This document shows positions 1-64,000 of a DNA stretch of 64,000 bases, in pieces. The DNA is from Fictibacillus nanhaiensis (lineage in GTDB: Bacteria; Bacillota; Bacilli; Bacillales; Fictibacillaceae). The stretch is from positions 930,001 to 994,000 of the forward strand of contig JAEACG010000001.1 in the NCBI GenBank assembly GCA_016401345.1, written 5' to 3'. Within the stretch, counting starts at the first letter, position 1; every line of letters starts with the position of its first letter. Under the pieces are notes generated by a model. It did no database searches and was not told the origin of the DNA. It saw nothing but the letters and a program-made list of their open reading frames with translations. The translations under genes and the position numbers were made by a program.

Positions 1-168
1 ATTATGAATCAGTTCTTTTTTTATACGTTGCGCATGTACACCAGGGCGATTATACAGTCCTATCCTTTCACTAAAACCTGAATATAGTTGGACGGCTGTC
101 TGAATAGCAGCTGGCCCAGCGCCTGCGATTAGGGTATTCCCTAAGTCGCTTGGCCTAATATCATTCAT
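1..168 (-). CDS. Opine metallophore dehydrogenase, N-terminal part (CntM-like), runs off left edge
   Basis: Only the first 56 codons are present; the gene continues past base 1. The N-terminus carries a dinucleotide-binding glycine motif (GAGPAAIQTA, residues 16-25) as in opine dehydrogenases such as staphylopine synthase CntM, which reductively condense an alpha-keto acid with the CntL product using NAD(P)H. The start ATG at 168 has AAGGAAGTGAG just upstream and lies 26 bp after the stop of the nicotianamine-synthase-like gene, so the two form one operon. The assignment rests on the short Rossmann start plus this neighbour; the keto-acid substrate (pyruvate or 2-oxoglutarate) cannot be told from here. 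Confidence 0.7.
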   Translation of the reverse strand, partial: MNDIRPSDLGNTLIAGAGPAAIQTAVQLYSGFSERIGLYNRPGVHAQRIKKELIHN

Positions 169-194
169 GATTTCACTCACTTCCTTCATTACAT

Positions 195-986
195 TCATAC
201 ATTCATTTTCTCTAAGACCATCGTGTCATAGATACCTTCTGATCTCTTTACACTCTTCAGTTCCCAATCGTTAGTCAACTTCATCTCTAACGGATAGTTA
301 AAGATTGATTTTAAACCGTTTCCGTATCGGAGTATAATTTTTGTATGAGGATGTAATAAATCCTTTATTTCATTTAGTACTTCCCGTTTGTTTCTAACTA
401 GAGAAGCGATTATTACATGAGTCGTTCTTTTAGCAAAAGGCACATCGTTTCGAACGGACTTAGAAAATCTAACAGTTTCTTGAAGTCCTGTAATCTCAGA
501 AACTTTTCTGCCCATCTCAACCGCTTCTTCGTCAATGTCTATACAATGAACTTCTGCATTCTTTTCACTCGCAATGGTAAGAGCGGAAATGGGAAACGCT
601 CCTGAACCTATAAATAACACTTTTGAATTCTCGTTAATATGTAATTCATCTAATTCTTGTTTCACCGTTTGTGAAAGTGTAGTTATGTATTCACTTGCAT
701 TCAATTGATGATTACATGTTCGCAAACTCTGATATTTTTCCATCTCACAAAGAGCTTGTACGGAAGCTTCCCGCAGCTTTTCAGATAAAGACACTATGTC
801 CTTATCTTCACCCCACTCTCGCCATCGATGCAGGTTAGTAGGATCTCTCATAAAATGATGAAGACTATCAAGTTTTACTTTTAATAGCTCATAACACTCA
901 TCACATTCTTTGGCAAACTTTGAAAGTTCATTGATCTCATACTCAGTGACTTTCAAAGATAGTAATAATTGAAATCTCTCTTTCAC
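195..986 (-). CDS. Nicotianamine-synthase-like aminobutanoyltransferase (CntL-like)
   Basis: Predicted to transfer an aminobutanoyl group from S-adenosylmethionine to an amino acid (D-histidine in staphylopine, L-histidine in related systems), the first condensation step of an opine-type zinc/nickel/cobalt metallophore. An N-terminal helical part is followed by a SAM-binding Rossmann fold with IGSGAFP (about residue 130) and HCIDIDEEA (about 151), typical of bacterial nicotianamine synthase family proteins. An in-frame ATG lies at 998 but has no ribosome site; GGAGG overlaps its second and third codons and is 5 nt before the GTG at 986, so I chose GTG. It is first in the operon, directly behind the Zur box. 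No histidine racemase (CntK) gene is visible upstream. Confidence 0.8.
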   Translation of the reverse strand: MKERFQLLLSLKVTEYEINELSKFAKECDECYELLKVKLDSLHHFMRDPTNLHRWREWGEDKDIVSLSEKLREASVQALCEMEKYQSLRTCNHQLNASEYITTLSQTVKQELDELHINENSKVLFIGSGAFPISALTIASEKNAEVHCIDIDEEAVEMGRKVSEITGLQETVRFSKSVRNDVPFAKRTTHVIIASLVRNKREVLNEIKDLLHPHTKIILRYGNGLKSIFNYPLEMKLTNDWELKSVKRSEGIYDTMVLEKMNV

Positions 987-1009
987 TAGAACCTCCATAT
1001 ACTTTATTG

Positions 1010-1032
1010 TAAATCGTAATTATTACGATTTA
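1010..1032 (-). promoter_or_regulatory. Perfect Zur box
   Basis: The arm TAAATCGTAAT is followed by one base and then its perfect inverse, ATTACGATTTA. This agrees with the Zur operator of Bacillus. It sits just downstream of the predicted transcription start and 24 bp before the GTG start of the metallophore gene, a position that would block transcription when zinc is sufficient. Confidence 0.9.
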
Positions 1033-1040
1033 ATTTTTAA

Positions 1041-1070
1041 ATAATATCATCACTTCATCACACGAGTCAA
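1041..1070 (-). promoter_or_regulatory. SigA-type promoter of the metallophore operon
   Basis: On the minus strand, TTGACT (1065-1070) and TATTAT (1041-1046) are separated by 18 bp. The expected start of transcription, near 1034, abuts the Zur box. Confidence 0.65.
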
Positions 1071-1084
1071 TGATAATTATTCTT
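1066..1084. promoter_or_regulatory. Possible Fur box overlapping the -35 region
   Basis: The stretch containing AATGATAATTATT matches 14 of 19 positions of the classical Fur 19-mer, with the strongest agreement in the centre. It overlaps the -35 hexamer. The staphylopine operon of Staphylococcus aureus is known to answer to both Zur and Fur, so dual control would fit, but the match is imperfect. Confidence 0.45.
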
Positions 1085-1117
1085 GAACGTTACAATCACT
1101 GCACTTTTACCTAAAAC

Positions 1118-1150
1118 AAAAAAAGCACTGCAAAATGCGCAGTACTTTTA
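1118..1150 (-). terminator. Rho-independent terminator after sortase gene
   Basis: The minus strand reads AGTACTGC, a short loop, GCAGTGCT, then seven T. It lies immediately after the stop codon at 1160. Confidence 0.8.
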
Positions 1151-1159
1151 ATGAGGTCA

Positions 1160-2137
1160 TTATTTTACCTTAGCAATTGAAGAAGGTTTCGATTCTTTTC
1201 CTAAAGTATCAATGGATGTAACATAATAATAGTAACTCTCTGCATTTTCATCTGTGAAATTCTTTCTTTCATGAGCAGAGATGCTTCCAACTTGTTCGAA
1301 CTTCCCATCTTTTTGTTCACTTCTATAAATTCGATAACCAACGATGTTATCCTTTCGAACAGCATGCCAGGTTACAAAGCTTCCGTTAACCTCCACATTC
1401 TCAGGAGCTTCAGGCGGTGTAACGGGTTTTTCAAGGTTTTCTTTCTTTAATTCAGCAAATACAACAAGTCGTTCTTCGTGTGTACCTTCTGTTCGATCAA
1501 AAACGCCAGAGCAAGTAATTAGATTCAGATTCTGGCCACTAGTAGTTTGAAAGATCTCATTGATAGGGGCTGAGTTTCTCTGATAGCTTTTTTGTTTGTT
1601 CACCACAAACGTCAGTGCTGCTCCATTTTTATCGGTAATAATGATCTCATCACCCTGCTTTAATTTCTTGAGATCAAAGAAAATAGCTGGCCCCGTTTTG
1701 CTATCAACATGTCCTGCCAAAACTGAGCTTCCTCTTCCACCAGGTTTTGCACCCGGTTCAAACCATCCTACACTATTGGTATCTTCTGGAACACCCATCT
1801 GTCCGTTTTCTAAAATACCTACCTGCTCAATAGGTGCTTTAACATTGATTGCGGGAATCTCAATGCGAACAGGAACAATGCCTCTCATTTCCGCAGACTC
1901 TTTTGCTTGAGCTTCAGTCAGCTTTTTTACTTCAGACTTTAAAAGTGTGAACTCTTTTGCTAAAGGACTCTTAGTTGTATCAGGTGTTTGTGTTGCATTC
2001 TCCAGGTTGGATTCAATACGCTCTCCTTTAGATTTCTCTTGTAGAGAAGAAGCTTGAGATGGAAAGATTCCGTAATTGTAAGCTGCCAGGACAAAACAAA
2101 GCAGACTGCTGATGGAAAGAAAGATGATTTTTTTCAT
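1160..2137 (-). CDS. Class F sortase with C-terminal fibronectin type III domain
   Basis: A transpeptidase predicted to cleave a sorting signal and attach the protein to the cell wall. An N-terminal signal anchor (residues 4-20) leads into a low-complexity linker and the sortase beta-barrel (about 88-232). The catalytic triad is visible: His143 in LAGHVD, Cys209 in LITCSG and Arg223 in EERLVV. A single FN3-like domain (about 245-325, ending in YYYYVTSIDTLGKESKPS) follows, which is unusual for a sortase and would face outward. The gene lies 64 bp downstream of a surface protein with an MPKTG motif, its likely substrate, with a terminator hairpin in between that should lower its expression relative to that protein. 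Confidence 0.85.
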   Translation of the reverse strand: MKKIIFLSISSLLCFVLAAYNYGIFPSQASSLQEKSKGERIESNLENATQTPDTTKSPLAKEFTLLKSEVKKLTEAQAKESAEMRGIVPVRIEIPAINVKAPIEQVGILENGQMGVPEDTNSVGWFEPGAKPGGRGSSVLAGHVDSKTGPAIFFDLKKLKQGDEIIITDKNGAALTFVVNKQKSYQRNSAPINEIFQTTSGQNLNLITCSGVFDRTEGTHEERLVVFAELKKENLEKPVTPPEAPENVEVNGSFVTWHAVRKDNIVGYRIYRSEQKDGKFEQVGSISAHERKNFTDENAESYYYYVTSIDTLGKESKPSSIAKVK

Positions 2138-2154
2138 GTGATCATTACACCTCT

Positions 2155-2188
2155 TTTATAAAAAAAGAAGAGAGGTTTCCCCCTCTCC
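2155..2188 (-). terminator. Terminator or attenuator between substrate and sortase genes
   Basis: GAGAGG, a GGGAAA loop and CCTCTC are followed by a T-rich run on the minus strand. As the only visible promoter region lies before the surface-protein gene, the sortase probably depends on readthrough here. Confidence 0.75.
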
Positions 2189-2201
2189 ATATATGTTTTA
2201 A

Positions 2202-3539
2202 TTACTGATTAGTTGACTTTCTTCTGAATAAGAATAGTGCTGACATTGCTAATAGTGAGCCAAGACCAGTCAGAGCAATTGCAGAAGCAGATGTAGATTC
2301 ACTCGCTCCACCAAATCCTGTCTTCGGCATATCTGAAGGCATTTCACTTCCTGCAAACTTGTCTGGCATTTGAGTTACAATCGCACCACCCAATGCTTGA
2401 CCTACACCAAACATGTATTTGTATCCTTCACGGAATGAAGCGTATGATGCATCATAATCTCCTGCCACGTATTGATCAAATGTTTGTCTTACTAGGTCTT
2501 CGTGTGCTTTGATCGCTTTTTCAGCATCAGCAGCTGGCAGATTTTCAGCCGTTGCCGCTCCTAAGAATGCTCCGAAATCCATTGCAAACTGATCAAGTTT
2601 TGCTTTTGCTTCTTTTGCTTTTGCCTCATCACCTTCTAGTGTTGCTGCAACGATTTCAGATTGTGCGTTAATATGGTTTCCTTGCCAAACTTTTTCAAAC
2701 TGTGCTGCTCCTTCTTCACCATAGATAGAAGCGATAGCTGCTTTGAAATCACTTGTATGAGCATCTTCCGCCCAGCTTACAAAATCGTAGTCTTTTTTCT
2801 GATCAAATCCTTTTTGCATGCCTGTCGCAGCTAATGCAAAGTGTTCAGCAGCTAAGCTGTTCAGTGCTGAACGTAAATCTGCTGCTGGTGTGTCAGATTT
2901 CGTGTTTTCAAATTTCTCAGGCATTTGTGTAGTGATTGCTCCTGATAAAGCATCACTGATGACGTACATGTGTTTATAACCTTCACGGAACGTTTCGTTC
3001 GCTTCTTTATAGTCGCCTTCTACATAATTATCAAACACTTCTAATACTTGAGCTTCATGTACTTTTACTGCTTCTGTAGCAGCTTCTTTTGGAAGTTTAC
3101 CTTCTGTTGCTGTACTTAAGAACGTGGAGAACTCTTCAACGAATTCCGCTACTTCTTTTTCAGCATCTGCACGAGCATTTTCATCTTTTTCTTTTGCTGC
3201 GTTTACAAGATCATCTGTGTAGTTATTGTGTTCTCTAAAGATTCTCTCGAATTCAGCTGCACCTTCTTCACCATATACAGATGCAATTGCAGGTGTCATA
3301 TCAAGAGCGTTCTGATCTAGAGCTTTGTTCGCTGCTTCAGCATCCTTCGCTCCATCGTACGATTTAGTCATAGCCGTAACAGCTAAGACAAAGTGCTCAG
3401 ATAATAGATAATCCAAGTCAGCTCTTAACTGAGAAGCTGGTGTGTTCACCGTTGGTTTCTCAGCTGCTTGTACATTTCCAGCAGTAGGAATCAGTAAGGA
3501 TACGCTTAATGCGGGTACGATTAGTTTTTTCAAGTTCAT
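2202..3539 (-). CDS. Two-domain sortase-anchored surface protein, MPKTG motif
   Basis: Function unknown. A signal peptide (1-25, ending NVQAAE) precedes two homologous all-alpha units of about 175 residues (about 39-215 and 218-395). Both share the pattern EHF-LA-TAM, IASxYGEEGAAxFE, a late histidine-glutamate pair, GDY, FREGYKxM and a TQMPxKF end. The repeated His, Glu and Tyr residues inside predicted helices could bind a metal or cofactor, but that is inference. The C-terminus has MPKTG (404-408), a hydrophobic helix and the FRRK charged tail, an M-for-L variant of LPXTG. AAGGGAGAG precedes the ATG. The downstream gene is a class F sortase. Confidence 0.75.
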   Translation of the reverse strand: MNLKKLIVPALSVSLLIPTAGNVQAAEKPTVNTPASQLRADLDYLLSEHFVLAVTAMTKSYDGAKDAEAANKALDQNALDMTPAIASVYGEEGAAEFERIFREHNNYTDDLVNAAKEKDENARADAEKEVAEFVEEFSTFLSTATEGKLPKEAATEAVKVHEAQVLEVFDNYVEGDYKEANETFREGYKHMYVISDALSGAITTQMPEKFENTKSDTPAADLRSALNSLAAEHFALAATGMQKGFDQKKDYDFVSWAEDAHTSDFKAAIASIYGEEGAAQFEKVWQGNHINAQSEIVAATLEGDEAKAKEAKAKLDQFAMDFGAFLGAATAENLPAADAEKAIKAHEDLVRQTFDQYVAGDYDASYASFREGYKYMFGVGQALGGAIVTQMPDKFAGSEMPSDMPKTGFGGASESTSASAIALTGLGSLLAMSALFLFRRKSTNQ

Positions 3540-3573
3540 TATAAGTTCTCTCCCTTGTCTCTAGAAATTTTTG

Positions 3574-3600
3574 AAGTTAGCTAACTTTCTTATCTAGATA
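3574..3600. promoter_or_regulatory. Two adjacent palindromes upstream of the surface-protein gene
   Basis: AAGTTAGCTAACTT (3574-3587) is a perfect 14-bp palindrome and TATCTAGATA (3591-3600) a perfect 10-bp one. They sit 35-60 bp before the start codon. They could be operators or 5' UTR hairpins; nothing visible names a regulator. Confidence 0.35.
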
Positions 3601-3689
3601 ACGGGAGGTTTTTCAGTTTGGATCACTTTTTATAACATTTATTTATTATTTTCGAGTTTTTGTTACGGTGTCAGATAGGGAAAACACTT

Positions 3690-3714
3690 AAAAATCCCAT
3701 TTCAACGGGATTTT
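3690..3714 (-). terminator. Rho-independent terminator
   Basis: AAAATCCCG and TGGGATTTTT arms surround a short loop directly after the stop at 3734. Confidence 0.65.
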
Positions 3715-3733
3715 CCGATCATATAAAAGGTAG

Positions 3734-4069
3734 TTATTTTACTTCTTCAATTATGGATTCACCAGAGCTTCCCTCAACCCATCTCCATTTTTCATACAAT
3801 CTAATCCTTCCATCACTCAAGATCTCAGGTTGTGAAACACATGCCCCACCCCTTATTTCATCAGATGTGTTCACATGATTGTATCTGAAGTTCAAGCTGC
3901 CATCTTCATTAGATATTCCGATTAACGTGCCTTTTAAGATATCTCCACCTCCGTAGGAAGCAGTCACGATATTCCCCTCTTGTTTGTAGTGAAACGTTGT
4001 TTGTGAGGATACTTCACCGTTCGAAGAGTTTTGAACTGACACGAATATTTTTCCGTCGTAATTAATCAT
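3734..4069 (-). CDS. Small beta-rich protein of the type often labelled N-acetylglutamate synthase
   Basis: A 111-residue soluble protein made of short beta strands ([59 protein letters not shown]). Very similar short proteins are widespread in Bacillus, where databases often carry the name n-acetylglutamate synthase without biochemical support; there is no acetyltransferase fold here. No signal peptide is visible. It is monocistronic with its own terminator. Confidence 0.6.
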
Positions 4070-4204
4070 CTTTCAACCACCTTTTTAGAATATTCACATA
4101 AGTTAACATAGAAGTTCGATTTTTCCCAGTAAATGATATTCATTAGAGTAATGCTAGGCTCGCAGACATATTGTTGGATTTCATCATTGAAGGGAGTTTA
4201 CTTC

Positions 4205-4867
4205 ATGTATGATCACTTAAAAAAACTGCAAAAAAAACACCTCACAAAAGCAAGTGAAGTCTTAACGAATTCGTTTATTGATAATCCAATGTTTGTGTAC
4301 TTTTTTCCTATCCCGAATAAAAGGAGAAAAATTTTACGTTCTGTCTTCCCTATGGTCCTTCGTATTCTGCAATCTAACGGCTCACTATATGTAACTTCTG
4401 ATCATGTAGAGGGACTCTTTTGTGTATCTCAGCACGGAGAGAAAACAAAGCTAGGAAAATCAATACTTGCTGCTCTATCATGCGCATTTCGTCTGCCCGG
4501 TGTTTTCATACAACTATCTATAGTAGATTTTTTGAGAAAAGCGAGCCGTTTACAATCATCTAACAGCAAACTTAACTATTATAAGAATAACTATAAAAAC
4601 TTTCTGTTGGTAGATTCAGTATGCGTAGACCCACTCCACCGACATCAAGGTCACATGACCACTATGATGAGTGCCGCTGTTGCAGAAACCAACGAGAAAA
4701 GAACCTTTTGTTTGCTTCAAACAGAAACAGTGCAAAATGTGAGAATCTATAAGCACTTAGGTTTTTCACTCGTTGAAGAGATTACGAGTGATGAGATTCC
4801 CTTCTCTACTTTTGTAATGATCTATGATCCATTTGGCTTAACGACAAATAGAGAACTAGATACATAA
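4205..4867 (+). CDS. GNAT family N-acetyltransferase
   Basis: Predicted acetyl-CoA-dependent acetyltransferase of unknown substrate. The C-terminal half holds the acetyl-CoA loop: VDSVCVDPLHRHQGHM is the beta4/motif A region and IYKHLGFSLVEEI the last strand-helix unit. An upstream in-frame ATG exists at 4133, but AAGGGAG is 8 nt before the ATG at 4205, so I used the latter (220 residues). The N-terminal half has only weak family resemblance, with a long insertion rich in Lys and Asn before the CoA loop. Confidence 0.7.
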   Translation: MYDHLKKLQKKHLTKASEVLTNSFIDNPMFVYFFPIPNKRRKILRSVFPMVLRILQSNGSLYVTSDHVEGLFCVSQHGEKTKLGKSILAALSCAFRLPGVFIQLSIVDFLRKASRLQSSNSKLNYYKNNYKNFLLVDSVCVDPLHRHQGHMTTMMSAAVAETNEKRTFCLLQTETVQNVRIYKHLGFSLVEEITSDEIPFSTFVMIYDPFGLTTNRELDT

Positions 4868-4910
4868 ATACTAGTTCTCCTTGCTTCATTTACATCATTT
4901 TCAAATTCAA

Positions 4911-5639
4911 TTAATCATCATCGTCTTTAAGAAGCTCTTTCATCATTTTCTCTCTATTATTTAAAAAGTACTTGGTTACTTGAAAGTGATCTGTAGATTC
5001 ATAATCTATGGTAGATATCTTTCCATCATCGAAACTTAGTATATCTGCATTCGGATAACCTAATAAAATCGGAGAATGAGTCGCAATTATAAACTGCGTA
5101 TCACCTTGGGTTGTTAGATCATGAATAATCTTTAAGAAAGTGAGTTGTCTTGAAGGTGAAAGAGCCGCCTCAGGTTCATCTAGTAAATAGATCGCTTTTC
5201 CTTTAAAACGATTCAAAAAAAGAGATAGGAAGGATTCACCATGAGATTGTTTGTGAAGAGATCGCCCTCCATAATCACGGAATCCTGTATTGTCTACTTC
5301 CTCTAGATGAGTAGCAAAGCTGTAGAACGATTCTGCACGTAAAAAGAACCCGTTCGATACTTTCGGCAACCACGAAAGGCGAATATAATCTCCTAGATCT
5401 GATTCCGAAGCGTACACGTCGTACATATTGTTGCGACCACCACCTGCTGTATGAAAATCACACTTATCCGCGATCGCTTCTAACAGCGTCGATTTCCCCG
5501 TTCCATTCTCTCCTACAAAAAAAGTCACGTTCTTTTCGAGATGTATCTCATCCAGTTTACTGATTGCAGGAATAGTGAACGGAAACTCTTCAAATGATTT
5601 AATTTCATCACATAACAGCTTTATTCTTTTTAAAAACAT
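4911..5639 (-). CDS. AAA/ABC-type ATPase, single domain
   Basis: A stand-alone ATPase of the AAA_21/OLD-like group. Walker A is GENGTGKST (about residue 45), Walker B is IYLLDEPEAALS (about 150) and the switch histidine is in ATHSP (about 187); GESFLSLF takes the signature position. No nuclease or membrane domain is attached and no partner gene is adjacent, so its role is unknown. Such proteins can act with a missing partner in defence or repair, but nothing here shows that. A GTG at 5648 opens the frame; AGGTGA is better placed for the ATG at 5639. The C-terminus ends in four Asp residues. Confidence 0.75.
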   Translation of the reverse strand: MFLKRIKLLCDEIKSFEEFPFTIPAISKLDEIHLEKNVTFFVGENGTGKSTLLEAIADKCDFHTAGGGRNNMYDVYASESDLGDYIRLSWLPKVSNGFFLRAESFYSFATHLEEVDNTGFRDYGGRSLHKQSHGESFLSLFLNRFKGKAIYLLDEPEAALSPSRQLTFLKIIHDLTTQGDTQFIIATHSPILLGYPNADILSFDDGKISTIDYESTDHFQVTKYFLNNREKMMKELLKDDDD

Positions 5640-5696
5640 TAGCATCACCTATTAAAAAGTATAAGAAACGAGATCAGCCGTTCACCGCTTTCAGTC

Positions 5697-5801
5697 ATAA
5701 TTTGTCCGATTATAATCGTTATCTGTCCAATGTCTGAGATAATCTGTCCGATCTAAAGAGGAATCTGTCCAAACATGGGAATAATCTGTCCAATTACAGC
5801 T
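5697..5801. repeat. 21-bp periodic array A (five units, AATCTGTCC core)
   Basis: The word TGTCC starts at 5703, 5724, 5745, 5766 and 5787, exactly 21 bp apart. The conserved core is AATCTGTCCRA; the remaining 8-10 bp of each unit vary. The array lies between divergent genes. On the minus strand one frame is open through all units and repeats the tripeptide (W/R)T(D/N) every seven codons, but there is no start with a ribosome site. Confidence 0.85.
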
Positions 5802-5956
5802 CAGTGCCTAATCCATCCCCTTTCTGCAATACTGCAAGATAGCTAATCCCCCAATGACGTGATAAACTAATTTCTTGGTTAGCCTCTTTTTTTTTATTCA
5901 TTTAACAAAGTGAACTACTTATGATTCTGTCATTTTTTATACGAAGGAGGACATAT

Positions 5957-7429
5957 ATGAGAAAACAAATTATGACCGCTTTATTGCTAGTAACTGTTCT
6001 GGCTGCGATGGAAGGTACGATTGTGAGTACAGCTATTCCACGTATCACGAGCGATCTTTCCGGCATTGAACTGGTGAGCTGGGTTTACGCGGTTTATATG
6101 CTGGCTACTGCCGTATCGACTCCGATCTATGGAAAGCTTGCGGATTTATTCGGCCGGAAAAAGGTAATTCTTGCAGGTATTATTCTATTTTTGATAGGCT
6201 CTGCTCTTTGCGGAATCGCCATGTCAATGGAACAACTCATCTTCTACCGTGCTATTCAAGGGCTCGGTGCTGGTGCAGTTATGCCGATTACGATGACGAT
6301 CATTGGAGATCTGTATGCTGAGGCAAAGGAAAGAGCGAAAGCACAAGGCTGGATCTCAGCAGTATGGGGAGTTGCTGGTGTTCTTGGACCCTTAGCTGGT
6401 GGTTTTCTTGTTGACACGCTATCATGGCGATATATTTTCTTCTTAAATATCCCGTTCGGACTTCTTGCTTTCTTCATGCTCGCAGCAAATTACAAAGAAA
6501 AGCTTACAAAAGGTAAACCTTATATTGATTATTGGGGAGCTGTCACGTTTTCCCTTGGTACGATCGCTTTTCTATATGCACTTCTAACAGGCAGCCAAAC
6601 TCAAGAGTGGAGCAACCCTATCATTATCGGACTATTCCTAACTGCGATCCTGCTTTATGTACTGTTTGTATATATAGAAAAAAAATCACCTGAACCACTC
6701 ATTCCACTTAACCTTTTTACAAATAAAAGTGTGTTGATCGTAAACTCACTCACATTGATTTCTGGTGCTGTCGTTATTTGTATCACGATTTATTTACCGA
6801 TTTGGAGCCAAGGAGTTATGGGGAAAACGGCTACCCAAGCTGGTTTTGTTTTGATGCCACTTCCTGTTATGTGGACTTTAGGTTCACTTGTTGCTGGCAA
6901 CTTAGTAGGACGGTTAAAGGATAATTGGATTATTACTCTTGGAATAAGCGTAGTAAGTATGGCTTCATTACTTTTCTATCTGTTAGACGCTCATTCTCCA
7001 ACATACTTAATCTATATTGCCTCAGGTGTTCTTGGCCTTGGGATGGGACTCATTACGCCAATTTACATGCTAATCATTCAAGCTTCTGTACCCTCCAACA
7101 AACGCGGGGTAGCTGTAGCTTCAAATACATTTACGAACACATTCAGCCAGACGCTCGGATCTGCTGTTTTCGGAACAATTTTTAACTTGATTACCATCTC
7201 TAAAGCTGAAAAAGCGGGACAAGACCTTGATTTGAACGCTTCTTTTGAACACGGTGGTGAACTAAAAGCTAGCCAATTGGATCAACTTCAAGAAATAATT
7301 GCTTCTGGGGTTCATGCTATTTACGGTGTTACGCTTCTTTTAACCGTAATCGGGATTGGAATCTCATTTCTACTACTGAAATATAGAAATGAACAGAACG
7401 AACAGATTCATTCTTCTAGCATTCGATAA
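5957..7429 (+). CDS. MFS multidrug efflux transporter, DHA2 (14-TM) family
   Basis: Proton-driven efflux protein of the EmrB/QacA group. About 14 membrane helices can be followed along 490 residues. Motif C-like and motif A elements are clear: AAMEGTIVSTAIPRI in helix 1, GKLADLFGRKK after helix 2 and GxxxGPLAGGFLVD in helix 5. AAGGAGG is 7-8 nt before the ATG at 5957; the frame is open from 5921 but that start has no ribosome site. A MarR regulator follows in the same direction and probably controls it. The substrate is unknown. Confidence 0.85.
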   Translation: MRKQIMTALLLVTVLAAMEGTIVSTAIPRITSDLSGIELVSWVYAVYMLATAVSTPIYGKLADLFGRKKVILAGIILFLIGSALCGIAMSMEQLIFYRAIQGLGAGAVMPITMTIIGDLYAEAKERAKAQGWISAVWGVAGVLGPLAGGFLVDTLSWRYIFFLNIPFGLLAFFMLAANYKEKLTKGKPYIDYWGAVTFSLGTIAFLYALLTGSQTQEWSNPIIIGLFLTAILLYVLFVYIEKKSPEPLIPLNLFTNKSVLIVNSLTLISGAVVICITIYLPIWSQGVMGKTATQAGFVLMPLPVMWTLGSLVAGNLVGRLKDNWIITLGISVVSMASLLFYLLDAHSPTYLIYIASGVLGLGMGLITPIYMLIIQASVPSNKRGVAVASNTFTNTFSQTLGSAVFGTIFNLITISKAEKAGQDLDLNASFEHGGELKASQLDQLQEIIASGVHAIYGVTLLLTVIGIGISFLLLKYRNEQNEQIHSSSIR

Positions 7430-7455
7430 ATTATTTTTTTCTATTAGTTGTCAAT

Positions 7456-7481
7456 GATGAAGGCTTCGGCAAGCCTTCATC
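7456..7481 (+). terminator. Hairpin after MFS gene
   Basis: GATGAAGGCTT, loop CGGC, AAGCCTTCATC. The T-run after it is weak. Confidence 0.6.
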
Positions 7482-7585
7482 CATTTATTTCAAATTGAAC
7501 ACGTGTATACACTATGTTACAGTAGGCAATAAGTTAATAAAGTTAAAAATATAAGGTTTTAATATATAAAAATCAAGTAAAATGA

Positions 7586-7620
7586 GACGACACTTAATAA
7601 GAAGTGTCGTCTTTTCATTT
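7586..7620 (+). terminator. Terminator-like hairpin in the marR 5' region
   Basis: GACGACACTT, a six-base loop, AAGTGTCGTC and TTTTCATTT end only 18 bp before the MarR start codon. It either stops readthrough from the efflux gene or attenuates the MarR gene itself. Confidence 0.6.
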
Positions 7621-7637
7621 ACTTTAGGAGAATGATT

Positions 7638-8051
7638 ATGAATAACAATAACAACTTTGAGATCTACGAACTGATTAAATTTGTTAAAAATTTTAAAGAA
7701 TCATTTCTTCATGATGAAAAACTGAATTATCTTCAAATAGAAACGATGATTTATTTGCTTGAGAATCAAAATCAAACAATAACTGCACTTGCTAAAAAAA
7801 TCGATACAACTCCAGCTTCAACTTCTACTCTTATTGATCGACTTGCTAAAAAAGGAATGGTCCATCGGCAATATACAGAATCTGATCGCAGAAAAGTCTA
7901 TGTATCTTTAACAGAGAATGGTTCACAGGAAATCACTAGGTTGCTGGTTAAAAAAAACGAAATTATTTCTTCATCACTTTCACCATTAACATCTGAAGAA
8001 AAGCTTTCTTTTACAAAGTTAAACGAGCTTTTCAAGAAAATTAATGACTAA
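7638..8051 (+). CDS. MarR family transcriptional regulator
   Basis: A 137-residue dimeric winged-helix repressor. The DNA-binding region is ITALAKKIDTTPASTSTL followed by the wing KKGMVHRQYTESDRRKVYVSLTE (about residues 50-95), the usual MarR pattern. TTTAGGAG is 7 nt from the ATG at 7638; the earlier ATG at 7632 is too close to it. The gene follows an MFS efflux gene and converges with the next gene, leaving 4 bp between the stops. Control of the efflux gene is inferred from position only. Confidence 0.85.
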   Translation: MNNNNNFEIYELIKFVKNFKESFLHDEKLNYLQIETMIYLLENQNQTITALAKKIDTTPASTSTLIDRLAKKGMVHRQYTESDRRKVYVSLTENGSQEITRLLVKKNEIISSSLSPLTSEEKLSFTKLNELFKKIND

Positions 8052-8055
8052 TCTT

Positions 8056-8802
8056 CTAAACCAACATCATCAGTATCGAAAAACCAGTTAATCCTGCGAT
8101 AAACGCGACAAAACTGCTTTCCTGATTCTCTGGAAGTTCTTCTTTTAGGACATTTAATATGATACCTCCAGCTAACAAAGCAACTAATATAGATTCGATC
8201 AGTACATGAACTACGGTGATAGCTCCGACTGCCCAACCAATTAAAATCGCAACTGTAAGCAACGCTCTTCCATACTTGTCATATTTTTGTTTGTGATCCT
8301 TTCTCAGGCCATGATCATTGGCGACAAAGTGAATGCTCAATGCCAAAAAGAAGAAAAACATTCCCCATTTCGTCTCGTACTCTTCTCTTATGAGCAAGTA
8401 GCCAATAACCGCATTGTAAAGGAAGAACGATGTCACGTGTATCCAGAATACACCTGAAGAAACAGCAACTTCTTCAGAACTTGACTGTGCATCTTTTTTC
8501 TTTTTTGAATTCTTGACTAACCGCTCTAGCCCATAAAAAAGTACCAAACCGAGCATCGCAATTAAATAAATATGGTCCTCTACGTAGTGTCCAATCCCTT
8601 TTTTAAGCGATTCCCCTACCTTTTGTTGATAGTGGTTTAAATCAGGGAGCAAATGTAGAAAAACATAAGCAACAGCTACGCCGCCTGAAAAAGATAAAAA
8701 TTTACTTCGTGGAGAGTCTTTAATAAAACTTAAGTACTTAGAGCTTAAATGGACAAGTGCAAACCCGATTACAAATATGAAACTAAGAACTGTTTTTGTC
8801 AT
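8056..8802 (-). CDS. ZIP-like membrane protein
   Basis: Eight hydrophobic segments in 248 residues with ZIP-family topology. The penultimate helix region has AGGIILNVLKEELPENQES, close to the last conserved ZIP segment, and helix 2 has SGGVAVAYVFLHLLPDL. The metal-binding HEIPEG-type motif of helices 4 and 5 is degenerate: HFVANDHGLRKDH occupies the first and HVLIES the second. It may therefore carry another metal or none. Monocistronic. Confidence 0.6.
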   Translation of the reverse strand: MTKTVLSFIFVIGFALVHLSSKYLSFIKDSPRSKFLSFSGGVAVAYVFLHLLPDLNHYQQKVGESLKKGIGHYVEDHIYLIAMLGLVLFYGLERLVKNSKKKKDAQSSSEEVAVSSGVFWIHVTSFFLYNAVIGYLLIREEYETKWGMFFFFLALSIHFVANDHGLRKDHKQKYDKYGRALLTVAILIGWAVGAITVVHVLIESILVALLAGGIILNVLKEELPENQESSFVAFIAGLTGFSILMMLV

Positions 8803-8986
8803 CTACAAACTCCTCTCCCACTATCAAATAAGTACACTCAACTAGTATGTATCGATCTCCTCTTTTAATAAACCACGACATCCACTTTAAAGAAAAATAG
8901 TTAATTCTCTCAGTGTACGCGTCTATACTTGTCCACTGCTTCCTTCATATACTATTAAATCGGATAAGTGAAGGATGTGATTTTGT

Positions 8987-9772
8987 ATGAAAATAACAAA
9001 AGAGTTATTTGTGTTCGATGGAGAAATGGCTCTATTCTTGGCAGTGATGTCTTACAAAGCTTATATCGTTCACGAACTTAGCACGATTGAATTACCGAAG
9101 CATTACGAGATGAAACGTGCAATCGTCTCAGATTCAGGAGAAACATTTGGATTTATTGCTGAATCTGAGGATTCACTCGTTGTGGCTTTTCGGGGAACAA
9201 AGACCATGGATAACGTAAGCTCATACCTAGATGTTTCACAAGTCCCATATATCTATGTTACGGATAGCGGGTTAACTCATCGAGGAATCACAAAGATTTA
9301 TAGTACATTTCGAGATGCTCTCTTAGCGGATATCAACCAGCTATATACAGGTGATAAACAGCTACTCGTGACAGGTCATAGCCTTGGTGGCAGTCTAGCT
9401 GCATTATTCACACTTGATGCGGCAGTTAACACTAATTTTATAAATCCTATTCTCTATAGTTTTGCTAGTTTGCCGATCGCTAATGAAGATTTTACTAAAA
9501 AGTTCTATGAAGAAGTGATAAACAGTATCCGAGTTGTAAATGTGCACGATGCCATCTCAAATTGCATGACTCCTCTCTTTTTTAAGAACAAGCCTCTTTT
9601 AAACCTCCCTATTGGACAGGAATATCAACTGAATTTTAAGAACAGAAAATATATCCAAAATCATAGAATCCTCTGTTATATTCATTTTTTAAGCAAGCAA
9701 TATCCAATTGAATACAAAAAACTTTGCAACAAATATCCGGGCTTCTTTCCTGAATCCACGATTTGTGAGTGA
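8987..9772 (+). CDS. Class 3 lipase family alpha/beta hydrolase
   Basis: Predicted intracellular lipase or esterase. The nucleophile elbow is TGHSLGGSLA (GxSxG, about residue 128), preceded by VAFRGTKTMDN, the oxyanion strand typical of lipase class 3. A downstream aspartate (NVHDAIS, about 188) and a histidine near QNHRILCYIHFL (about 225) could complete the triad. There is no signal peptide. Start ATG at 8987 follows a weak ribosome site (AAGGATGTG). The gene stands alone. Confidence 0.75.
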   Translation: MKITKELFVFDGEMALFLAVMSYKAYIVHELSTIELPKHYEMKRAIVSDSGETFGFIAESEDSLVVAFRGTKTMDNVSSYLDVSQVPYIYVTDSGLTHRGITKIYSTFRDALLADINQLYTGDKQLLVTGHSLGGSLAALFTLDAAVNTNFINPILYSFASLPIANEDFTKKFYEEVINSIRVVNVHDAISNCMTPLFFKNKPLLNLPIGQEYQLNFKNRKYIQNHRILCYIHFLSKQYPIEYKKLCNKYPGFFPESTICE

Positions 9773-10030
9773 TTGACAATATCCGTTTAACAAAATGTTA
9801 AATGGGTTTATTTTTATGTAAGGATCGTTTCTTAACCAATCCATTTATTTACCCGTTCACTCTGCATTGAAACGCTTATATAACGAGTTAGTAGTTTTGT
9901 AACATGAATTGTCATATTTCCCTACTTTAGAGGGACATGTACTGCTGCAAAAAAATAGAGAATGCGCTTCATGTTTAAATCATCCTTTATTGATAATATA
10001 TAGAAATCATGAAGGGAAGGGTGTTTTACA

Positions 10031-10651
10031 ATGAGAAACCTACTAAGTAAGCTGGTACTCTTTTTTGTGGCATTGGCGTTTTTGTTCGTTCCGACTAAAG
10101 TTCAAGCGCACGGACTATTAACTGAAGGAAGTCAGGGCTATGAGGTCTCCATCCTACAAGAAAAACTAAAAGTACTTGGTTTATTCTATGGACCTGTTAC
10201 TGGATATTATGGCCCTATTACTAAACGAGCAGTTGCTAACTTTCAGTATGAGACGAATCTTTCATCAGATGGCGTTGCTGGTCCTGCTACCTTTTTAATG
10301 CTACAAGATGTAGAACAAATGGCACGTGTTGTTCACGGTGAGGCACGTGGTGAATCCTACATAGGCAAAGTTTCTGTAGCCGCTGTTATATTAAATCGTT
10401 TAGAAGATCCTGCATTCCCTAGTCATGTAAGTGATGTTATTCATCAGACAAACGCATTTACAGCCGTTCATGATGGGCAATATCACTTAAAGCCGTCCAG
10501 CTATGCATATCGTGCAGTGCTGGACGCAATGAAAGGCTGGGATCCGACTTACGGATCTGTTTATTACTACAACCCTGAACTTGCAACGGATACCTGGATA
10601 TTTTCAAGAGCTTCGGTTACGAAGATCGGCAATCACCTTTTTGCAAAATAA
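10031..10651 (+). CDS. SleB-family cell wall hydrolase with peptidoglycan-binding domain (YkvT-like)
   Basis: A secreted lytic enzyme for spore cortex or cell wall. Signal peptide 1-26 (ends VQAHG), a peptidoglycan-binding type 1 domain (about 30-95, GSQGYEVSILQEKL to FLMLQD) and a SleB Hydrolase_2 domain (about 96-206) with ARVVHGEARGE, VAAVILNRLEDPAFP and the catalytic glutamate in HGEARGE. At 206 residues it matches Bacillus subtilis YkvT (208) rather than SleB (305). GAAGGGAAGGG precedes the ATG. A sporulation promoter is expected but I could not place one firmly. Confidence 0.85.
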   Translation: MRNLLSKLVLFFVALAFLFVPTKVQAHGLLTEGSQGYEVSILQEKLKVLGLFYGPVTGYYGPITKRAVANFQYETNLSSDGVAGPATFLMLQDVEQMARVVHGEARGESYIGKVSVAAVILNRLEDPAFPSHVSDVIHQTNAFTAVHDGQYHLKPSSYAYRAVLDAMKGWDPTYGSVYYYNPELATDTWIFSRASVTKIGNHLFAK

Positions 10652-10693
10652 ATTTGTGAGAACTTGTTTGTTGTGGTGAGGATGTCGTTTTGT

Positions 10694-10798
10694 CGAAAGT
10701 TGTTTAAATTAATTTATACCTGAAATTATGCTAGTTTTCCGCGAAATTATTGCTGATTACCGTGAATATAATCTGAATTACCGTGAAATTATTTTTCC
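10694..10798. repeat. 21-bp periodic array B (five units, TACCGTGAAATTAT core)
   Basis: TGAAAT-type cores begin at 10721, 10742, 10763 and 10784, all 21 bp apart; a divergent first unit starts with CGAAA at 10694. TGTCGAAA begins exactly 30 bp before the first core, as in array C. It lies between two convergent genes. One plus frame is open (heptads of the type YREIxxx), without a ribosome site. Confidence 0.85.
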
Positions 10799-10855
10799 TG
10801 TTTCTTCTGAACGAACAATCTGTATATATTGTCCTGCCTAGCTTTACACATATAC

Positions 10856-10893
10856 AAAAAGGTATGCCCTTAATCCAAAGGCACACCTTTTTT
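10856..10893. terminator. Bidirectional terminator
   Basis: AAAGGTATGCC and GGCACACCTTTTTT arms with an 11-base loop between the convergent genes ending at 10651 and 10904. Confidence 0.7.
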
Positions 10894-10903
10894 CTATCAT
10901 TTA

Positions 10904-11821
10904 TTATTGAAATGTTTTACTTACGTGCATGAATTCACGGTAACCAGAGCGTGTCAGGTGGTATGTTTCATCTAATAAACCATCTCTAATTAAGGAATTT
11001 AGCGTTTCTTCAGGAATAACATCAATCACTTGATCCATACGCTGATTTAAGTCTTCAAGAGACGCATTCTTGAGGGTGACTGGATTCATCATGCGAACAA
11101 TTCCTTCGATCCGTGAATCTCTTTTTTGGAAAAATTGCGGAGTTTTCTTGAACACATTTTGAATACGATCTTTAAACTGATTCAATTCTTGTTTTGTGTT
11201 AAAGCTTTCCGTTTCTTTTTCTCTGATTTTCTCGTTAAAGTATGTCATTTCTTCGTTGCTTAACTGTGCACGTGTAAAGAGCTCGTTGTAGATCTGTGTT
11301 TTATCCATCTCAATCTTGGCTAGCTCTTCTTCTTTTATTCGCTGTGTTTCCCAGATTTCTTCTTCATCTATTACTTCTTCTTTTCCTTCTTGTTCTTTTT
11401 CATCTTCTTCAATTACTTCATCTTTTTCTACTTCAGAAACAGGAGCTTCAATCAATTCTTCCTTTTCCTCGAACAGCTCTAATTGCTCTTGTTCAGGCTC
11501 ATCAACTACTGCAGCTGCTGCCGGAGATGTTTCATAAGTCTGAACAGCCCTCTCTTTGGACGTGAAAGACTCAATCATCTTCTCTAACTTGCTGACCTTG
11601 TTAAAATAGATGAGAGAGATCGTTATAGCGAACAACGAACTAAATATAGAAATAAAATCTGAAAAGCGGAATACGAATGGTGCCGTGGCTATTTTATAAA
11701 AGATCAATAAAGCAAAAGCACCGATGATAATAATCTTTAACCAGCTTTCACGATTCTTAAATTCTGCAGATTGTTCATTGTTTTTATTAGTTTTATTTGA
11801 TAAATTCTTTAATCGTTTCAT
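10904..11821 (-). CDS. Membrane protein with acidic linker and helical cytoplasmic domain, unrecognised
   Basis: Not recognised. Two membrane helices lie near the N-terminus (about 29-48 and 52-73) after a basic segment, followed by a very acidic Glu-rich stretch (about 105-165) and a helical C-terminal half ending in a winged-helix-like region (EETLNSLIRDGLLDETYHLT). The topology suggests a small anchor with a long cytoplasmic tail. The antisense strand of the Glu-rich part gives Ser/Leu-rich open frames that are not genes. No operon partner. Confidence 0.55.
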   Translation of the reverse strand: MKRLKNLSNKTNKNNEQSAEFKNRESWLKIIIIGAFALLIFYKIATAPFVFRFSDFISIFSSLFAITISLIYFNKVSKLEKMIESFTSKERAVQTYETSPAAAAVVDEPEQEQLELFEEKEELIEAPVSEVEKDEVIEEDEKEQEGKEEVIDEEEIWETQRIKEEELAKIEMDKTQIYNELFTRAQLSNEEMTYFNEKIREKETESFNTKQELNQFKDRIQNVFKKTPQFFQKRDSRIEGIVRMMNPVTLKNASLEDLNQRMDQVIDVIPEETLNSLIRDGLLDETYHLTRSGYREFMHVSKTFQ

Positions 11822-11947
11822 ATTCTTACCTCTTTCATAGAGATTGTCGTGCAGCTTTTTATTTTAAACGAAATATGTAAAAGTGGAAAGGAAAAGGAAC
11901 ATTTCATCATGTAACTATCATGTTCGTAACATACATTTTAAAGTTTT

Positions 11948-11961
11948 AGGACATATGTCCT
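11948..11961. promoter_or_regulatory. Palindrome upstream of the DMT/Crp/DMT operon
   Basis: AGGACATATGTCCT is a perfect 14-bp palindrome, about 33 bp upstream of a TATAGA hexamer (11994-11999) that could be the -10. It is a candidate site for the Crp/Fnr-type regulator in the same operon. Confidence 0.4.
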
Positions 11962-12022
11962 TCCCAACATATCCTCTCTTATTCTTTAATGGTTATAGAA
12001 TTTTGTATTGGGAAGTGATGAA

Positions 12023-12448
12023 ATGAAAGGAATAATGTTTGCTTTTTTTGCCGGCGCCTTTATTACTCTGCAAGGTGTAGCGAACGCACGGATCAGCCAG
12101 GATATTGGCTCATGGCAAGCAGCCACGATTACTCAATTGACTGGTTTTGTCGCAGCCATCTTAATTGTTTTGATCGTAAAAGATCAAAAATGGAAAGAAT
12201 TTAAGAAAGTACGACCGATTTATTTAACGGGAGGATCATTTGCTGCAGTCGTCATCTATGGAAATATTTATGGAATCCACTCTATAGGTGTGACATTAAC
12301 GATTGCGGTAATCTTGATCTCACAGCTAGCGATCACGTTCTTAATCGATGGCAAAGGCTGGTTTGGTGTATTGAAGAAAGAGATGAGGCTTCCACAATTT
12401 ATTGGAATCGCTATGATGATCGCGGGAGTTGTCATCTTGAAATTTTAA
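12023..12448 (+). CDS. DMT-family small transporter (DUF606/YdcZ), copy 1
   Basis: A 141-residue protein with four to five membrane helices and the DUF606 (EamA-like half-transporter) pattern FAGAFITLQGVANARIS near the N-terminus and IGIAMMIAGVVILKF at the C-terminus. Half-size DMT proteins usually act as dimers or as pairs. GGAAGTG sits 7 nt before the ATG at 12023; a TTG at 12008 opens the frame but has no ribosome site. A Crp/Fnr-like gene and a second DUF606 gene follow in one operon, so the two copies probably form a heterodimer. Confidence 0.8.
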   Translation: MKGIMFAFFAGAFITLQGVANARISQDIGSWQAATITQLTGFVAAILIVLIVKDQKWKEFKKVRPIYLTGGSFAAVVIYGNIYGIHSIGVTLTIAVILISQLAITFLIDGKGWFGVLKKEMRLPQFIGIAMMIAGVVILKF

Positions 12449-12475
12449 GGAAGAATGAGATGAGGTGTTTGAAAA

Positions 12476-13180
12476 TTGAGAGAAATTCACCATCCTGAGC
12501 TGCTTCAGAATTATTTGCAGACATTTGAAATCAAACCTATTTTAAATGATGAGCTTCTACCTTATCTAACATTATACCGCTATGATCATGGTGAATTAAT
12601 CTGTACACAAGGTGATCCTTACAACCACCTCTATTTGTTAGTAAAAGGAAAACTGAAGATTTTCAACACCTCACCTGAAGGAAGAACACTCATTCTTTCA
12701 TTTAAAACACCTCTAGATGTTGTAGGTGATATTGAGTACGTTCAAGGAACTGACTTTATCAATACGGTTGAAGCCGTTTCTGAAGTGCATATGATCGCTA
12801 TTCATCACCGCTGGTTGAAAAAATACGGTAGCGATCATACTCCGCTCTTAAAATTTCTGTTGAACGTGATCACCAAGAAGTTTTATGTAAAATCAAGTTC
12901 TCTAAGCTTTAATCTTCTATATCCGGTCGAAGTTCGTTTTGCGAGCTATCTTTTGTCGGTTTGTTTTGACGAATCCGATGCTTTATATAGCGGTAAGTTG
13001 AGCACGAGTCATCTTATAGATGCCGCTAACTTGATCGGAACGAGCTATCGCCACTTGAACCGAGTCATTCAACACCTTTCTAGAGAGGGCCTTGTGGAAC
13101 GGCATAAAGGGTTCATTGAAGTGAAGAATCGAGAAGGCTTAAGTGAACTAGCTAATCACCGGAATATATACGAAAAATAA
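12476..13180 (+). CDS. Crp/Fnr-type regulator (YeiL-like)
   Basis: A 234-residue transcription factor: cyclic-nucleotide-binding-like beta roll (about 20-125: GELICTQGDPYNHLYLLVKGKLK) and a C-terminal winged helix (about 180-225: LIDAANLIGTSYRHLNRVIQHL). The cNMP pocket arginine region is not typical and there is no Fnr-type cysteine cluster, so the ligand is unknown; YeiL of E. coli is the nearest family I can name. The start is TTG with AGATGAGGTG 8 nt upstream. It lies between two DUF606 transporter genes, 13 bp before the second, and likely regulates this operon. Confidence 0.75.
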   Translation: MREIHHPELLQNYLQTFEIKPILNDELLPYLTLYRYDHGELICTQGDPYNHLYLLVKGKLKIFNTSPEGRTLILSFKTPLDVVGDIEYVQGTDFINTVEAVSEVHMIAIHHRWLKKYGSDHTPLLKFLLNVITKKFYVKSSSLSFNLLYPVEVRFASYLLSVCFDESDALYSGKLSTSHLIDAANLIGTSYRHLNRVIQHLSREGLVERHKGFIEVKNREGLSELANHRNIYEK

Positions 13181-13193
13181 AGGAGCGTGCAAC

Positions 13194-13700
13194 ATGCTTA
13201 TCGGTTTACTCTTTGCAATTCTGGCAGGCATACTTGTTGGTCTGCAAAATATTTTTAATACCCGAGTCAATGACCATGCAGGAACTTGGTCGACTACAGC
13301 TCTTGTGTTAGGTTTAGGGTTTCTTGCTTCTATGACACTAGGTGTTGTTTTTGAAGGAAAAGAATTGTTCGTACTGAAGAACATGGAGACATGGTTTTGG
13401 TTCAGCGGATTGATTGGTGTCGGGGTTGTTGTTTGTTTAGTACAAGGTACACGACTGCTCGGTCCAACATTTGCGATATCGATCGTCCTGACGTCACAGC
13501 TAGGTTCTGCACTCATGTGGGATTCACTAGGTTTGTTCGGTCTCGAAAAAATACCGTTTACCTCTCAGCAGTTATTAGGGGTGCTCGTCATTATCGGTGG
13601 CGTTATCGTGTTTAAGTTTGGTGGAAGTCGCGCTGAACACCTTAAAGTCACAAAGGTGGTTAAGCATACGCTAAAGCAAAGTGCATCTGTCGAGAGATGA
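13194..13700 (+). CDS. DMT-family small transporter (DUF606/YdcZ), copy 2
   Basis: Same half-transporter family as the gene at 12023: LLFAILAGILVGLQNIFNTRVNDHAGTW at the N-terminus and LLGVLVIIGGVIVFKFGG as the last helix, followed by a 25-residue basic cytoplasmic tail that copy 1 lacks. AAAGGAGCG precedes the ATG. It is the last gene of the three-gene operon; its stop codon lies inside the terminator stem. Confidence 0.8.
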   Translation: MLIGLLFAILAGILVGLQNIFNTRVNDHAGTWSTTALVLGLGFLASMTLGVVFEGKELFVLKNMETWFWFSGLIGVGVVVCLVQGTRLLGPTFAISIVLTSQLGSALMWDSLGLFGLEKIPFTSQQLLGVLVIIGGVIVFKFGGSRAEHLKVTKVVKHTLKQSASVER

Positions 13701-13732
13701 TTCACGTTTTCTAACGTGGTCATCTTTTTTTA
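13695..13732 (+). terminator. Rho-independent terminator of the DMT operon
   Basis: GATGA..CACGTT, TTCT loop, AACGTG.TCATC then seven T. It begins within the last codons of the gene ending at 13700. Confidence 0.85.
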
Positions 13733-13785
13733 TGCGTCTCTATTACTGTTACGGTTACGGTACGTGATATTATATTTATTACATG

Positions 13786-13911
13786 TTCGCCGTTTAAGTG
13801 GTGTTTTTCACCTGTAACACATTAATGATCACCTACAAGTGCCCAAGTTCCACCTGTAACAAAGTGATTGACACCTGAGTTTCAATCAGTTTCGCCGCTA
13901 AAGCTTCTTTA
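13786..13911. repeat. 21-bp periodic array E (six units, TTCACCTGTAACA core)
   Basis: ACCT words begin at 13810, 13831, 13852 and 13873, 21 bp apart. In the same register the flanking units start TTCGCCG at 13786 and 13891, so the outer pair resemble each other and the inner four share (T/A)(T/C)CACCTG. It lies between convergent genes. Confidence 0.8.
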
Positions 13912-13913
13912 CC

Positions 13914-13946
13914 ATAAAAAAAACGCCCACTTGAAGTGGACGTTTT
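13914..13946 (-). terminator. Rho-independent terminator
   Basis: AACGTCCACTT, CAAGTGGGCGTT, then eight T on the minus strand, just after the stop at 13963. Confidence 0.85.
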
Positions 13947-13962
13947 CACATGCTTATGAAAT

Positions 13963-14613
13963 TTATTCGTAACTTTTTGCTCCGATATAGCTTTCTGACC
14001 AATAAGAGCTATTAAGTTCAGAAGTTGTTACGCCTTTTGAAGAAGAAGCATGTACGAACTGGTCGTTCCCGATATATACTCCAGCATGACTCGGCCCGTC
14101 ACCTTCTAGATCAAAGAATACGATGTCTCCTACTGCTGGTGAATCAACCTTTGTTCCTTCTGCATAAATATCATCCACTGTACGAGGTAACTCAACATTC
14201 TCTGCTTCGTCAAAGATATATTGTAAGTATCCGCTGCAATCAAAACCATCTGGTGACGCTCCACCCCATTGATAAGCTATTCCTTCGTACTTTTTAGCTA
14301 CATCAACAATTGAAGAATCACTTTCTGAAGTATCGATTCCTAACGCTTTAAATGTTTCATCACCTGCGATGCCATCCACTGTGATACCTTTATCTGCTTG
14401 GAATTTCTTTACCGCATCTGTCGTATAGTCACCGTAATAATCCGTTGTTTTGCTATATGAAAAATATCCTTTTTTATCTAACGTTTGTTGGAGGTCTTGT
14501 ACGTCTGAATGCTGCGTCTCAGGTTTCAGCGTTTGATCTCCAAGAGCGGCTTCACCCACTATCGGATTGAACGCCACGACACCTGCTATTGCTAATCCTG
14601 CTGCTTTTTTCAA
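13963..14613 (-). CDS. Secreted NlpC/P60 endopeptidase with peptidoglycan-binding domain
   Basis: A cell-wall DL-endopeptidase of the LytE/CwlS kind, cutting D-Glu to meso-diaminopimelate bonds. Signal peptide 1-22, peptidoglycan-binding type 1 domain (about 36-92, DVQDLQQTLDKKGYF to TFKALGI) and an NlpC/P60 domain (about 103-216) with catalytic Cys in DGFDCSGYLQY, His in PSHAGVYIG and a third polar residue after FVHASSSKG. It uses a PG-binding domain where the Bacillus subtilis enzymes have LysM repeats. Single gene with its own terminator; AAGGGGATGTTAC precedes the ATG. Confidence 0.85.
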   Translation of the reverse strand: MKKAAGLAIAGVVAFNPIVGEAALGDQTLKPETQHSDVQDLQQTLDKKGYFSYSKTTDYYGDYTTDAVKKFQADKGITVDGIAGDETFKALGIDTSESDSSIVDVAKKYEGIAYQWGGASPDGFDCSGYLQYIFDEAENVELPRTVDDIYAEGTKVDSPAVGDIVFFDLEGDGPSHAGVYIGNDQFVHASSSKGVTTSELNSSYWSESYIGAKSYE

Positions 14614-14924
14614 AGTAACATCCCCTTTTCTTATTTAATCTGACCTGTCTCATACTAACAGGCAGAGATGACAAAGACATTGTGAGGGAGTTACAGCGGT
14701 TTAACAATTTTCTGCAGAATGTATGAGAAATTACACATTGTAATATTTGAAAAGGTATAGGAAATAAGAGGTAGATATGAAGTAGTACCATACGTAACTA
14801 GACTATAAAAGGGCACAAACATCATCCAAATAAATTTTTGGGGAATGTGGACAAATAGAAGGAAAGATTAGCTGTATTCTGTATAGAGTATATAAAGGGC
14901 AAAAAAGGGTAAGGAGGCATCTAT

Positions 14925-15218
14925 TTGGAGTTCCCGTTCATTCTTACTAACTTTTGGGATGCATTGATTGCTATACCCGCCATCATTATCATGATTGAAA
15001 TCCTCAAGATCTTCTTTCCTTACATCTCTGCTTGGATACCAACGATCGCCTGCATGCTAGGCTTAATCATATCTGTTTTAATTGCACACCCACATAGTCT
15101 TTGGACTGGAATCGTAATGGGAATCATCTATGGAGTAGCTGCGGTTGGATCATACTCAGGTTTCGTGTTTGTCATTTACAACTATCGAGATAAGCGGCCA
15201 AACAATCCGTATAAATAG
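14925..15218 (+). CDS. Small three-helix membrane protein, holin-like
   Basis: A 97-residue protein with three membrane helices (about 12-32, 37-54, 58-85) and a charged tail. The order WIPTIACMLGLIISVLIA then GIVMGIIYGVAAVGSYSGF recalls small A118-type phage holins, but no phage lysis gene is adjacent, so a holin role is uncertain. The start is TTG, set by AAGGAGG 6 nt upstream. A terminator follows. Confidence 0.55.
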   Translation: MEFPFILTNFWDALIAIPAIIIMIEILKIFFPYISAWIPTIACMLGLIISVLIAHPHSLWTGIVMGIIYGVAAVGSYSGFVFVIYNYRDKRPNNPYK

Positions 15219-15229
15219 TTGATTGCTTA

Positions 15230-15274
15230 GAAAAGTTCGTTTACGTTTAGTACATAACTTAACGAACTTTTTTA
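15230..15274 (+). terminator. Rho-independent terminator
   Basis: AAAAGTTCGTT and AACGAACTTTTTT arms with a long loop, after the gene ending at 15218. Confidence 0.7.
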
Positions 15275-15290
15275 TCATGAGGAGATTGAA

Positions 15291-16139
15291 ATGAACAGAA
15301 AAACAGCCATTGTTACAGGCACTTCTAGCGGGTTTGGTATGTATTGTGCAATTGAACTTGCAAAGGCCGGTTTTAATGTAGTGAGTACGATGCGAAATGT
15401 CGGGCGTGCGGAAGCTCTATTAAAGTTGGCAGACGAAAACAAGGTAAGTGACCAAATTTTTCTTCATGCTCTGGACGTAACATCAACAGATTCTATCCAA
15501 ACATTTAAAGGCTATATCAAAGAGCTTCCTAACATTGATGTTTTAGTAAATAATGCGGGATATGCACTTGGCGGTTTTTCAGAAGAGCTATCAATCAATG
15601 AATATCGTCTGCAGTTTGAGACAAATGTATTTGGTGTTATGGCAGTTACCCAATCCGTCCTTCCCTTCATGCGTAAAAACAAGCGAGGGCGCATCATTAA
15701 TATGAGCAGCATCTCTGGAAAGTTTGGGTTTCCTGGTCTATCACCTTATACGGCATCTAAGCACGCGTTGGAAGGATACAGCGAAAGTTTGCGTTTGGAA
15801 CTGCGACCGTTCGGAATAGATGTCGTTCTTATAGAACCTGGATCTTATCAAACAAACATTTGGTCTTCGATCGACAACTTGACTATCGATTCTCAGTCTC
15901 CTTATTCCTTTTATATGGATGCACTCCTGAAAAACATGGAAAGCAGCAAGGCAGGTCATGGAAACCCTATTGATGTCGCAAACCTTGTGACTAAACTTGC
16001 TATCTCTACAAAAACTCCTAAACTCCGTTATCCGATTGGCAAAGGTGTGAGATTAACGTTATGGCTAAAAAGCATCCTGCCATGGAAGATACTAGAAAGG
16101 TTAATTACAATGAGATTAGTAGGAAACAAAAAGAGGTAG
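15291..16139 (+). CDS. Short-chain dehydrogenase/reductase
   Basis: A classical SDR of 282 residues using NAD(P)H. Cofactor motif TGTSSGFG (9-16), structural NNAGY (about 87-91), catalytic Ser in NMSSISGKFG (about 138) and the YTASK pair (about 152-156) are all present. The basic Arg after the glycine motif (TMRNVGRAE) suggests NADP. The C-terminal 70 residues resemble retinol-dehydrogenase-like SDRs. Substrate unknown. ATGAGGAG precedes the ATG. Confidence 0.85.
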   Translation: MNRKTAIVTGTSSGFGMYCAIELAKAGFNVVSTMRNVGRAEALLKLADENKVSDQIFLHALDVTSTDSIQTFKGYIKELPNIDVLVNNAGYALGGFSEELSINEYRLQFETNVFGVMAVTQSVLPFMRKNKRGRIINMSSISGKFGFPGLSPYTASKHALEGYSESLRLELRPFGIDVVLIEPGSYQTNIWSSIDNLTIDSQSPYSFYMDALLKNMESSKAGHGNPIDVANLVTKLAISTKTPKLRYPIGKGVRLTLWLKSILPWKILERLITMRLVGNKKR

Positions 16140-16157
16140 TCACCCGAGACTGCCTTT
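16129..16157. terminator. Bidirectional terminator
   Basis: AGAGGTAGTC, six-base loop and GACTGCCTTTTT between the convergent SDR and tnrA genes. Confidence 0.65.
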
Positions 16158-16496
16158 TTATGATGTTCGATCATGATTGCTCTTAAAATGAGCATTAAAT
16201 TGGCCACGAAGCATCTCTTTAAGCAAACTCTTTTCTGACTGTTTTTCTTTCCCCTTTTTCATCTCAGTTCTAATTTCATGTGTTTGTACTCCGTCTTCTC
16301 GTTTATTTGCAATCTCAACCAGCTTCTCAATATCCGAAAACGAATATTTCCGCGTCCCTTTTTCAGTACGTTCTGGGAAGATCAATTTTCTTTCTTCGTA
16401 ATAACGAATCTGTCTGAATGACAATCCTGTTAACTCACTTACAATACCTATTGAAATAACCTTCTTATCTTTATATGGTGTATTTTCAAAAGACAT
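16158..16496 (-). CDS. tnrA: Nitrogen regulator TnrA (paralogue 1)
   Basis: MerR-type global nitrogen regulator. Residues 8-60 ([49 protein letters not shown]) match TnrA of Bacillus subtilis almost residue for residue, and the C-terminal [10 protein letters not shown] segment resembles the region of TnrA that contacts feedback-inhibited glutamine synthetase. At 112 residues it has the right length (110). TnrA binds its target boxes under nitrogen limitation. Its own promoter carries such a box at 16566. A second paralogue lies at 49509. GGAGTGGC precedes the ATG. Confidence 0.9.
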
Positions 16497-16531
16497 AGTG
16501 TAGCCACTCCTTCGCCCTACCCCCTCTTTTT

Positions 16532-16582
16532 ACTATATCTCAATGAATCTTTCTTTCAACAAAGCTGTTAGATTATCTCACT
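16532..16582 (-). promoter_or_regulatory. TnrA box and -10 of tnrA paralogue 1
   Basis: TGTTAGATTATCTCACT (16566-16582) matches 16 of 17 positions of the TnrA consensus. A -10-like TATAGT (minus strand, 16532-16537) begins 37 bp from the box centre, which puts the box near -49, the activating position known for TnrA. This predicts autoactivation. Confidence 0.75.
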
Positions 16583-16702
16583 TACGTTTTCATATCCTTC
16601 AAGCCTTAACAGGTGTGACAAAATTTTTTTAAACACTAATTGAAACTAAAAGATTATTAACGCGTAATAACTTGTGCATTCAGTAATCTTAAGGAGCCTT
16701 CG

Positions 16703-16854
16703 ATGAAGAAGAGACGATTGCTGATTATGAAGATAAGAACATAGAAAAACAACTATTGTATGAGGTAGAATTAAACAAAGCCTATGAAACCATTCAATTA
16801 TACAAAAACGGTAAATCTTCAAACTTTGAAATGGTCTCAGGAAACACAGATTAA
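16703..16854 (+). pseudogene. Small frameshifted gene
   Basis: AAGGAG is well placed before an ATG at 16703, but that frame stops after 13 codons. The frame two bases on, from 16705 to the TAA at 16852-16854, stays open for 49 codons with a plausible helical acidic protein (EDKNIEKQLLYEVELNKAYE) and has no start of its own. A one- or two-base shift near 16705-16740 would join the ribosome site to it. The product is not recognised. A sequencing error is equally possible. Confidence 0.4.
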
Positions 16855-16875
16855 ACATTATTGGGGGAACAGAAC

Positions 16876-17670
16876 ATGAATAACCACGAGATCGATTATA
16901 AAATTTACGGCGATGATATGCAGTTCGTCGAAGTAGAGTTAGATCCAAAAGAAACGGTAATCGCTGAAGCTGGTGCATTAATGATGATGGAAGACGGCAT
17001 CGAGATGGAAACCATCTTTGGGGACGGTTCAGGTTCATCAGGCGGAAGCGGTTTAATGGGTAAACTTTTTAATGCCGGTAAGCGCGTTCTGACAGGCGAG
17101 AGTCTGTTTATGACAACATTTACGAATGAAGAGCGCGGAAAGAAACACGTTTCATTCGCTTCACCATACCCTGGGAAAATCATTCCAATGGACTTAAGTG
17201 AGCTTGGTGGTAAAGTGATCTGCCAAAAAGATGCATTTTTAGCGGCTGCGAAAGGTGTAACAGTCGGCATAGAATTTCAACGTAAAATTGGAGCAGGTTT
17301 CTTCGGTGGTGAAGGTTTTATCATGCAGAAGCTTGAAGGCGATGGGATGGCTTTCGTCCATGCCGGTGGAACCATTCATAAAAGAGAATTGGCACCTGGA
17401 GAAGTGTTGCGTGTAGATACAGGATGCTTGGTTGCGATGACAAGCGGTGTCGATTATAATATCGAGATGGTTAAAGGCGTGAAAACAGCGCTTTTTGGTG
17501 GTGAGGGCTTGTTCTTTGCCACATTAAGAGGACCGGGAACGGTTTGGATTCAATCTCTTCCATTCAGTCGCTTAGCAAGTCGTGTCTTTGCTGCAGCTCC
17601 TCATAGAGGTGGATCTAGCGATGAAGGCAGCATTGCTAAAGGCGTGTTCGGCATGTTGAATGGAGATTGA
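16876..17670 (+). CDS. AIM24/TIGR00266 family protein
   Basis: A 264-residue beta-rich protein of the AIM24 family (TIGR00266). Glycine-rich loops are characteristic: [20 protein letters not shown] (about 48-67), [20 protein letters not shown] (about 135-154) and [18 protein letters not shown] (about 207-224). The family adopts a double beta-prism-like fold and its molecular role in bacteria is not established. GGGGGAA is placed for the ATG at 16876; a TTG at 16861 opens the frame. A strong bidirectional terminator follows. Confidence 0.85.
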
Positions 17671-17710
17671 TTGAGAAGATGAGCGTTAAACAGATGTAAT
17701 AGTTACAAAT

Positions 17711-17755
17711 AAAGAGCAGAATCATCTTCAGTAGATGGTCTCTGCTCTTTTTATT
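17711..17755. terminator. Bidirectional terminator
   Basis: AGAGCAGA..CATCT, TCAGT loop, AGATG..TCTGCTCT flanked by A and T runs, between the converging genes at 17670 and 17751. Confidence 0.85.
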
Positions 17756-18431
17756 GTTTGATTCGCTTTGCATAAACGACCAACCGTTTCTCATGTTCAT
17801 TGTTTTTCCTGTTATATACACCTGTACATGTTATGAGGTTTAACCTAGGCTGCTGACTAGGTCCAAAAATCACACGTAAAGGTGCTTCGTCTTTTTTATA
17901 GGAAACAACCTTTTCCACTTGAAAAGAAACTTTTTCATTTTCTTTTCCATAAACGTGAATGAGATCACCAGCTTTCAAGTTCTTTAAATAATAAAATACA
18001 GCAGGTCCCGTATAATCATCCACATGGCCAGCTATAACCGCATTTCCATTCGCACCCGGCTTAGCACCCAGTTCATACCAACCAACATCTTCCCCGTTAT
18101 CTGGTACTTCCATCTGTCTGTCTTTGTTTAGTCCCTGTCCGTTTACAGAAGCGCTAACTTTTAAAGCTGGAATCTCTATTTTTGTTGGAACAATACCTAT
18201 AGATTCAGTCTCATCTGGCCGATCTTTTTTTGTATCCTCGTTATTCATTTTCATCATAGACTCGGTTTGTTGGGCTGATTTTGAATTTGTTTTCCCTCTT
18301 TCTTCTTGTGATGAAACTAGAATCTCGTTCTGCCTATACTTTTGTTTCTCATCACTTTCAGTGTTATATCCTGCTGAGCAACTGCTCAGCAGGAATATGG
18401 TTGTAAATAAGATTATTTGTTTCTTCATCAT
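17751..18431 (-). CDS. Class F sortase, second copy, lipoprotein-like N-terminus
   Basis: Sortase of 226 residues with His136 (IAGHVDD), Cys202 (LITCTG) and Arg216 (EKRLVVY). Unlike the sortase at 1160 it has no FN3 domain, and its signal region ends in a lipobox-like LLSSC (Cys18), so it may be a lipoprotein, which is unusual for a sortase; an uncleaved anchor is the alternative. A charged linker (about 25-78) leads to the catalytic barrel. Its ATG overlaps the TAA of the MPKTG protein gene by one base, so the pair is translationally coupled. The MPKTG protein is the likely substrate. Confidence 0.85.
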   Translation of the reverse strand: MMKKQIILFTTIFLLSSCSAGYNTESDEKQKYRQNEILVSSQEERGKTNSKSAQQTESMMKMNNEDTKKDRPDETESIGIVPTKIEIPALKVSASVNGQGLNKDRQMEVPDNGEDVGWYELGAKPGANGNAVIAGHVDDYTGPAVFYYLKNLKAGDLIHVYGKENEKVSFQVEKVVSYKKDEAPLRVIFGPSQQPRLNLITCTGVYNRKNNEHEKRLVVYAKRIKQ

Positions 18432-19222
18432 TATTGAGCTGTACGTTTGCGATATAGGACAAACGCTACTGCTCCAAACCCAGCCACTGCTGCGATGATT
18501 CCTGCTGTATAGTTTGATGATGACTCATCAGATGCTCCACCCATTCCTGTTTTAGGCATTTCTGATGGCATCACCATTGAGTCTTGTAGAACTAATACTT
18601 CAAGTTTATCAGCAGTATTAATTGCGTACACGCTGTATACCATATTTGCTTCAAGCTTTGTTCCTGAGAGGTCAAGCACTTGTGTACCGTCTGAAGTACG
18701 GATCTCTAGATCATACGTATTTGGATCTAATTCTTTATAATCTGTGAATGCTTTGAATGAAGCTCCACTAAACAAAGCATCACCACCAATTAAACCAACA
18801 TCCACTGTTGGCGCATCAGGAGAAAGATGCCCGATACGTACTTTTGCTTTTCCTTCAGTTGCTTGCATGGAGTCTTCTGCTACTACCAACTCAACCATTT
18901 CTAACATGTTTGCCGCAGCTACCGTATAAGCTTTACCTGCCTCTACCGTTAAGCTTTGTGAAATGACTGCATTATCTTTTGTTCCTGCTGCAAAGACTTC
19001 AACTTTATGTTCGCCAGCTGGCAATGGCATGTAATCAGTTGCTGCCTTGAATTCAGCCCCTTCAACTACTGGTTTTCCATCTACATAGACATCAACTGCA
19101 GGTGCATCAGGCGAAGCATGTACAATACGAACCATCGCATCATTAGACTCAGCGAAAACCCCCGATGCCATCAAAGCAAACATCATGATTGCAGCTAGTG
19201 CAGACCCAAAAAACTTTTTCAT
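18431..19222 (-). CDS. Sortase-anchored protein with two DUF4397 domains
   Basis: A cell-wall protein of unknown function. Signal peptide 1-24, then two DUF4397 beta-sandwich units beginning VRIVHASPDAPAVDVYVDG (about residue 30) and VRIGHLSPDAPTVDVGLIGG (about 130), and a C-terminal MPKTG (222-226), hydrophobic helix and YRKR tail. The sorting context MPKTGMGGASDESS is nearly the same as in the protein at 2202. GAGGAGAG favours the ATG at 19222 over the one at 19237. First gene of a two-gene operon with its sortase. Confidence 0.85.
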   Translation of the reverse strand: MKKFFGSALAAIMMFALMASGVFAESNDAMVRIVHASPDAPAVDVYVDGKPVVEGAEFKAATDYMPLPAGEHKVEVFAAGTKDNAVISQSLTVEAGKAYTVAAANMLEMVELVVAEDSMQATEGKAKVRIGHLSPDAPTVDVGLIGGDALFSGASFKAFTDYKELDPNTYDLEIRTSDGTQVLDLSGTKLEANMVYSVYAINTADKLEVLVLQDSMVMPSEMPKTGMGGASDESSSNYTAGIIAAVAGFGAVAFVLYRKRTAQ

Positions 19223-19364
19223 TTCATCTCTCCTCACAAAGGGTATACAAACAAATGCACAATAAATGTAATATGTTTGTATAATCTATGTACCACTTAA
19301 ACTTTAAACTTAAACCATATTTTTAAATTTTTTACAATTTACCATCTCATCTATAATTGTGGTC

Positions 19365-19402
19365 AGAAAAAAAGTTGTCCCCTTCACTAAGGAGACAACT
19401 TC
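19365..19402 (-). terminator. Rho-independent terminator
   Basis: AAGTTGTC.CCTT, AGTG loop, AAGG.GACAACTT and seven T on the minus strand after the S66 peptidase gene. Confidence 0.8.
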
Positions 19403-19453
19403 TAAATTATTCTTTATTCAAATTTTCAACTGTACTAATGATATAAGACGCTA

Positions 19454-20470
19454 TCATGAACGAAAATGCTGTGAAACCTTCCCTCTACCACCTTCAACCT
19501 CAACTTCTGCGTAAGCCCCGTTTATAAAAGTAATCTGAGGTGGTACATGTCCACAGTCCACATCGTAAATAATAGGTATTTTCAGCTCATCTTCCATTTC
19601 TCTATACACGTCTTCCTTTGTGTAATGATTAACAGGCTCATTTGCAGGGCTTCGGCCAAACAGAATACCGGAACAATTATTAAACCAGCCGGCTAGCTTC
19701 ATTTGAACAAGTGATCTTCTCAAATCAGCTGGGTTCATTTCACAATTCTCTAAGTACCAAACGATGGGTTCTCCATTAATCTTCTGTTTATTAAAATGAG
19801 CGACGTCGCCATAAGGTGTTCCTACCAGATGACGAATCACATCAATACAACCTCCAAGCAGACGTCCAGAAATCTTTTCGTATTTACCTGAGACCGTCTT
19901 CCACTCTGTATCTTCAGTTAGATGAAACACGAATGGTGTTGGTGCGTCGTGTTGCCACTCTTTTTGATATTTCTCAGAAGACTTCTGAAGAACGATATCA
20001 TTTTCTCTTGTAGAGAGTACCTTTTCCCACATTGCTGTGGTTTCATCAGAGTACTCACCTCTTAAATCGACAAAATTTGTGCCATGTGCTGTGGCGATTC
20101 CTGTTTTCAAAGTGATGGGAAGGAGAAGAGTACTTGTGTCTGAATAACCTAAAATCCACTTATTCGGCAAATTCGTGAAATTAACATGCTCTAACATTTC
20201 GATTAATAGCTCTCCACCCCAAGGAGGGATGATTACATCTATCTTTGGGTCTCTTACCATCTCATTAAATTCAACAGCTCGTGTTTTTGCTGGTGCAGAC
20301 TTCGCCTTATTTTGCGTCCATACCGTATCACCACAAGTTACTTCATAGCCTCTATTCTCCATTCGCAGACAGGCTTGCTTGAACATGTCATGAAAAGCCG
20401 ATTGTACACCTGATGAAGGGGCAGTTACTCCGATTGATGCTTCTTCTTTTAATAATGGATATCTAATCAT
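19454..20470 (-). CDS. S66 family LD-carboxypeptidase-like peptidase (MccF-like)
   Basis: A cytoplasmic serine peptidase of family S66. The nucleophile is Ser110 in GYSDTS, the glutamate is in WYLENCE (about 243) and the histidine in DCGHVPPQ (about 310); GRLLGGCIDVIRHL is the family's central glycine motif. The relatives are LD-carboxypeptidases that recycle muropeptides and MccF-type enzymes that hydrolyse microcin C; the 338-residue length and sequence style favour the MccF/YocD branch. ATG at 20470 has a weak ribosome site (AGGATG). Single gene. Confidence 0.8.
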   Translation of the reverse strand: MIRYPLLKEEASIGVTAPSSGVQSAFHDMFKQACLRMENRGYEVTCGDTVWTQNKAKSAPAKTRAVEFNEMVRDPKIDVIIPPWGGELLIEMLEHVNFTNLPNKWILGYSDTSTLLLPITLKTGIATAHGTNFVDLRGEYSDETTAMWEKVLSTRENDIVLQKSSEKYQKEWQHDAPTPFVFHLTEDTEWKTVSGKYEKISGRLLGGCIDVIRHLVGTPYGDVAHFNKQKINGEPIVWYLENCEMNPADLRRSLVQMKLAGWFNNCSGILFGRSPANEPVNHYTKEDVYREMEDELKIPIIYDVDCGHVPPQITFINGAYAEVEVEGGRGKVSQHFRS

Positions 20471-20538
20471 CTGAAATCATCCTACTTTTTGTATTTTTCT
20501 GTGTCCACTAAACTTCCACAAAGTAAGTAAGAGTTCCT

Positions 20539-21561
20539 TCAACCTTTTGCAATTAGAGGTGATTCCACCTTGATGATAACTTTACCTTTCGCTCTCCCTG
20601 TTTCCACGTATTCAATTGCTTTCTGTGCATCGTCAAATGAAAAGACTTTATCAATCACAGGTACGATATCTTCTTTTTCTACCAAATGAGCAATCCTTCT
20701 TAACTGTTCTCCGCTCGGCTTCATAAATAGGAAATGGTAGCGGACGTTGTGTCTCTTTTCAAGCATCGTTAACTTTCTGCTCACGATAGAAAAAATCACT
20801 TTTTTGAATAAACCCATGTTGTTTTGTTCTGCAAATTCTTTATTCGGAACGGCAGAAACTGAAACGATCTTTCCACCTGGTCTCAACACTTCGAATGATT
20901 TTTCTAAAGAAGGTCCACCTAACGTATCAAAAACAGCGTCATAACCTTTAAGGACTTTCTCAAAAGCTTGTTCTTTGTAATTAATGATCTCGTCAGCTCC
21001 CAAAGACTTTACAAGATCGTATCCTTTTTCACTAGCTGTAGTGGCTACGTATGCCCCCATGGCTTTTGCAAGCTGTATCGCAAATGTACCAACCCCACCC
21101 GCACCAGCGTGGATTAAAATTTTTTGTCCTTCTTTCAATTGAATTACATCATGAAGCGCTTGCCAAGTGGTCAGGCCAACTAGCGGCAGAGAAGCACTCT
21201 CAATCAAAGAAATGTTACTTGGTGCGATTGCTACATCATCTTCGTGTACCGAAATAAATTCGGCGAATGTTCCAATTCGATCTTTTCTTGGCCTTCCATA
21301 CACTTTGTCTCCCGGTTGAAACGTAGAAACTTTACTCCCTACCTGCTCGACGGTTCCTGAAAAATCATTACCGAGAATTAGTGGCATGTCATAAGATAAC
21401 AGCATTTTTACTTTTCCATCTCTAATCTTAAAATCAATTGGATTAATACTTGCGGCATGTATTCTGACTAAAAGATCCTGATCACCCATTTCAGGTTTGT
21501 GCATTTCTGTTTCTTGTAATGCTACGTCCTTGCCGTAACGATCGATTGTCATTGCTTTCAT
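20539..21561 (-). CDS. NADP-dependent medium-chain oxidoreductase (quinone-reductase-like)
   Basis: Zinc-free MDR family enzyme, 340 residues: GroES-like domain (about 1-130, INPIDFKIRDG, LGNDFSGTVEQVG) and Rossmann domain with the AGAGGVGTFAIQLAK motif (about 152-166). No zinc-ligand Cys/His set is present, as in quinone oxidoreductases and alkenal reductases. Substrate unknown. The start is ATG with a weak AGGTTTAATG context. Confidence 0.85.
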   Translation of the reverse strand: MKAMTIDRYGKDVALQETEMHKPEMGDQDLLVRIHAASINPIDFKIRDGKVKMLLSYDMPLILGNDFSGTVEQVGSKVSTFQPGDKVYGRPRKDRIGTFAEFISVHEDDVAIAPSNISLIESASLPLVGLTTWQALHDVIQLKEGQKILIHAGAGGVGTFAIQLAKAMGAYVATTASEKGYDLVKSLGADEIINYKEQAFEKVLKGYDAVFDTLGGPSLEKSFEVLRPGGKIVSVSAVPNKEFAEQNNMGLFKKVIFSIVSRKLTMLEKRHNVRYHFLFMKPSGEQLRRIAHLVEKEDIVPVIDKVFSFDDAQKAIEYVETGRAKGKVIIKVESPLIAKG

Positions 21562-21699
21562 TCTTCACATTAAACCTCCATCATATAGCCCATTTCATTC
21601 TGATTTTACTATTATGTACAACGAACAAGCTACTCAAAAGGAACAGCTATCATATTCATATATCGAACAAACTGTTTAGTGGAAGGAGGAAACAAACTT

Positions 21700-22086
21700 A
21701 TGAATAATAATCCGATGAACAATCACCCATATTATCATCAACATCAGCATTCCATAGATGAATCACACTATTTAGAACGCCAAACGGAAGAAGATGAAGC
21801 AGGTCCATTTTCTCCACCGCCACAACAATTTGCCCAAAGCCAAATACCACAACCTTTTTTCACTCAAACATTCCAACCTCCTCAAATTCGTGCCCGGTTG
21901 TGCAGCTGTTTAGGAAATTGGGGACTCTTAGGGCTTCGTCGCCCAGGTCAGTTTGGTCGTGATTTTTGGTTCTTCCCTGTAGCAATTCGTCAAAACAGCG
22001 TTACCGGCTATATTTGGATAGGCGGCCGCAGACAACGTGTACGATACCAATTTTCCCAGATTCGAAACTTCGTATGTTTTGGTTGA
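21700..22086 (+). CDS. Hypothetical protein, Asn/His/Pro-rich N-terminus
   Basis: Unrecognised, 128 residues. The N-terminal half is rich in Asn, His, Gln and Pro with repeated short motifs (NNNPMNNHPYY, QHQHS, FSPPPQQ, PQPFF), as in several spore-coat proteins. The C-terminal half is rich in Gly, Arg and aromatics (RDFWFFPVAIRQ, GYIWIGGRRQRVRYQF, Cys at 71, 73 and near the end). A spore-coat role is a guess from composition. GGAAGGAGG is 10 nt before the ATG at 21700. Confidence 0.55.
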   Translation: MNNNPMNNHPYYHQHQHSIDESHYLERQTEEDEAGPFSPPPQQFAQSQIPQPFFTQTFQPPQIRARLCSCLGNWGLLGLRRPGQFGRDFWFFPVAIRQNSVTGYIWIGGRRQRVRYQFSQIRNFVCFG

Positions 22087-22118
22087 TCGTGCAAACAAGA
22101 TATACATTCTGAGTATAA

Positions 22119-22150
22119 AGAAAAAGCCGCTCCCTCGGGAACGGCTTTCT
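22119..22150. terminator. Bidirectional terminator
   Basis: AAAGCCG.TCCC and GGGA.CGGCTTT arms flanked by A and T runs between converging genes. Confidence 0.85.
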
Positions 22151-22163
22151 TTGTTCACATTTC

Positions 22164-22580
22164 TTATAATAGATCACCAAGGATATCATCAAGAATTCCT
22201 TCGTCATCATTTTCATCGTCTTCCCAGTGGTCGTTGTCATTACGATCCAAAATGTTGTCCAGATCTAGGCTAGCATCTAAGTTTAAATCTAAAGAAGCGC
22301 TGTCTTCCTCACTCCAGCCATTCTCTTCTGCCCAAGCTTGAATTTCACTCTCTGTCATTCCTTTTGCTTCTGCCCAAGCTTGAAGATCGGACATCTCCCA
22401 ATGATTCGCTTCTGCCCAGGCTACAAATTCAGCGGAAGTTACGGTTTCATTATTTTCAATCGCAGCATTGAGCTTCGCGCTAAGATCTACAGTGGTGTTG
22501 TCATCTTGAGCAAAGGATGCAGTACCTCCACCTAATAACAATCCCAAAGCTAGTCCTGTACTCGCAAATTTCTTCATCAT
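22164..22580 (-). CDS. Secreted acidic protein with AWAEA repeats
   Basis: A 138-residue protein not recognised as a family. Signal peptide 1-25 (ends SFAQ). Residues 50-92 hold three tandem units of about 14 residues: FVAWAEANHWEMSD, LQAWAEAKGMTESE and IQAWAEENGWSEED, which look like short SAP/LEM-like helices. The last 40 residues are strongly acidic (DRNDNDHWEDDENDDEG), suggesting calcium binding. AGGAGTG precedes the ATG. Monocistronic. Confidence 0.6.
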   Translation of the reverse strand: MMKKFASTGLALGLLLGGGTASFAQDDNTTVDLSAKLNAAIENNETVTSAEFVAWAEANHWEMSDLQAWAEAKGMTESEIQAWAEENGWSEEDSASLDLNLDASLDLDNILDRNDNDHWEDDENDDEGILDDILGDLL

Positions 22581-22742
22581 GATTCATCACACTCCTGTAA
22601 TTTTTTTGTCTTGCACTAAGCTAACGAAGTGGATGTCGAATCAGATCATTTTTTGTATTAATATGAGTAAATAGGCTTATAATCCTTCAAAAATTTAGGT
22701 GTTAATGCTTTAAAGAGAAGCGAGTGATTTAAATTAGCAGAA

Positions 22743-24110
22743 TTAAATCATATTACCTTCTTGATCGTTTCGTTTCTTTTGTATAATCATTGAAACGATC
22801 CCTATAATCACTGAGATTCCGATACTAACGTATAGCCCCGGCCGGATTGTTTCTTCAAACCAAGTTCCTGTAACGGCTAAAGAAATTAATAGGATAGCAA
22901 CAATCGAAATCATCTTCAGCCATAAGGATTGCTGCAACATCTTCATCGAAGACATAATGATAAACAACCAGTTGAATAGAAGTAAAATCCCAGCTGCGGT
23001 TGTAATGTATTCATAGATCTTCCCTGGGAGAAGTAGGGCTGTGATAATACTTGCTAAAAGCCCTCCTGCTCCTAAACCCATTGCAGGAAGCGGCAGTTTT
23101 TTAAATTTTATGGTTTTCGCAAACAATTTTGGAGCATCTCCATCTTCTGCAAGCGTCCTTAATAAGTTGGTCACTCCAAATAGAGCTGCCGCCATCGCTG
23201 AAAACCCAGCTACGATGATGGCACCATTAAATACATGAGGGAAAAAACCTAGATGATACCTTTCCATCGCCGTAACAAACGGACTTTCTTTATGATCAAA
23301 TGTTTCTATAGCGACAGTAGACACGGCAAGTCCGATCGATAGAACGTAGATGATGGTAAGGATAAAAAGCATGATCGTTCCCGCTTTTGAAGCTTCTTCT
23401 GTCTTTTTCAATTGCATCGCCATCATGCCGATCACTTCAATTCCGCCAAATGCATAAAACGCATAGATTAGAGAGGACCAAAATCCTTTTAACCCACCTG
23501 TAAAATAACCGTTGTACGTTCTTGGTATATCCAAGTCATAGCTTTTACCGTCCACAAAACCGATTAATCCTGCAATCGCCAAAATAATAAACATCACGAT
23601 AGCTGCCACTTTTATGACAGCCAGCAAATTTTCAACTTGATCGAATTTCTTCGTACCTGCTAAAACAACAATAATGGCTAACACCGCGTAGAATGCTGCA
23701 AAGATCCAAAGCGGAACATGTGGCCACCAAAATTGAGAAAGGATCGAGAGCGCAGTAAGCTGGCTCCCCATGATCAATATGCTCGAGACCCAATAATTCC
23801 AGCCACAACTAAAACCCGCCCATCTTCCATAAGCATGAGTGGCATAGTAACAAAACGAACCTTTTTGAGGATCAGCCGCTGTCATTTTGGCTAGCAACTG
23901 AAACACGATATAAGTTCCTATAGCTGCCAATATAAAAGAAAAAACAATTGAAGGGCCGGTAAGTTGAATCCCAATTGTGGATCCCAAAAAATAACCTGTC
24001 CCAATTGTACATCCTACTCCAACAAGAGAGAGCTGCCACCAAGCCATATCCTTTGCTTCTGATTGATCAAGATTTGGTTGAACCGGTCCATTACAACTAG
24101 ATTTCTTCAC
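22743..24110 (-). CDS. APC family amino acid permease
   Basis: A 12-helix proton-coupled amino acid transporter, 455 residues. Helix 1 contains GVGCTIGTGYFLGS, the substrate-binding glycine motif of APC permeases; helix 6 carries FYAFGGIEVIGMMA. FCYYATHAYGRWAGFSCGWNYW is the typical helix 3 region. Substrate cannot be told. AGGAGGGT precedes the ATG. No regulator or enzyme gene is in the same operon. Confidence 0.85.
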   Translation of the reverse strand: MKKSSCNGPVQPNLDQSEAKDMAWWQLSLVGVGCTIGTGYFLGSTIGIQLTGPSIVFSFILAAIGTYIVFQLLAKMTAADPQKGSFCYYATHAYGRWAGFSCGWNYWVSSILIMGSQLTALSILSQFWWPHVPLWIFAAFYAVLAIIVVLAGTKKFDQVENLLAVIKVAAIVMFIILAIAGLIGFVDGKSYDLDIPRTYNGYFTGGLKGFWSSLIYAFYAFGGIEVIGMMAMQLKKTEEASKAGTIMLFILTIIYVLSIGLAVSTVAIETFDHKESPFVTAMERYHLGFFPHVFNGAIIVAGFSAMAAALFGVTNLLRTLAEDGDAPKLFAKTIKFKKLPLPAMGLGAGGLLASIITALLLPGKIYEYITTAAGILLLFNWLFIIMSSMKMLQQSLWLKMISIVAILLISLAVTGTWFEETIRPGLYVSIGISVIIGIVSMIIQKKRNDQEGNMI

Positions 24111-24214
24111 AATAATACCCTCCTGCTTTACAAGTATTATTGTTTTACTTAAGCGTTTGAATATTCATTGGCGTAAGAAAAAAACAGCATTAGAAAAATT
24201 CCAAAGCTGTTTGT

Positions 24215-24844
24215 TTACGATAATAAAAACGATATACCTTTATACCCGAAATAAAATCCAAATCCGATCAGTGATAATCCTGATAATTTTGAAATTCCAT
24301 GTAAAATGCGATCAGCCAGCATTTTCCGGAAACTGCTGGATACAACAGCCATCGCGAAATCCCATAAGAGAATGCCTGAAAATATGGCCATACTATAGAG
24401 AAGTAAACTTTCCAGCGAATACTTCGTTGCAGTTTCTGCGAGTATAGAACCGTATATTCCTAACCAAAATAAGATGGTAAGAGGATTGGTAAGAGACATT
24501 AGAAAACCAGCCAGAAAGCTCCTGCTGTTATGTACTGTGTAATCTTGCTGACTGCTCTTTCTTTCCATTGAAGCTTTTTTGAATGTCTCGATTCCAGTGT
24601 AAAGGAGAACAAAGCTGCCAAAGAGCCAGAGAAAAGTTTTGATGAACGGAGTATTGATATAGCTAACAAGCCCCATGTACACCATGAGCATATAGAATGC
24701 ATCTGCAACGGTTGCACCTAACCCGACCATCCAAGCTTGCCAAAATCCATATTTGATTCCGCGGTCCATCTGTGCAGCGTTTACCGGACCAATGGGAGCC
24801 GCCAGAGATAGACCTAGCAGTACATATTTAAAAAATATAATCAT
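24215..24844 (-). CDS. LysE family amino acid exporter
   Basis: Six-helix exporter of 209 residues. The N-terminus GLSLAAPIGPVNAAQMDRGI is the LysE/RhtB signature and FLMSLTNPLTILFWLGIYG the conserved fourth-helix motif. GGAGG is 7 nt before the ATG at 24844; the frame is open from 24877. The gene stands alone, diverging from the small gene at 24951. Confidence 0.85.
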   Translation of the reverse strand: MIIFFKYVLLGLSLAAPIGPVNAAQMDRGIKYGFWQAWMVGLGATVADAFYMLMVYMGLVSYINTPFIKTFLWLFGSFVLLYTGIETFKKASMERKSSQQDYTVHNSRSFLAGFLMSLTNPLTILFWLGIYGSILAETATKYSLESLLLYSMAIFSGILLWDFAMAVVSSSFRKMLADRILHGISKLSGLSLIGFGFYFGYKGISFLLS

Positions 24845-24950
24845 TGAAGACCTCCACGTATAAGATGGACAACTCATGCTTGTCTTAAATCTTATTCGGA
24901 GGGAATTCTAAACAGACCTAAAATCAAATAATGAATGGGAGATCATAGAA

Positions 24951-25214
24951 ATGGATCATCAAATAAGTCCAAAGATTCAAGAAGCACTAGACCATGTAAA
25001 ACGTGCGGATGAAGCTATGATAGAAGCTCAAGCAAACCAAACGCCCTCTTGTTTTCAAACAGCAAAATTAAGGCTCGAAACTGCTCAGCAATCCATACAT
25101 GACGCAGGTGAAGGAATGTCAGATGAAGAAAAGAAACACATTCATCATGCCAAAGAATATTTGAGACATCTTCATGAAACGCAAGCTGCACTGCAGGAAA
25201 CAAGGTACGATTAA
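24951..25214 (+). CDS. Small helical hypothetical protein
   Basis: An 87-residue soluble, nearly all-helical acidic protein with heptad-like spacing (IQEALDHVKRADEAMIEAQ, EKKHIHHAKEYLRHLHETQAAL). Not recognised. Ends at a strong terminator. Confidence 0.55.
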   Translation: MDHQISPKIQEALDHVKRADEAMIEAQANQTPSCFQTAKLRLETAQQSIHDAGEGMSDEEKKHIHHAKEYLRHLHETQAALQETRYD

Positions 25215-25220
25215 CGTACG

Positions 25221-25252
25221 AATCCCTCATGAAAAAATCATGAGGGTTCTTT
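25221..25252. terminator. Bidirectional terminator
   Basis: CCCTCATGA, A-rich loop, TCATGAGGG and TTCTTT between the converging genes at 25214 and 25256. Confidence 0.85.
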
Positions 25253-25255
25253 ATG

Positions 25256-25483
25256 TTAGGCAAATAAATTTCGAATAAACCCTGCTTGGTTGACCGTTTC
25301 TGTTCGAACATCAACATTTAATTTACGAATGTTATCACAATAAATATGAAGTCGTTTTGCTTTCTCTGCGTTTAGATAAGAGGCGTAGTTGTCCAGCTTA
25401 TCTACTTCGCGAAGTACATCTTCCTTTGTGTCTGCTTTCTCGATCCTGCTGCAACAAGAGCTGATCTGGTCATAAACAGACAT
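25256..25483 (-). CDS. Small hypothetical protein with paired Cys
   Basis: A 75-residue helical protein (SVYDQISSCCSRIEKADT at the N-terminus). Not recognised. AAAGGAGGTG precedes the ATG at 25483; the frame is open from 25528 but without a ribosome site. The adjacent Cys pair (9-10) is the only notable feature. Confidence 0.55.
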   Translation of the reverse strand: MSVYDQISSCCSRIEKADTKEDVLREVDKLDNYASYLNAEKAKRLHIYCDNIRKLNVDVRTETVNQAGFIRNLFA

Positions 25484-25630
25484 GCTAGCCACCTCCTTTA
25501 TGTTTTGTTTAATAATTCCCTTCTCCAATTTTTTAAAACTGAGACCTATGAACTGTTAAGTGATTTAACAATAATTTCCATAGTTTCTTTACTAGACTTA
25601 GCCTTTAATATTTTAGAAGGGGGCACAACA

Positions 25631-25853
25631 ATGTGGAAGAATTTCTATGTACAACATTCGTACAATTATCCTAAATCTTCTACTTCACTAGATGAATGTG
25701 TAATCTGTAAAAGAAGAAAAGCAATACATTTATCCTAAGAGTCAAGAGTGGACAACATTAGATGAGATGTTTTGCTCTGGTAATTACAGAAATAAAATTG
25801 TGAGCGAACAACCTGGCCTTTATTTTAATAATAATCGCTGCGCTAAAAGGTGA
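25631..25853 (+). pseudogene. Small gene with one-base frameshift
   Basis: AAGGGGGC precedes an ATG at 25631. The first frame gives YNYPKSSTSLDECVICKRRK and stops at 25738. The frame one base on, from about 25722, continues IYPKSQEWTTLDEMFCSG and NKIVSEQPGLYFNNNRC to a TGA at 25851-25853. The two parts are internally similar (YPKS..TSLDECVIC against YPKS.EWTTLDEMFC), so they belong to one protein of about 73 residues with one extra base inside the run AAAAGAAGAAAAG. Function unknown. Confidence 0.6.
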
Positions 25854-25906
25854 ATGGTTCAATACATAAAAAAAGGGCGAATCTCTCTCCCCTTTTTAAG
25901 TAGTAA

Positions 25907-26362
25907 TCAAGAAATTACTGGTGGCAATGTTCGTCCAGTTTCTAGCATTGTTTTCAAGTTGCTCAAGATCGCTGGCCAGCCGTTGTTAAATCCTACGAAC
26001 GTATCTTCATCCTCTACAAGATCTGCATCCTTCAAATTCTCATGACGCAGTGTCAATCGCACTGTACCGTTCATCTCCTTTAGCAGAAATGTCGCAATAG
26101 TTGGCTCTTGTCGCTCTTCTTCATCCCACTTATTGATCCAAGTAAAGGAAAGCCTCTTTTCTGGCTCACACGTTAAGATTTCTCCCCAATCAGTAACCTT
26201 ACTGCCCCGTGAATACGTAATCTGTGAACCTTCTTTCCATTCTGAATCCACTCGACTGCCGAAAAAGTATTGTTCTGTTAGATCTCCATTAGTCAGAGCC
26301 TCCCACACTTTCTTAGTAGAAGTCTCTATGTAAGTAACATATACAAACTTCAGATTTTCCAC
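25907..26362 (-). CDS. SRPBCC/AHSA1 domain protein
   Basis: A START-fold protein of 151 residues, Activator-of-Hsp90-homologue-1 (AHSA1) type: KVWEALTNGDLTEQYFFGSRVDSEWKEGS at the N-terminal strand-helix and NNGWPAILSNLKTMLETG in the long C-terminal helix. The central pocket may bind a hydrophobic ligand. It lies 12 bp after the DinB gene in the same direction, so the two are probably co-transcribed. ATG has GGCGAGAATG upstream. Confidence 0.8.
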   Translation of the reverse strand: MENLKFVYVTYIETSTKKVWEALTNGDLTEQYFFGSRVDSEWKEGSQITYSRGSKVTDWGEILTCEPEKRLSFTWINKWDEEERQEPTIATFLLKEMNGTVRLTLRHENLKDADLVEDEDTFVGFNNGWPAILSNLKTMLETGRTLPPVIS

Positions 26363-26374
26363 ATTCTCGCCTCC

Positions 26375-26860
26375 TCAATGAACACCTTTTTTAGAATCCC
26401 AGTTCCCTTTAGATTTTCTGATCTCTATGATCTGCCCGATATGATAGGCATTATGGATGTTTACATTGGCAAGCACAGAATACCAAGGATCGTGACGGTC
26501 TTCATGAGCAGAAATCTCAAAAATACTCTCATCCGCTTCTTTTACAACAGTGGCCCAATCCGTTAGTACAGCAAACAATTGATTCTTAGCTGTTTCCCAG
26601 TCATGACTGTTTTCGTTCTCAAACGTATCATCATTGCTTTCAATCTTTTGCTGGGGCGAATTTCCTTTAAACCTCTGTAAGTAGCGTTCGTTCCAGAAAA
26701 TCAAGTGGTTGACGATCTCCCATATGGAGTTGCTATCTCCTGTTTTTTCTCTTGCTTGTTCAGCCGTAAGTCCTTCAAGTGCCAGATCAACGGGGACAAA
26801 CCAGTTTGGTTCATTATGGTTGGCTGCCATTTGATTTAATAAAATCGTTTTTTGATACAT
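26375..26860 (-). CDS. DinB family protein
   Basis: A four-helix-bundle protein of the DinB/YfiT family, 161 residues. Metal-ligand histidines are in IVNHLIFWNERY (about 57) and NIHNAYHIGQI (about 139-143), giving the three-His site of the family, which is often a thiol-transferase or nickel/zinc protein. The ATG at 26860 is placed by AAGGAGG with seven T as spacer. That ribosome site lies in the 3' arm of a large hairpin (26866-26916), so translation from longer transcripts is likely restricted. Confidence 0.8.
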   Translation of the reverse strand: MYQKTILLNQMAANHNEPNWFVPVDLALEGLTAEQAREKTGDSNSIWEIVNHLIFWNERYLQRFKGNSPQQKIESNDDTFENENSHDWETAKNQLFAVLTDWATVVKEADESIFEISAHEDRHDPWYSVLANVNIHNAYHIGQIIEIRKSKGNWDSKKGVH

Positions 26861-26916
26861 AAAAAAACCTCCTTGTGCAGAACTGTTTACGAACATACAT
26901 TCTGCACCAGGAGGTT
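26861..26916 (-). terminator. Terminator hairpin that buries the ribosome site of the DinB gene
   Basis: The minus strand forms AACCTCCTGGTGCAGAA with a 17-base loop and TTCTGCACAAGGAGGTT, 17 bp with one mismatch, followed by seven T. The AGGAGG in the 3' arm is the ribosome site of the next gene and the T-run is its spacer. The hairpin also ends the gene stopping at 26936. Confidence 0.75.
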
Positions 26917-26935
26917 GGATTCCTTTTTATTAACT

Positions 26936-27949
26936 TCAAATATTTTGCTTCACTTCTAGTTCTGATAACTGTACACGACGACCTTCTTTACTTGAAATTG
27001 CTGCTGCTTCATTTATGGCGGTTAAATTTACGATATCATCCCTTGAAATCGTCGACTTTGTACCTTTTTCAATGGCATCAACCCATTGCTCCATATTAGA
27101 AGAAATCGGGTTCGGCAGCTCTGGGGTTACCCAATCCTCTGTGTTAAGGTGCTTACTTTTAATCCTTACATCTTGCCCTTCTACCATGATTGTACCTTCC
27201 GTGCCGTAAAGTTCAAGTTGCTGCGGACTTCCATAAGATAAGAAGCCCGTCTCAATCATACCCATAGCACCTGATACATACTCCACCATAACGACAGCGT
27301 TATCATCTACACCTAATTTGTATAATTCATTTAGTTTACCGCTTACAGCTTTTACTTTCCCCCCTAAACGATTCGTTAAATAGATCGGGTGTGCCCCAAG
27401 GTCGATCAGCGCACCTCCGCCACACTCTTCTTTATTATAAAAGTGCGGTGGAAGCCATCCTTTTGGATTTTCTTCTGAAGGTACAGATCCGTTATGTGCA
27501 ACACGGCATCTGATGTATGTAATATCTCCAAGGAGTCCTTTGTCCAAAGCTTGTTGGGCGTAGAGATAAAAGCTTTCTGTCAGTCTTGGTAGATTGACCA
27601 TTAATTGTACGTTATTTCTATCTACGGCCTCTAAAATTTCTTCGCATTCTTTTACAGTAAAAGCGAGGACTTTTTCAGTGAAAATGTGTTTCCCATGGTT
27701 CGCAGCGGCTATAATGACCTCTTTATGACGGTTGGTTGCCGTTGTCACAATGACTCCGTCGATGTTTGAATCATCTAGGACGTTCTGTAGGTCCGCTTCA
27801 TACGATACCCCTAATTCTTCCGCCCACTGGGTACCCCGCTCTTGGTTTTCATCCCAAACCGTTTTTATAGTGATCGCTTCATTTTCCATTGCTTCTCGTG
27901 CGTAATCAACCGCATGCACGTGCCATTTACTGAGTAGAGCTACGTTCAT
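26936..27949 (-). CDS. Gfo/Idh/MocA family oxidoreductase
   Basis: NAD(P)-dependent oxidoreductase of about 338 residues: N-terminal Rossmann domain (1-120, LDDSNIDGVIVTTATNRHKEV) and C-terminal beta-sheet domain. The FTEKVLAF segment (about 90) has the EK pair whose lysine is catalytic; GALIDLGAHPIYL (about 190) holds the D-G-H motif. Sugar, inositol or related substrates are typical, but none is indicated. Starts at 27961 (GTG), 27958 and 27949 are possible; GAGGAG fits the last best. Confidence 0.8.
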   Translation of the reverse strand: MNVALLSKWHVHAVDYAREAMENEAITIKTVWDENQERGTQWAEELGVSYEADLQNVLDDSNIDGVIVTTATNRHKEVIIAAANHGKHIFTEKVLAFTVKECEEILEAVDRNNVQLMVNLPRLTESFYLYAQQALDKGLLGDITYIRCRVAHNGSVPSEENPKGWLPPHFYNKEECGGGALIDLGAHPIYLTNRLGGKVKAVSGKLNELYKLGVDDNAVVMVEYVSGAMGMIETGFLSYGSPQQLELYGTEGTIMVEGQDVRIKSKHLNTEDWVTPELPNPISSNMEQWVDAIEKGTKSTISRDDIVNLTAINEAAAISSKEGRRVQLSELEVKQNI

Positions 27950-28060
27950 TACCTTCATCACTCCTCAAGCTAGAATTATTACCATTATACATAAGAGAGA
28001 CGTACTATATTGTTTTTCTAGAAGTTTAGAAGTTTTCCAAAAGTTAATAGCGTAACGATT

Positions 28061-28819
28061 TTATATACTACTCTTAACTGCGCCTTCTATTTTCACCATT
28101 CTATTTTGAAGTGACTCTACAAAATCTCCCGCATGGTCAAAATAAAGATGCACTTTATTAATCTCTTCTTTTTGTCCAAAGTAACCTCTTGCATGTACTG
28201 GATCCTTAAAAACGATCTCATATTTCAGCTCGTCGCTAATCCCAAAAATAATTGTAAGTATTCTTGGAAAAGCCGTAGCATGGAATACTTTCTTTTCATT
28301 TATGATACTTCCACTTTTGTTGTATTTTATTGAGGCAGGCTGTATATAGTCAATCTGGCTTAAATCGAAATAAAGAGATCGTCTAGCACCAATTTTCATC
28401 ACTACTTTATCTTTGGTGATACGAAATGGGGTATTTCTCAATAAGTTATAATCACCCAACATGTAAATTACACTGTAAATATGTAAAACTAGCATAATAA
28501 GAGCTATATCAGGCTCTTCTTTTTTTAAGTAAATATGAAACACGATCATTTCAATGATCTGCTCGTGGATTAATGCAAGAAATAGATAAAAATAGTTGGA
28601 GTTTTTATGAAAGAGGTAACTATCATTCTGAATCATCATATGTTTTTTGGTTCTCCATTTAAAGAGAGCATGATATAAGATGTTCCACTCCTTTTTAATG
28701 AGTAATAATAGAGGGTTCTGATCTATGTTTCCTTTCTTATACATAAGAAATAAGTAAATAAGCAAACTCTCAAATAAAATGATGATAATGACAATTGAGA
28801 TTAATAGTTGGCGATCCAT
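28061..28819 (-). CDS. Membrane protein, unrecognised
   Basis: A 252-residue protein with an N-terminal helix (5-26), two or three further membrane helices (about 78-120) and a C-terminal beta-rich domain (about 133-250, starting FRITKDKVVMKIGARRSLYFDLSQI) that resembles bacterial PH domains. Unknown function. GGGAGAGG precedes the ATG. Monocistronic. Confidence 0.55.
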   Translation of the reverse strand: MDRQLLISIVIIIILFESLLIYLFLMYKKGNIDQNPLLLLIKKEWNILYHALFKWRTKKHMMIQNDSYLFHKNSNYFYLFLALIHEQIIEMIVFHIYLKKEEPDIALIMLVLHIYSVIYMLGDYNLLRNTPFRITKDKVVMKIGARRSLYFDLSQIDYIQPASIKYNKSGSIINEKKVFHATAFPRILTIIFGISDELKYEIVFKDPVHARGYFGQKEEINKVHLYFDHAGDFVESLQNRMVKIEGAVKSSI

Positions 28820-29008
28820 AAATACCTCTCCCTTCCTTCACCATATTCTTCAATTCAATTGTAAAGGATTGGGAAATAATTAATAGGGAAAATAAGGGTA
28901 TTCATACTTTCGTAACAATTTTATGGCGAATTCGTTAACTTACCTCTTAAATGGAAGGGAACAGGATTGAATTCGCTATTTATAACACACGTTAAGTAAC
29001 ATTAAGAA

Positions 29009-29040
29009 CAAAAAAAGCCGTACTCGAAAAGTGACGGCAA
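29009..29040 (-). terminator. Rho-independent terminator
   Basis: GCCGT.ACT and AGT.CGGC arms followed by seven T on the minus strand after the stop at 29052. Confidence 0.75.
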
Positions 29041-29051
29041 AAAGTTATGAG

Positions 29052-29546
29052 TCAAATCGTTTTATAGTACAAGATGGTTGTGTCTAATCCACCTTTTTCA
29101 TTCTTAGCGAAAAAAGGTATTCGCCCAGCCTCTTGAAAACCAAACGACTGATATAGTAGATTTGACGGATCCCCTTCCCTTGTATCTAAGACAAGTAGTG
29201 ACCGTCCAATTTCTTTTGCTCTTTGTTCTGCGTGAAGCAGCAGTTTTCGCCCGATTCCTTTTTGTCTGAACGCTGGGTGTGTCATCAGCTTCGCTACCTC
29301 TGCACGATGAGTGCCGTTTGGTTTTTTGCACAAGTGAAGCTGAATGGTGGCTGCGATCGCACCATCTATTTTTGCAACCCAAAACATGATGTCAGGACTC
29401 ACACAGCTTTTCCAAAAATCATCAGCTTCTTGTTTTTTTAGCGGAGGCAAGAATCCGATGGAAGCTCCTTCTTCTACTACTTTTATTAATAGATCAGAAA
29501 GCTCGTCTTTACATTCGTCTACATTCCGTATCTCAACAATTTCCAT
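29052..29546 (-). CDS. GNAT family N-acetyltransferase
   Basis: A 164-residue acetyltransferase. KLMTHPAFRQKGIGRKLLLHAEQRAKEIG (about 91-119) is the acetyl-CoA motif A with RQKGIG, and LYQSFGFQEAGRIPFFAKN is the last strand-helix unit. GGGGGTAAAGG precedes the ATG at 29546; the frame is open from 29600. Substrate unknown. The array of 21-bp repeats lies upstream. Confidence 0.85.
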   Translation of the reverse strand: MEIVEIRNVDECKDELSDLLIKVVEEGASIGFLPPLKKQEADDFWKSCVSPDIMFWVAKIDGAIAATIQLHLCKKPNGTHRAEVAKLMTHPAFRQKGIGRKLLLHAEQRAKEIGRSLLVLDTREGDPSNLLYQSFGFQEAGRIPFFAKNEKGGLDTTILYYKTI

Positions 29547-29620
29547 TCCCTTTACCCCCTCATCACATTGCTTTTCATTTATTTTAATACTCATTTTCAT
29601 GGAAAAGAAAGGGGATTTGT

Positions 29621-29725
29621 CGAAAATCGGATAAAAAATTTTATACGTGAAATTATGAGAGTTATCCGTGAAATTATTAACGCTATCCGTGAATATATGA
29701 GAAGTTACCGTGAAATTAATGGAGG
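29621..29725. repeat. 21-bp periodic array C (five units, TATCCGTGAAATTAT core)
   Basis: TGAAAT-type cores start at 29648, 29669, 29690 and 29711, 21 bp apart, with a divergent first unit at 29621. TGTCGAAA starts 30 bp before the first core, the same distance as in array B. A plus-strand frame (29568-29777) reads through it with heptads of the type IREIxxx, but has no ribosome site. Confidence 0.85.
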
Positions 29726-29837
29726 TTGTTTAACTTCAGGACAAGATGTTCGCGCGATATGTACAATGAAAACATGATTGTCCACATGTAGAATACACCT
29801 CTTAAAAAGTGACTAAATCCTTTTAGCTGTCAGCACT

Positions 29838-31076
29838 TTAGATTGATTTTACCCAGGCATTCTTGTCATATCCTCTTTTTTCCCAATACCCAACGTGCTC
29901 CTTTTGTATTAACTCAATTCGATTCAGCCATTTTACGGATTTGTATGCATACATTTTAGGTACGATTAATCGGACTGGTCCTCCATTGTTCTGTGAAATC
30001 AGTTTACCATCGATCAACACAGCCACCATGATGTCATCCATCATCGCCTGCTCAACCGTAAGCGTATCCGTATAGACACCATCAGCCGAATAAAACTTCA
30101 CATATTTTGCATTGGCCTTCACGCCTGCTTCTTGTAACAATTTCTTGAGCGGAATCCCTTCCCATGTAACGTCATACACACTCCATCCTGTCACACAATG
30201 AAAATCGCTGACTTGCACATCACGGTGTACGTTCACAAACTGATTCCAATTCCACTTTTGTTTTCTTTCTACAAGTCCATCAATCGCTAAGCTGAAATTA
30301 TCATTATTGATCGCAGGAATCTCAGTCACGGTGTAATAGCGGAATTCCCCTCTTCGTCCACCACCAACAGGAGGGGCAGAATTTGGACTTGGACTTGGCA
30401 GCGGATTTAAATTGTTTCCATCTGGTAAAGCTTGTTCATTACTTCCTGCATTCTCAGGCAAAAATGGTTTGATCCATTTTAAGAATGAAGGCAGGAATGC
30501 TAGTGCAATAATACTTCCACTTAAAAGTTTTAAAAATGTCCGTCTTCTATAGATCGGATTCTCTTCACTAATAATCATCGGTTCTTCCCTAGGCAGATCG
30601 ACAGTCTTGCCTGCAGTTAATCGTTTAAACCACTTGCTTCGCGTTATGCTGTGATACGTGGCGTAAGGAACCCCGAACCATGTTGCAGCATCATGAAAAA
30701 ATAATGATACAGAACTTACGACTGGTGGAAATTGGCGATGAAACGTAAGCTGCAGTCCGGTTATGATTAGTACCGTTACAATACTAAGTACAACATACAG
30801 GTTCACACGGTGTTCTTTCTTTTTACTTATAGACTTTAAGTGTTTTCGCATTTTAGGTATATAAAAAAGGAGGGGCAAACAAAAAACGATGCCGATCCAG
30901 ATATGGATATCTTTTATCCATACTCTGAATGTTGGAAGTGTTGAGCGGAATGAAGATGAAAATAAAACAAAGCCCGTTACACTTAAAACTAAAAAAAGGA
31001 GAGCGTTTATATGGTGCAGGCGGATTAACTTCTTACCAAAATTCATGTTCTGCTGAAATAAGCCTTTAATGTTCAT
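29838..31076 (-). CDS. Membrane-anchored MsrP/YedY-like molybdopterin oxidoreductase fused to a cytochrome-b-like domain
   Basis: 412 residues in three parts. An N-terminal four-helix domain (about 18-150) holds spaced histidines (RLHHINALL, IKDIHIWIG, FHDAATWF) like a heme-binding cytochrome b561/MsrQ module. Then RRRTFLKLLSGS (about 180) resembles a twin-arginine signal inside the protein, followed by a Pro-rich linker. The C-terminal sulfite-oxidase-fold domain (about 245-400) has the molybdenum-ligand Cys in DFHCVTGWS. The enzyme may reduce or oxidise sulfur compounds outside the membrane with electrons through the heme part. Separate MsrP and MsrQ are the usual arrangement. Confidence 0.75.
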   Translation of the reverse strand: MNIKGLFQQNMNFGKKLIRLHHINALLFLVLSVTGFVLFSSSFRSTLPTFRVWIKDIHIWIGIVFCLPLLFYIPKMRKHLKSISKKKEHRVNLYVVLSIVTVLIITGLQLTFHRQFPPVVSSVSLFFHDAATWFGVPYATYHSITRSKWFKRLTAGKTVDLPREEPMIISEENPIYRRRTFLKLLSGSIIALAFLPSFLKWIKPFLPENAGSNEQALPDGNNLNPLPSPSPNSAPPVGGGRRGEFRYYTVTEIPAINNDNFSLAIDGLVERKQKWNWNQFVNVHRDVQVSDFHCVTGWSVYDVTWEGIPLKKLLQEAGVKANAKYVKFYSADGVYTDTLTVEQAMMDDIMVAVLIDGKLISQNNGGPVRLIVPKMYAYKSVKWLNRIELIQKEHVGYWEKRGYDKNAWVKSI

Positions 31077-31258
31077 TCTACCCTTCTCTCCTTCTTTAGC
31101 ATGATTTATTAGATAGAATCTAAACTTATAAATGTCGTAATAGAACCTATAGAAAGAATACGAAAAAAACGAACAAATCGATCATTATATATATATTAAT
31201 TCACTAATTCATAGCCTTTTCCCTCTTGTTGAATACTTAAAATCCCATTATCATTGTC

Positions 31259-31285
31259 ACTCCGCTGTTGCCTATGCATATATTA
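31259..31285 (+). promoter_or_regulatory. SigK-type promoter of the coat gene pair
   Basis: AC (31259-31260), 16 bp, then CATATATTA (31277-31285), matching the SigK -10 consensus CATAnnnTA. It lies 30 bp before the first coat gene. Confidence 0.65.
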
Positions 31286-31314
31286 TTCTCGAGATTAACT
31301 TAGGGGAGGCTCTG

Positions 31315-31653
31315 ATGATGAAGCAATCAAAAAACAGCTTATTCTCACAGCATCATCCGTCACATTTGGAAAAAAAGATTGATTCGAATAACTGTGATAG
31401 CTGTATATGTGAAATATTTAGGAGACTAAACGAAGATTGTACAGATGGATGTACGGCAAATAATCAGTTTTTCTACATTCTTCCTAAAGGTCAAAATCAA
31501 CCAGTCGGCGAAACACCAATTCCTTTTCGATTTCTTAGGTTTGATCCAGAAAGTTGCTGTACATTCTTTGAAATCAGAATTGAACAAAATACTGTTACAT
31601 TGCAAGTCGCAGTTGACTGTCACGAGATCAGTGGAATCGTACCGCTTCAATAA
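31315..31653 (+). CDS. Spore coat/exosporium protein, CotY/CotZ family (first copy)
   Basis: A 112-residue Cys-rich protein of the CotZ/ExsY family, which self-assembles by disulfide links in the spore crust or exosporium. Eight cysteines include SNNCDSCICEI, the DCTDGC pair and SCCTFFEI, the last being the family's central motif PFRFLRFDPESCCTFFEI. The C-terminal VDCHEISGI is also typical. It is shorter than Bacillus subtilis CotZ (148). AGGGGAGG precedes the ATG. Followed 15 bp later by a second family member. Confidence 0.8.
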   Translation: MMKQSKNSLFSQHHPSHLEKKIDSNNCDSCICEIFRRLNEDCTDGCTANNQFFYILPKGQNQPVGETPIPFRFLRFDPESCCTFFEIRIEQNTVTLQVAVDCHEISGIVPLQ

Positions 31654-31668
31654 AGGGGAGGAGCACTT

Positions 31669-32019
31669 ATGCTAAAAAACTGTGGCTGTTCAAACCATTC
31701 AAAATGCAGTGGATGTGCATGTTGTGTTTTAAAGGAACTAGCAGAGAAACTTTCCACGAATTGTGATGCCAGTATGAATCCATCTATATTTCTTTTAAAT
31801 AAAGGAACACGGGACCCTATTCAACTTACAGGAGAATTGCAAGAAGGCTCCACTATATTTCAACTGTTGAAGTTTGATTCGAATTCCTGCTGCGCTTACT
31901 TTTCTTATATAGACGATTTAGGAATTACACGCACTTTTATTATTGATTGCAGAAATATTAGCGTCGTCGCCATCGGACCACCAGGAGTCAACGACAATAA
32001 CAACTCTATTTCATTCTAG
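31669..32019 (+). CDS. Spore coat/exosporium protein, CotY/CotZ family (second copy)
   Basis: A 116-residue paralogue of the preceding gene: seven cysteines in the first 35 residues (NCGCSNHSKCSGCACC), the central LLKFDSNSCCAYFSYI and a C-terminal IDCRNISVVAI. AAAGGGGAGGAG precedes the ATG. Both genes share the SigK-type promoter at 31259 and would be expressed in the mother cell late in sporulation. Confidence 0.8.
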   Translation: MLKNCGCSNHSKCSGCACCVLKELAEKLSTNCDASMNPSIFLLNKGTRDPIQLTGELQEGSTIFQLLKFDSNSCCAYFSYIDDLGITRTFIIDCRNISVVAIGPPGVNDNNNSISF

Positions 32020-32023
32020 AAAA

Positions 32024-32055
32024 AAAAGGAACGACATAATCCTCGTTCCTTTCTT
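32024..32055. terminator. Bidirectional terminator
   Basis: AAAGGAACGA, eight-base loop, TCGTTCCTTT with flanking A and T runs between the converging genes at 32019 and 32064. Confidence 0.8.
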
Positions 32056-32063
32056 TATATCTT

Positions 32064-33155
32064 CTATTGTTTAGCAATACACACTCTATTTCTGCCTGTT
32101 CTCTTTGCTTCATATAGTGCTTTGTCTGCGTCTTTAATCACCAAGCTTCCAATCGTTGTTGTTTCAGGAAAGTTAGATAATCCAACTGAAACCGTAATGT
32201 TCACTTCTGTGCCACTGTTTAAGAGGAATGCATGCTCTTCCACGGTTGTCCTAATTCTTTCCGCAATTTTTTTTGCTTGATCCAGTGAACAATCTACGAG
32301 TAAAACAGTAAATTCTTCTCCGCCGTTCCTGCTGACAATGTCCGTTGGCCGTGCGCATGATCTAAGGATTAATCCTAAATCTTTTAAAACAACATCACCT
32401 TCTGAGTGCCCATAAGTATCATTAATTTTTTTAAAGAAATCGATATCAATATACAGTAATGACAGCTTTTTCTTCTTTTCAAGATCTGCCATACAACTGT
32501 TAAATACCTCATCAAATTTTCTTACATTGTTTAGCCCCGTCAATGGATCGATCGTAGACTCTGCTTTATACTTATCAAACATCATCTGACTCTTAAATAA
32601 AATATGTAGTACTTGAAACGCTACATAACCTGAGAGAAACGACACGAACCAATACCCAGGAATTAAGTAAAGTAGCAACTGCGGGTCTTTAATCAGATAG
32701 AAAAATAAGAGGGTAGTTAATAGATTTGCAAAAGTTAGCATCGACCATTTTTTTATCTGATGACTCAAGTTCGTTCTTGCAATTATGATAGCAAACAATG
32801 TAATAGCGATCATCAACAAACCTGAAGTATAAGATGAGATGTTTATCCCAATTAAAAAACGCCCCACAATAACCAAAGCCATACCTACTAATGCCGGCAC
32901 TGCTCCACCAAAATAGGCTAGTAGAATAATCGGGATATGTCGAAGATCAATCAGCGTTGTACCGATCGGAATGCTGTATTGCATGAGGATATTACTGAAC
33001 AGTCCCCCTGCAACTCCTGTTGTGAGCTTTTTCTTTATAGAAGAATTCATTCTAAGCGGTGGATCTCTCTTAATTTGGGTATACAGAAACAATAGTGCGA
33101 CTAGGATTGCAAGATTAGCAAAAAGCTGTTTAACAATTATCATTTTTATCACCAT
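32064..33155 (-). CDS. Membrane diguanylate cyclase (DgcK/YhcK-like)
   Basis: Makes cyclic di-GMP from GTP. The N-terminal 190 residues form a 5TM-LYT-type sensor (five or six helices), followed by a GGDEF domain (about 200-360) with an intact RNGGEEF active site and the DIDFFKKINDTYGHSEGD metal-binding segment. The RxxD inhibitory site is absent: LRSCARPTDIVSR occupies that region. Length 363 agrees with Bacillus subtilis DgcK (359), which has the same order of domains. Single gene. Confidence 0.8.
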   Translation of the reverse strand: MVIKMIIVKQLFANLAILVALLFLYTQIKRDPPLRMNSSIKKKLTTGVAGGLFSNILMQYSIPIGTTLIDLRHIPIILLAYFGGAVPALVGMALVIVGRFLIGINISSYTSGLLMIAITLFAIIIARTNLSHQIKKWSMLTFANLLTTLLFFYLIKDPQLLLYLIPGYWFVSFLSGYVAFQVLHILFKSQMMFDKYKAESTIDPLTGLNNVRKFDEVFNSCMADLEKKKKLSLLYIDIDFFKKINDTYGHSEGDVVLKDLGLILRSCARPTDIVSRNGGEEFTVLLVDCSLDQAKKIAERIRTTVEEHAFLLNSGTEVNITVSVGLSNFPETTTIGSLVIKDADKALYEAKRTGRNRVCIAKQ

Positions 33156-33317
33156 CTAGTAAAATACCATATAATACATCCAAAAACTAACATAAATACC
33201 AACTCATTTGTTACATTTCTCTTTTTTTACCTTTAAGTAAACAAATCATTCGCACGATTTACATCATCCTTATATGATTAAGTAAAAATACTCATCAACT
33301 TAACTGGAGTGTTCATA

Positions 33318-34394
33318 TTGACAAAGCTTTTATTAATCGGTGGTGGACATGCTCACCTTTCCATTCTCCGTAGTCTTTTGCATGAAGAAATTAGTGATTT
33401 AGAAGTTACACTTATTACATCGTCAAAATATCAATATTATTCAGGGATGTTTTCAGGATTTACAGAAGGTCTTTATGACGAAGATGAAATCCGTATTGAT
33501 TTAGAGTCTTTATGCGGTCGAGCCTCTGTCTCGTTTATAGAGGACACCATCATCTCTTTTGATCCCATGCAGAAAGTGTTATTAGGGTTTTCTGGAGGAA
33601 TCTATTATTTTGATGTGATTTCTTTTGATATTGGTTCTGGTATCTCATCGGACTTAACCCAAACTGTTGGCTTGAACATTAAACCAAACTACCGCTTTAT
33701 AGAGCAGATTAAAGAATTTCGCTCAAGCGAAAACCCTGTTATTGTCGGAGGTGGTTCTGCTGGAGTAGAGCTTGCCCTATCGACATTCGCTTGGCGACAA
33801 AATCAAAGTTTGAAAAACCCGGTAACCTTGATCAGCTCCTCTCCACTTCTTCATTCTTATGGAAACAAAGCGACACAGAAAATTAGAGAAATTGCTAATG
33901 ACCATAATCTCGTATACTACGAAAATGAAAAGATAGAGAAATTGAAGAACAACATCATCATTACTGATAAGGATACAGAGATAGCGTATTCAGCAATCCT
34001 GCCCGTAACCGGACCAAAAGCAAGCTCTCTATTTAAACAAGCATTGCTTTCGACTGACAAAAAAGGGTATTTACTCGTTGATGACACACTACAGAACGCT
34101 GATTATCCGTATGTGTTTGGAGCTGGTGATTGTGTCTCTTTGGCTGATTATCCTAATCTTCCGAAGAATGGTGTCTATGCGGTTAGACAAGGACCTGTTT
34201 TATGGAAAAATATTAAGCGTTTAATCACAGGCAGACCACTAGTACCGTTCAAACCACAAAAAAAGTTCGTCTCTATCCTTTCGACCGGTGAAAAGCACGG
34301 TTTATTTACTTATGGTGATTTTGTCACTTATGGAAAATGGGCATGGAGCTTAAAGAATAGAATCGATCAAAAATTCATGAACAAACACCTTTAA
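33318..34394 (+). CDS. FAD-dependent pyridine nucleotide oxidoreductase (NDH-2/SelD-domain-like)
   Basis: A flavoprotein of 358 residues with two Rossmann units: LIGGGHAHLSILRSL at the N-terminus (the GGGHAH form is typical of the group also found fused to SelD) and VIVGGGSAGVELAL (about 140). VFGAGDCVSLADYPNLPK (about 273) is the FAD-binding end motif. GGAG is best placed for the TTG start at 33318; a GTG at 33309 overlaps it. Substrate and partner are unknown. It converges with the next operon. Confidence 0.75.
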   Translation: MTKLLLIGGGHAHLSILRSLLHEEISDLEVTLITSSKYQYYSGMFSGFTEGLYDEDEIRIDLESLCGRASVSFIEDTIISFDPMQKVLLGFSGGIYYFDVISFDIGSGISSDLTQTVGLNIKPNYRFIEQIKEFRSSENPVIVGGGSAGVELALSTFAWRQNQSLKNPVTLISSSPLLHSYGNKATQKIREIANDHNLVYYENEKIEKLKNNIIITDKDTEIAYSAILPVTGPKASSLFKQALLSTDKKGYLLVDDTLQNADYPYVFGAGDCVSLADYPNLPKNGVYAVRQGPVLWKNIKRLITGRPLVPFKPQKKFVSILSTGEKHGLFTYGDFVTYGKWAWSLKNRIDQKFMNKHL

Positions 34395-34438
34395 TTCAAG
34401 CCGCATTTTCTTTATGAAATTCTATTGATTAAGTCCTC

Positions 34439-34469
34439 AAAAAAACGAGCAGAACATTTTCTGCTCGTA
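34439..34469. terminator. Terminator at the end of the ynj-like operon
   Basis: ACGAGCAGAA, AATG loop, TTCTGCTCGT, then seven T on the minus strand; it also serves the converging gene at 34394. Confidence 0.85.
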
Positions 34470-34474
34470 CCACT

Positions 34475-35902
34475 CTATCTAAACCAACTGATGTACTTTT
34501 TTGTTAGTTTTGGTAATGTTCCGCTAAACAACTTGCTCCTCCAGTATAAATCAGCGGTTCGTTGAATAGCAGCGGCATGATTAGGATATGGATAGATCAT
34601 CTGTGAAAGGTCTCCAATTTTGCTCCCCTTTTTCATTGCAAAAATAACAGCCTGCATCCAATCACCACTACCATTTCCTATCGCATGCCCACCTAGGATC
34701 TTACCCTTCTGGTCGGTAATAATTTTTATCAATCCATCCGCCTCTTGATCTGAGATAAACCGATCAACATCTGTTAAAGGAACTTCATAAACCGAAAACT
34801 TAATTCCTAACTTTCGCGTTTCTTGTTCCGTCATGCCTATATGAAAAATCTCAGGTTGGGTATAAATATTCCAGGGAATGTGATCATAGCTCATTTTCTT
34901 TGGTACACCAAGAATTGCATTCTGAACGACAACTTTTCCTTCTTCCCCAGCTACATGTGTAAAAGCAAATTTGCCGTTAATGTCTCCGATTGCAAAGATA
35001 TGAGGTACATTCGTCTGCAACTTTTCATTTGTTGGGATGAATCCTCGCTCATCTTGAAACACCCCCGCATCATTCAGATTCAAACGTTCACTATTTGGTT
35101 TTCTACCGACAGCTAAAAGAATCTGGTCATATTCCTCTGTATATTGCTCATTACCTTTTTGTATCGTAACTCTTTTTCTTCCGTTTGATGTTATTTCTAC
35201 TTTTTTGACTTCTGAATTTAACTGAATCGTTAACTCCTTATCCAATATGGAAAGCGCTGCTTTTTGGATACTTTCATCCTCAGTTGATAGGAGTTTTTTT
35301 CCTTTTTCAACTATAGTAACTTTGGAGCCTAATCGTGATAAAGCTTGTGATAGTTCCAGCCCTATGGGACCACCGCCAATCACAACAAGCTTCTCTGGCA
35401 ATTCTCTTTGCTCAAATAAGTTTTCGTTCGTCCAAACCCCCGCTTCCTGCAAACCTTCGATCGGCGGTACGAGAGGTCGTGAACCGGCAGCAATTACAAT
35501 CCTTTTCCCGTATATCTCTTGGTCATCAACTCTCACAGTGTTTGCTGAAGTGAATGTTCCCGTTCCCTTATACAGATCGACACCTAGTGACGTAAACCGT
35601 TCATCACTATCATGCTTTTGGATCACACGTATGGATTGCTGTACGCGCTCATTTACCTTTCCTAAGTCAACAGATCCAGAAACATCAAGACCAAGTTCCT
35701 TCGCTTTGGTTCTAGCAGTAATAATATCCTTTGAAGCTTGTATAAGAGCTTTTGAAGGTACGCAACCAACGTGAAGACAGTCACCACCTAGATGCCGTTC
35801 TTTTTCTATTAGTGCGACTCTTGCGCCAAGAGAACTAGCTCCAGAAGCTACTGTAAGCCCTCCAGCACCTCCGCCGATAATGACAACATCATACTTCTTC
35901 AC
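34475..35902 (-). CDS. MerA-like FAD-dependent disulfide oxidoreductase
   Basis: Class I flavin disulfide reductase of 475 residues. GGDCLHVGCVPSK has the redox Cys pair (about 42 and 47); FAD motif GGGAGGLTVASG (10-21), NAD(P) motif VIGGGPIGLELSQAL (about 175) and AIGDINGKFAFTHVA (about 305). The C-terminus has YPYPNHAAAIQR in place of the usual HAHPT active-site segment, and the mercury-binding C-terminal Cys pair of MerA is missing, so mercuric reduction is unlikely. It is last in the operon, overlapping the CDP-alcohol phosphotransferase stop by 4 bp. Related reductases occur fused to TVP38 domains, and a TVP38 gene is in this operon. Confidence 0.8.
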   Translation of the reverse strand: MKKYDVVIIGGGAGGLTVASGASSLGARVALIEKERHLGGDCLHVGCVPSKALIQASKDIITARTKAKELGLDVSGSVDLGKVNERVQQSIRVIQKHDSDERFTSLGVDLYKGTGTFTSANTVRVDDQEIYGKRIVIAAGSRPLVPPIEGLQEAGVWTNENLFEQRELPEKLVVIGGGPIGLELSQALSRLGSKVTIVEKGKKLLSTEDESIQKAALSILDKELTIQLNSEVKKVEITSNGRKRVTIQKGNEQYTEEYDQILLAVGRKPNSERLNLNDAGVFQDERGFIPTNEKLQTNVPHIFAIGDINGKFAFTHVAGEEGKVVVQNAILGVPKKMSYDHIPWNIYTQPEIFHIGMTEQETRKLGIKFSVYEVPLTDVDRFISDQEADGLIKIITDQKGKILGGHAIGNGSGDWMQAVIFAMKKGSKIGDLSQMIYPYPNHAAAIQRTADLYWRSKLFSGTLPKLTKKYISWFR

Positions 35903-36498
35903 ATCTCTCTCTCCTTGTGTTGCAAGATTTTCTTAGCTTCAAGCAATCTTTGCAATGCTGTATAAAGTTCAATCACAAAAAATAATAATGTTATGAGCGT
36001 CAAATAATTAGAGAATAAGATCATTAGACTGAACAAGATAAAGCCTTCTGTCCGTTCAGCTAAACCTGCTTGATAGTAGAATGACTTCATGCCTTGCTTC
36101 TCACTCACTGCCCCTACTGTAAGAAAGATTGTCATCGAAACGATAATCGACACGGATAAGAGCAAAAGTGCTAGCTGTGAATCAGGGAACGCAAGCGCTA
36201 ACCCAATGATCACACTAATCTCTACAATCCGATCAAACGTAATATCTAATACAGTTCCCCAAGGAGATGGTTTTGTAAGTCGTGCCATCGAACCATCAAC
36301 TGCATCGAGAAACCCTGAAAACCATAGGACACAAACAGCTAGGATCGGTCTATCAAAATAGATCCAAACACCTGATGAAGTCCCAATGATAAAAGCGATC
36401 CAAGTAACTTGATTCGCACTAAGTCCCGCTTTCAATAATAGCTTTGCCGTACTCAGAATAGTCGGCTGCACATACTTTCTTGCATGAGTATCTAGCAT
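35899..36498 (-). CDS. CDP-alcohol phosphatidyltransferase family protein (YnjF-like)
   Basis: Integral membrane enzyme of 199 residues predicted to transfer a phosphatidyl group from CDP-diacylglycerol to an alcohol. The signature DAVDGSMARLTKPSPWG then TVLDITFDR (about 66-91) has all conserved Asp and Gly residues. Six membrane helices. The E. coli counterpart YnjF has the same neighbours and no known acceptor. ATG 10 bp after the TVP38 gene's stop. Confidence 0.8.
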   Translation of the reverse strand: MLDTHARKYVQPTILSTAKLLLKAGLSANQVTWIAFIIGTSSGVWIYFDRPILAVCVLWFSGFLDAVDGSMARLTKPSPWGTVLDITFDRIVEISVIIGLALAFPDSQLALLLLSVSIIVSMTIFLTVGAVSEKQGMKSFYYQAGLAERTEGFILFSLMILFSNYLTLITLLFFVIELYTALQRLLEAKKILQHKEREM

Positions 36499-36508
36499 AT
36501 ACTTCTCC

Positions 36509-37162
36509 TCACTTCTGATCTTCCACCGATAAGTATTGTTTGATCTGTTTTTTATATAGTACGGGAAGAACTGTAATGATAATAAATAAAATTATTGCAA
36601 TATAAAGGATGGTTGAAGTATCAGCTGCCGTGCTCGCACCTAGAAACGTATAAGCAAAAGTTCCTGGAACAATGCCTATTAATGTCCCGAAAAAGAATTG
36701 GATGCTTTTTACTTTAGACATCCCCGCTGCATAACTAATCAGATCAAAATGAAAAATCGGAATAAGCCGAAGTAGGATGATGACTAAAAATCCATTCTTT
36801 TCTAGCACGTTCTGTAATTTGTGCAATTTCCTTCCCCATCTAGATTCAATTCGACGAGCCCCTATCTTTCTTGCAGTAAAAAAGGCAAGAAGAGCGCCAA
36901 TCGTAGCTCCAGTAAGAGTAAGAATGAATCCCCACACCGGCCCAAATGCTAAACCTCCTGTCAAAGAAAGAACAGAAGCAGGAAACAAAACGAAAGGTCT
37001 AACGGAATACAATAAAACATATACGAAAGGTGCCACAGCTCCCATTGTTAAGATCCATCTACGAACTGATCGAGGAGTAACGTCTAGAACCGTTTGATTC
37101 AAAACAATGAGTGAAACAACCAAAATAACAAAAAATATAATAGAGAAAGTCGTCTTCTTCAT
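36509..37162 (-). CDS. TVP38/TMEM64 family membrane protein (YdjX/YdjZ-like)
   Basis: A 217-residue DedA-superfamily (SNARE-associated Golgi) protein. The reentrant-loop motif is LSLTGGLAFGPVWGFILTLTGATIGALLAFFTAR (about 65-98, here GGLAFGPVWGF and GATIGA), with RLIPIFHFDLISYAAGMSKV as the second conserved segment. Relatives may move lipids or couple proton gradients. It lies between the ABC ATPase gene and the phosphotransferase gene, as in E. coli, where ydjX and ydjZ are near ynj genes. Confidence 0.8.
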   Translation of the reverse strand: MKKTTFSIIFFVILVVSLIVLNQTVLDVTPRSVRRWILTMGAVAPFVYVLLYSVRPFVLFPASVLSLTGGLAFGPVWGFILTLTGATIGALLAFFTARKIGARRIESRWGRKLHKLQNVLEKNGFLVIILLRLIPIFHFDLISYAAGMSKVKSIQFFFGTLIGIVPGTFAYTFLGASTAADTSTILYIAIILFIIITVLPVLYKKQIKQYLSVEDQK

Positions 37163-37189
37163 CTCTTATTTCTCCAATCTTAACACCAC

Positions 37190-38119
37190 TTATCCTTCGT
37201 AAACCTTTACTCGTTCACCAACATTCACCTTTTCTTCAGTTGTTAGTGTAATAACAGCCTCTGAATGCTCGATAGATAAAACACTATGAAACTTTCCGTC
37301 TTGATAATACGTTTCTATCACTTCAGCACTTTTTCCATTTCGATCATCATTTCGTCCCATCTTAAGACAGCTTACGGGGATGAAGCGCTCTTTTGTCCAT
37401 ATGCCACCTTGAAGAAACGAAGCTACAAATGAATTAACTGGAGATTCATATAAAACATGTGGACTGTCGAGCTGTTCGAGCTTACCTTCATTTAACACGG
37501 CTACACGATCTCCAAAAGCCATCGCTTCCTCCAGATCATGCGTGACGAACAAAACGGTTATGTTTTCCGATTTTAATAGATGTTTGATCCATCTCCTCGT
37601 CTCTTTTCGAAGTTCCGTATCAAGACTTGAGAAAGGTTCGTCCAATAAAAGAACTTTAGGATGTACGATCAGAGACCGTGCCAAAGCTGCCCGTTGTTTC
37701 TGACCACCAGAAATCTCATGAGGAAAACGAGATTCTAAACCTTCTAAGCCCACTCTTTTCATCATTTCTTTACTTTTATCATATCTCTTATTTTTACTGA
37801 CTTTTGCCATCTTTAGTCCGAAAGCTACATTTTCTAAGACGTTCATGTGTGGAAATAGAAGTGATTCTTGGAACATATAGACTACCGGCCTTTGTTGTGG
37901 AGGTACGTTTGTTAAATATTCACCATCAATCTTGATCTCTCCAGTGTCTGTCTTCTCTAATCCAGCTATCAGTCTAAGTAAAGTAGATTTCCCAGTACCC
38001 GAAGGACCGACTACGGAAATAATCTCTCCCCTTTTTACACTCAGTTGGTTCACGTTCAGTACTTCTTTATCTTTGTAAACTTTTCTGATGTCACTCAATT
38101 CGATAAAATGAGATTCCAT
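37190..38119 (-). CDS. ABC transporter ATP-binding protein (YnjD-like)
   Basis: ATPase of an importer, 309 residues. Walker A GPSGTGKST (about 37), signature SGGQKQR (about 136), Walker B LLLDEPFSSLD (about 157) and switch His in VTHD (about 196). A C-terminal TOBE-like beta domain (about 235-309) is present, as in CysA/FbpC-type ATPases. Three bp separate it from the permease gene. It energises the fused permease together with the lipoprotein encoded first in the operon. Confidence 0.85.
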   Translation of the reverse strand: MESHFIELSDIRKVYKDKEVLNVNQLSVKRGEIISVVGPSGTGKSTLLRLIAGLEKTDTGEIKIDGEYLTNVPPQQRPVVYMFQESLLFPHMNVLENVAFGLKMAKVSKNKRYDKSKEMMKRVGLEGLESRFPHEISGGQKQRAALARSLIVHPKVLLLDEPFSSLDTELRKETRRWIKHLLKSENITVLFVTHDLEEAMAFGDRVAVLNEGKLEQLDSPHVLYESPVNSFVASFLQGGIWTKERFIPVSCLKMGRNDDRNGKSAEVIETYYQDGKFHSVLSIEHSEAVITLTTEEKVNVGERVKVYEG

Positions 38120-38122
38120 TCT

Positions 38123-39796
38123 TCACCTCGGTTGTTTTGGAATAAGTAGTCTTAAAACACCTTCGATTAACAGCCACACAGCTATAGGTATCATGGCAAA
38201 TAAAATCGAAAAACTTGCGATCACTGCATCATTTGTTGTTTGAAAATAAGGAAAGAATAAGATTGCCATCGTGTTAACTTCTCCACCGCCGATAAGTGCG
38301 GTTAAAAAATACTGTCCGAGTGAAATCACAGTAACAAGAAAAACAACACTTCGGATACTTGGAATGAGCTGTGGCAAATAAACATTTCGAAATATCCCCC
38401 ATGCACCAGCACCAAGAGAAACCGCAATTTCTTCCTGTCTTTTGCCGATTCGCTCAAATCCTGCGCGCAACACTTTTATCGTGTAAGGAAGAGTTGGTAA
38501 TAGGTGGACAATGACTACTCCTGTCCAATGATTAGCAATTCCAAGCTTAATAAAAGTTAGATGTACACCAAGCGCAATTACAATAGAAGGTATTAAGATA
38601 GGTGACAATAATAACGTCTCTACCACACTTTTACCTTGGAAGATATGAAACGCGAGACCCTTAGCAGCTGGCAGTCCAATCAATAGATTTAGCAATAATA
38701 CTAGCAAGCTGATGCCTAACGAAGTATAGATCGCCTCTGTAAATTTTGAGCCATGCCATAACATTTCGTACCAGCCTCGGGTCGTAAATGAGCTTGGAAA
38801 GAGCTCGCCATATCCCCACCTTTGGACAAGACTAGTCAAAACTAGTATGAATATAGGCAGAAACGTCATTCCTAACATAGTAAAAAACAGGACTCTTGAA
38901 TACTTACTATTTTCTGCTTTTAAATCGTGAAATGATCCAGAGCTTTGAGATAAGTGGATCCTTCCTTTCCTAGTGAACACGTATGTCAAAAAGACAATAA
39001 GAACGATAAATATTGTCAAAAGAAACATGGCCGCAAAAGCGTACGGCTGTTTTGTCCAATCTGATCCAAAGAACCATTCATAGCTGATGACAGGAATCAT
39101 CTTAGGATAGGTTGCTCCTAGGAGTGCAGGAACTTCATAAGCGGAAACAACAAAAGCAAAGATGATAAAAAACGTCTCTAACATGACAGGAAAAACGTAC
39201 GGCCGCTCAACATGCCAGAAGACATCCCATCTTCTCCCTCCAAGTGTATACACAAGCTCTCTTTGAGCGTTCGATAGTTGTTCATATACGGGAAGAAGCA
39301 TCAGAATGACAAAAGGTACCTCTTTCCACACGTAAGTGATAATGATACCTATTCCAAAAGAATCTTTAAACAAAACAGGAAACTCATTCGGCAGCTTAAT
39401 TAGCCCCATTCCATTTAAAAACGAAGAAATATACCCCGTTTGGGAAAAGAGAAGAAACAGCATATATCCCCAAATGAAATGTGGAAAGACCATTGGCATC
39501 CAGGCGATTAACTTTGGAAACTTATCTTTTAGAATCGGATATAGTGATCTGACAATGATCAGCCCGATTAGAATGGAAAGAATCGTTGATATAAAAGCAA
39601 TTCGAAGACTGTATAGGATAGATGTGATAAAGATTTCATCACTAAACAGCTCTCGATAAACGCTTAAGGTTGGTTGATTGTAGTACTTAATACTCTCTAG
39701 AAACGCCATTACTATTCCATAGCCGAGGAGAAGAATGGTTATTAGAACAGCTGGAGCCAAAAGTACATAAGGATTACTTGTTCTGAACCACTTCAT
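38123..39796 (-). CDS. Fused two-domain ABC permease (YnjC-like)
   Basis: 557 residues with about twelve membrane helices: two ThiP/FbpB-type permease halves joined in one chain. The EAA loops are LGGRRWDVFWHVERP (about 185) and LGAGAWGIFRNVYLPQL (about 460). The same fused architecture is found in E. coli YnjC. The start overlaps the substrate-binding protein gene by 23 bp, implying translational coupling. Substrate unknown. Confidence 0.85.
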   Translation of the reverse strand: MKWFRTSNPYVLLAPAVLITILLLGYGIVMAFLESIKYYNQPTLSVYRELFSDEIFITSILYSLRIAFISTILSILIGLIIVRSLYPILKDKFPKLIAWMPMVFPHFIWGYMLFLLFSQTGYISSFLNGMGLIKLPNEFPVLFKDSFGIGIIITYVWKEVPFVILMLLPVYEQLSNAQRELVYTLGGRRWDVFWHVERPYVFPVMLETFFIIFAFVVSAYEVPALLGATYPKMIPVISYEWFFGSDWTKQPYAFAAMFLLTIFIVLIVFLTYVFTRKGRIHLSQSSGSFHDLKAENSKYSRVLFFTMLGMTFLPIFILVLTSLVQRWGYGELFPSSFTTRGWYEMLWHGSKFTEAIYTSLGISLLVLLLNLLIGLPAAKGLAFHIFQGKSVVETLLLSPILIPSIVIALGVHLTFIKLGIANHWTGVVIVHLLPTLPYTIKVLRAGFERIGKRQEEIAVSLGAGAWGIFRNVYLPQLIPSIRSVVFLVTVISLGQYFLTALIGGGEVNTMAILFFPYFQTTNDAVIASFSILFAMIPIAVWLLIEGVLRLLIPKQPR

Positions 39797-41015
39797 TAAC
39801 CCAATTCTCCTTCAGCCAAGCAACGTACTCTGAATCTATTTCTGGCTGCAAATATTTTTTTAAAGTTTCAGCGGGTAATACAGATTCTCCACGTTTGATG
39901 GTTTGAAGTTTCTTTTGATCTGCCGCTGAAAGTCGAGCTGGATCAAGGGACATATTTTCACCCCAAAATTCCGAGTCTAACTTTGTTAACTGAGCCTCAG
40001 GAGATAGCATAAAGTTAATAGCCGTCATCGCACCTTCTTTGTTGGGACTATTAAAAGGAATCGCTAAAAAGTGAGCATTTCCCAAAGAACCTGATTTCAT
40101 AACAAACGATCTTGTTGTTGCGGGGAATACACTTTGTTTCATTAATTTCTCTGCTCGCGCCTCGTTATAACCCATCGTCATATATACTTCGCCTTTGCTG
40201 TACAAACGATCTAGTTCTGTTAAATTATTCGGATATGTCTTCCCTTCTCTCCATAAATAAGGTTTGATCTCGTTCAAATAATCCCACATCTTCACACTAT
40301 TTTTCTGGGCAAAATCCTCTTCATAGCCATTGTCCAAAATGTTCTTTACGTTTCCACTAGATTCATAAAATAATTGACGAACAAAAGCATTACCTGTAAA
40401 GTCTGCAGGATCAGGGTATGTAAATTTTCCTGGATTTTCTTTTACCCATTGAGCTAATTCTTCAAATGATTGAGGTGGATTTGGCACCTTTTCTTCATCA
40501 TATTGATAAACGAACTGCACTTTTCCCCATGGTGCTTCTAAGCCCTCTGTTTTTGTTCCAAAATCATATTGAATATCTAATGACTCAGCATCCACATATT
40601 TTTTGTAGTTAGGCAACTTATTGACAAAGGGACCAAATAATAGCCCATTGTTTTTTGCATTTTTGAAATTCTCGCCATTGATCCAGATGATATCCATGTT
40701 TCCTTCATCTTTCCCTGCTCTTTTTTCATTTGATAGCTTTTTTAAGAATTCTGGTGCATCCATCGGTACTCGCTTCAATGCAATGTTATATTCTTTCTTT
40801 AACCGTGGAGCGACCCAATCATCCATATAACGATTGATCCCTGTGTCTCCACCCCACATGTACATTCTGACTGTCTTGTTCTTAGTGGTCTCTTCAATTT
40901 CTCGCCAATCTTTTTTCAATATGGCTTTAGATTCTTTTGCTGCATCCGTTGATGGGGAACATGCTGACACGAATAAATACAGCATTATCCAAACCAACAA
41001 TCTCATTTTTTTCAT
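39774..41015 (-). CDS. ABC transporter substrate-binding lipoprotein (YnjB-like)
   Basis: First gene of the six-gene operon. A lipoprotein signal peptide with lipobox VSAC (Cys about 19) precedes a 390-residue type II periplasmic-binding fold related to E. coli YnjB (COG4134): MYMWGGDTGINRYMDDWVAP near the N-terminus and PEAQLTKLDSEFWGENMSLDP near the C-terminus. Its ligand is unknown; the family is near thiamine and spermidine binders. GGAGGGTGAG precedes the ATG at 41015; an ATG at 41066 opens the frame but has no ribosome site. I see no clear operator in the 200 bp upstream. Confidence 0.8.
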   Translation of the reverse strand: MKKMRLLVWIMLYLFVSACSPSTDAAKESKAILKKDWREIEETTKNKTVRMYMWGGDTGINRYMDDWVAPRLKKEYNIALKRVPMDAPEFLKKLSNEKRAGKDEGNMDIIWINGENFKNAKNNGLLFGPFVNKLPNYKKYVDAESLDIQYDFGTKTEGLEAPWGKVQFVYQYDEEKVPNPPQSFEELAQWVKENPGKFTYPDPADFTGNAFVRQLFYESSGNVKNILDNGYEEDFAQKNSVKMWDYLNEIKPYLWREGKTYPNNLTELDRLYSKGEVYMTMGYNEARAEKLMKQSVFPATTRSFVMKSGSLGNAHFLAIPFNSPNKEGAMTAINFMLSPEAQLTKLDSEFWGENMSLDPARLSAADQKKLQTIKRGESVLPAETLKKYLQPEIDSEYVAWLKENWVNEVVQNK

Positions 41016-41240
41016 CGTATACTCACCCTCCACTAAGCTAACGTTACTTCTCTTCGTTTGGTTCATTCTTTTTATTGGTAATTTATTGTTTCCCTTTTTT
41101 TGTCCAACTCACGTACAAATATTGAAGAAATTTTGTATTATTTTTTATGTATGTATTGAAAGCTATGAATCTCGAAAAAATGATAAAAAAAAGGCTATTT
41201 TCTTAAAATTGTTGCTTTTAAGTCTTTATTATTTTCTTCT

Positions 41241-41587
41241 TTGACATTGATTGTAGTGGAAGGTGCGTGCCTACCACATGAGATACTCCTTGCAAGGCAT
41301 GCGACGAGGAAGCTTACTACGAAGCATCACTTGTAGACGCAGGAGCAAGGAACTTCTTAAGGCGGGCAGTCAGAAAAGTGGAAGTGGCTCGTCCAGCCCC
41401 GACAAGCAAAAGGTGAATGGGCTAGGAAGGCGCATTTTGCCTTATTGACCGTTCACCTTTTGACCTCGAGGGGCTAGCCACTGCAACTAGCCAGGTGAGA
41501 CACTTAAAAGTGAAACGTACGACTGTGGCTCACCGCCTGCCCCGCGGAAAGCGAGCATCTGCAACGGAAATCAAAAACTGTCAAAAG
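41241..41587. repeat. Bacillus-type intergenic repeat element, interrupted
   Basis: Starts TTGACATTGATTGTAGTGG and ends with CCCGCGGAAAGCGAGCATC and CAACGGAAATCAA before CTGTCAA; the ends are imperfect inverted copies. The right half closely resembles the common Bacillaceae repeat that ends CCGCGGAAAGCGAGCATCTG. GC content is well above that of the neighbours. The middle is split by another element (41384-41492). The 650 bp between 41016 and 41667 hold no gene; open frames inside the element are spurious. Confidence 0.65.
41384..41492. repeat. Second repeat element nested in the first
   Basis: GTGGCTCGTCCAGCCCC and AAAAGGTGAATGG on the left pair with CCGTTCACCTTTT and GAGGGGCTAGCCAC on the right, forming a long imperfect inverted repeat with an inner AAGGCGCATTTTGCCTT. 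The GGCTCGTCCAGCCCC/CCTCGAGGGGCTAGCC pair is another repeat type common between Bacillaceae genes. Confidence 0.65.
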
Positions 41588-41626
41588 CAACAATGAATAC
41601 GAAAACAGCCTTTAGAAAAGAGCGTA

Positions 41627-41658
41627 AAAAAAGAGGCCTTTGACAAGGACCTCTTTTT
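41627..41658 (-). terminator. Rho-independent terminator
   Basis: AAAAAGAGG and CCTCTTTTTTT arms with a TCCTTGTCAAAGG loop region after the stop at 41668. Confidence 0.85.
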
Positions 41659-41667
41659 CAAAACCTA

Positions 41668-42936
41668 TTAAGCTTTTACCGCATGAGCACCTTGAGTAGC
41701 CATAAATTCCTCGATTTCTTCTACCTCACGGAAAATATCTTTAGATAAGTTTTCGAATCCATCTTCTGTTACCAAGATGTCATCCTCAATTCGAATACCG
41801 ATCGCTTCTTCTTCGATATAAAGCCCAGGCTCAATTGTAATCACCATTCCAGGCTCTAAAATGCGGTCTTTGTAAGAACCCACATCATGTGTATCAAGTC
41901 CAAGGAAATGGCTCACACCATGATAATAATACTTAGAGATCTCATCATCATTTTGGATTAAACCGATACGTCTGCATTCTTCTGCTAACACTTTTTTCGT
42001 ATGATTATTAAGTTCGGCAAAGGCAAGACCTGGCTTAATGATAGCCGTCGTTTCTTTTAGCGCTTTAAGTACGATATTGTAGAGAACCTTTTGACGTTCT
42101 GTAAACTTCCCATCTACTGGGAAAGTATAACTGATATCCGCGTTATAATAATTCTTTTGTGCTCCTAGATCGAGAAGCACGAGCTCACCGGGATTCGTTT
42201 GCGCGCTGTTATGCTCATAATGAAGGATCGTAGCGTTTTTTCCGCTAGCCGTAATCGTCTTAAATGCGAAATCACGCACACCGTTTGATTTTAAAGTAAA
42301 GTCAAAATGTGCTTCGAGTTGATTTTCTTTCATTCCAGCTTTCGCGTGTTTGAGCACATTATAGATGCCTTCTTTCGTAATGGAGATCGCTTCTTTAATC
42401 TTTTGAATCTCTTCTGTCGTTTTGAACACACGCAGTTCAGCGACTTCAGGATATACGTTGTGAATCGTCACATGCGGATAATGCTCTCGAATATGTTTTG
42501 CGAATTGTGATGTTTCAGATGGGGCACCAGACCATCCACGGCGTTCTAGATCTAAACAAACGTGCTGAGCTTGATTTGTAAAGAATTGACTGGCAACAAA
42601 CGACTCAAAGCTATCCACATATTTAATATCTTTTATCCCAGATTGATGTTCTGCTTCCTCTTTAGACACGGTTTTCCCGACCCACTTTTCCATGACTGGA
42701 TCAGCTTTTACGATAAAAAGTGTTTCTTCAAATTTTCCACCGCTCTTCTTTAGCAAGAGGATCACGTTTTGTTCCGAAATCCCAGTTAGATAGTAAAAAT
42801 TTCGGTTTGGTGTGAACGGATATTGTTCATCTGCTGATTTTTGGGGAGCTTTTCCTGCAAAAAGAATGGTTAATGATTCATTCGGCACCAATTCTTTTAA
42901 TCTACTACGATTACGTTCAAAAAAATAAGACTCCAT
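41668..42936 (-). CDS. Xaa-Pro aminopeptidase (aminopeptidase P family, M24B)
   Basis: Removes N-terminal residues that precede proline. The N-terminal creatinase-like domain (about 1-170, TPNRNFYYLTGI) is followed by the pita-bread domain with all five metal ligands: Asp in LLDLGAQ, Asp in NADISYTFP, His in HGVSHFLGLDTHD, Glu in TIEPGLY and Glu in IRIEDDILV. Length 422 is normal. GGAGGATCC precedes the ATG. Confidence 0.9.
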   Translation of the reverse strand: MESYFFERNRSRLKELVPNESLTILFAGKAPQKSADEQYPFTPNRNFYYLTGISEQNVILLLKKSGGKFEETLFIVKADPVMEKWVGKTVSKEEAEHQSGIKDIKYVDSFESFVASQFFTNQAQHVCLDLERRGWSGAPSETSQFAKHIREHYPHVTIHNVYPEVAELRVFKTTEEIQKIKEAISITKEGIYNVLKHAKAGMKENQLEAHFDFTLKSNGVRDFAFKTITASGKNATILHYEHNSAQTNPGELVLLDLGAQKNYYNADISYTFPVDGKFTERQKVLYNIVLKALKETTAIIKPGLAFAELNNHTKKVLAEECRRIGLIQNDDEISKYYYHGVSHFLGLDTHDVGSYKDRILEPGMVITIEPGLYIEEEAIGIRIEDDILVTEDGFENLSKDIFREVEEIEEFMATQGAHAVKA

Positions 42937-43052
42937 GTGGATCCTCCTTAAAATAATTAAAATCGACTGATTAGTTTATTTATATATATCTATAGTATAA
43001 AGATTTTTCCATAGCATTAACAGCTTTTTTCAGAATTTTATAAATGCATTAC

Positions 43053-43532
43053 CTATACTTTCTGATAGGTATCTAACAAATGTTCTTCAATAAAAGAATT
43101 GATCTGTTTGTGTTTAACATACTCCTGAATATGATTTTGTACTCTCGGATACAAAATGATATGTTCCAAATCTTCTAGAGGAATCCATTTTACGCCAGTT
43201 TGGTACGGATCTGGCTTATCCGGTAATCTAGGTTCGGAGTCTCCAACCCTGTTACATTCAAACATCATTCCTAGTGAATGTATCGTTCCGTATCTATTTT
43301 TTGTCAGATGCGGCGCATACTCATAAGTGAACGCGAGTGGACCAACATCTACATCAATGGATGCCTCTTCTCTCGCCTCACGTTTTGCTGCTTCTTTTAC
43401 AGATTCATTTGCTTCAACACCACCTGACGGTAAATTATAATGAAGTCCATTCTCATCATGAAACTCAATTAAAAGAATCGCATCATTTTCAATAATTAAA
43501 GAACCTGCTCTAACACGAATAGGATAGCTCAT
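43053..43532 (-). CDS. Nudix hydrolase, second of a tandem pair
   Basis: A 159-residue hydrolase with Nudix box GGVEANESVKEAAKREAREEA (about 37-57, GX5EX7REXXEE). Its ATG follows directly after the TAA of the upstream Nudix gene (43533), so the two are coupled. The substrate, a nucleoside diphosphate linked to another group, is unknown; the C-terminal extension (KHKQINSFIEEHLLDTYQKV) is not in the first copy. Confidence 0.85.
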   Translation of the reverse strand: MSYPIRVRAGSLIIENDAILLIEFHDENGLHYNLPSGGVEANESVKEAAKREAREEASIDVDVGPLAFTYEYAPHLTKNRYGTIHSLGMMFECNRVGDSEPRLPDKPDPYQTGVKWIPLEDLEHIILYPRVQNHIQEYVKHKQINSFIEEHLLDTYQKV

Positions 43533-43895
43533 TTACACAACCTCCCTATTATTTATCACCATTTCAACCACAGGTCTTGAAACATCATCAAAATACATAT
43601 CATCTTGTAGGTCGATCCAGCGTACATCAAGTATGTCTTCATCGTCCTCGATCGTAAGCGTTCCTGAGATTAGTTCACAAAGAAATGCTTGTTTTTCTTT
43701 TCTTTGAATCAGTGGTTTTATTATTTTTACGGTATAGCCCGTTTCTTCCAATACTTCTCGTATACATGCTTGTTCGAAAGTCTCGCCAGGTTCAACTCCC
43801 CCACCCGGATAGTTCCATACAATGTCCCCGCGTTTTACTTTTTGTTTTACTAATAGCACCTTTCCATCAGAAATAACAACACCTTGCGCTAACAT
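43533..43895 (-). CDS. Nudix hydrolase, first of a tandem pair
   Basis: A 120-residue MutT-like protein with the box GGGVEPGETFEQACIREVLEE (about 31-51) in full. GGGGGAG is placed for the ATG at 43895; the frame is open from 43931, inside the pepT terminator. Likely a housecleaning nucleotide hydrolase. Confidence 0.85.
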   Translation of the reverse strand: MLAQGVVISDGKVLLVKQKVKRGDIVWNYPGGGVEPGETFEQACIREVLEETGYTVKIIKPLIQRKEKQAFLCELISGTLTIEDDEDILDVRWIDLQDDMYFDDVSRPVVEMVINNREVV

Positions 43896-43918
43896 CTTTA
43901 CTCCCCCTAGTGAAAGAT

Positions 43919-43951
43919 AAAAGCTAACCAATACAAAGTTGGTTAGCTTTA
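43919..43951 (-). terminator. Rho-independent terminator after pepT
   Basis: AAAGCTAACCAA, loop CTTTGTA, TTGGTTAGCTTTT on the minus strand, between pepT and the Nudix pair. Confidence 0.85.
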
Positions 43952-43955
43952 TAGG

Positions 43956-45188
43956 TTACGCTTCCTGCTCAAACAACTGCACAAGTTCAATGATAACTTT
44001 AGTTGCTTTGATCATATTATCGACCGAGATATATTCGTGACGGCCGTGGTAGTTTTCTCCGCCTGTAAAGATATTTGGAGTCGGCAGACCCATGAATGAC
44101 AGCTGTGATCCGTCAGTACCGCCTCGAATGGGTTTAATGTTTGGTTCTATGTTTAGCTTTTTCATCGCTTGAGAAGCGAGATGAACAATCTCTTTTACAG
44201 GTTCAATCTTTTCTTTCATATTATAATACGTGTCGTTCATATCTAATTGAATCTTATCTTGTCCATACTTTTCTCGCAGTTCGTCCACGACCTCTTGCAT
44301 TCTATCTTTTCTCTTTTGAAAAAGTTCCTTGTCATGGTCGCGGATGATATATGAAATATCCGTTTGTTCTACGTCACCTTTCAGACCCGTTAAATGATAG
44401 AACCCTTCATAGCCTTCCGTATGCTCGGGCGCCTCTTCAACAGGAAGCTTACCATTCAGTTCCATCGCAATTTTCGCTGCATTAACCATCTTATTCTTTG
44501 CAGATCCAGGGTGAATGTTCTTTCCTAAGATACGAATTCTAGCACTAGCCGCGTTAAAGCTCTCATACTCTAATTCACCTAAAGGGCCGCCATCCATCGT
44601 ATAGGCATACTTTGCTCCAAACGCTGCCACATCAAATTTATGAGGACCGCGTCCGATCTCTTCATCCGGAGTGAAAGCCACTCTGATCTTTCCATGCTTA
44701 ATCTCTGGGTGTTCGATCAAATACTTCATCGCAGTCATGATTTCAGCGATGCCCGCTTTATTATCTGCACCGAGCAATGTTGTGCCGTCTGTTGTGATCA
44801 ATGTATGCCCTTTATAATCTTTTAAACTAGGAAAGTCATTTGGAGACAATTCGATATGTAAGTCTTCGTTTAAGATAATCGTTTCTCCATCATAGTTTTC
44901 AACAATCTGTGGTTTAACGTTCGTTCCGGTAAAATCAGTAGCTGTATCTACGTGTGCAAGAAACCCGATGACCGGGATTTCCTTATCGGAATTGGATGGT
45001 AATGTCGCCATAACATATCCGTTTTTGTCGACTGTTACTTCTTCCATACCAATTTCTTTTAGTTCCTCAACAAGCATGTTTGCCAGAGTCCACTGACCTT
45101 CTGTAGATGGAGTCGTATCACTTCTTCCATCAGATTGTGTATCTACTTTTACGTATGTAATAAACCGATCCATTATTTCTTGTTTCAA
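43956..45188 (-). CDS. pepT: Peptidase T (tripeptide aminopeptidase)
   Basis: Cytoplasmic M20B metallopeptidase releasing the N-terminal residue of tripeptides. Residues agree closely with PepT: HVDTATD (His79, Asp81), [14 protein letters not shown] (about 140), [10 protein letters not shown] (Glu pair about 173), [17 protein letters not shown] and the C-terminal RGGTDGS and [11 protein letters not shown]. Length 410 fits. ATG at 45188, with AGGAGT well upstream. Own terminator at 43919. Confidence 0.95.
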
Positions 45189-45372
45189 TTTTCAATCAAC
45201 TCCTAGTGTTTTGCTTTATGATAGCATGTTTTACAAAACATTACATATTGCTGAATTACAAAAAAATGTACGTTTTTACTCCTCTTGACGTCTAATCAAC
45301 TTGTCCTTTTTCTGCATATGATGTATTACCAGCACCAAACAAAGGTGTTGTGAAAATAATGGGGTGATTTAA

Positions 45373-45486
45373 ATGGGTTGTTGGAAAAAAGACAAATGTG
45401 AGTCTTCTTCACACTATATCTATCTAAAATGTAAGCGTTGCAAGAAAAAGAAGAAGAAAAGCTGCGGCTGTCATAAAAAACATTAA
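45373..45486 (+). CDS. 37-residue Cys/Lys-rich small protein
   Basis: GGGGTGAT is 5 nt before the ATG, and a terminator follows the TAA directly, so the small frame looks real. The product begins MGCWKKDKC and has six Cys, eight-plus Lys in a KCKRCKKKKKKSCGC block and two C-terminal His. It could bind metal or nucleic acid, or be a small coat protein; I do not recognise it. Confidence 0.6.
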   Translation: MGCWKKDKCESSSHYIYLKCKRCKKKKKKSCGCHKKH

Positions 45487-45489
45487 TTA

Positions 45490-45517
45490 AAAAAGGAGTC
45501 CTATCGGGCTCCTTTTC
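45490..45517. terminator. Bidirectional terminator
   Basis: AAAAAGGAGTCC, TATC, GGGCTCCTTTT between the small genes ending at 45486 and 45528. Confidence 0.8.
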
Positions 45518-45527
45518 AAATATCATT

Positions 45528-45674
45528 CTATTTTGATCCAAGACCAAAAGCAATTCCTAATGCAATGCCTATACCGATACCTAATCCAACGTTTTTAAGT
45601 GCAATGCCGATTGCTACACCAATTGCAATTCCGATTGCCATTCCGCTTTTATTAGGTTTAGTACCTTTCTTCAT
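45528..45674 (-). CDS. Glycine-zipper small membrane protein
   Basis: 48 residues. After KKGTKPNKSG comes a single stretch of small residues with GxxxG-like spacing (MAIGIAIGVAIGIALKN, VGLGIGIGIALGIAFGLG), a glycine-zipper membrane hairpin common in Bacillaceae. AAAGGAGGTGAG sets the ATG at 45674. Function unknown. Confidence 0.65.
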   Translation of the reverse strand: MKKGTKPNKSGMAIGIAIGVAIGIALKNVGLGIGIGIALGIAFGLGSK

Positions 45675-45752
45675 AATCGGCTCACCTCCTTTACGAATAA
45701 GGAACCTGAGAGCACGCACAAATTCTTGACGATTGTTACTCCGTACAGATAC

Positions 45753-46175
45753 CTATTCTTGAGGATACGTTCTTAACAAAAACTCAACAGAATTGTTGAT
45801 TAGTTTTTTTAACACATCCACATCAACATCAGCTAGTTTATTAATGTATACACAAGCGGCACCCGTTGTATGCTTACCGAAGTGCTGAAGCAGCTCAGCT
45901 CGACCTGGGTCCCCTGGGGCAAAATACAGACTAGTCTTTGCTTTTCTTGGTGAGAAGCCAACAAGAGGCGCGTCCCCTTCATGGCCTGTCTTGTATTTGT
46001 AATGATAGGAGCCGAATCCAATAATGCTCGGTCCCCACATCTTCGCTTCAAATCCAGTTGTTTGTGTAAATATATCAAGCAGCTTGTATGCGTCTTCTCT
46101 CTTTTTTGGTTGATCTACACTCTCAATAAACTCCACGACACTCTGATCTGTTTCTTTTGTCTTTTGCTCGTACAT
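45753..46175 (-). CDS. DUF1801 domain protein
   Basis: A 140-residue soluble protein of the DUF1801 (YdhG-like) fold: KREDAYKLLDIFTQTTGFEAKMWGPSIIGFG and KAKTSLYFAPGDPGRAELLQHFGKHTTGAACVYINKL are the two conserved blocks. No enzyme activity is established for the family. AAGGAGCAATTT precedes the ATG. Confidence 0.8.
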   Translation of the reverse strand: MYEQKTKETDQSVVEFIESVDQPKKREDAYKLLDIFTQTTGFEAKMWGPSIIGFGSYHYKYKTGHEGDAPLVGFSPRKAKTSLYFAPGDPGRAELLQHFGKHTTGAACVYINKLADVDVDVLKKLINNSVEFLLRTYPQE

Positions 46176-46280
46176 AAATTGCTCCTTTTTAATGTGAATT
46201 TTGAAGAAAAACCCTCTTATGTCTAAACCTTCTACATCTTCGGCTAATCCCCTTTCTTTCCAACACTTTCAATTTCCTGA

Positions 46281-46335
46281 TTGTAAAGTTTTAAAACTGA
46301 TTGTATACTACTAATTGAGAATGATAATCAATATT
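46281..46335 (+). promoter_or_regulatory. Promoter with Fur box upstream of the ferredoxin-NADP reductase gene
   Basis: TTGTAA (46281) and TATACT (46304) are 17 bp apart. The sequence 46317-46335, containing AATGATAATCAAT, matches 16 of 19 bases of the Fur box and covers the expected transcription start, the place for iron-dependent repression. Confidence 0.8.
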
Positions 46336-46360
46336 ATGTTCCAATAAGGGAGCGAACATT

Positions 46361-47410
46361 ATGGATCAACATAACGTTTTCGATGTTACCATTATCGGCG
46401 GCGGTCCAGCAGGCCTTTATTCAGCTTTTTACAGTGGTCTTCGTGAAATGAAAACAAAAATTATCGAATTTCAACCGCAGTTAGGCGGAAAGATTCATGT
46501 ATATCCAGAAAAGATGATTTGGGATGTTGGAGGACATACTCCACTTCCTGGTGCAAAACTTATTGAAAAACTCGTGGAACAAGGACTTACGTTTCATCCT
46601 GAAGTAGCACTAAATGAAAAAGTAGAATCTATCTCACGAGATGAGAATGGAATTTTCATTTTGCAAGGTTCTTCCGGTGAGCAGCATTTTTCTAAAACGG
46701 TTATCGTTGCGGTTGGAAGCGGTATCTTGAACCCTCAACGACTAGATATCGAAGGTGCTGAAAGGTTTGAAGTGTCAAACTTAAACTATACGGTTAAATC
46801 CCTTCAGCATTTTAAAGATAAGACTGTTGTTATATCAGGTGGCGGAAATACTGCAATCGATTGGGCGAATGAATTAGTTCCGATCGCTAAAAAAGTGTAT
46901 CTAACTTATCGAAAAGGAAATCTAGCTGGACATGAAGCGCAAGTAACACAATTGATGAACAGCTGTGCTGATTGCATTTTTAACACATCGATCTCAAAAT
47001 TATTTGCGTGTCCCAACCATGAAGTTATTGAACAGATTGAGTTAACGAATCACGAAACAGGTGAGATCTCTTACCTTCCTATAGATGAAGTCATCATTAA
47101 CCATGGCTATGAACAAGATACATCTCTGTTAGGTAACAGCGGATTGAACATTGAACTAGCGGACAATTTTTATATCGCAGGAAATGCTAATAGTGAATCT
47201 TCTATTCCAGGATTGTATGCAGCTGGGGATATCCTCAAACATGATGGAAAGCTAAATTTAATCTCTGGTGCTTTTCAAGACGCTGCAAATGCAGTAAATA
47301 AAGCAAAGCAGTTCATCCAGCCTGATGCACAAAAAGTTGCGATGGTATCCTCACATAATGAGGTGTTTAAAGAACGTAATCGCGAGCTCGTCAAGCAGAT
47401 GGTGAGATAA
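46361..47410 (+). CDS. Ferredoxin--NADP(+) reductase, YcgT-like
   Basis: Thioredoxin-reductase-like flavoenzyme without a redox Cys pair, transferring electrons between NADPH and ferredoxin. FAD motif IIGGGPAGLYSAFY (10-23), FQPQLGGKIHVYPEK (about 38), NADPH motif VISGGGNTAIDWA (about 163) and YAAGDILKHDGKLNLIS (about 287) match YumC/YcgT. Length 349 agrees. Bacillus subtilis ycgT belongs to the Fur regulon, and this gene has a Fur box at 46317, which favours YcgT over YumC. GGGAGCG precedes the ATG. Confidence 0.85.
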   Translation: MDQHNVFDVTIIGGGPAGLYSAFYSGLREMKTKIIEFQPQLGGKIHVYPEKMIWDVGGHTPLPGAKLIEKLVEQGLTFHPEVALNEKVESISRDENGIFILQGSSGEQHFSKTVIVAVGSGILNPQRLDIEGAERFEVSNLNYTVKSLQHFKDKTVVISGGGNTAIDWANELVPIAKKVYLTYRKGNLAGHEAQVTQLMNSCADCIFNTSISKLFACPNHEVIEQIELTNHETGEISYLPIDEVIINHGYEQDTSLLGNSGLNIELADNFYIAGNANSESSIPGLYAAGDILKHDGKLNLISGAFQDAANAVNKAKQFIQPDAQKVAMVSSHNEVFKERNRELVKQMVR

Positions 47411-47491
47411 TAGATCATTCACATACAAAACACCTTATTTTAACCCGTAATGGTTCTAGTCGGGTGTTACTATCTATCGTCCATTAATTTT

Positions 47492-47522
47492 TAAAAAGCT
47501 CAGAGCAGCCTCTGAGCTTTAT
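47492..47522. terminator. Bidirectional terminator
   Basis: AAAGCTCAGAG, GCAGC, CTCTGAGCTTT between the convergent genes at 47410 and 47534. Confidence 0.8.
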
Positions 47523-47533
47523 TTGTTCGTATT

Positions 47534-47896
47534 TTATTTTTTATTCTGTATTAGTCCAAAACCTATACCTGTTGGATCATTAAGGTAAGCCAGATAAAAC
47601 TCTTCAAATTCCATCTTTTCTCTTACAATAGTCGCTCCGTTAAGAACGGCATGCTCAATCGCATCATCAATAACTTCAACTTCGATTTGAATACGAGTTC
47701 CATGTGGAAAATCTTGAGGACCTTTTGCGATTCCACCATTAACACTCTTATTTTCACCTTCAGTAGTTGTAGCTGCCCAATAATCCCATTGAGGTTCTGC
47801 AATCTGCCACCCAAATACATTGCGATAGAAAGTTACCGCCTTTTCAGGTTCTTGACTGCTAAGTTCAAAACCTACAACTTTTCCGATATTCTTCAT
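47534..47896 (-). CDS. VOC family (glyoxalase/bleomycin resistance-like) protein
   Basis: A 120-residue vicinal-oxygen-chelate protein with two beta-alpha-beta-beta-beta units: GFELSSQEPEKAVTFYRNVFGWQI and IEVEVIDDAIEHAVLNGATIV...YLNDPTGIGFGLIQ. Metal ligands would be at the Glu of the first strand and near the C-terminus. Substrate unknown. GGGAGGAC precedes the ATG. It lies 17 bp after the Nramp-type gene and may be co-transcribed with it. Confidence 0.75.
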   Translation of the reverse strand: MKNIGKVVGFELSSQEPEKAVTFYRNVFGWQIAEPQWDYWAATTTEGENKSVNGGIAKGPQDFPHGTRIQIEVEVIDDAIEHAVLNGATIVREKMEFEEFYLAYLNDPTGIGFGLIQNKK

Positions 47897-47913
47897 AGCA
47901 AAGTCCTCCCTAT

Positions 47914-49212
47914 TTAAAACAGCTTTTGCAGCTCATTTAATCCTAAAAAGGCGAACATGAGAAGACACCCGATCAAGACTGCATTAGTTAACCACTTGTT
48001 GCGATACTCAACATCAACTTTTTTAGAGTTTAATAAGATAATGAGTGAGATTGCAAGAAATGGCATGAACAATGCACCTAGCACACCATATATTATAATC
48101 AGCTGAACAGGCTTTCCTAAAAAGAAGATAAGCATTGGAGGGAATGTCAGCCACGCTAAATAAGCACGATATGACTTATCTTTTTCCGTAACCGGCTTAA
48201 CCGAATGTAAGTCTTCCTTGTTCGTCTTGATTGTTCTTAAGAAGTCCGCAAACAGATAAGGCACACCGTTCCAAACGCCAAGGAGTGAAGTAAAAGCAGC
48301 AGACCAGAACGCGATTAAGAATAACCAACGTAACGGTGTTCCGAATTCTTGACCTAACAGTTCTGCAAGATTAAGAAGACCTTGGTCTCCTTCTAACTTT
48401 ACATCCGTTCCAAATAAGAACTTAGCTCCGATTACGAGTGCAGCCATAGTGAAGATTCCTGTAATTACATAGGCTGCTTTCGTATCAAGTCTCATAATGG
48501 GAACAAATTCTTTTCCTTTCCAATTCTTTTCTCTTAGCCAATATCCATAAGAAGCCATAGTAATCGTACCGCCTACTCCTCCAATCAATCCAAGAGCTAA
48601 CATGAGCGATCCGTCTGGCATTCTGGGTACAAAACCACCCGCAAATTCACCAATTGAAGGCAAAAAGAGCAATGAGGTACCAATAATTGTGATGAACATG
48701 ACACCGATTAATACCGTCATGATTCTTTCAAAAAGCAAGTAACGGCCTGTCCAAACAAGTGCAAAACCTAATAGGGAATGAACGATTGCCCAAGCCCAGA
48801 TCGGCATGATCGGAAGCATCGCATGCATACCTAGTCCACATGTCATCGCTGCGGTGGCACCGTAAATGTAGCCCCAGATAACGGAGTAAACACCAAAATA
48901 GCCAGTCGCCCACTTCCCTAATGAATGCCAACCTTGTAGAATGGTTTGACCTGTCGCGAGATACCAGCGTCCGACCCCTTCGTTTAAGAAATACTTTAAA
49001 ATAGAACCGATAACAATCGCCCATACAAAAGTCATCCCGAATGAGGTACCGATTACAATGGCAGTTACTAAATCTGCTGTACCTACACCAGTTGCCGCTA
49101 CTACGAAACCAGGACCGATCATTTTCAGCTTTTGACCCATCGTTTGAGGTGGTACTGGTTCACTAGCAGCAACAGTATTAAGTTCATTGTTTAATTTCAC
49201 TTCATTGTTCAA
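47914..49212 (-). CDS. Nramp-family transporter lacking the DPGN motif
   Basis: About 11 membrane helices in 432 residues with Nramp fold. Helix 1 reads GPGFVVAATGVGTADLVTAIV, so the metal-binding DPGN of true manganese/iron Nramps is replaced by a GTAD-type sequence; helix 6 has GGTITMASYGYWLRE in place of the MPH region. The substrate may therefore not be a divalent transition metal. AAGGAGG lies 8 nt before a TTG at 49212; a longer frame opens at 49251 without a ribosome site. Confidence 0.75.
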   Translation of the reverse strand: MNNEVKLNNELNTVAASEPVPPQTMGQKLKMIGPGFVVAATGVGTADLVTAIVIGTSFGMTFVWAIVIGSILKYFLNEGVGRWYLATGQTILQGWHSLGKWATGYFGVYSVIWGYIYGATAAMTCGLGMHAMLPIMPIWAWAIVHSLLGFALVWTGRYLLFERIMTVLIGVMFITIIGTSLLFLPSIGEFAGGFVPRMPDGSLMLALGLIGGVGGTITMASYGYWLREKNWKGKEFVPIMRLDTKAAYVITGIFTMAALVIGAKFLFGTDVKLEGDQGLLNLAELLGQEFGTPLRWLFLIAFWSAAFTSLLGVWNGVPYLFADFLRTIKTNKEDLHSVKPVTEKDKSYRAYLAWLTFPPMLIFFLGKPVQLIIIYGVLGALFMPFLAISLIILLNSKKVDVEYRNKWLTNAVLIGCLLMFAFLGLNELQKLF

Positions 49213-49420
49213 ATTCAGCTCCTCCTTATCCCTTAAATAAAACGCTTTCAATAGAACATCTGCTAATTATGTCATATGTCTGAATATTTTATCAACTCCT
49301 TTTGTACCCATTCCTTCTTTAAAATAGCTCTTTAGAAAAGGACTTCTTTCATACTTATAAAAAACTAAACAACGGTATAAAATTGTATTCACCAAGAAAA
49401 ATGTATTGGAATAAAATATA

Positions 49421-49471
49421 TGTAAGAAAACCTAACATCAATATGGTATAATAAATAACAATAATTAGAAT
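49421..49471 (+). promoter_or_regulatory. TnrA-type box upstream of tnrA paralogue 2
   Basis: TGTAAGAAAACCTAACA (49421-49437) matches 16 of 17 consensus positions. TAGAAT (49466-49471) starts 37 bp from its centre, the same spacing as at the tnrA1 site. A competing TATAAT at 49447 would place the box over its -35 region instead. Confidence 0.65.
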
Positions 49472-49508
49472 TGTCTGGTTCTTCACTTCTTAGGATAGGA
49501 GGCTCAAA

Positions 49509-49823
49509 ATGCCTGTTGATAAATTATCTTATAAAGATAAAAAGGTCATGTCTATCGGTATCATCAGTGAACTTACTGGTTTATCAGAGCGGAAGATCCG
49601 TTACTACGAAGAAAGAAAACTGATCTTTCCAGAAAGAACAGGTAAAGGCACACGTAAATACTCTTTTTCGGATGTCGAACGTCTTATGGAAATTGCTGAT
49701 CAAATTGAAGATGGTGTGCAAACATTTGAGATTAAAAAAGAACTTACGAAAAGACAGAAACGTGACGAACGTAATAAAATGATTCGCGGACAGATTAACG
49801 CGCAATTTAATATGAGAAATTAA
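49509..49823 (+). CDS. TnrA-like MerR regulator (paralogue 2)
   Basis: 104 residues with the same core as the TnrA at 16158 ([55 protein letters not shown]) and a similar C-terminal [10 protein letters not shown] tail, the part that in TnrA contacts glutamine synthetase. It diverges from the Nramp-type gene and lies 0.7-3 kb from the amtB operon. Two TnrA-class genes in one genome are not the Bacillus subtilis pattern, where the relative is GlnR next to glnA. GATAGGAGG precedes the ATG. Confidence 0.85.
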
Positions 49824-49863
49824 AAAACAGCTGGCTCCACATTTCAAGGTGCCAGCTGTTTTA
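49824..49863. terminator. Bidirectional terminator
   Basis: AAACAGCTGGC.CC, nine-base loop, GG.GCCAGCTGTTTT between converging genes. Confidence 0.85.
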
Positions 49864-50589
49864 TCTCGAGAGTCGTTCATATACCTCTCTCAAATTCTTA
49901 ATTCCTAACTTTTGAACACGTGCTACATAAACACTCCAAAGCTCAGCCGTCATCTTCGCATCGCCTAAGGCATGGTGCCGATCAATCACAGGCACGTTAC
50001 AATGCTTACAGCAATCTTCTAAAGTAACAAGATTAACGTTTGGCTCAGCAATTTTTAGTAAAAATGAAGTATCTACTATTCGGTGTTTGAACTGACTTCG
50101 AAATAGCTTCCAATTATAATGTTGCAGAAACTTCTTTTCGTGACTTGCATGATGAGCCACGAGGACATGACCTCTTGCAAAATCATAAAAATCTACTAGC
50201 ACTTTGGATAATTGAGGCGCATTCTCAAGTTCACTCTCTTCTATTCTTGTAAGCTCTTTGATCTCAGGAGAAAGCTGACCCTTACAATGCGCGAGAGAAT
50301 AAAAAGTTTCTTCACGCCTTACTTCTCCACCTTTTACTTTCACAGCACCGATTGATAGAATCTGGTTTCCTTGCTCAGGAAAAAAACCAGTAGTTTCTAG
50401 ATCAAAAACCACTACATTCAAATCATTGAGGGGTACAGTTAAACTCTCTTCCCTTTTCAACTCTTTTTCAAGCTGCCTTAAAAATGCGACATGTTGAGGA
50501 CTAGATTGCCCTTGTAACGACGCATAAACACTTGAGTTTATTTTCCCCTGTACTTGCTTCATAAATTGAATAAGCGGATTCATCCTCAT
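49861..50589 (-). CDS. DEDDh 3'-5' exonuclease (DnaQ-like)
   Basis: 242 residues with an N-terminal helical extension and an exonuclease domain (about 55-235). Exo I is VVFDLETTGFF (about 59), Exo II HHASHEKKFLQHYN (about 147) and Exo III HHALGDAKMTAELW (about 207), the DEDDh set. Its start overlaps the stop of the DUF294 gene (ATGA), so the two are coupled. DUF294 nucleotidyltransferases often occur next to DnaQ-like exonucleases; the joint role is not known. Confidence 0.85.
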   Translation of the reverse strand: MRMNPLIQFMKQVQGKINSSVYASLQGQSSPQHVAFLRQLEKELKREESLTVPLNDLNVVVFDLETTGFFPEQGNQILSIGAVKVKGGEVRREETFYSLAHCKGQLSPEIKELTRIEESELENAPQLSKVLVDFYDFARGHVLVAHHASHEKKFLQHYNWKLFRSQFKHRIVDTSFLLKIAEPNVNLVTLEDCCKHCNVPVIDRHHALGDAKMTAELWSVYVARVQKLGIKNLREVYERLSR

Positions 50590-51563
50590 GTTTCTATCGT
50601 TCCTTTAATGACGGATTGAGTATATTCTTGGAGTTTTTGACCGTTTAATAGAATATGTTTCATCTCTTTTTTCTCGTCTTTACTGAGTTCTTTAATGTTT
50701 AAGTAGTGTATATCATCATAGTTTTCTGTATTTTTTTTATGATACTGCAGCCTGTAATGAAGCAATTTTTCAAATTCTTTAGCGCACCAACTAAGATTTT
50801 GTTTGTATTTAGACATGTTATTAAGCGCTTTTAGTCTTGCAAGAGTTGAAGTAGCTTCTAGACTTTCTTTCATTGCAAGCAAACGCACATTATTAACATA
50901 CGGAAAGAAACCTGATTGCTTTAGCTCAATACTGCCTGCATGTGCGCCATGTGGTTCTGTTAAAAATTGATGAAAGAACCCGACCGCTTTTTTTACATGC
51001 TGTGTATTTTCTAACAAGCGTTCTAGAAAACGCGGATTCTTCTTAATGTAATCATGTACGATTTGTTTAAGTTTCTTGCAATATGCTTCTTCACCAATAA
51101 GCACTCGCGCATCGTAGAAGATCAGAAGAAATCGTATACTCTCAAAGCTCTCTTCAGTTAGCCACTTTGACAGCTGCTCTTCCCACTCTATTATTGATTT
51201 ACTCCAAATAGGATTTGAGCTCATTACATTTCCATCACAATACGGATAACCAACTTCGTTTAACCCATTCGCTAATTCTTTTCCGAATGTAATAAAGTAT
51301 CGATTCGTTTTTTCGTTTCTTTCCTCATAGATCAGACCATGATCTTGATCTGAGATGATCGCTTGTTCAAATCTACCTGCACTTCCCATTACAAACCACG
51401 TATAACGGCAAGGAACTGGACCAAACTCTGAGATATGCCTTTCAAGAGCTGCATCGAATACTTTCATCATCAGTTCATCATGAAAATCATTTAAAGCATG
51501 AGATGAATCTTGATGATCGTTCCATTTATTATCACGCCATTTTTTTATCTGTGAATAAGGCAT
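50586..51563 (-). CDS. DUF294 nucleotidyltransferase-like protein (GlnD-related)
   Basis: 325 residues. The nucleotidyltransferase motif GSAGRFEQAIISDQDHG (about 62-78) has the Gly-Ser and two Asp metal ligands of the GlnD/PolB superfamily. A helical C-terminal half (DUF294 C-terminal) follows; the usual CBS and cyclic-nucleotide domains are absent. It sits between amtB and the exonuclease gene. The GlnD relation and the amtB context invite a nitrogen-signalling guess, but no glnB/glnK gene is in the window. ATG at 51563 has AGGATGTG upstream. Confidence 0.8.
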   Translation of the reverse strand: MPYSQIKKWRDNKWNDHQDSSHALNDFHDELMMKVFDAALERHISEFGPVPCRYTWFVMGSAGRFEQAIISDQDHGLIYEERNEKTNRYFITFGKELANGLNEVGYPYCDGNVMSSNPIWSKSIIEWEEQLSKWLTEESFESIRFLLIFYDARVLIGEEAYCKKLKQIVHDYIKKNPRFLERLLENTQHVKKAVGFFHQFLTEPHGAHAGSIELKQSGFFPYVNNVRLLAMKESLEATSTLARLKALNNMSKYKQNLSWCAKEFEKLLHYRLQYHKKNTENYDDIHYLNIKELSKDEKKEMKHILLNGQKLQEYTQSVIKGTIET

Positions 51564-51580
51564 TTTTACACATCCTATGT

Positions 51581-51618
51581 GATAAAAGCATTGAGGAATA
51601 GACCCCAATGCTTTTATC
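51581..51618 (-). terminator. Hairpin between amtB and the DUF294 gene
   Basis: GATAAAAGCATTG.GG, TCTATT, CC.CAATGCTTTTATC on the minus strand. With TTTTATC as its T-run, it may partly end transcription after amtB. Confidence 0.65.
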
Positions 51619-51623
51619 CACTA

Positions 51624-52898
51624 TTAATTTGCGATTCTATTCTTTTCTTCGTTCGCGATGAACGCCTCTGGATAACCGTAGTTTCCGTGTTCACTAACAT
51701 CCAGACCGATAATTTCTTCTTCTTCAGAAACTCGAAGACCTTTCATGACTTTTTTCATAGCGTATAAAAGAACGAAGGAAACAACAAATGCGTATAACGC
51801 TGACACAGACACACCCATCGCTTGAACGCCAAGCTGAGAAAATCCACCGCCATAGAACAATCCGGGCTTCCCTACTGTAGCAAGTTCTGGCGTAGCGAAT
51901 AACCCTGTAGATAACGTCCCCCATACTCCAGCTGCTCCATGAACGCTCAACGCATAGATCGGATCATCTACTTTTAATCTATCGAAAAATTTAACAGAAT
52001 AGAATACTAAGATTCCTGCAACAAATCCGATCAGAACTGCTGCCCATGTTTCAACGAATGCACAAGAAGCTGTAATCGCAACCAGACCTGCTAACGCACC
52101 GTTTAATATTGTCGGAATGTCCGATTTACCAAGGACCATCCATGAAATAATCAGGGCGGCAACCGCACCTGCCCCAGCAGCAAGATTTGTATTTAACGCA
52201 ACAAATCCAAAGAAACCATCATCAACTACAAAGGTGCTTCCTCCATTAAACCCAAACCATCCTACCCAAAGGACGATAACCCCTAAAGCTGTGTACACCT
52301 GGTTGTGACCGAAAATGTTATTAGATGTACCGTTCTTATTGAACTTTCCGATACGCGGTTTTAAGAGAAGTGTCGCTGCAAAGGCTGCCATCGCACCTGT
52401 TAAGTGAACTACCGTAGACCCTGCAAAATCCTGCTTACCATGTTCTGCCAACCAACCTCCGCCCCAGATCCAGTGAGCAACAACCGGATAGACCACTACA
52501 GAGAAAAGAATAGCAAACACGAGATAGGCTGATAATTTCGCTCGTTCAGCAAATCCTCCGAACGCAATTGTTAAGGAGATTCCTGCAAACGCGAGCTGAA
52601 ACATGAAGAATGCCGCTGTCGAGTAGGCCATTCCTTCAGCTTGATCACCTGAATAGAAAAAATCAGACAACCCGATAAGAAAGTTTGAGTTATCTCCAAA
52701 GATAAATCCATATCCAACTGCCCAGAATACAATTGATGCTAAACCAAACGTAAAGACAGTCTTTCCGGCAATGTGGCCGGCATTTTTCATTCGAGTCGAT
52801 CCCGCTTCAAGTAAGATAAACCCGCCTTGCATTAAAATGACAAGAAGTGCACCTAGCACAAGCCAAACACTGTTTAATGAAAACATGATATCTTCCAT
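51624..52898 (-). CDS. amtB: Ammonium transporter
   Basis: Eleven-helix Amt/Rh channel of 424 residues. The pore and recruitment residues are in the expected order: AFFMFQLAFAGISLTIAFGGFAER, the twin histidines in VVHLTGAMAA (about 168) and ALSVHGAAGVWG (about 316), and ILLEAGSTRMKNAGH near the N-terminus. The C-terminal EEEEIIGLDVSEHGNYGYPE is the cytoplasmic tail that binds GlnK, although no glnK is adjacent. GGGGGCG precedes the ATG. A perfect TnrA box lies at 52963. Confidence 0.95.
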   Translation of the reverse strand: MEDIMFSLNSVWLVLGALLVILMQGGFILLEAGSTRMKNAGHIAGKTVFTFGLASIVFWAVGYGFIFGDNSNFLIGLSDFFYSGDQAEGMAYSTAAFFMFQLAFAGISLTIAFGGFAERAKLSAYLVFAILFSVVVYPVVAHWIWGGGWLAEHGKQDFAGSTVVHLTGAMAAFAATLLLKPRIGKFNKNGTSNNIFGHNQVYTALGVIVLWVGWFGFNGGSTFVVDDGFFGFVALNTNLAAGAGAVAALIISWMVLGKSDIPTILNGALAGLVAITASCAFVETWAAVLIGFVAGILVFYSVKFFDRLKVDDPIYALSVHGAAGVWGTLSTGLFATPELATVGKPGLFYGGGFSQLGVQAMGVSVSALYAFVVSFVLLYAMKKVMKGLRVSEEEEIIGLDVSEHGNYGYPEAFIANEEKNRIAN

Positions 52899-52930
52899 CT
52901 GAACGCCCCCTACTGAACTGTTTCTTTCAT

Positions 52931-52979
52931 TCTATACAGTTCTGGCGCAGATTCTACACCCATGTAAGATTATCTAACA
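52931..52979 (-). promoter_or_regulatory. Perfect TnrA box and -10 of amtB
   Basis: TGTAAGATTATCTAACA (52963-52979) fits the TnrA consensus TGTNANAWWWTMTNACA at all positions. TATAGA (minus strand, 52931-52936) begins 35 bp from its centre, placing the box near -47, and the -35 region is poor, as in TnrA-activated promoters. Confidence 0.85.
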
Positions 52980-53002
52980 TGGTTTTTGAAATGACCAATT
53001 AA

Positions 53003-53043
53003 TAAAAGAAAAAGCAAACCCCACAATGTATAAAGGTTTGCTT
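53003..53043 (-). terminator. Terminator after the symporter gene
   Basis: AAGCAAACC, 14-base loop, GGTTTGCTTTTTC on the minus strand. Its position confirms that the gene originally ended at 53053. Confidence 0.8.
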
Positions 53044-53052
53044 CTCTCACTG

Positions 53053-54035
53053 TTAAACCACTTTAGATGATGTAGTGTGAGTGCTCGTTTGTACGGCATC
53101 ACGTTCCGTTCTCTTTCCCCACCATGTTGCAAGCAATGGTCCTGATATGTTGTGCCACACACTAAAAATTGCACTCGGCACAGCAGACAACGGCGAAAAG
53201 TGAGCCACCGCAAGCGAGCACCTAGACCAGAATTCTGCATTCCGACTTCAATGGAAATGGCCTTTTGATCGGCAAAGTCCAGCTTCAAACCTTTCGCGAT
53301 CATAAAACCGATTAAAAGTCCTAGCACATTGTGAAGAACCACAATGGATAAGATTAATAATCCTGTCTCAGCAATTTGTTTTGCGTTTGCTGCTACAACA
53401 GCTGATGCTACAGCTACGATTCCAACTACTGATACTAGTGGTAGTACAGCCACGCTTTTTTCCACTTGTTTACGGAATAAGAGTTTTACAACTAGACCTA
53501 ATACAATTGGTACGATTACAATTTGAACGATTGATAACAGCAAGCTGCCCGCAGATACTGAAAGCCATTTGCTCGCAAACAGCAGCGTTAGAGCTGGTGT
53601 TAAGATCGGTGCGAGCAGTGTTGCCACAGATGTCACCGCAACCGATAAAGCGGTGTTACCTTTTGCTAGGAAAGTCATCACGTTTGATGCCGTTCCACCA
53701 GGACAGCATCCTACTAAAATAACTCCAACTGCCACTTCTGGCTGTAATTGAAATGCCGTTGCTAGTCCAAACGCAAGAAGCGGCATGATCGTATACTGTG
53801 CTGCCACACCAATAAAAACACTCTTTGGAGCTTGAAACACTGCTTTAAAATCATTCAGCGAAAGGGTTAACCCCATCCCGAACATGATAATTCCTAATAA
53901 TAGAGGAATATAGGGAGCGATCCATGTGAAGCCTTCTGGAATCAAAAATGCTGCAATGGCAAAAAGAATCACCCAAATCGCAAAGGTGTTGCCCGCTGTC
54001 TTACTTACTTTTTCTAAAAATCTCATGGTTGTCAC
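53053..54035 (-). pseudogene. Bile acid:sodium symporter family (YocS-like) gene, frameshifted
   Basis: The first 275 codons encode a BASS-fold transporter: LLLGIIMFGMGLTLSLNDF, VILVGCCPGGTASNVMTFLAKGNTALSVAVTSVATL and [13 protein letters not shown]. At about 53215 the frame is lost. One base on, the expected sequence [35 protein letters not shown] continues to a TAA at 53053-53055, directly before the terminator. A single missing base explains it; the uninterrupted frame instead runs on to 52974 with unrelated residues. This may be a real lesion or a sequencing error. Confidence 0.85.
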
Positions 54036-54099
54036 TCTCCTTTTTAAGAGAGTATAAACGAGTTATCTGAAATTTCAATGGTTATTGATTAAAAATTTA

Positions 54100-54204
54100 G
54101 AATTATGTGATTATATCTGTTTTTTATGTGATGAGGTCTTACTTTTATGTGATCGACTCCATTTTTTATGTGATTCCTTCAAAAATTTATGTGATTATCA
54201 ATTT
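54100..54204. repeat. 21-bp periodic array D (five units, TTTTTATGTGATT core)
   Basis: TGTGA starts at 54106, 54127, 54148, 54169 and 54190, exactly 21 bp apart. The core TTTTATGTGAT is followed by 9-10 variable bases. One plus frame is open through the array (Leu-Cys-Asp every seven codons), without a start site. Confidence 0.9.
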
Positions 54205-54257
54205 TCAGGCTCATCCAACTGAACAAAGCCAGGCGGATACTTCCACCTGACTTTGTT

Positions 54258-55994
54258 TTACAGAGATATTTTTTGTACGAGTTGCCGCTTTTTACTCATT
54301 AATAGTCGTAACTCTTCATCAACCGCTCTGTACTCATCCGTCCCCGTTTTACAAAAACTTATTTTCCCAAGCATTTCTGTAATCTTGTTTTCTACTAAAA
54401 CTAATTCTTCTGTCCACTGTTGAACGCCCTCATTTGTTGATCGTTTAGCCTGTTCTTCATGTTCACTAAGGCCAATCTCTATCCTCTTGAGCTGCTGATT
54501 CTCAATCACTAGCAGTTTATCACACAGCTTTTCAACGAAGAATCTGTCGTGGGAGACGATGATAAGTGTGCCTGAAAACTGTAACAATGTTTCCTCCAAC
54601 TGCTCCAGGCTCGGCAGATCCAAATGGTTTGTGGGTTCATCCAGAATGAGTACATCATATTCCTGCAAAATCATCAGGACCAGCTTAACGCGTGTTCGCT
54701 CTCCTAAACTCAAGTGACGGATTGGCTTCGAAAGTTTTCGGTCCTCGATCCCCATGTTGGCAAAGATTGTTCTTGCCTGCGTCACTTGATGCTTCTCCTC
54801 TAAATCAAAATATTCATACACCGTTTTTTCTTCTGGCAGATCACTCACATCTTGGGATAGATAAGCAATTTTCATCGATTCACTTTTCCAGATGGATCCT
54901 TTCGTTACAGACTCCTCGCCAAGCAACATTTTAATAAATGTTGTCTTCCCCGATCCGTTCGGACCCTGCAACGCTATTCTTTCACCGTGTTTAATGTAAA
55001 AGTGACTTTCTTTAAAGAGGGTTCGATCTCCATATTGTTTCGTTAGACCACGGGCTTCGATGAGTCTTTTTCCTCTCTTTCCAGTGGAATCAAATTGAAA
55101 GAAAACGTCACTTTCTTCTTTGGGCTTATCGATCCCTGTTTTCGAGAGTTCTAGATTCAAGCGCTTTAATTTTGATTTAATTTGATTATCTTTTTTCTTT
55201 GCTTTCATCCGTTCATATTCTTTCAGCCCCATCTGTCTGTTCTCAGCTGCGGTTCCACCCTTACCTGCTTCCCGGTGAGCTTTATCAGACCACGTTTTTA
55301 ACGTGTTCACTTGCTGCTGAATCATGTGTATTTTTCTTTGTTGTTTCTCATAATCTCTTTGTTGTTGTTCAAAACGACGTTGTTTCTCTTTTCTATACGA
55401 TGAATAGTTCCCTTCGTAAATGGTGAGAATGCCGTCTTCCAGTTCAAAAATCTTCTCTACCGTTCTATCAAGAAAATAACGATCGTGAGAGATGATAATG
55501 GCTGCTCCTCTATAGTTTTGAACCTCTTCTGTAAGCCAAGTGATTCCTTGAAGATCTAAATGATTTGTCGGTTCATCTAAAATAAGGAACTCTGGATGAT
55601 TCGCCCATATTTTGGCGATAGATACCTTTAATCGTTCTCCACCACTCAAATGTTGTAATTCACTCTTTTGAAGTAAATGTTTTTGAAGCCCTAACTTCTT
55701 ACTTGTTCGCAGCAAATCTTCACCTGTTTCCATCAACTCCCGTTCAACATCTAACACATAATCTGTTGATTGTGGTAAATACCCCATGTGCAGATTTGCC
55801 GGCCAGGTCGTAATTGATCCATGATCGTGGTTAATACATTTCATAAGGATGTTAACGAGCGTTGTTTTCCCACTGCCATTCCAACCTACTAAACCAATTT
55901 TTTCACCTTGCCTGATATCAAATGAGATATCTTTTAATATTTCTTTATCTCCAAATTTTTTCTGCAATCGTTTAACTTGTAATACAGTCGTCAT
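54258..55994 (-). CDS. ABC-F ribosomal protection ATPase (VmlR/ExpZ-like)
   Basis: 578 residues with two ATPase domains and no membrane segment: Walker A GWNGSGKTT and GPNGSGKTT, signatures LSGGERLKVSIA and LSLGERTRVKLVL, and LILDEPTNHLD twice. The helical linker (about 195-280, RRFEQQQRDYEKQQRKIHM) is the antibiotic-resistance domain region that enters the ribosome; a C-terminal coiled coil follows. Antibiotic-resistance ABC-F proteins displace pleuromutilins, lincosamides and streptogramin A. AGAGGTGAG sets the ATG at 55994. The leader at 56031-56309 has the layout of ribosome-mediated attenuation. Confidence 0.85.
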   Translation of the reverse strand: MTTVLQVKRLQKKFGDKEILKDISFDIRQGEKIGLVGWNGSGKTTLVNILMKCINHDHGSITTWPANLHMGYLPQSTDYVLDVERELMETGEDLLRTSKKLGLQKHLLQKSELQHLSGGERLKVSIAKIWANHPEFLILDEPTNHLDLQGITWLTEEVQNYRGAAIIISHDRYFLDRTVEKIFELEDGILTIYEGNYSSYRKEKQRRFEQQQRDYEKQQRKIHMIQQQVNTLKTWSDKAHREAGKGGTAAENRQMGLKEYERMKAKKKDNQIKSKLKRLNLELSKTGIDKPKEESDVFFQFDSTGKRGKRLIEARGLTKQYGDRTLFKESHFYIKHGERIALQGPNGSGKTTFIKMLLGEESVTKGSIWKSESMKIAYLSQDVSDLPEEKTVYEYFDLEEKHQVTQARTIFANMGIEDRKLSKPIRHLSLGERTRVKLVLMILQEYDVLILDEPTNHLDLPSLEQLEETLLQFSGTLIIVSHDRFFVEKLCDKLLVIENQQLKRIEIGLSEHEEQAKRSTNEGVQQWTEELVLVENKITEMLGKISFCKTGTDEYRAVDEELRLLMSKKRQLVQKISL

Positions 55995-56030
55995 GCACTC
56001 ACCTCTTTCTTGTTCGTAAAGGAGGCTCGC

Positions 56031-56061
56031 AAAAAAACCTCCCTGGAGACCCAGAGAGGTT
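56031..56061 (-). terminator. Attenuator terminator in the ABC-F leader
   Basis: AACCTC.CTGG, GTCT, CCAG.GAGGTT then seven T on the minus strand, 35 bp before the ABC-F start. Its 3' arm contains TCTCCAGG, which can pair with CCTGGAGA just downstream of the leader peptide frame (near 56186) to form a competing antiterminator. Confidence 0.75.
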
Positions 56062-56203
56062 GGTGAGTTCGCACAAATATGGTAATAACACGTATCCAAA
56101 GAAACACAAGAACATCATGTTCTTTGTGTGAAATCATAAGGGATATTTACGTGTATACGCAAAATGGGCAGACTTATCCTATTCTCCAGGTCTCAATATT
56201 GAG

Positions 56204-56233
56204 TTAGCCTAAGAAAATAAGAGTTTTCCACAT
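56204..56233 (-). CDS. Putative leader peptide MWKTLIFLG
   Basis: A nine-codon frame in the ABC-F leader, about 45 bp after the transcription start. AAAGGAACGG is 10-14 nt upstream, a longish spacing. Short hydrophobic leader peptides are the sensing element in antibiotic-induced ABC-F genes, where a stalled ribosome on the leader lets the antiterminator form. Confidence 0.5.
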   Translation of the reverse strand: MWKTLIFLG

Positions 56234-56280
56234 CAGCGTAGTACCGTTCCTTTCCAAAATGACTTCTACTTACAATTGTT

Positions 56281-56309
56281 AGTATATGGTCGTAAACATT
56301 AAATGTCAA
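56281..56309 (-). promoter_or_regulatory. SigA promoter of the ABC-F gene
   Basis: TTGACA (56304-56309 on the minus strand), 17 bp, TATACT (56281-56286). The leader to the ATG at 55994 is about 280 nt. Confidence 0.8.
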
Positions 56310-56335
56310 CGCATGCATCAAACTGTTCTAAAAGA

Positions 56336-56369
56336 CAAAAGGAAGAAGCCTTCTGCCTCTTCCTTTCAT
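56336..56369 (-). terminator. Terminator after the M14 peptidase gene
   Basis: AAAGGAAGA.GC and GC.TCTTCCTTT arms before TTGTCTTTT, directly after the stop at 56373. Confidence 0.75.
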
Positions 56370-56372
56370 ACA

Positions 56373-58766
56373 TTATTTAATAAAGAAAGTTTTCGTGTTG
56401 TACTTCTTATTGTTTCCTGGTTCGTATCGATTCTCTACGTTTTTGCTCGCATCGACTGAGAACCAGTTTAACGTTGTCGTCTTTTCAAACGTTAATGTTT
56501 CCGGTCCTTCACGTGTACCGCTCAACTGCAATTTTTGAGAATCAAACGTTGGGCGGCTGCCATCTAACGTGTAATAAATCGTAGCGGGCTCACTCGTTTT
56601 GAAGCTGACTTCAACTTTATCTTCGTGCCTTCCGCCATTTGGTGTGACACTCGATTTTGGCGCTTTTTTATCTTTAGAATATTGATACGCCACATCAATA
56701 AGTCCTAGTAATCCATTTGAGAACTCCATGGCTTCTTCATGCCCTTCTACAAACGGTGGCTGAAAACCAACCAGTTCCCAACGTTTTGTTTCTTTGTTCC
56801 AAAGATCGGCCCCTACTTCAAAGTTCCAAGCGTAGATTCCTTTTTCATACCAGAGGTGATCTGCTGAGTTTCCTGCAGCAGAATAAAGTACGTCTGGAAT
56901 TGGCCCTGTTCGACTCGGTAAAATAACCGTTCCACGATGCTTTTTGATCTCTTTTAATATATGGTCAGATGCTTGCCAATAATAAGCTTCTTCCCCAGCA
57001 GACGGGCGAGGCAATGTTTCACGTTCTGGCGTATACGCACCTGGTGACCACATGAAATAACCACCATAGCTATGAATGTTCATTGCAAATCTAATGTTTG
57101 GATTCTCATCCGTTAACCAAACTAGATTTCGGCTTTCAGGTTCAGAATGCTCGCTAGGTCCCGCATATGTGCCACTTAAACAATTCGTTGTTGATGCTCC
57201 AACATACCCATCAAATGCAGAACCCACATCATGGTTACGATTCAAATCAACGCCCCATGAATTGCGATAACCATTATCAGACTGATGAGGTGAGCAATGG
57301 TTCGTCATGTTTTTACGTTGTGAATTAAAGTCATAGAAACTATAGTGCCCTCCATCAGGATTCATGGACGGAATAATAAAGATATCAAGATTATCAACAA
57401 GTTTCTTTGTCTCTTTATCATGCGAATAATTTCGTAAAAGTCGTTCAGCGGTTTCAACGGAAACTAGCGGTGTTACCCATTCACGAGCATGTTCTTGTGA
57501 GTAACCGAGTACACCAGGCTTAGTACCATCTCGGTGCTTTCCGATCCGAATCGCTTTAACAGTAAAAGGATCACGCGATACGGTGGCAGGTGCTTTTAAG
57601 TTATCCGAAAGGTTAGATATAGCAGGTTCAACAATTCCGTTACCTGTATTTCCACGGTAAGTCGTAGCAGAGACAAGATTACTCGCTTCTGCATTCAGAA
57701 GATCTACAACTTCCTTAGCCGTACTTTTTGCGTTACCTGCGGCATCTGTCGCTAGCGTAACGATGATTTTGTTCCCGCTTGTTCCAACAGAAAGAGGAGC
57801 ACCTGCAGCTGATGCCTTTTTCAATTCAATGCTGATTGCATTTCCGCCTTCATGTCCCCAGTCTCTAGACGTCACAACAACAGCTGTGTTCTGCATCGCT
57901 CCTAGAGTCGCTTGTGCTTGTCTGCGATATCCGTTCGTCTTGTTCGGCATCTCCACAATTTCAGCAAGCTCTGGGTATTCTTTTACTAAGTTCTCAATTC
58001 TCGCGTTAATTTCTGTTGGATCCATATAATGGTCAACAAAGTTTTTTACATAATGTTTTCCAGGCTTGTCCGGCTTTCCTTCACCAAGCCATTCGGTTAC
58101 TTTAGATGTGGCTGATCCTCCTAATGAGCTTTCAATTGTTATGTCTTTCGGTATCGCTGTTACTGGCAGCATAAAGGAATGATAGAGGTACTCTCCAGCA
58201 TCCTGAATCTGTTGCAGTGTTGTGGTTTTCTCTTCTCCATTTTCTGTCCATTTAGCAGTAAGGATTGTGCTCGAAACAGCACCAGATGTGGATTTTGCTT
58301 CAACATAAAGGAAAGTGTCCGATTGATTCGTGAAGTGGTTTGCTCTCAGGATCGTTACTGTTTCTTCAGCAGCTGTTAGCTTTTGTTCTTGCTTAACTGC
58401 CATTCTTCTTTCTGAGGCACGCTGGTTGAGTTGGTTTTCAGTAATCAGCGTTTCTTTTACGTTAATTCCATAGAGCTTCAGCATCGCAACTTCAGATGGT
58501 GTTACGACCGCATCTACTTCAATTTGTCCATTATGAACGTGCATCCTGTGTGTCAGATCGATACCAAGTTCTTCAATCTTCCTCATCGCTTCCTTCGTGT
58601 TAGGAACAGCAAGCTGAACGAGAGAAACAGATTCTTCTGGCTGTATTTTAAGGGATGAAGCTTCAGCAACCGGTGGCGCTATACCTGAATCCATTGTTGA
58701 AAAAGTAATCCCTGCAACAGTTGATAATACAAGTGCAGAAGATAGCCATCTCTTATTTCTTTTCAT
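56373..58766 (-). CDS. Secreted M14 family zinc carboxypeptidase with C-terminal chitobiase-like domain
   Basis: 797 residues. Signal peptide 1-36 (ends VAEAS), an N-terminal prodomain-like part, then the catalytic domain with zinc ligands in HARE (about 426-429) and NIHSYGG, substrate residues in GVDLNRNHD and the catalytic Glu in WNFEVGADLW. An insertion of about 100 residues (TAVVVTSRDWGHEGGNAISI onward) splits the domain ahead of the HARE motif. The C-terminal part (about 700-790, TIYYTLDGSRPTF) is a chitobiase/beta-hexosaminidase C-terminal-like fold. ATAGGAGGTG sets the ATG at 58766. Confidence 0.85.
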   Translation of the reverse strand: MKRNKRWLSSALVLSTVAGITFSTMDSGIAPPVAEASSLKIQPEESVSLVQLAVPNTKEAMRKIEELGIDLTHRMHVHNGQIEVDAVVTPSEVAMLKLYGINVKETLITENQLNQRASERRMAVKQEQKLTAAEETVTILRANHFTNQSDTFLYVEAKSTSGAVSSTILTAKWTENGEEKTTTLQQIQDAGEYLYHSFMLPVTAIPKDITIESSLGGSATSKVTEWLGEGKPDKPGKHYVKNFVDHYMDPTEINARIENLVKEYPELAEIVEMPNKTNGYRRQAQATLGAMQNTAVVVTSRDWGHEGGNAISIELKKASAAGAPLSVGTSGNKIIVTLATDAAGNAKSTAKEVVDLLNAEASNLVSATTYRGNTGNGIVEPAISNLSDNLKAPATVSRDPFTVKAIRIGKHRDGTKPGVLGYSQEHAREWVTPLVSVETAERLLRNYSHDKETKKLVDNLDIFIIPSMNPDGGHYSFYDFNSQRKNMTNHCSPHQSDNGYRNSWGVDLNRNHDVGSAFDGYVGASTTNCLSGTYAGPSEHSEPESRNLVWLTDENPNIRFAMNIHSYGGYFMWSPGAYTPERETLPRPSAGEEAYYWQASDHILKEIKKHRGTVILPSRTGPIPDVLYSAAGNSADHLWYEKGIYAWNFEVGADLWNKETKRWELVGFQPPFVEGHEEAMEFSNGLLGLIDVAYQYSKDKKAPKSSVTPNGGRHEDKVEVSFKTSEPATIYYTLDGSRPTFDSQKLQLSGTREGPETLTFEKTTTLNWFSVDASKNVENRYEPGNNKKYNTKTFFIK

Positions 58767-58962
58767 AACAAGCACACCTCCTATGTATATATAAGGTAAG
58801 TGTAACTTTATTATCAGAAAATTCAATCATACTTAAGGATGTACAAAGAGAGTTAAAAAGCCCATCATAATAACTACGAAATTTGTAAAAATAATTAATA
58901 AAAGGTAAATTTAGTAATTTAGGAGTGGGTAGAAGATCTTATCTCGATACGTTTATCAAGTT

Positions 58963-59538
58963 TTAAAGGCTATGCTTCATTTCAAACTCTTCTTTTAAGA
59001 CAGCGTACATCTTTAGATCTCGATGCTCTCCTTTTGTAAACATCGCTTTTCTTAACGTACCTTCATATTTCATCCCTAGCTTTTTCATAACCCCTTCAGA
59101 TCTACCGTTCTCTATAAAACATCTTGCCTGAATTCGTACTAAATTCATGTTTTTAAAACCGTAATTCAGAAGCTCCTTACCTGCTTCAGTCGTAATGCCC
59201 TGACCCCAATAGTTCTTCGCGATCACATAACCGATCTCAGCAGTTTTATGATTGATCTGCCATGAGACAAAGTCGATCGTACCAATCAGTTGGTTGGTTT
59301 CTTTTAAAACAATTCCCCAAGGGGCTAAATCAGCACTTTCATATCTTCTTAACACGAAACCGATGAATTCCATCGTATCCTCTATTGTTTTGTGAGCATC
59401 CCAAGTAACATAGCGTGAAACCTCTGCATCCGATCCATACTGAAACATATCTTGTGCATCCCCTACTGTAATTTTTCTTAAAAGAAGACGCTCTGTTTCT
59501 AATGTTGGTAAGTTCGTAAAAATATCTTTGATTTCCAA
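58963..59538 (-). CDS. GNAT acetyltransferase, RimJ/RimL type
   Basis: 191 residues, with the N-terminal TERLLLRKITVGDAQDMFQYGSD and acetyl-CoA motif YVIAKNYWGQGITTEAGKELLNYGF (about 107-131), then RCFIENGRSEGVMKKLGMKYEGTLR, the signature of the RimJ/RimL protein acetyltransferases. Substrate unknown. GGAGGAG precedes the ATG. Confidence 0.85.
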   Translation of the reverse strand: MEIKDIFTNLPTLETERLLLRKITVGDAQDMFQYGSDAEVSRYVTWDAHKTIEDTMEFIGFVLRRYESADLAPWGIVLKETNQLIGTIDFVSWQINHKTAEIGYVIAKNYWGQGITTEAGKELLNYGFKNMNLVRIQARCFIENGRSEGVMKKLGMKYEGTLRKAMFTKGEHRDLKMYAVLKEEFEMKHSL

Positions 59539-59628
59539 GATAAACTCCTCCTAACTTTATTGTATACTTAATTTAAAAAAAGGAAAAATATGGACTTTCG
59601 TCGAATTTTGGAATAAGGGGGAAATAAA

Positions 59629-61191
59629 ATGAATAAAATAAAGCCTTTTGTTATTCCACTTCTATTCTTCTTGGTTATTTTTATTTCGTTCACTTTAGAA
59701 AATTTAAAGACTGAACAAAAACTACCTATTGAAGGTTGGAGCCGTTCACTGCCATTACAAACAGAGAAGATAGGTGAAGTTAAGCCCGTATTTCAAGAAC
59801 AAAACGGAATGCAGCGTGTATATGTTCCGAATGAAAATGAAGTTTTGAGTTTTCAAGTTACTGACAAATTAGAAGTGAATAATAAACAAACCGTTCCTCT
59901 TTCTATTCCAAGTCCCCAAGACTTCTGGGTACAAGGTGATCAGTACGTATTCGTAAGGGACAAGAAGCTTATTCACTATGACGGGAAGAATGAAAACATT
60001 CTTGATCAAGATGTTAGAGGTATGGATTCTAATCCAAACAACATCATTTTTTTTAAAGAAAACGAAATTTTGGCAGTAGATAAGAGTTCATGGAGTGTTC
60101 AATCTTTAAAGAAAGTGCCTGAACAAATTTATTCAGTTGTTCTAAACGACAAATCTGATTCGTTTATTAGTGTTAGAAAATCTTCTAAGGAAACTAAACA
60201 AGTTAAGGTTACTTTTCACCAACCTGATAATCAGTTTGACTCTGGATTTAAGGAATACATAATTTTAGATATAGATGAACAGATTCATGAAAATCATTTT
60301 GGCTTTTACTTTATTGAGAATGGAAATGATGTGACGGTTTATTATTCGCTGTTTAATAATAATTCTGGAGGTAAGTCATATAAGATCTATCAAGGGACCA
60401 ACCAATTGAATGCAAATACTGAATGGAATTTTTCTATCATGACATTCATAGACAATAAAGGAACGAAGCTTGAAAATCCAAAGTTTATTCAATATGGCGT
60501 TGATGAGAATGGTCAAGCAAAAGTACTGTTTACTACTCGTGCATTAAAATCTAACGAAAAAGAAGCTGTTAATGTGTATGAAGCACGAGCTGATGAAAAT
60601 GTTTGGAAAACTGAACTACGGAGTACAACAAACTATCAGTCCATTCACCCTTACTGGATTGGTGAAGATTCAGTTATGTGGTCAAACTTAGTGGGTTACA
60701 AAGAGTACAAATTTAGTGGAGCTTCTAAAAATCCTGATGTTATTGAAAAGAGTCTTAAAATTACAAAAGTAGATCTTAAAGAAGCCGTTTCTGCAACGAT
60801 ATTATCTCTTTTTCAAGGATTAATCTTTGCGATGAGTTCGGTGTATTGGATCACTCCTGCAGTCCTTTTTGCATTAGTCATCTACATAGTAAAGATTAAA
60901 TGGATGGAAGAAGAAGATAAGCGCATTTTGTACACCATCTTAGCCCTGTTTCTCGGTGTTCAATTCATCTTTATTCAAAAGTTGTTTAATACGCATTATT
61001 ACATGTATGCTCCCGATTACTTGGCTTTTTCAGGAAGTTCATTTGTTATCCCTATCTTGCTCGCTATTGCAAGTGGTGCAGCCGTTTGGTATGGGAAAAA
61101 GCAAGACTGGAGTAAACTTACGGCCATTAGTTATTTTGCTGTATTAAATACTTTCTTTTTATCGCTTGTTGTTGGGCCGTATATGTTTTAA
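59629..61191 (+). CDS. Large membrane protein with extracellular beta-rich domain, unrecognised
   Basis: 520 residues. One N-terminal helix (6-24), a beta-rich outer domain of about 370 residues made of short repeated strands (WVQGDQYVFVRDKKLIHYDG, IIFFKENEILAVDKSSW), which looks like a beta-propeller, and four membrane helices at the C-terminus (about 388-520). Function unknown. GGGGGAA precedes the ATG. Monocistronic, or co-transcribed with the small gene at 61303. Confidence 0.6.
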   Translation: MNKIKPFVIPLLFFLVIFISFTLENLKTEQKLPIEGWSRSLPLQTEKIGEVKPVFQEQNGMQRVYVPNENEVLSFQVTDKLEVNNKQTVPLSIPSPQDFWVQGDQYVFVRDKKLIHYDGKNENILDQDVRGMDSNPNNIIFFKENEILAVDKSSWSVQSLKKVPEQIYSVVLNDKSDSFISVRKSSKETKQVKVTFHQPDNQFDSGFKEYIILDIDEQIHENHFGFYFIENGNDVTVYYSLFNNNSGGKSYKIYQGTNQLNANTEWNFSIMTFIDNKGTKLENPKFIQYGVDENGQAKVLFTTRALKSNEKEAVNVYEARADENVWKTELRSTTNYQSIHPYWIGEDSVMWSNLVGYKEYKFSGASKNPDVIEKSLKITKVDLKEAVSATILSLFQGLIFAMSSVYWITPAVLFALVIYIVKIKWMEEEDKRILYTILALFLGVQFIFIQKLFNTHYYMYAPDYLAFSGSSFVIPILLAIASGAAVWYGKKQDWSKLTAISYFAVLNTFFLSLVVGPYMF

Positions 61192-61302
61192 AGGATGGAA
61201 ATAAGAAAAATAAGGAAATAAGACTATTTATTGATTATAATGAAGATAGCTTTTGGCATATATATTTTTATCCATATTAGAGAAAATGAAGGAGGTTTAC
61301 AT

Positions 61303-61557
61303 ATGCAACGTCATAGAAGAAGAAACACACCTGCTTTTACCGTTTTAGCTTATTTCACCTTCATCGCTGGAGTGTCCATGTTTTGTATCGGACTCTACAA
61401 TGCAGACAATTTGCAACTGAACGAAAAAGGTTATTACATCGCCGTAATGATATTGGTAGCCGTTGGTGCGATTCTGACCCAAAAGGTTACTCGTGATAAC
61501 GCGGAGGATGACGAACTAATCGCTGAGCAAGAGCGAAAGTATACGAAAGCGGAATAG
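61303..61557 (+). CDS. YiaA/YiaB two-helix family inner membrane protein
   Basis: 84 residues with two membrane helices of the YiaAB type (FTVLAYFTFIAGVSMFCIGLYNAD and NEKGYYIAVMILVAVGAILTQK) and a charged tail. Function unknown. AAGGAGG is placed for the ATG at 61303; the frame is open from 61231. Confidence 0.75.
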   Translation: MQRHRRRNTPAFTVLAYFTFIAGVSMFCIGLYNADNLQLNEKGYYIAVMILVAVGAILTQKVTRDNAEDDELIAEQERKYTKAE

Positions 61558-61563
61558 GACCAC

Positions 61564-61600
61564 AAAAAAAGGAAGGCACATTTAATGCGCCTTCCTTTCA
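61564..61600. terminator. Bidirectional terminator
   Basis: AAAGGAAGGC.C, AATTT-type loop, G.GCCTTCCTTT between converging genes. Confidence 0.85.
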
Positions 61601-61603
61601 TCA

Positions 61604-61897
61604 TTATTTTACTTGTTCTCCAGCGTACACTTTTACATCCGTTGGAGCAGCCATAAAGCTTGCTGCTTTTTGACCGAACGCCACAAAGTGCTCACTTGTG
61701 TTATGATTCTGAACCGCTTCTTGGTTCTCCCAAACTTCTACCATCATATACGTTGCTTCTTTTTCTGTATCTTTTTTAAGATCGTATTGAATGTTACCAC
61801 TTTCAGCACGCGAAGCCTCTACTAATGTTTTTACCTCTGCTAAGAATGCTTCTTCTTTTTCTTTTTGTACCGTTAAACCTGCGTGAATAATAATCAT
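61604..61897 (-). CDS. Antibiotic biosynthesis monooxygenase (ABM) family protein
   Basis: 97 residues of the ABM fold, like the quinol monooxygenase YgiN: IIIHAGLTVQKEKEEAFLAEVKTLVEASRAESGNIQYDL and EVWENQEAVQNHNTSEHF. Such proteins oxidise quinols without cofactor. It lies 19 bp after the nitroreductase gene and forms an operon with it and the MarR regulator, a set that suggests quinone or electrophile detoxification. Confidence 0.85.
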   Translation of the reverse strand: MIIIHAGLTVQKEKEEAFLAEVKTLVEASRAESGNIQYDLKKDTEKEATYMMVEVWENQEAVQNHNTSEHFVAFGQKAASFMAAPTDVKVYAGEQVK

Positions 61898-61915
61898 CTT
61901 ATCTTTTCTCCCTTC

Positions 61916-62554
61916 TTATCTCCACTCTGTTGTTTCGTCTACTGATAGACGAACAGATTGATATCCAGCATCTGCTGCTTTACCGATTGAAAGCAACATA
62001 ACAGGGAAATATCGTTCTTTATCTAAACCAAACGCTTCAGCGATCTCAGCTTTTTCATATCCACCGATCGGATTCGTGTCGTATCCATGTGCACGAGCAA
62101 CAAGCATTAATTGCATGGAAACAAGTCCTGCATCGATCAAGTTCATATCTTTAAATTGCTCTGGAGTCATTTGTTCTAACAGTCCACGAATAGCTGGCAC
62201 TTGCTGATTTCTAACTTCTTGAGGCATATGCCCTTCGTCTACGGCTTTGTCGTAGATTTTTTCAAGGTAATCCAAGCTGTTGTTATCTGCAAATACAGCA
62301 ATTACAGCAGATGATGTTTCTACTTGACGTTGGTTAAACTTAGCTAGAGGTGCTAATGTTTCTTTTCCTTCAGGTGTATCAATTACGACAAAGCGCCAAG
62401 GCTGTAAGTTAACAGAAGATGGAGCAAGAGAAGCCTCTGTTAAGATTTCTTTCATCTCTTCTCTAGAGATTTTTACTGATGGGTCGTAGTTGCGAATGGA
62501 TCGACGTCCAGTGATAATTTCGTTGAAGTTATTGATTTTAGTTTGTTGCATCAT
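61916..62554 (-). CDS. Nitroreductase family protein (YodC-like)
   Basis: FMN-dependent NAD(P)H oxidoreductase of 212 residues. GRRSIRNYDPSVKISREEMKEIL (about 16-38), ASLAPSSVNLQPWRFVVI (about 41-58) and the C-terminal GYDTNPIGGYEKAEIAEAFGL are the FMN and dimer motifs. Nitroaromatics or quinones are probable substrates. AAAGGAGAATG precedes the ATG. Second gene of the MarR operon. Confidence 0.85.
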   Translation of the reverse strand: MMQQTKINNFNEIITGRRSIRNYDPSVKISREEMKEILTEASLAPSSVNLQPWRFVVIDTPEGKETLAPLAKFNQRQVETSSAVIAVFADNNSLDYLEKIYDKAVDEGHMPQEVRNQQVPAIRGLLEQMTPEQFKDMNLIDAGLVSMQLMLVARAHGYDTNPIGGYEKAEIAEAFGLDKERYFPVMLLSIGKAADAGYQSVRLSVDETTEWR

Positions 62555-62599
62555 ACATTCTCCTTTATGTGTAATAGTCTTGGTTGTGTTTGATTGTGA

Positions 62600-63037
62600 T
62601 TACTCAAAATGTTCAATATTGTGCTGAATACGTGTTAACATCTCAAGCAAAGTTTTTCTTTCTTCAGCAGAAAAATCATGTAATACACCAGAAATAAAAC
62701 GTTCCTTTTCTTCCCGGTAATGAATGATTTTCAAACGACCTTCCTCTGATAGAGAAACATACGTAAATCGTTGATCTTTAGGATCTTTCCTGCGGATCAC
62801 CATTTCTTTATCTTCGAGTTGTTTCAGATGCCTAGTTACGGCAGCATGATCAATATTCACTTTCTTTTGAAGAGCTCTTTGACTGATCTCTTCCACTTCA
62901 TATAATTCATGCAAAAGCTCTAAGCGAGTCTGACTGATCCCTGTACAGCTTTCAAACTTAGGAACCGTTCTGCGATGTATCTCATACAATCGGTTAATAA
63001 TCTTCTCATCATCTATATATGAGTTGGACAACAGCAT
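62600..63037 (-). CDS. MarR family regulator of the nitroreductase operon
   Basis: 145 residues with the MarR winged helix (about 54-100: SQRALQKKVNIDHAAVTRHLKQLEDKEMVIRRKDPKDQR). A cysteine in KFESCTGISQTRLELL (about 29) sits at the start of the helix where redox-sensing MarR proteins such as YodB-like or OhrR types have theirs, so oxidant or quinone sensing is possible. AAGGAGGGGG precedes the ATG at 63037. Its promoter carries two operator-like palindromes. First gene of the three-gene operon. Confidence 0.8.
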   Translation of the reverse strand: MLLSNSYIDDEKIINRLYEIHRRTVPKFESCTGISQTRLELLHELYEVEEISQRALQKKVNIDHAAVTRHLKQLEDKEMVIRRKDPKDQRFTYVSLSEEGRLKIIHYREEKERFISGVLHDFSAEERKTLLEMLTRIQHNIEHFE

Positions 63038-63054
63038 CCCCCTCCTTCGGATAA

Positions 63055-63112
63055 TTGATAGCTCAATAATTGATACGTCAACTAATATAAAATACTTTAT
63101 TTCAAATGTCAA
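63055..63112 (-). promoter_or_regulatory. Promoter and paired operators of the MarR operon
   Basis: TTGACA (63107-63112, minus strand) and TATATT (63084-63089) with 17 bp. Just downstream are two direct copies of a 12-bp near-palindrome, TTGATAGCTCAA (63055) and TTGATACGTCAA (63070), 15 bp apart, fit for a MarR repressor at the transcription start. Confidence 0.75.
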
Positions 63113-63132
63113 ACAGAAGAGTTTCTTATGTA

Positions 63133-63168
63133 AAAAATAAAGAGGCTATCTGCGATAAACAGATAGCC
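63133..63168 (-). terminator. Rho-independent terminator after the SASP gene
   Basis: GGCTATCTG, TTTATCG, CAGATAGCC, TCTTTATTTTTT on the minus strand. Confidence 0.85.
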
Positions 63169-63189
63169 AAGCCATGATATTAAATTTAA

Positions 63190-63372
63190 TTAGCGCTTTC
63201 CGCCAAGAGCTTGAGCAACTAAACGTTTTGTGATTTCTCCACCTACAGATCCGTTAGCACGAGAAGTTGAATCTGGTCCAAGGTTTACACCGAACTCAGA
63301 AGCGATTTCATACTTCATTTGGTCGATAGCTTGTTGTGCACCTGGTACTACTAATTGGTTTTGGTTAGCCAT
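63190..63372 (-). CDS. Alpha/beta-type small acid-soluble spore protein
   Basis: 60 residues, spore DNA protection protein. The germination-protease cleavage region [10 protein letters not shown] (about 22-31) and the second DNA-binding helix [18 protein letters not shown] are exact SASP features. AAGGAGGTG precedes the ATG. A SigG promoter is expected; only a weak pair (CGCATA and TTATAAT, near 63430 and 63405) is visible. Confidence 0.95.
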
Positions 63373-63605
63373 GTTATTTTCACCTCCTTGTTGAATTAAG
63401 ATTATAATCCCACAATGAATCGTTCTTATGCGCTATAGAAAAAGGTAGTATTTGTTAATAAAAAAATAGGACGATTATTTGAGTATCGTCCTGTGTGAAA
63501 CAAGTGGCAAACCTGTTCTTTGTATAGTTTTAGATTTTCCTTAAAATGAGTAATTATTCCATTTATCTTATAAAATTTTACAGGTATGAATATGGAATAC
63601 AACAA

Positions 63606-64000
63606 TTAAAGATGCGAAACACTATTTGCAAAATATTCATCTTTTATCACACTCATTCGTAACCGATCAACAAACATGCCTCCACGTAAACGGTCTTGTC
63701 TTAGAATGCCTTCTTCTACATAACCTGCGTTTTTATAGGAGGAGATGGCTTTATTATTGTCGATCTCGACTCTAAGCCAGATTTTATTAAGGGAGAGTTC
63801 ATTAAAACCATACTTTAGCATCTTATGCATAGCGGCAATACCATAGCCTTTGCCCCAATAACCTTTATCACCAATGGCTATGCCTAATTCGGCATGTTGA
63901 TTCAATCGATCTATATTTTTCAGATCGACCCATCCAATATGTTCGCCTGTTTCACTAAGTATTGCTTTTTGCTCATAACCGTTGTTCTTAGCGATACACT
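63606..64000 (-). CDS. GNAT acetyltransferase, RimJ/RimL type, 5' end beyond right edge
   Basis: The frame stays open to base 64000, so the start is outside the window. Visible are HIGWVDLKNIDRLNQHAELGIAIGDKGYWGKGYGIAAMHKML (acetyl-CoA motif GKGYG), NKIWLRVEIDNNKAISSYKNAGY and the C-terminal end. The family and probable protein substrates are as for RimJ/RimL-like enzymes. Confidence 0.8.
   Translation of the reverse strand, partial: CIAKNNGYEQKAILSETGEHIGWVDLKNIDRLNQHAELGIAIGDKGYWGKGYGIAAMHKMLKYGFNELSLNKIWLRVEIDNNKAISSYKNAGYVEEGILRQDRLRGGMFVDRLRMSVIKDEYFANSVSHL

Follow-up and report, generated by a model that had tools for sequence, protein, structure and literature searches.

Introduction

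In Escherichia coli K-12, the ydjXYZ-ynjABCD operon is listed as directly FNR-activated (PMC3688515), and the wider ydjXYZ-ynjABCDE/ynjF region is uncharacterised. DedA proteins of COG0398 are proposed phospholipid scramblases, which for bacteria is a proposal only, and fusions of TVP38 with a pyridine nucleotide-disulfide oxidoreductase (COG0398 plus PF07992/PF02852) have been noted; neither YnjBCD nor the phosphotransferase comes up in section 7 of that source, on the fusions (PMC10127716). NADH-dehydrogenase-like SelD fusions are also known (PMC4561486), with a suggested role in generating the SelD substrate (PMC2432076).

Here, we analyzed a related locus in the window, that is, the whole 64-kb stretch of Fictibacillus nanhaiensis DNA under study. 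Co-occurrence and linkage support the view that six genes and a convergent oxidoreductase gene make up one functional module. For its mechanism we tentatively propose a combination of substrate import, lipid linkage and a redox step, to which we assign somewhat less than an even chance.

Organization of the locus

The features of the locus are as follows.

39774..41015, minus strand: YnjB-type substrate-binding lipoprotein (SBP); NF008633 477 bits (cut-off 203); 36% identity to E. coli YnjB; AlphaFold pLDDT 93
38123..39796, minus strand: fused two-domain ABC permease, YnjC-like; PF00528 twice; 26% to YnjC over 248 aa
37190..38119, minus strand: ABC ATPase, YnjD-like; PF00005; 39% to YnjD over 183 aa
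36509..37162, minus strand: TVP38/VTT-domain membrane protein; PF09335 105 bits; 30% to YdjZ
35899..36498, minus strand: CDP-alcohol phosphotransferase (CDP-OH), YnjF-like; PF01066; motif residues; PIP-synthase-like fold
34475..35902, minus strand: flavin disulfide reductase (RED), MerA/LPD-like; PF07992 and PF02852; C42-x4-C47; no His/Glu dyad, no C-terminal Cys
34445..34468, minus strand: terminator-like hairpin closing the operon; 10 pairs followed by TTTTTT
33309..34394, plus strand, convergent: FAD oxidoreductase (NSELD), TIGR03169-like; TIGR03169 277 bits (cut-off 310); assigned by linkage and co-occurrence

The six minus-strand genes form a tight operon (34475-41015) from SBP to RED. 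By their coordinates, the first two genes overlap by 23 bases, the next three junctions have gaps of 3, 27 and 10 bases, and the last two genes overlap by 4 bases. All six were confirmed in the order and at the coordinates proposed by the initial annotation, including its SBP start at 41015, which is preferred over the longer ORF start at 41066 because GGAGG lies upstream of it and a lipobox-like VSAC downstream. Its six-gene membership was correct as far as it went, but the seventh partner, NSELD (33309-34394), had been overlooked. The hairpin (34468-34445) starts 6 bases past the RED stop; since a regional scan found 7 hairpins against 6.7 expected, only its position counts in favor of a terminator.

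BLASTP matched the first five genes to the E. coli ydjXZ-ynjBCDF products, as previously claimed, at 26-39% identity (YdjX 27% and YnjF 28%, in addition to the values above). The E. coli region has ynjF in the opposite orientation and also contains ydjY, ynjA and ynjE. No RED-like reductase could be found among the annotated genes of the ydj/ynj region, and E. coli YnjE, YdjY and YnjA seeds matched no ORF in the 64-kb window at E 1e-5.

Genomic linkage and co-occurrence

The neighborhood of YnjB was surveyed in 78 named loci, which are the best 80 of at least 583 without L124 and L128, for which no SBP ORF was picked; this set therefore leans to relatives of the window. Within 8.5 kb of YnjB, TVP38 was present in 53, CDP-OH in 52 and RED in 38 of these 78 loci from the best 80 of at least 583 (RED matches under 100 bits were left uncounted). 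All three occurred together in 30 loci, and 14 had none of the three and no NSELD, several of these, though not all, being short contigs. Clustering covered 28 of 33 loci, with L068-L072 excluded as truncated or below cut-off. The 4.28-Mb genome of the organism itself encodes 11 VTT proteins, 4 CDP-OH enzymes and 4 full-length disulfide reductases, so that an 18-kb stretch would contain one by chance with a frequency of ~5%, ~2% and ~2%, respectively. The linkage of these families to YnjB is beyond chance.

Across 299 genomes of the order, RED was detected in 93 of 97 YnjB-containing genomes versus 0 of 202 genomes without YnjB (94 and 3 when weaker RED matches were counted), and NSELD in 81/97 versus 12/202. 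The exceptions were 4 YnjB-containing genomes without strong RED, 16 without NSELD, and 12 genomes that had NSELD and no YnjB. In 11 mixed genera, a split that addresses kinship only in part, RED was found in 39 of 41 YnjB-containing genomes versus 0 of 34 others, and NSELD in 36/41 versus 4/34. For these genome counts, the RED list extended to E 1e-80 and was counted from 399 bits, and NSELD from 170 bits, the cuts being placed at gaps in the data.

Chance or local hitch-hiking of unrelated genes under one promoter would agree with a gene order that varies across lineages. However, 7 of the 93 genomes have RED at a distance of 0.6-3 Mb from YnjB, and a further 27 have it on a separate contig. 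Operon hitch-hiking alone is therefore an insufficient explanation of the co-occurrence, and repeated TVP38-RED fusions and recurrence across several phyla make this possibility extremely improbable.

YnjB loci with TVP38, the phosphotransferase and RED occur in Bacillota, Spirochaetota and Pseudomonadota, where RED-TVP38 fusion is common. All six families also occur in plasmid records of Alpha- and Gammaproteobacteria, in some cases together with NSELD; three plasmid loci without a picked SBP ORF were read from all ORFs. Four Rhodobacterales regions contain a core of CDP-OH and YnjBCD alone. Gene order differs among lineages. Lipid-type neighbors seen at single loci comprised LPG_synthase_TM, a sterol desaturase family protein, a lysophospholipid acyltransferase and PqiA/MlaD-type genes. 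Phage carriage was rejected, as SBP had no match across 50,697 phage records. The neighborhood survey asked for by the initial annotation thus revealed a wide linkage not restricted to a few genomes, and the conservation that it had claimed over a very large evolutionary distance holds for one system in several phyla, with RED as a real member.

The importer and its regulation

SBP is a member of the YnjB family by its NF008633 score, and the YnjC- and YnjD-like permease and ATPase share its operon, as judged by identity and operon spacing. No close relative of SBP could be found among solved structures. Its fold neighbors include PotD, AfuA and ThiB and have sugar phosphates, polyamines, thiamine or iron as ligands, and the best one is stm0429, a phosphonate-binding protein. 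Such folds are compatible with YnjBCD taking up an ordinary nutrient (for example, a thiamine-like, polyamine-like or sugar-phosphate compound) and the redox and lipid genes serving the general metabolism of that nutrient. The permease and ATPase also resemble ThiP/ModB/PotA-type subunits, SBP has a weak ThiB-type match, and an APH-type kinase is close to YnjB in 8 of the 78 named loci (best 80 of at least 583), six of them sulfate-reducer records. However, the scores against the models of these transporters were under the cut-offs shown. In addition, no Rfam family reached the gathering score within window positions 29000-45000 (two matches below threshold were treated as chance), and 12 Rfam matches at 7 related loci (lysine, T-box and guanidine-I elements and 9 tRNAs) left the SBP promoter empty. 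Near-perfect co-occurrence with one special reductase would also be unusual for a plain nutrient importer, and we consider the nutrient explanation rather unlikely.

Riboswitch control was rejected on the basis of the same scans. A site resembling TGTAAG-N4-CTTACA (≤3 mismatches) was found 5' of SBP in 16 of 47 Bacillota loci versus 100 of 940 random stretches. It is missing upstream of SBP in the window and in its nearest relative (L077), so this operator-like site is a lead only.

The TVP38 protein and the CDP-alcohol phosphotransferase

TVP38 of the window may be assigned to COG0398 by its similarity to YdjX/YdjZ. It scored far below the cut-off of the UptA undecaprenyl-phosphate flippase model NF052604 (22.7 of 250 bits). 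In Fictibacillus phosphorivorans, the TVP38 match is limited to a C-terminal piece.

The CDP-OH motif DxxDGxxAR...GxxxDxxxD is intact, with D65, D68, G69, A72, R73, G81, D85 and D89 invariant in 73 of 73 sequences. The fold is closest to PIP synthases (TM 0.66-0.78 versus 0.49-0.52 for PGP synthase). The enzyme scored below every NCBIfam cut-off shown, including those of the PIP and archaetidylinositol-phosphate synthase models (70/170 and 98/180 bits). In the alignment, the second Arg of the ERPERL motif of PIP synthases, which has a role in inositol-phosphate binding, is replaced by Gly.

The reductase

RED has only two cysteines in 475 aa, C42 and C47, which keep the CxxxxC disulfide motif; the mercury cysteines of MerA are absent, as the initial annotation stated. 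The His/Glu dyad of lipoamide and glutathione reductases (H-x-H-P-x3-E) is also absent. In agreement with a claimed loss of the HP active-site motif, RED reads YPYPNHAA where two paralogs of its own genome read HAHPTFGE and HPHPSLSE (two of three full-length paralogs, the third being outside the search pattern).

The solved proteins closest to RED are LPD and MerA, and the MerA and RclA models match it below cut-off. This resemblance could point to stress response or detoxification, in which TVP38-RED would be a membrane-tethered NAD(P)H reductase that, like MerA or RclA, acts on a toxic metal, an oxidant or an electrophile, with the transporter and lipid enzyme repairing or remodeling the membrane. 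A Citrobacter copy on a conjugative plasmid, adjoining a sigma factor and a universal stress protein, is consistent with such a role. However, RED has no C-terminal mercury-binding cysteines and is under the cut-offs of MerA (TIGR02053, 363 of 454 bits), RclA and hypothiocyanous reductase. In a thinly sampled tree, it falls within a clade of YnjB-associated reductases, with the two sampled MerA proteins outside. An ABC importer with a binding lipoprotein also suits uptake rather than defence. On the basis of cut-offs, cysteines and tree, MerA or RclA identity was rejected for RED, and the detoxification explanation as a whole appears unlikely.

Seven TVP38-RED fusion proteins were identified beside YnjB (L134, L202, L212, L214, L215, L218 and L219; domains Pfam-checked in L134, L202 and L218), which bears out the earlier remark on such fusions elsewhere; CDP-OH is nearby in six of the seven loci. 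DUF1499 is fused to RED (Pfam-checked in L103) or adjoins it in Planococcus kin, and also adjoins unlinked RED in L220, L221 and L229. It was rejected as a module member, being absent from the organism's own genome.

NSELD and the selenium question

NSELD was present within 8.5 kb of SBP in 30 of the 78 named loci (best 80 of at least 583), and sits inside the operon in L089. Against the TIGR03169 cut-off of 310 bits, scores were 277 in the window, 369 in L219, 346 in L215, 310 (equal) in L089 and 287 in L212. This resemblance to a family named for its SelD fusion, together with the SelD-fusion papers cited above, raises the possibility that the module serves chalcogen (selenium, sulfur or tellurium) uptake via YnjBCD or TVP38, with flavoproteins or rhodanese/Fe-S proteins reducing or relaying the element and the lipid enzyme as a side partner. 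Consistent with such a role, neighbors in some Bacillota loci, judged on one representative per cluster, matched NF045663 'diclust_near_Sec' and the selenium-associated LysR model NF040786 over cut-off (YedE- and ExtH-type models below it). Moreover, E. coli selD lies ~5.5 kb past ynjF, and the genome of the organism itself has SelD with an in-frame TGA. In a phylum sample, SelD was found in 28 of 30 YnjB-containing genomes versus 234/368, a difference confounded by lineage. However, within the order SelD did not track YnjB (61/97 versus 106/202; p = 0.11, which, like our other p-values, ignores phylogeny). Genome G268 shares the six-gene operon, and its best SelD match (E 5.9e-20) is not near the cut-off. 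The 10 window proteins scanned (29838-42936) included no recognised selenium gene. A selenium link via SelD co-occurrence, positive in the confounded phylum sample and absent in the order, was therefore rejected, and the chalcogen explanation is also unlikely.

Exchange of the redox part

Rhodanese, YdjY, dicluster or CCG proteins were found in 0 of 38 RED-containing versus 14 of 40 RED-lacking named loci, and in 0 of 30 with NSELD (all from the best 80 of at least 583). This pattern shows exchange of the redox part. Bacillaceae, Planococcus and its relatives, rhizobia and some plasmids carry RED, in some cases together with NSELD. Other lineages have rhodanese, YdjY or dicluster/CCG proteins, as does E. 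coli with YnjE and YdjY. The swap is not plainly one of aerobe versus anaerobe, as Bacillus sp. and Ammoniphilus also have YdjY-type loci (L098, L101 and L106).

Proposed pathway

In the tentative mechanism that we prefer, we infer transport direction, substrate, lipid product, flipping and redox reaction as follows. YnjBCD would import a small polar molecule, and the PIP-synthase-like CDP-OH would join it, or a processed form, to CDP-diacylglycerol, giving an unusual phospholipid or lipid-anchored compound. TVP38, of the scramblase-like COG0398 type, may move this lipid product across the membrane. RED and NSELD would carry out or support a redox step, with NAD(P)H, on the imported or lipid-linked compound; since RED is fused to TVP38 in several lineages, it may be held at the membrane. 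The two flavoproteins would be replaced by rhodanese, YdjY or dicluster/CCG proteins in FNR-activated E. coli and in other lineages, many of which are presumed to be anaerobic. The initial annotation had suggested import and lipid linkage, which stand as far as family membership goes (CDP-alcohol motif and PIP-synthase-like fold). Its redox step keeps RED as a real member, but the redox part is exchangeable and NSELD has to be added.

A more specific version, which we regard as distinctly doubtful, concerns a membrane-anchored redox compound that the module would both synthesize and recycle. The YnjF-type enzyme would attach an imported precursor to diacylglycerol, TVP38 would move the product, and TVP38-tethered RED plus NSELD in some lineages, or rhodanese/Fe-S proteins in others, would keep it in the reduced state. 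If true, this would be a lipid-linked redox pathway of an undescribed kind.

A set comprising an importer, a lipid enzyme, TVP38 and two flavoproteins that travels across many bacterial groups suggests an undescribed pathway. What is new here is the addition of RED and NSELD as members by co-occurrence, and the finding of a redox half that is swapped from lineage to lineage, with the transporter, lipid enzyme and TVP38 tending to stay. Our data could bring the orphan families YnjB, YnjF, COG0398, MerA-like reductases and TIGR03169-like proteins into one testable pathway, and offer a handle on the bacterial role of COG0398 proteins, which are bacterial relatives of TMEM41B.

Comparison with known systems

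Choline import with phosphatidylcholine synthase (Pcs) follows a similar logic of an importer and a CDP-DAG-dependent phosphotransferase, but uses other transporter and enzyme families and is not known to involve flavoproteins. The window enzyme shares its CDP-alcohol motif and its fold (TM up to 0.78) with PIP and archaetidylinositol-phosphate synthases, but differs in the second ERPERL Arg and scores under their cut-offs. MerA is likewise a flavin disulfide reductase with CxxxxC and shares with RED a Tyr near the LPD catalytic His position, whereas RED has no C-terminal cysteine pair, is under the TIGR02053 cut-off and belongs to a clade that excludes MerA in the thinly sampled tree. The published COG0398-oxidoreductase fusions contain the same two domains as the fusions beside YnjB, whereas TVP38 and RED are separate genes in the window. 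The E. coli region has homologs of YnjB, YnjC, YnjD, TVP38 (YdjX/YdjZ) and YnjF in common with the window, but carries the YdjY ferredoxin, YnjA and the YnjE rhodanese where the window has RED and NSELD, and ynjF on the opposite strand. The window module provides a defined counterpart of the unexplained FNR-activated ydjXYZ-ynjABCD operon of E. coli K-12.

Organization of the operon

The six genes described in the initial annotation were all identified in the claimed order by domain and family matches, and a further gene converges on them:

34475-41015, minus strand: six-gene operon, in order of transcription a YnjB-type substrate-binding lipoprotein (SBP), fused two-domain permease, ABC ATPase, VTT/TVP38 membrane protein, CDP-alcohol phosphotransferase and flavin disulfide reductase (RED)
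33309-34394, convergent to the operon: FAD oxidoreductase resembling the N-terminal-to-SelD type (NSELD), 277 bits against TIGR03169 (cut-off 310)

The genes are closely packed: neighbours overlap by 23 and 4 bases at two junctions and are separated by 3, 27 and 10 bases at the other three. A hairpin followed by T's started 6 bases past the last stop. SBP scored 477 bits against NCBIfam NF008633 (cut-off 203), and the other five proteins fell under the cut-off in all NCBIfam matches listed (best 25 per protein). Comparison with orthologs taken from Escherichia coli K-12 (NC_000913) bore out the proposed likeness of the first five genes to the ynj/ydj region, with identities of 36% to YnjB, 26% to YnjC, 39% to YnjD, 30% to YdjZ, 27% to YdjX and 28% to YnjF. 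No relatives of YnjE, YdjY or YnjA could be found in the 64-kb window. A sulfite-oxidase-like protein combining a cytochrome b561-like membrane domain with an oxidoreductase molybdopterin-binding domain is encoded at 29838-31076.

Among named loci, the closest genome was Fictibacillus phosphorivorans, whose SBP was 95% identical. In that locus (L077, 13927-14067), the TVP38 match covered the last 48 residues only (54%). TVP38 seems to be mostly lost there and may be replaceable.

Distribution of the module

The SBP family was detected over the cut-off in 30 of 398 Bacillota genomes; for the order to which the window belongs, the count was 97 of 299. The neighbourhoods of 28 Bacillota loci, with family names taken from one or two representatives each, contained TVP38 (20), CDP-alcohol phosphotransferase (19), YnjE-like rhodanese (16) and an NF045663-type dicluster flavoprotein of 595-888 aa (13). 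The 80 named loci, the best 80 of at least 583, lean toward relatives of the window; 78 of them had a readable SBP. Within 8.5 kb of it, we found TVP38 in 53, the phosphotransferase in 52, RED (counted from 100 bits) in 38 and an NSELD relative in 30; TVP38, phosphotransferase and RED were jointly present in 30. Hosts included Bacillaceae, Planococcus and kin, Paenibacillus, Chengkuizengella, Spirochaetota and Chloroflexota, the Chloroflexota locus (L156) having TVP38 and RED without the phosphotransferase.

We also surveyed 20 plasmid-record regions around YnjB by annotation and sequence matches, some of these 'plasmid' records being chromosome-sized. The phosphotransferase was present in 16, TVP38 in 12 and RED in 9 (plus a weaker case, L201), and NSELD was intact in five and in pieces in one (L211). 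Four Rhodobacterales regions (L199, L205, L209 and L217) had only the phosphotransferase and YnjBCD of these families. NSELD was located inside the plasmid operons of Citrobacter (L212), Rhizobium rhizoryzae (L216) and Pseudooceanicola (L219), near those of Falsirhodobacter (L215) and Rhizobium sullae (L218) and, outside these plasmid records, within the operon of Alkalicoccus (L089); the L212, L215 and L219 proteins scored 287, 346 and 369 bits against the family model. The linkage recurs in Bacillota, Spirochaetota and Pseudomonadota rather than in a few genomes.

Several neighbourhoods had additional genes. A conjugative plasmid of Citrobacter amalonaticus (L212, 3904-16840) carries a full module copy with a TVP38-RED fusion, next to a sigma factor and to genes of the DUF2282, DUF692 and DoxX families; its SBP was 67% identical to E. 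coli YnjB, as in other enterobacterial plasmid records. In Halanaerobacter (L148) and Thermohalobacter (L150), the genes after YnjBCD were of the TIGR04283, TIGR04282 and APH types, with YedE-like and dicluster proteins nearby. DUF547, DUF3047 and a sterol desaturase family gene occurred in or beside the module in Spirochaetales (L142, L147) and Pseudoalteromonas (L202), and PqiA and MlaD/MCE-type genes near the phosphotransferase-YnjBCD core of Roseivivax (L209) and Rhodobacteraceae SC52 (L217).

Co-occurrence of the flavoproteins with YnjB

Across the 299 genomes, with thresholds placed at gaps in the data (RED at least 399 bits, NSELD at least 170 bits), RED was present in 93 genomes, all of which had YnjB (93 of 97, versus 0 of 202 without it); for NSELD, the figures were 81 of 97 versus 12 of 202. 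Four weaker RED matches (289-313 bits) were found in one genome with YnjB (G623) and three with YnjB-like SBPs below the cut-off (G471, G552 and G580); including them gave 94 of 97 versus 3 of 202. Because the thresholds sit at such gaps and the genomes share ancestry, two controls were run, one on mixed genera and one on the distance between RED and YnjB. In 11 genera having species both with and without YnjB, RED occurred in 39 of 41 versus 0 of 34 genomes, and NSELD in 36 of 41 versus 4 of 34. Within the window's genus (9 genomes), RED was found in the two YnjB-containing genomes only, and NSELD additionally in two genomes without YnjB. That the six operon genes and NSELD form one system is well supported by co-occurrence and linkage.

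RED and YnjB were less than 15 kb apart in 59 of the 93 genomes; 7 had them 0.6-3 Mb apart on one contig, and 27 on different contigs. Some of these 27 cases are probably contig breaks (RED lies at a contig edge in G591 and G484). In five of ten regions with unlinked RED, the gene was beside TVP38 (L224, L225) or DUF1499 (L220, L221, L229). One genome without RED (G436) retains a short YnjB remnant with several stops (G436:C5:369372-369482). In its genus, both genes are present in 9 of the 10 genomes sampled, so the remnant is what loss of the two together would leave.

Several hints pointed to a link between the module and selenium. SelD was over the cut-off in 167 of the 299 genomes; however, it did not follow YnjB within the order, and selenium was therefore kept as a rival explanation only. 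Outside the window, the same genome encodes a SelD with an in-frame TGA (G000:C1:246498-247430), and thus the organism probably produces selenoproteins.

Reductase, redox partners and regulation

As initially annotated, RED lacks the MerA mercury cysteines and the normal active-site motif: its only two cysteines are the CxxxxC pair, and neither the MerA C-terminal cysteine pair nor the His/Glu dyad was found in its sequence. Its closest solved relatives were lipoamide dehydrogenases and MerA (~250 bits). In a midpoint-rooted maximum-likelihood tree with thin outgroup sampling, the 49 sampled REDs grouped together (100/99), and two MerA sequences and three paralogs from the window's genome fell outside this group. 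Both motif classes, GGDC and GGEC, occurred beside YnjB. The suggested fusions to TVP38 could be identified in seven sampled loci (711-721 aa; three Pfam-checked), and excerpts of PMC10127716 already report fusions of this type, the commonest for COG0398 DedA proteins.

DUF1499 was fused to RED in Planococcus and kin (L103, Pfam-checked), and RED was of similar length in L108, L109, L112, L113, L115, L117 and L119. DUF1499 was a separate gene beside RED, including unlinked RED, in L125, L220, L221 and L229, and was absent from the window's own genome.

Rhodanese, dicluster, CCG or YdjY-type genes were near YnjB in 14 of the 78 named loci, corresponding to 0 of 38 loci with RED versus 14 of 40 without it, and to 0 of 30 with NSELD. 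Many of the 14 hosts were clostridial or otherwise presumed anaerobes; since Bacillus sp. and Ammoniphilus were among them, the split does not purely follow oxygen. In E. coli, direct FNR activation of ydjXYZ-ynjABCD and FNR binding at ydjX are described in excerpts of PMC3688515 and PMC2690998, respectively. Four Bacillaceae loci (L080, L084, L087 and L089) had a Crp-family regulator gene (Pfam) downstream of and convergent to RED, and TGTAAG-N4-[AC]TTACA-like sites upstream of SBP; no such site was found at the window's SBP.

Possible function and comparison with known systems

Among the open-licence matches listed, the retrieved text assigned no function to YnjBCD or YnjF and gave no account of the module; a pangenome paper, in the part retrieved (PMC9207381), called YnjBCD an uncharacterised transport system. 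While the claim of one conserved system including the reductase stood, the proposed import-to-lipid pathway with a redox step is tentative, a possibility suggested by the protein families: YnjBCD would import a compound, which would then be attached to a phospholipid and moved by TVP38, with a flavoprotein step.

The SBP model (pLDDT 93) resembled stm0429, PotD, AfuA, FutA and ThiB (query TM-scores about 0.45-0.6), and profile search found no close solved relative. The CDP-alcohol motif of the phosphotransferase did not vary among the 73 sequences aligned, nor did R184. Its model (pLDDT 93) was nearest to PIP synthases (TM 0.66-0.78), with PGP synthase remote (0.49-0.52). Unlike in the solved PIP synthases, the second Arg of ERPERL, which has a role in inositol-phosphate binding, is replaced by Gly in the window's enzyme. 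The motif and the PIP-synthase-like fold indicate that the donor is probably CDP-DAG.
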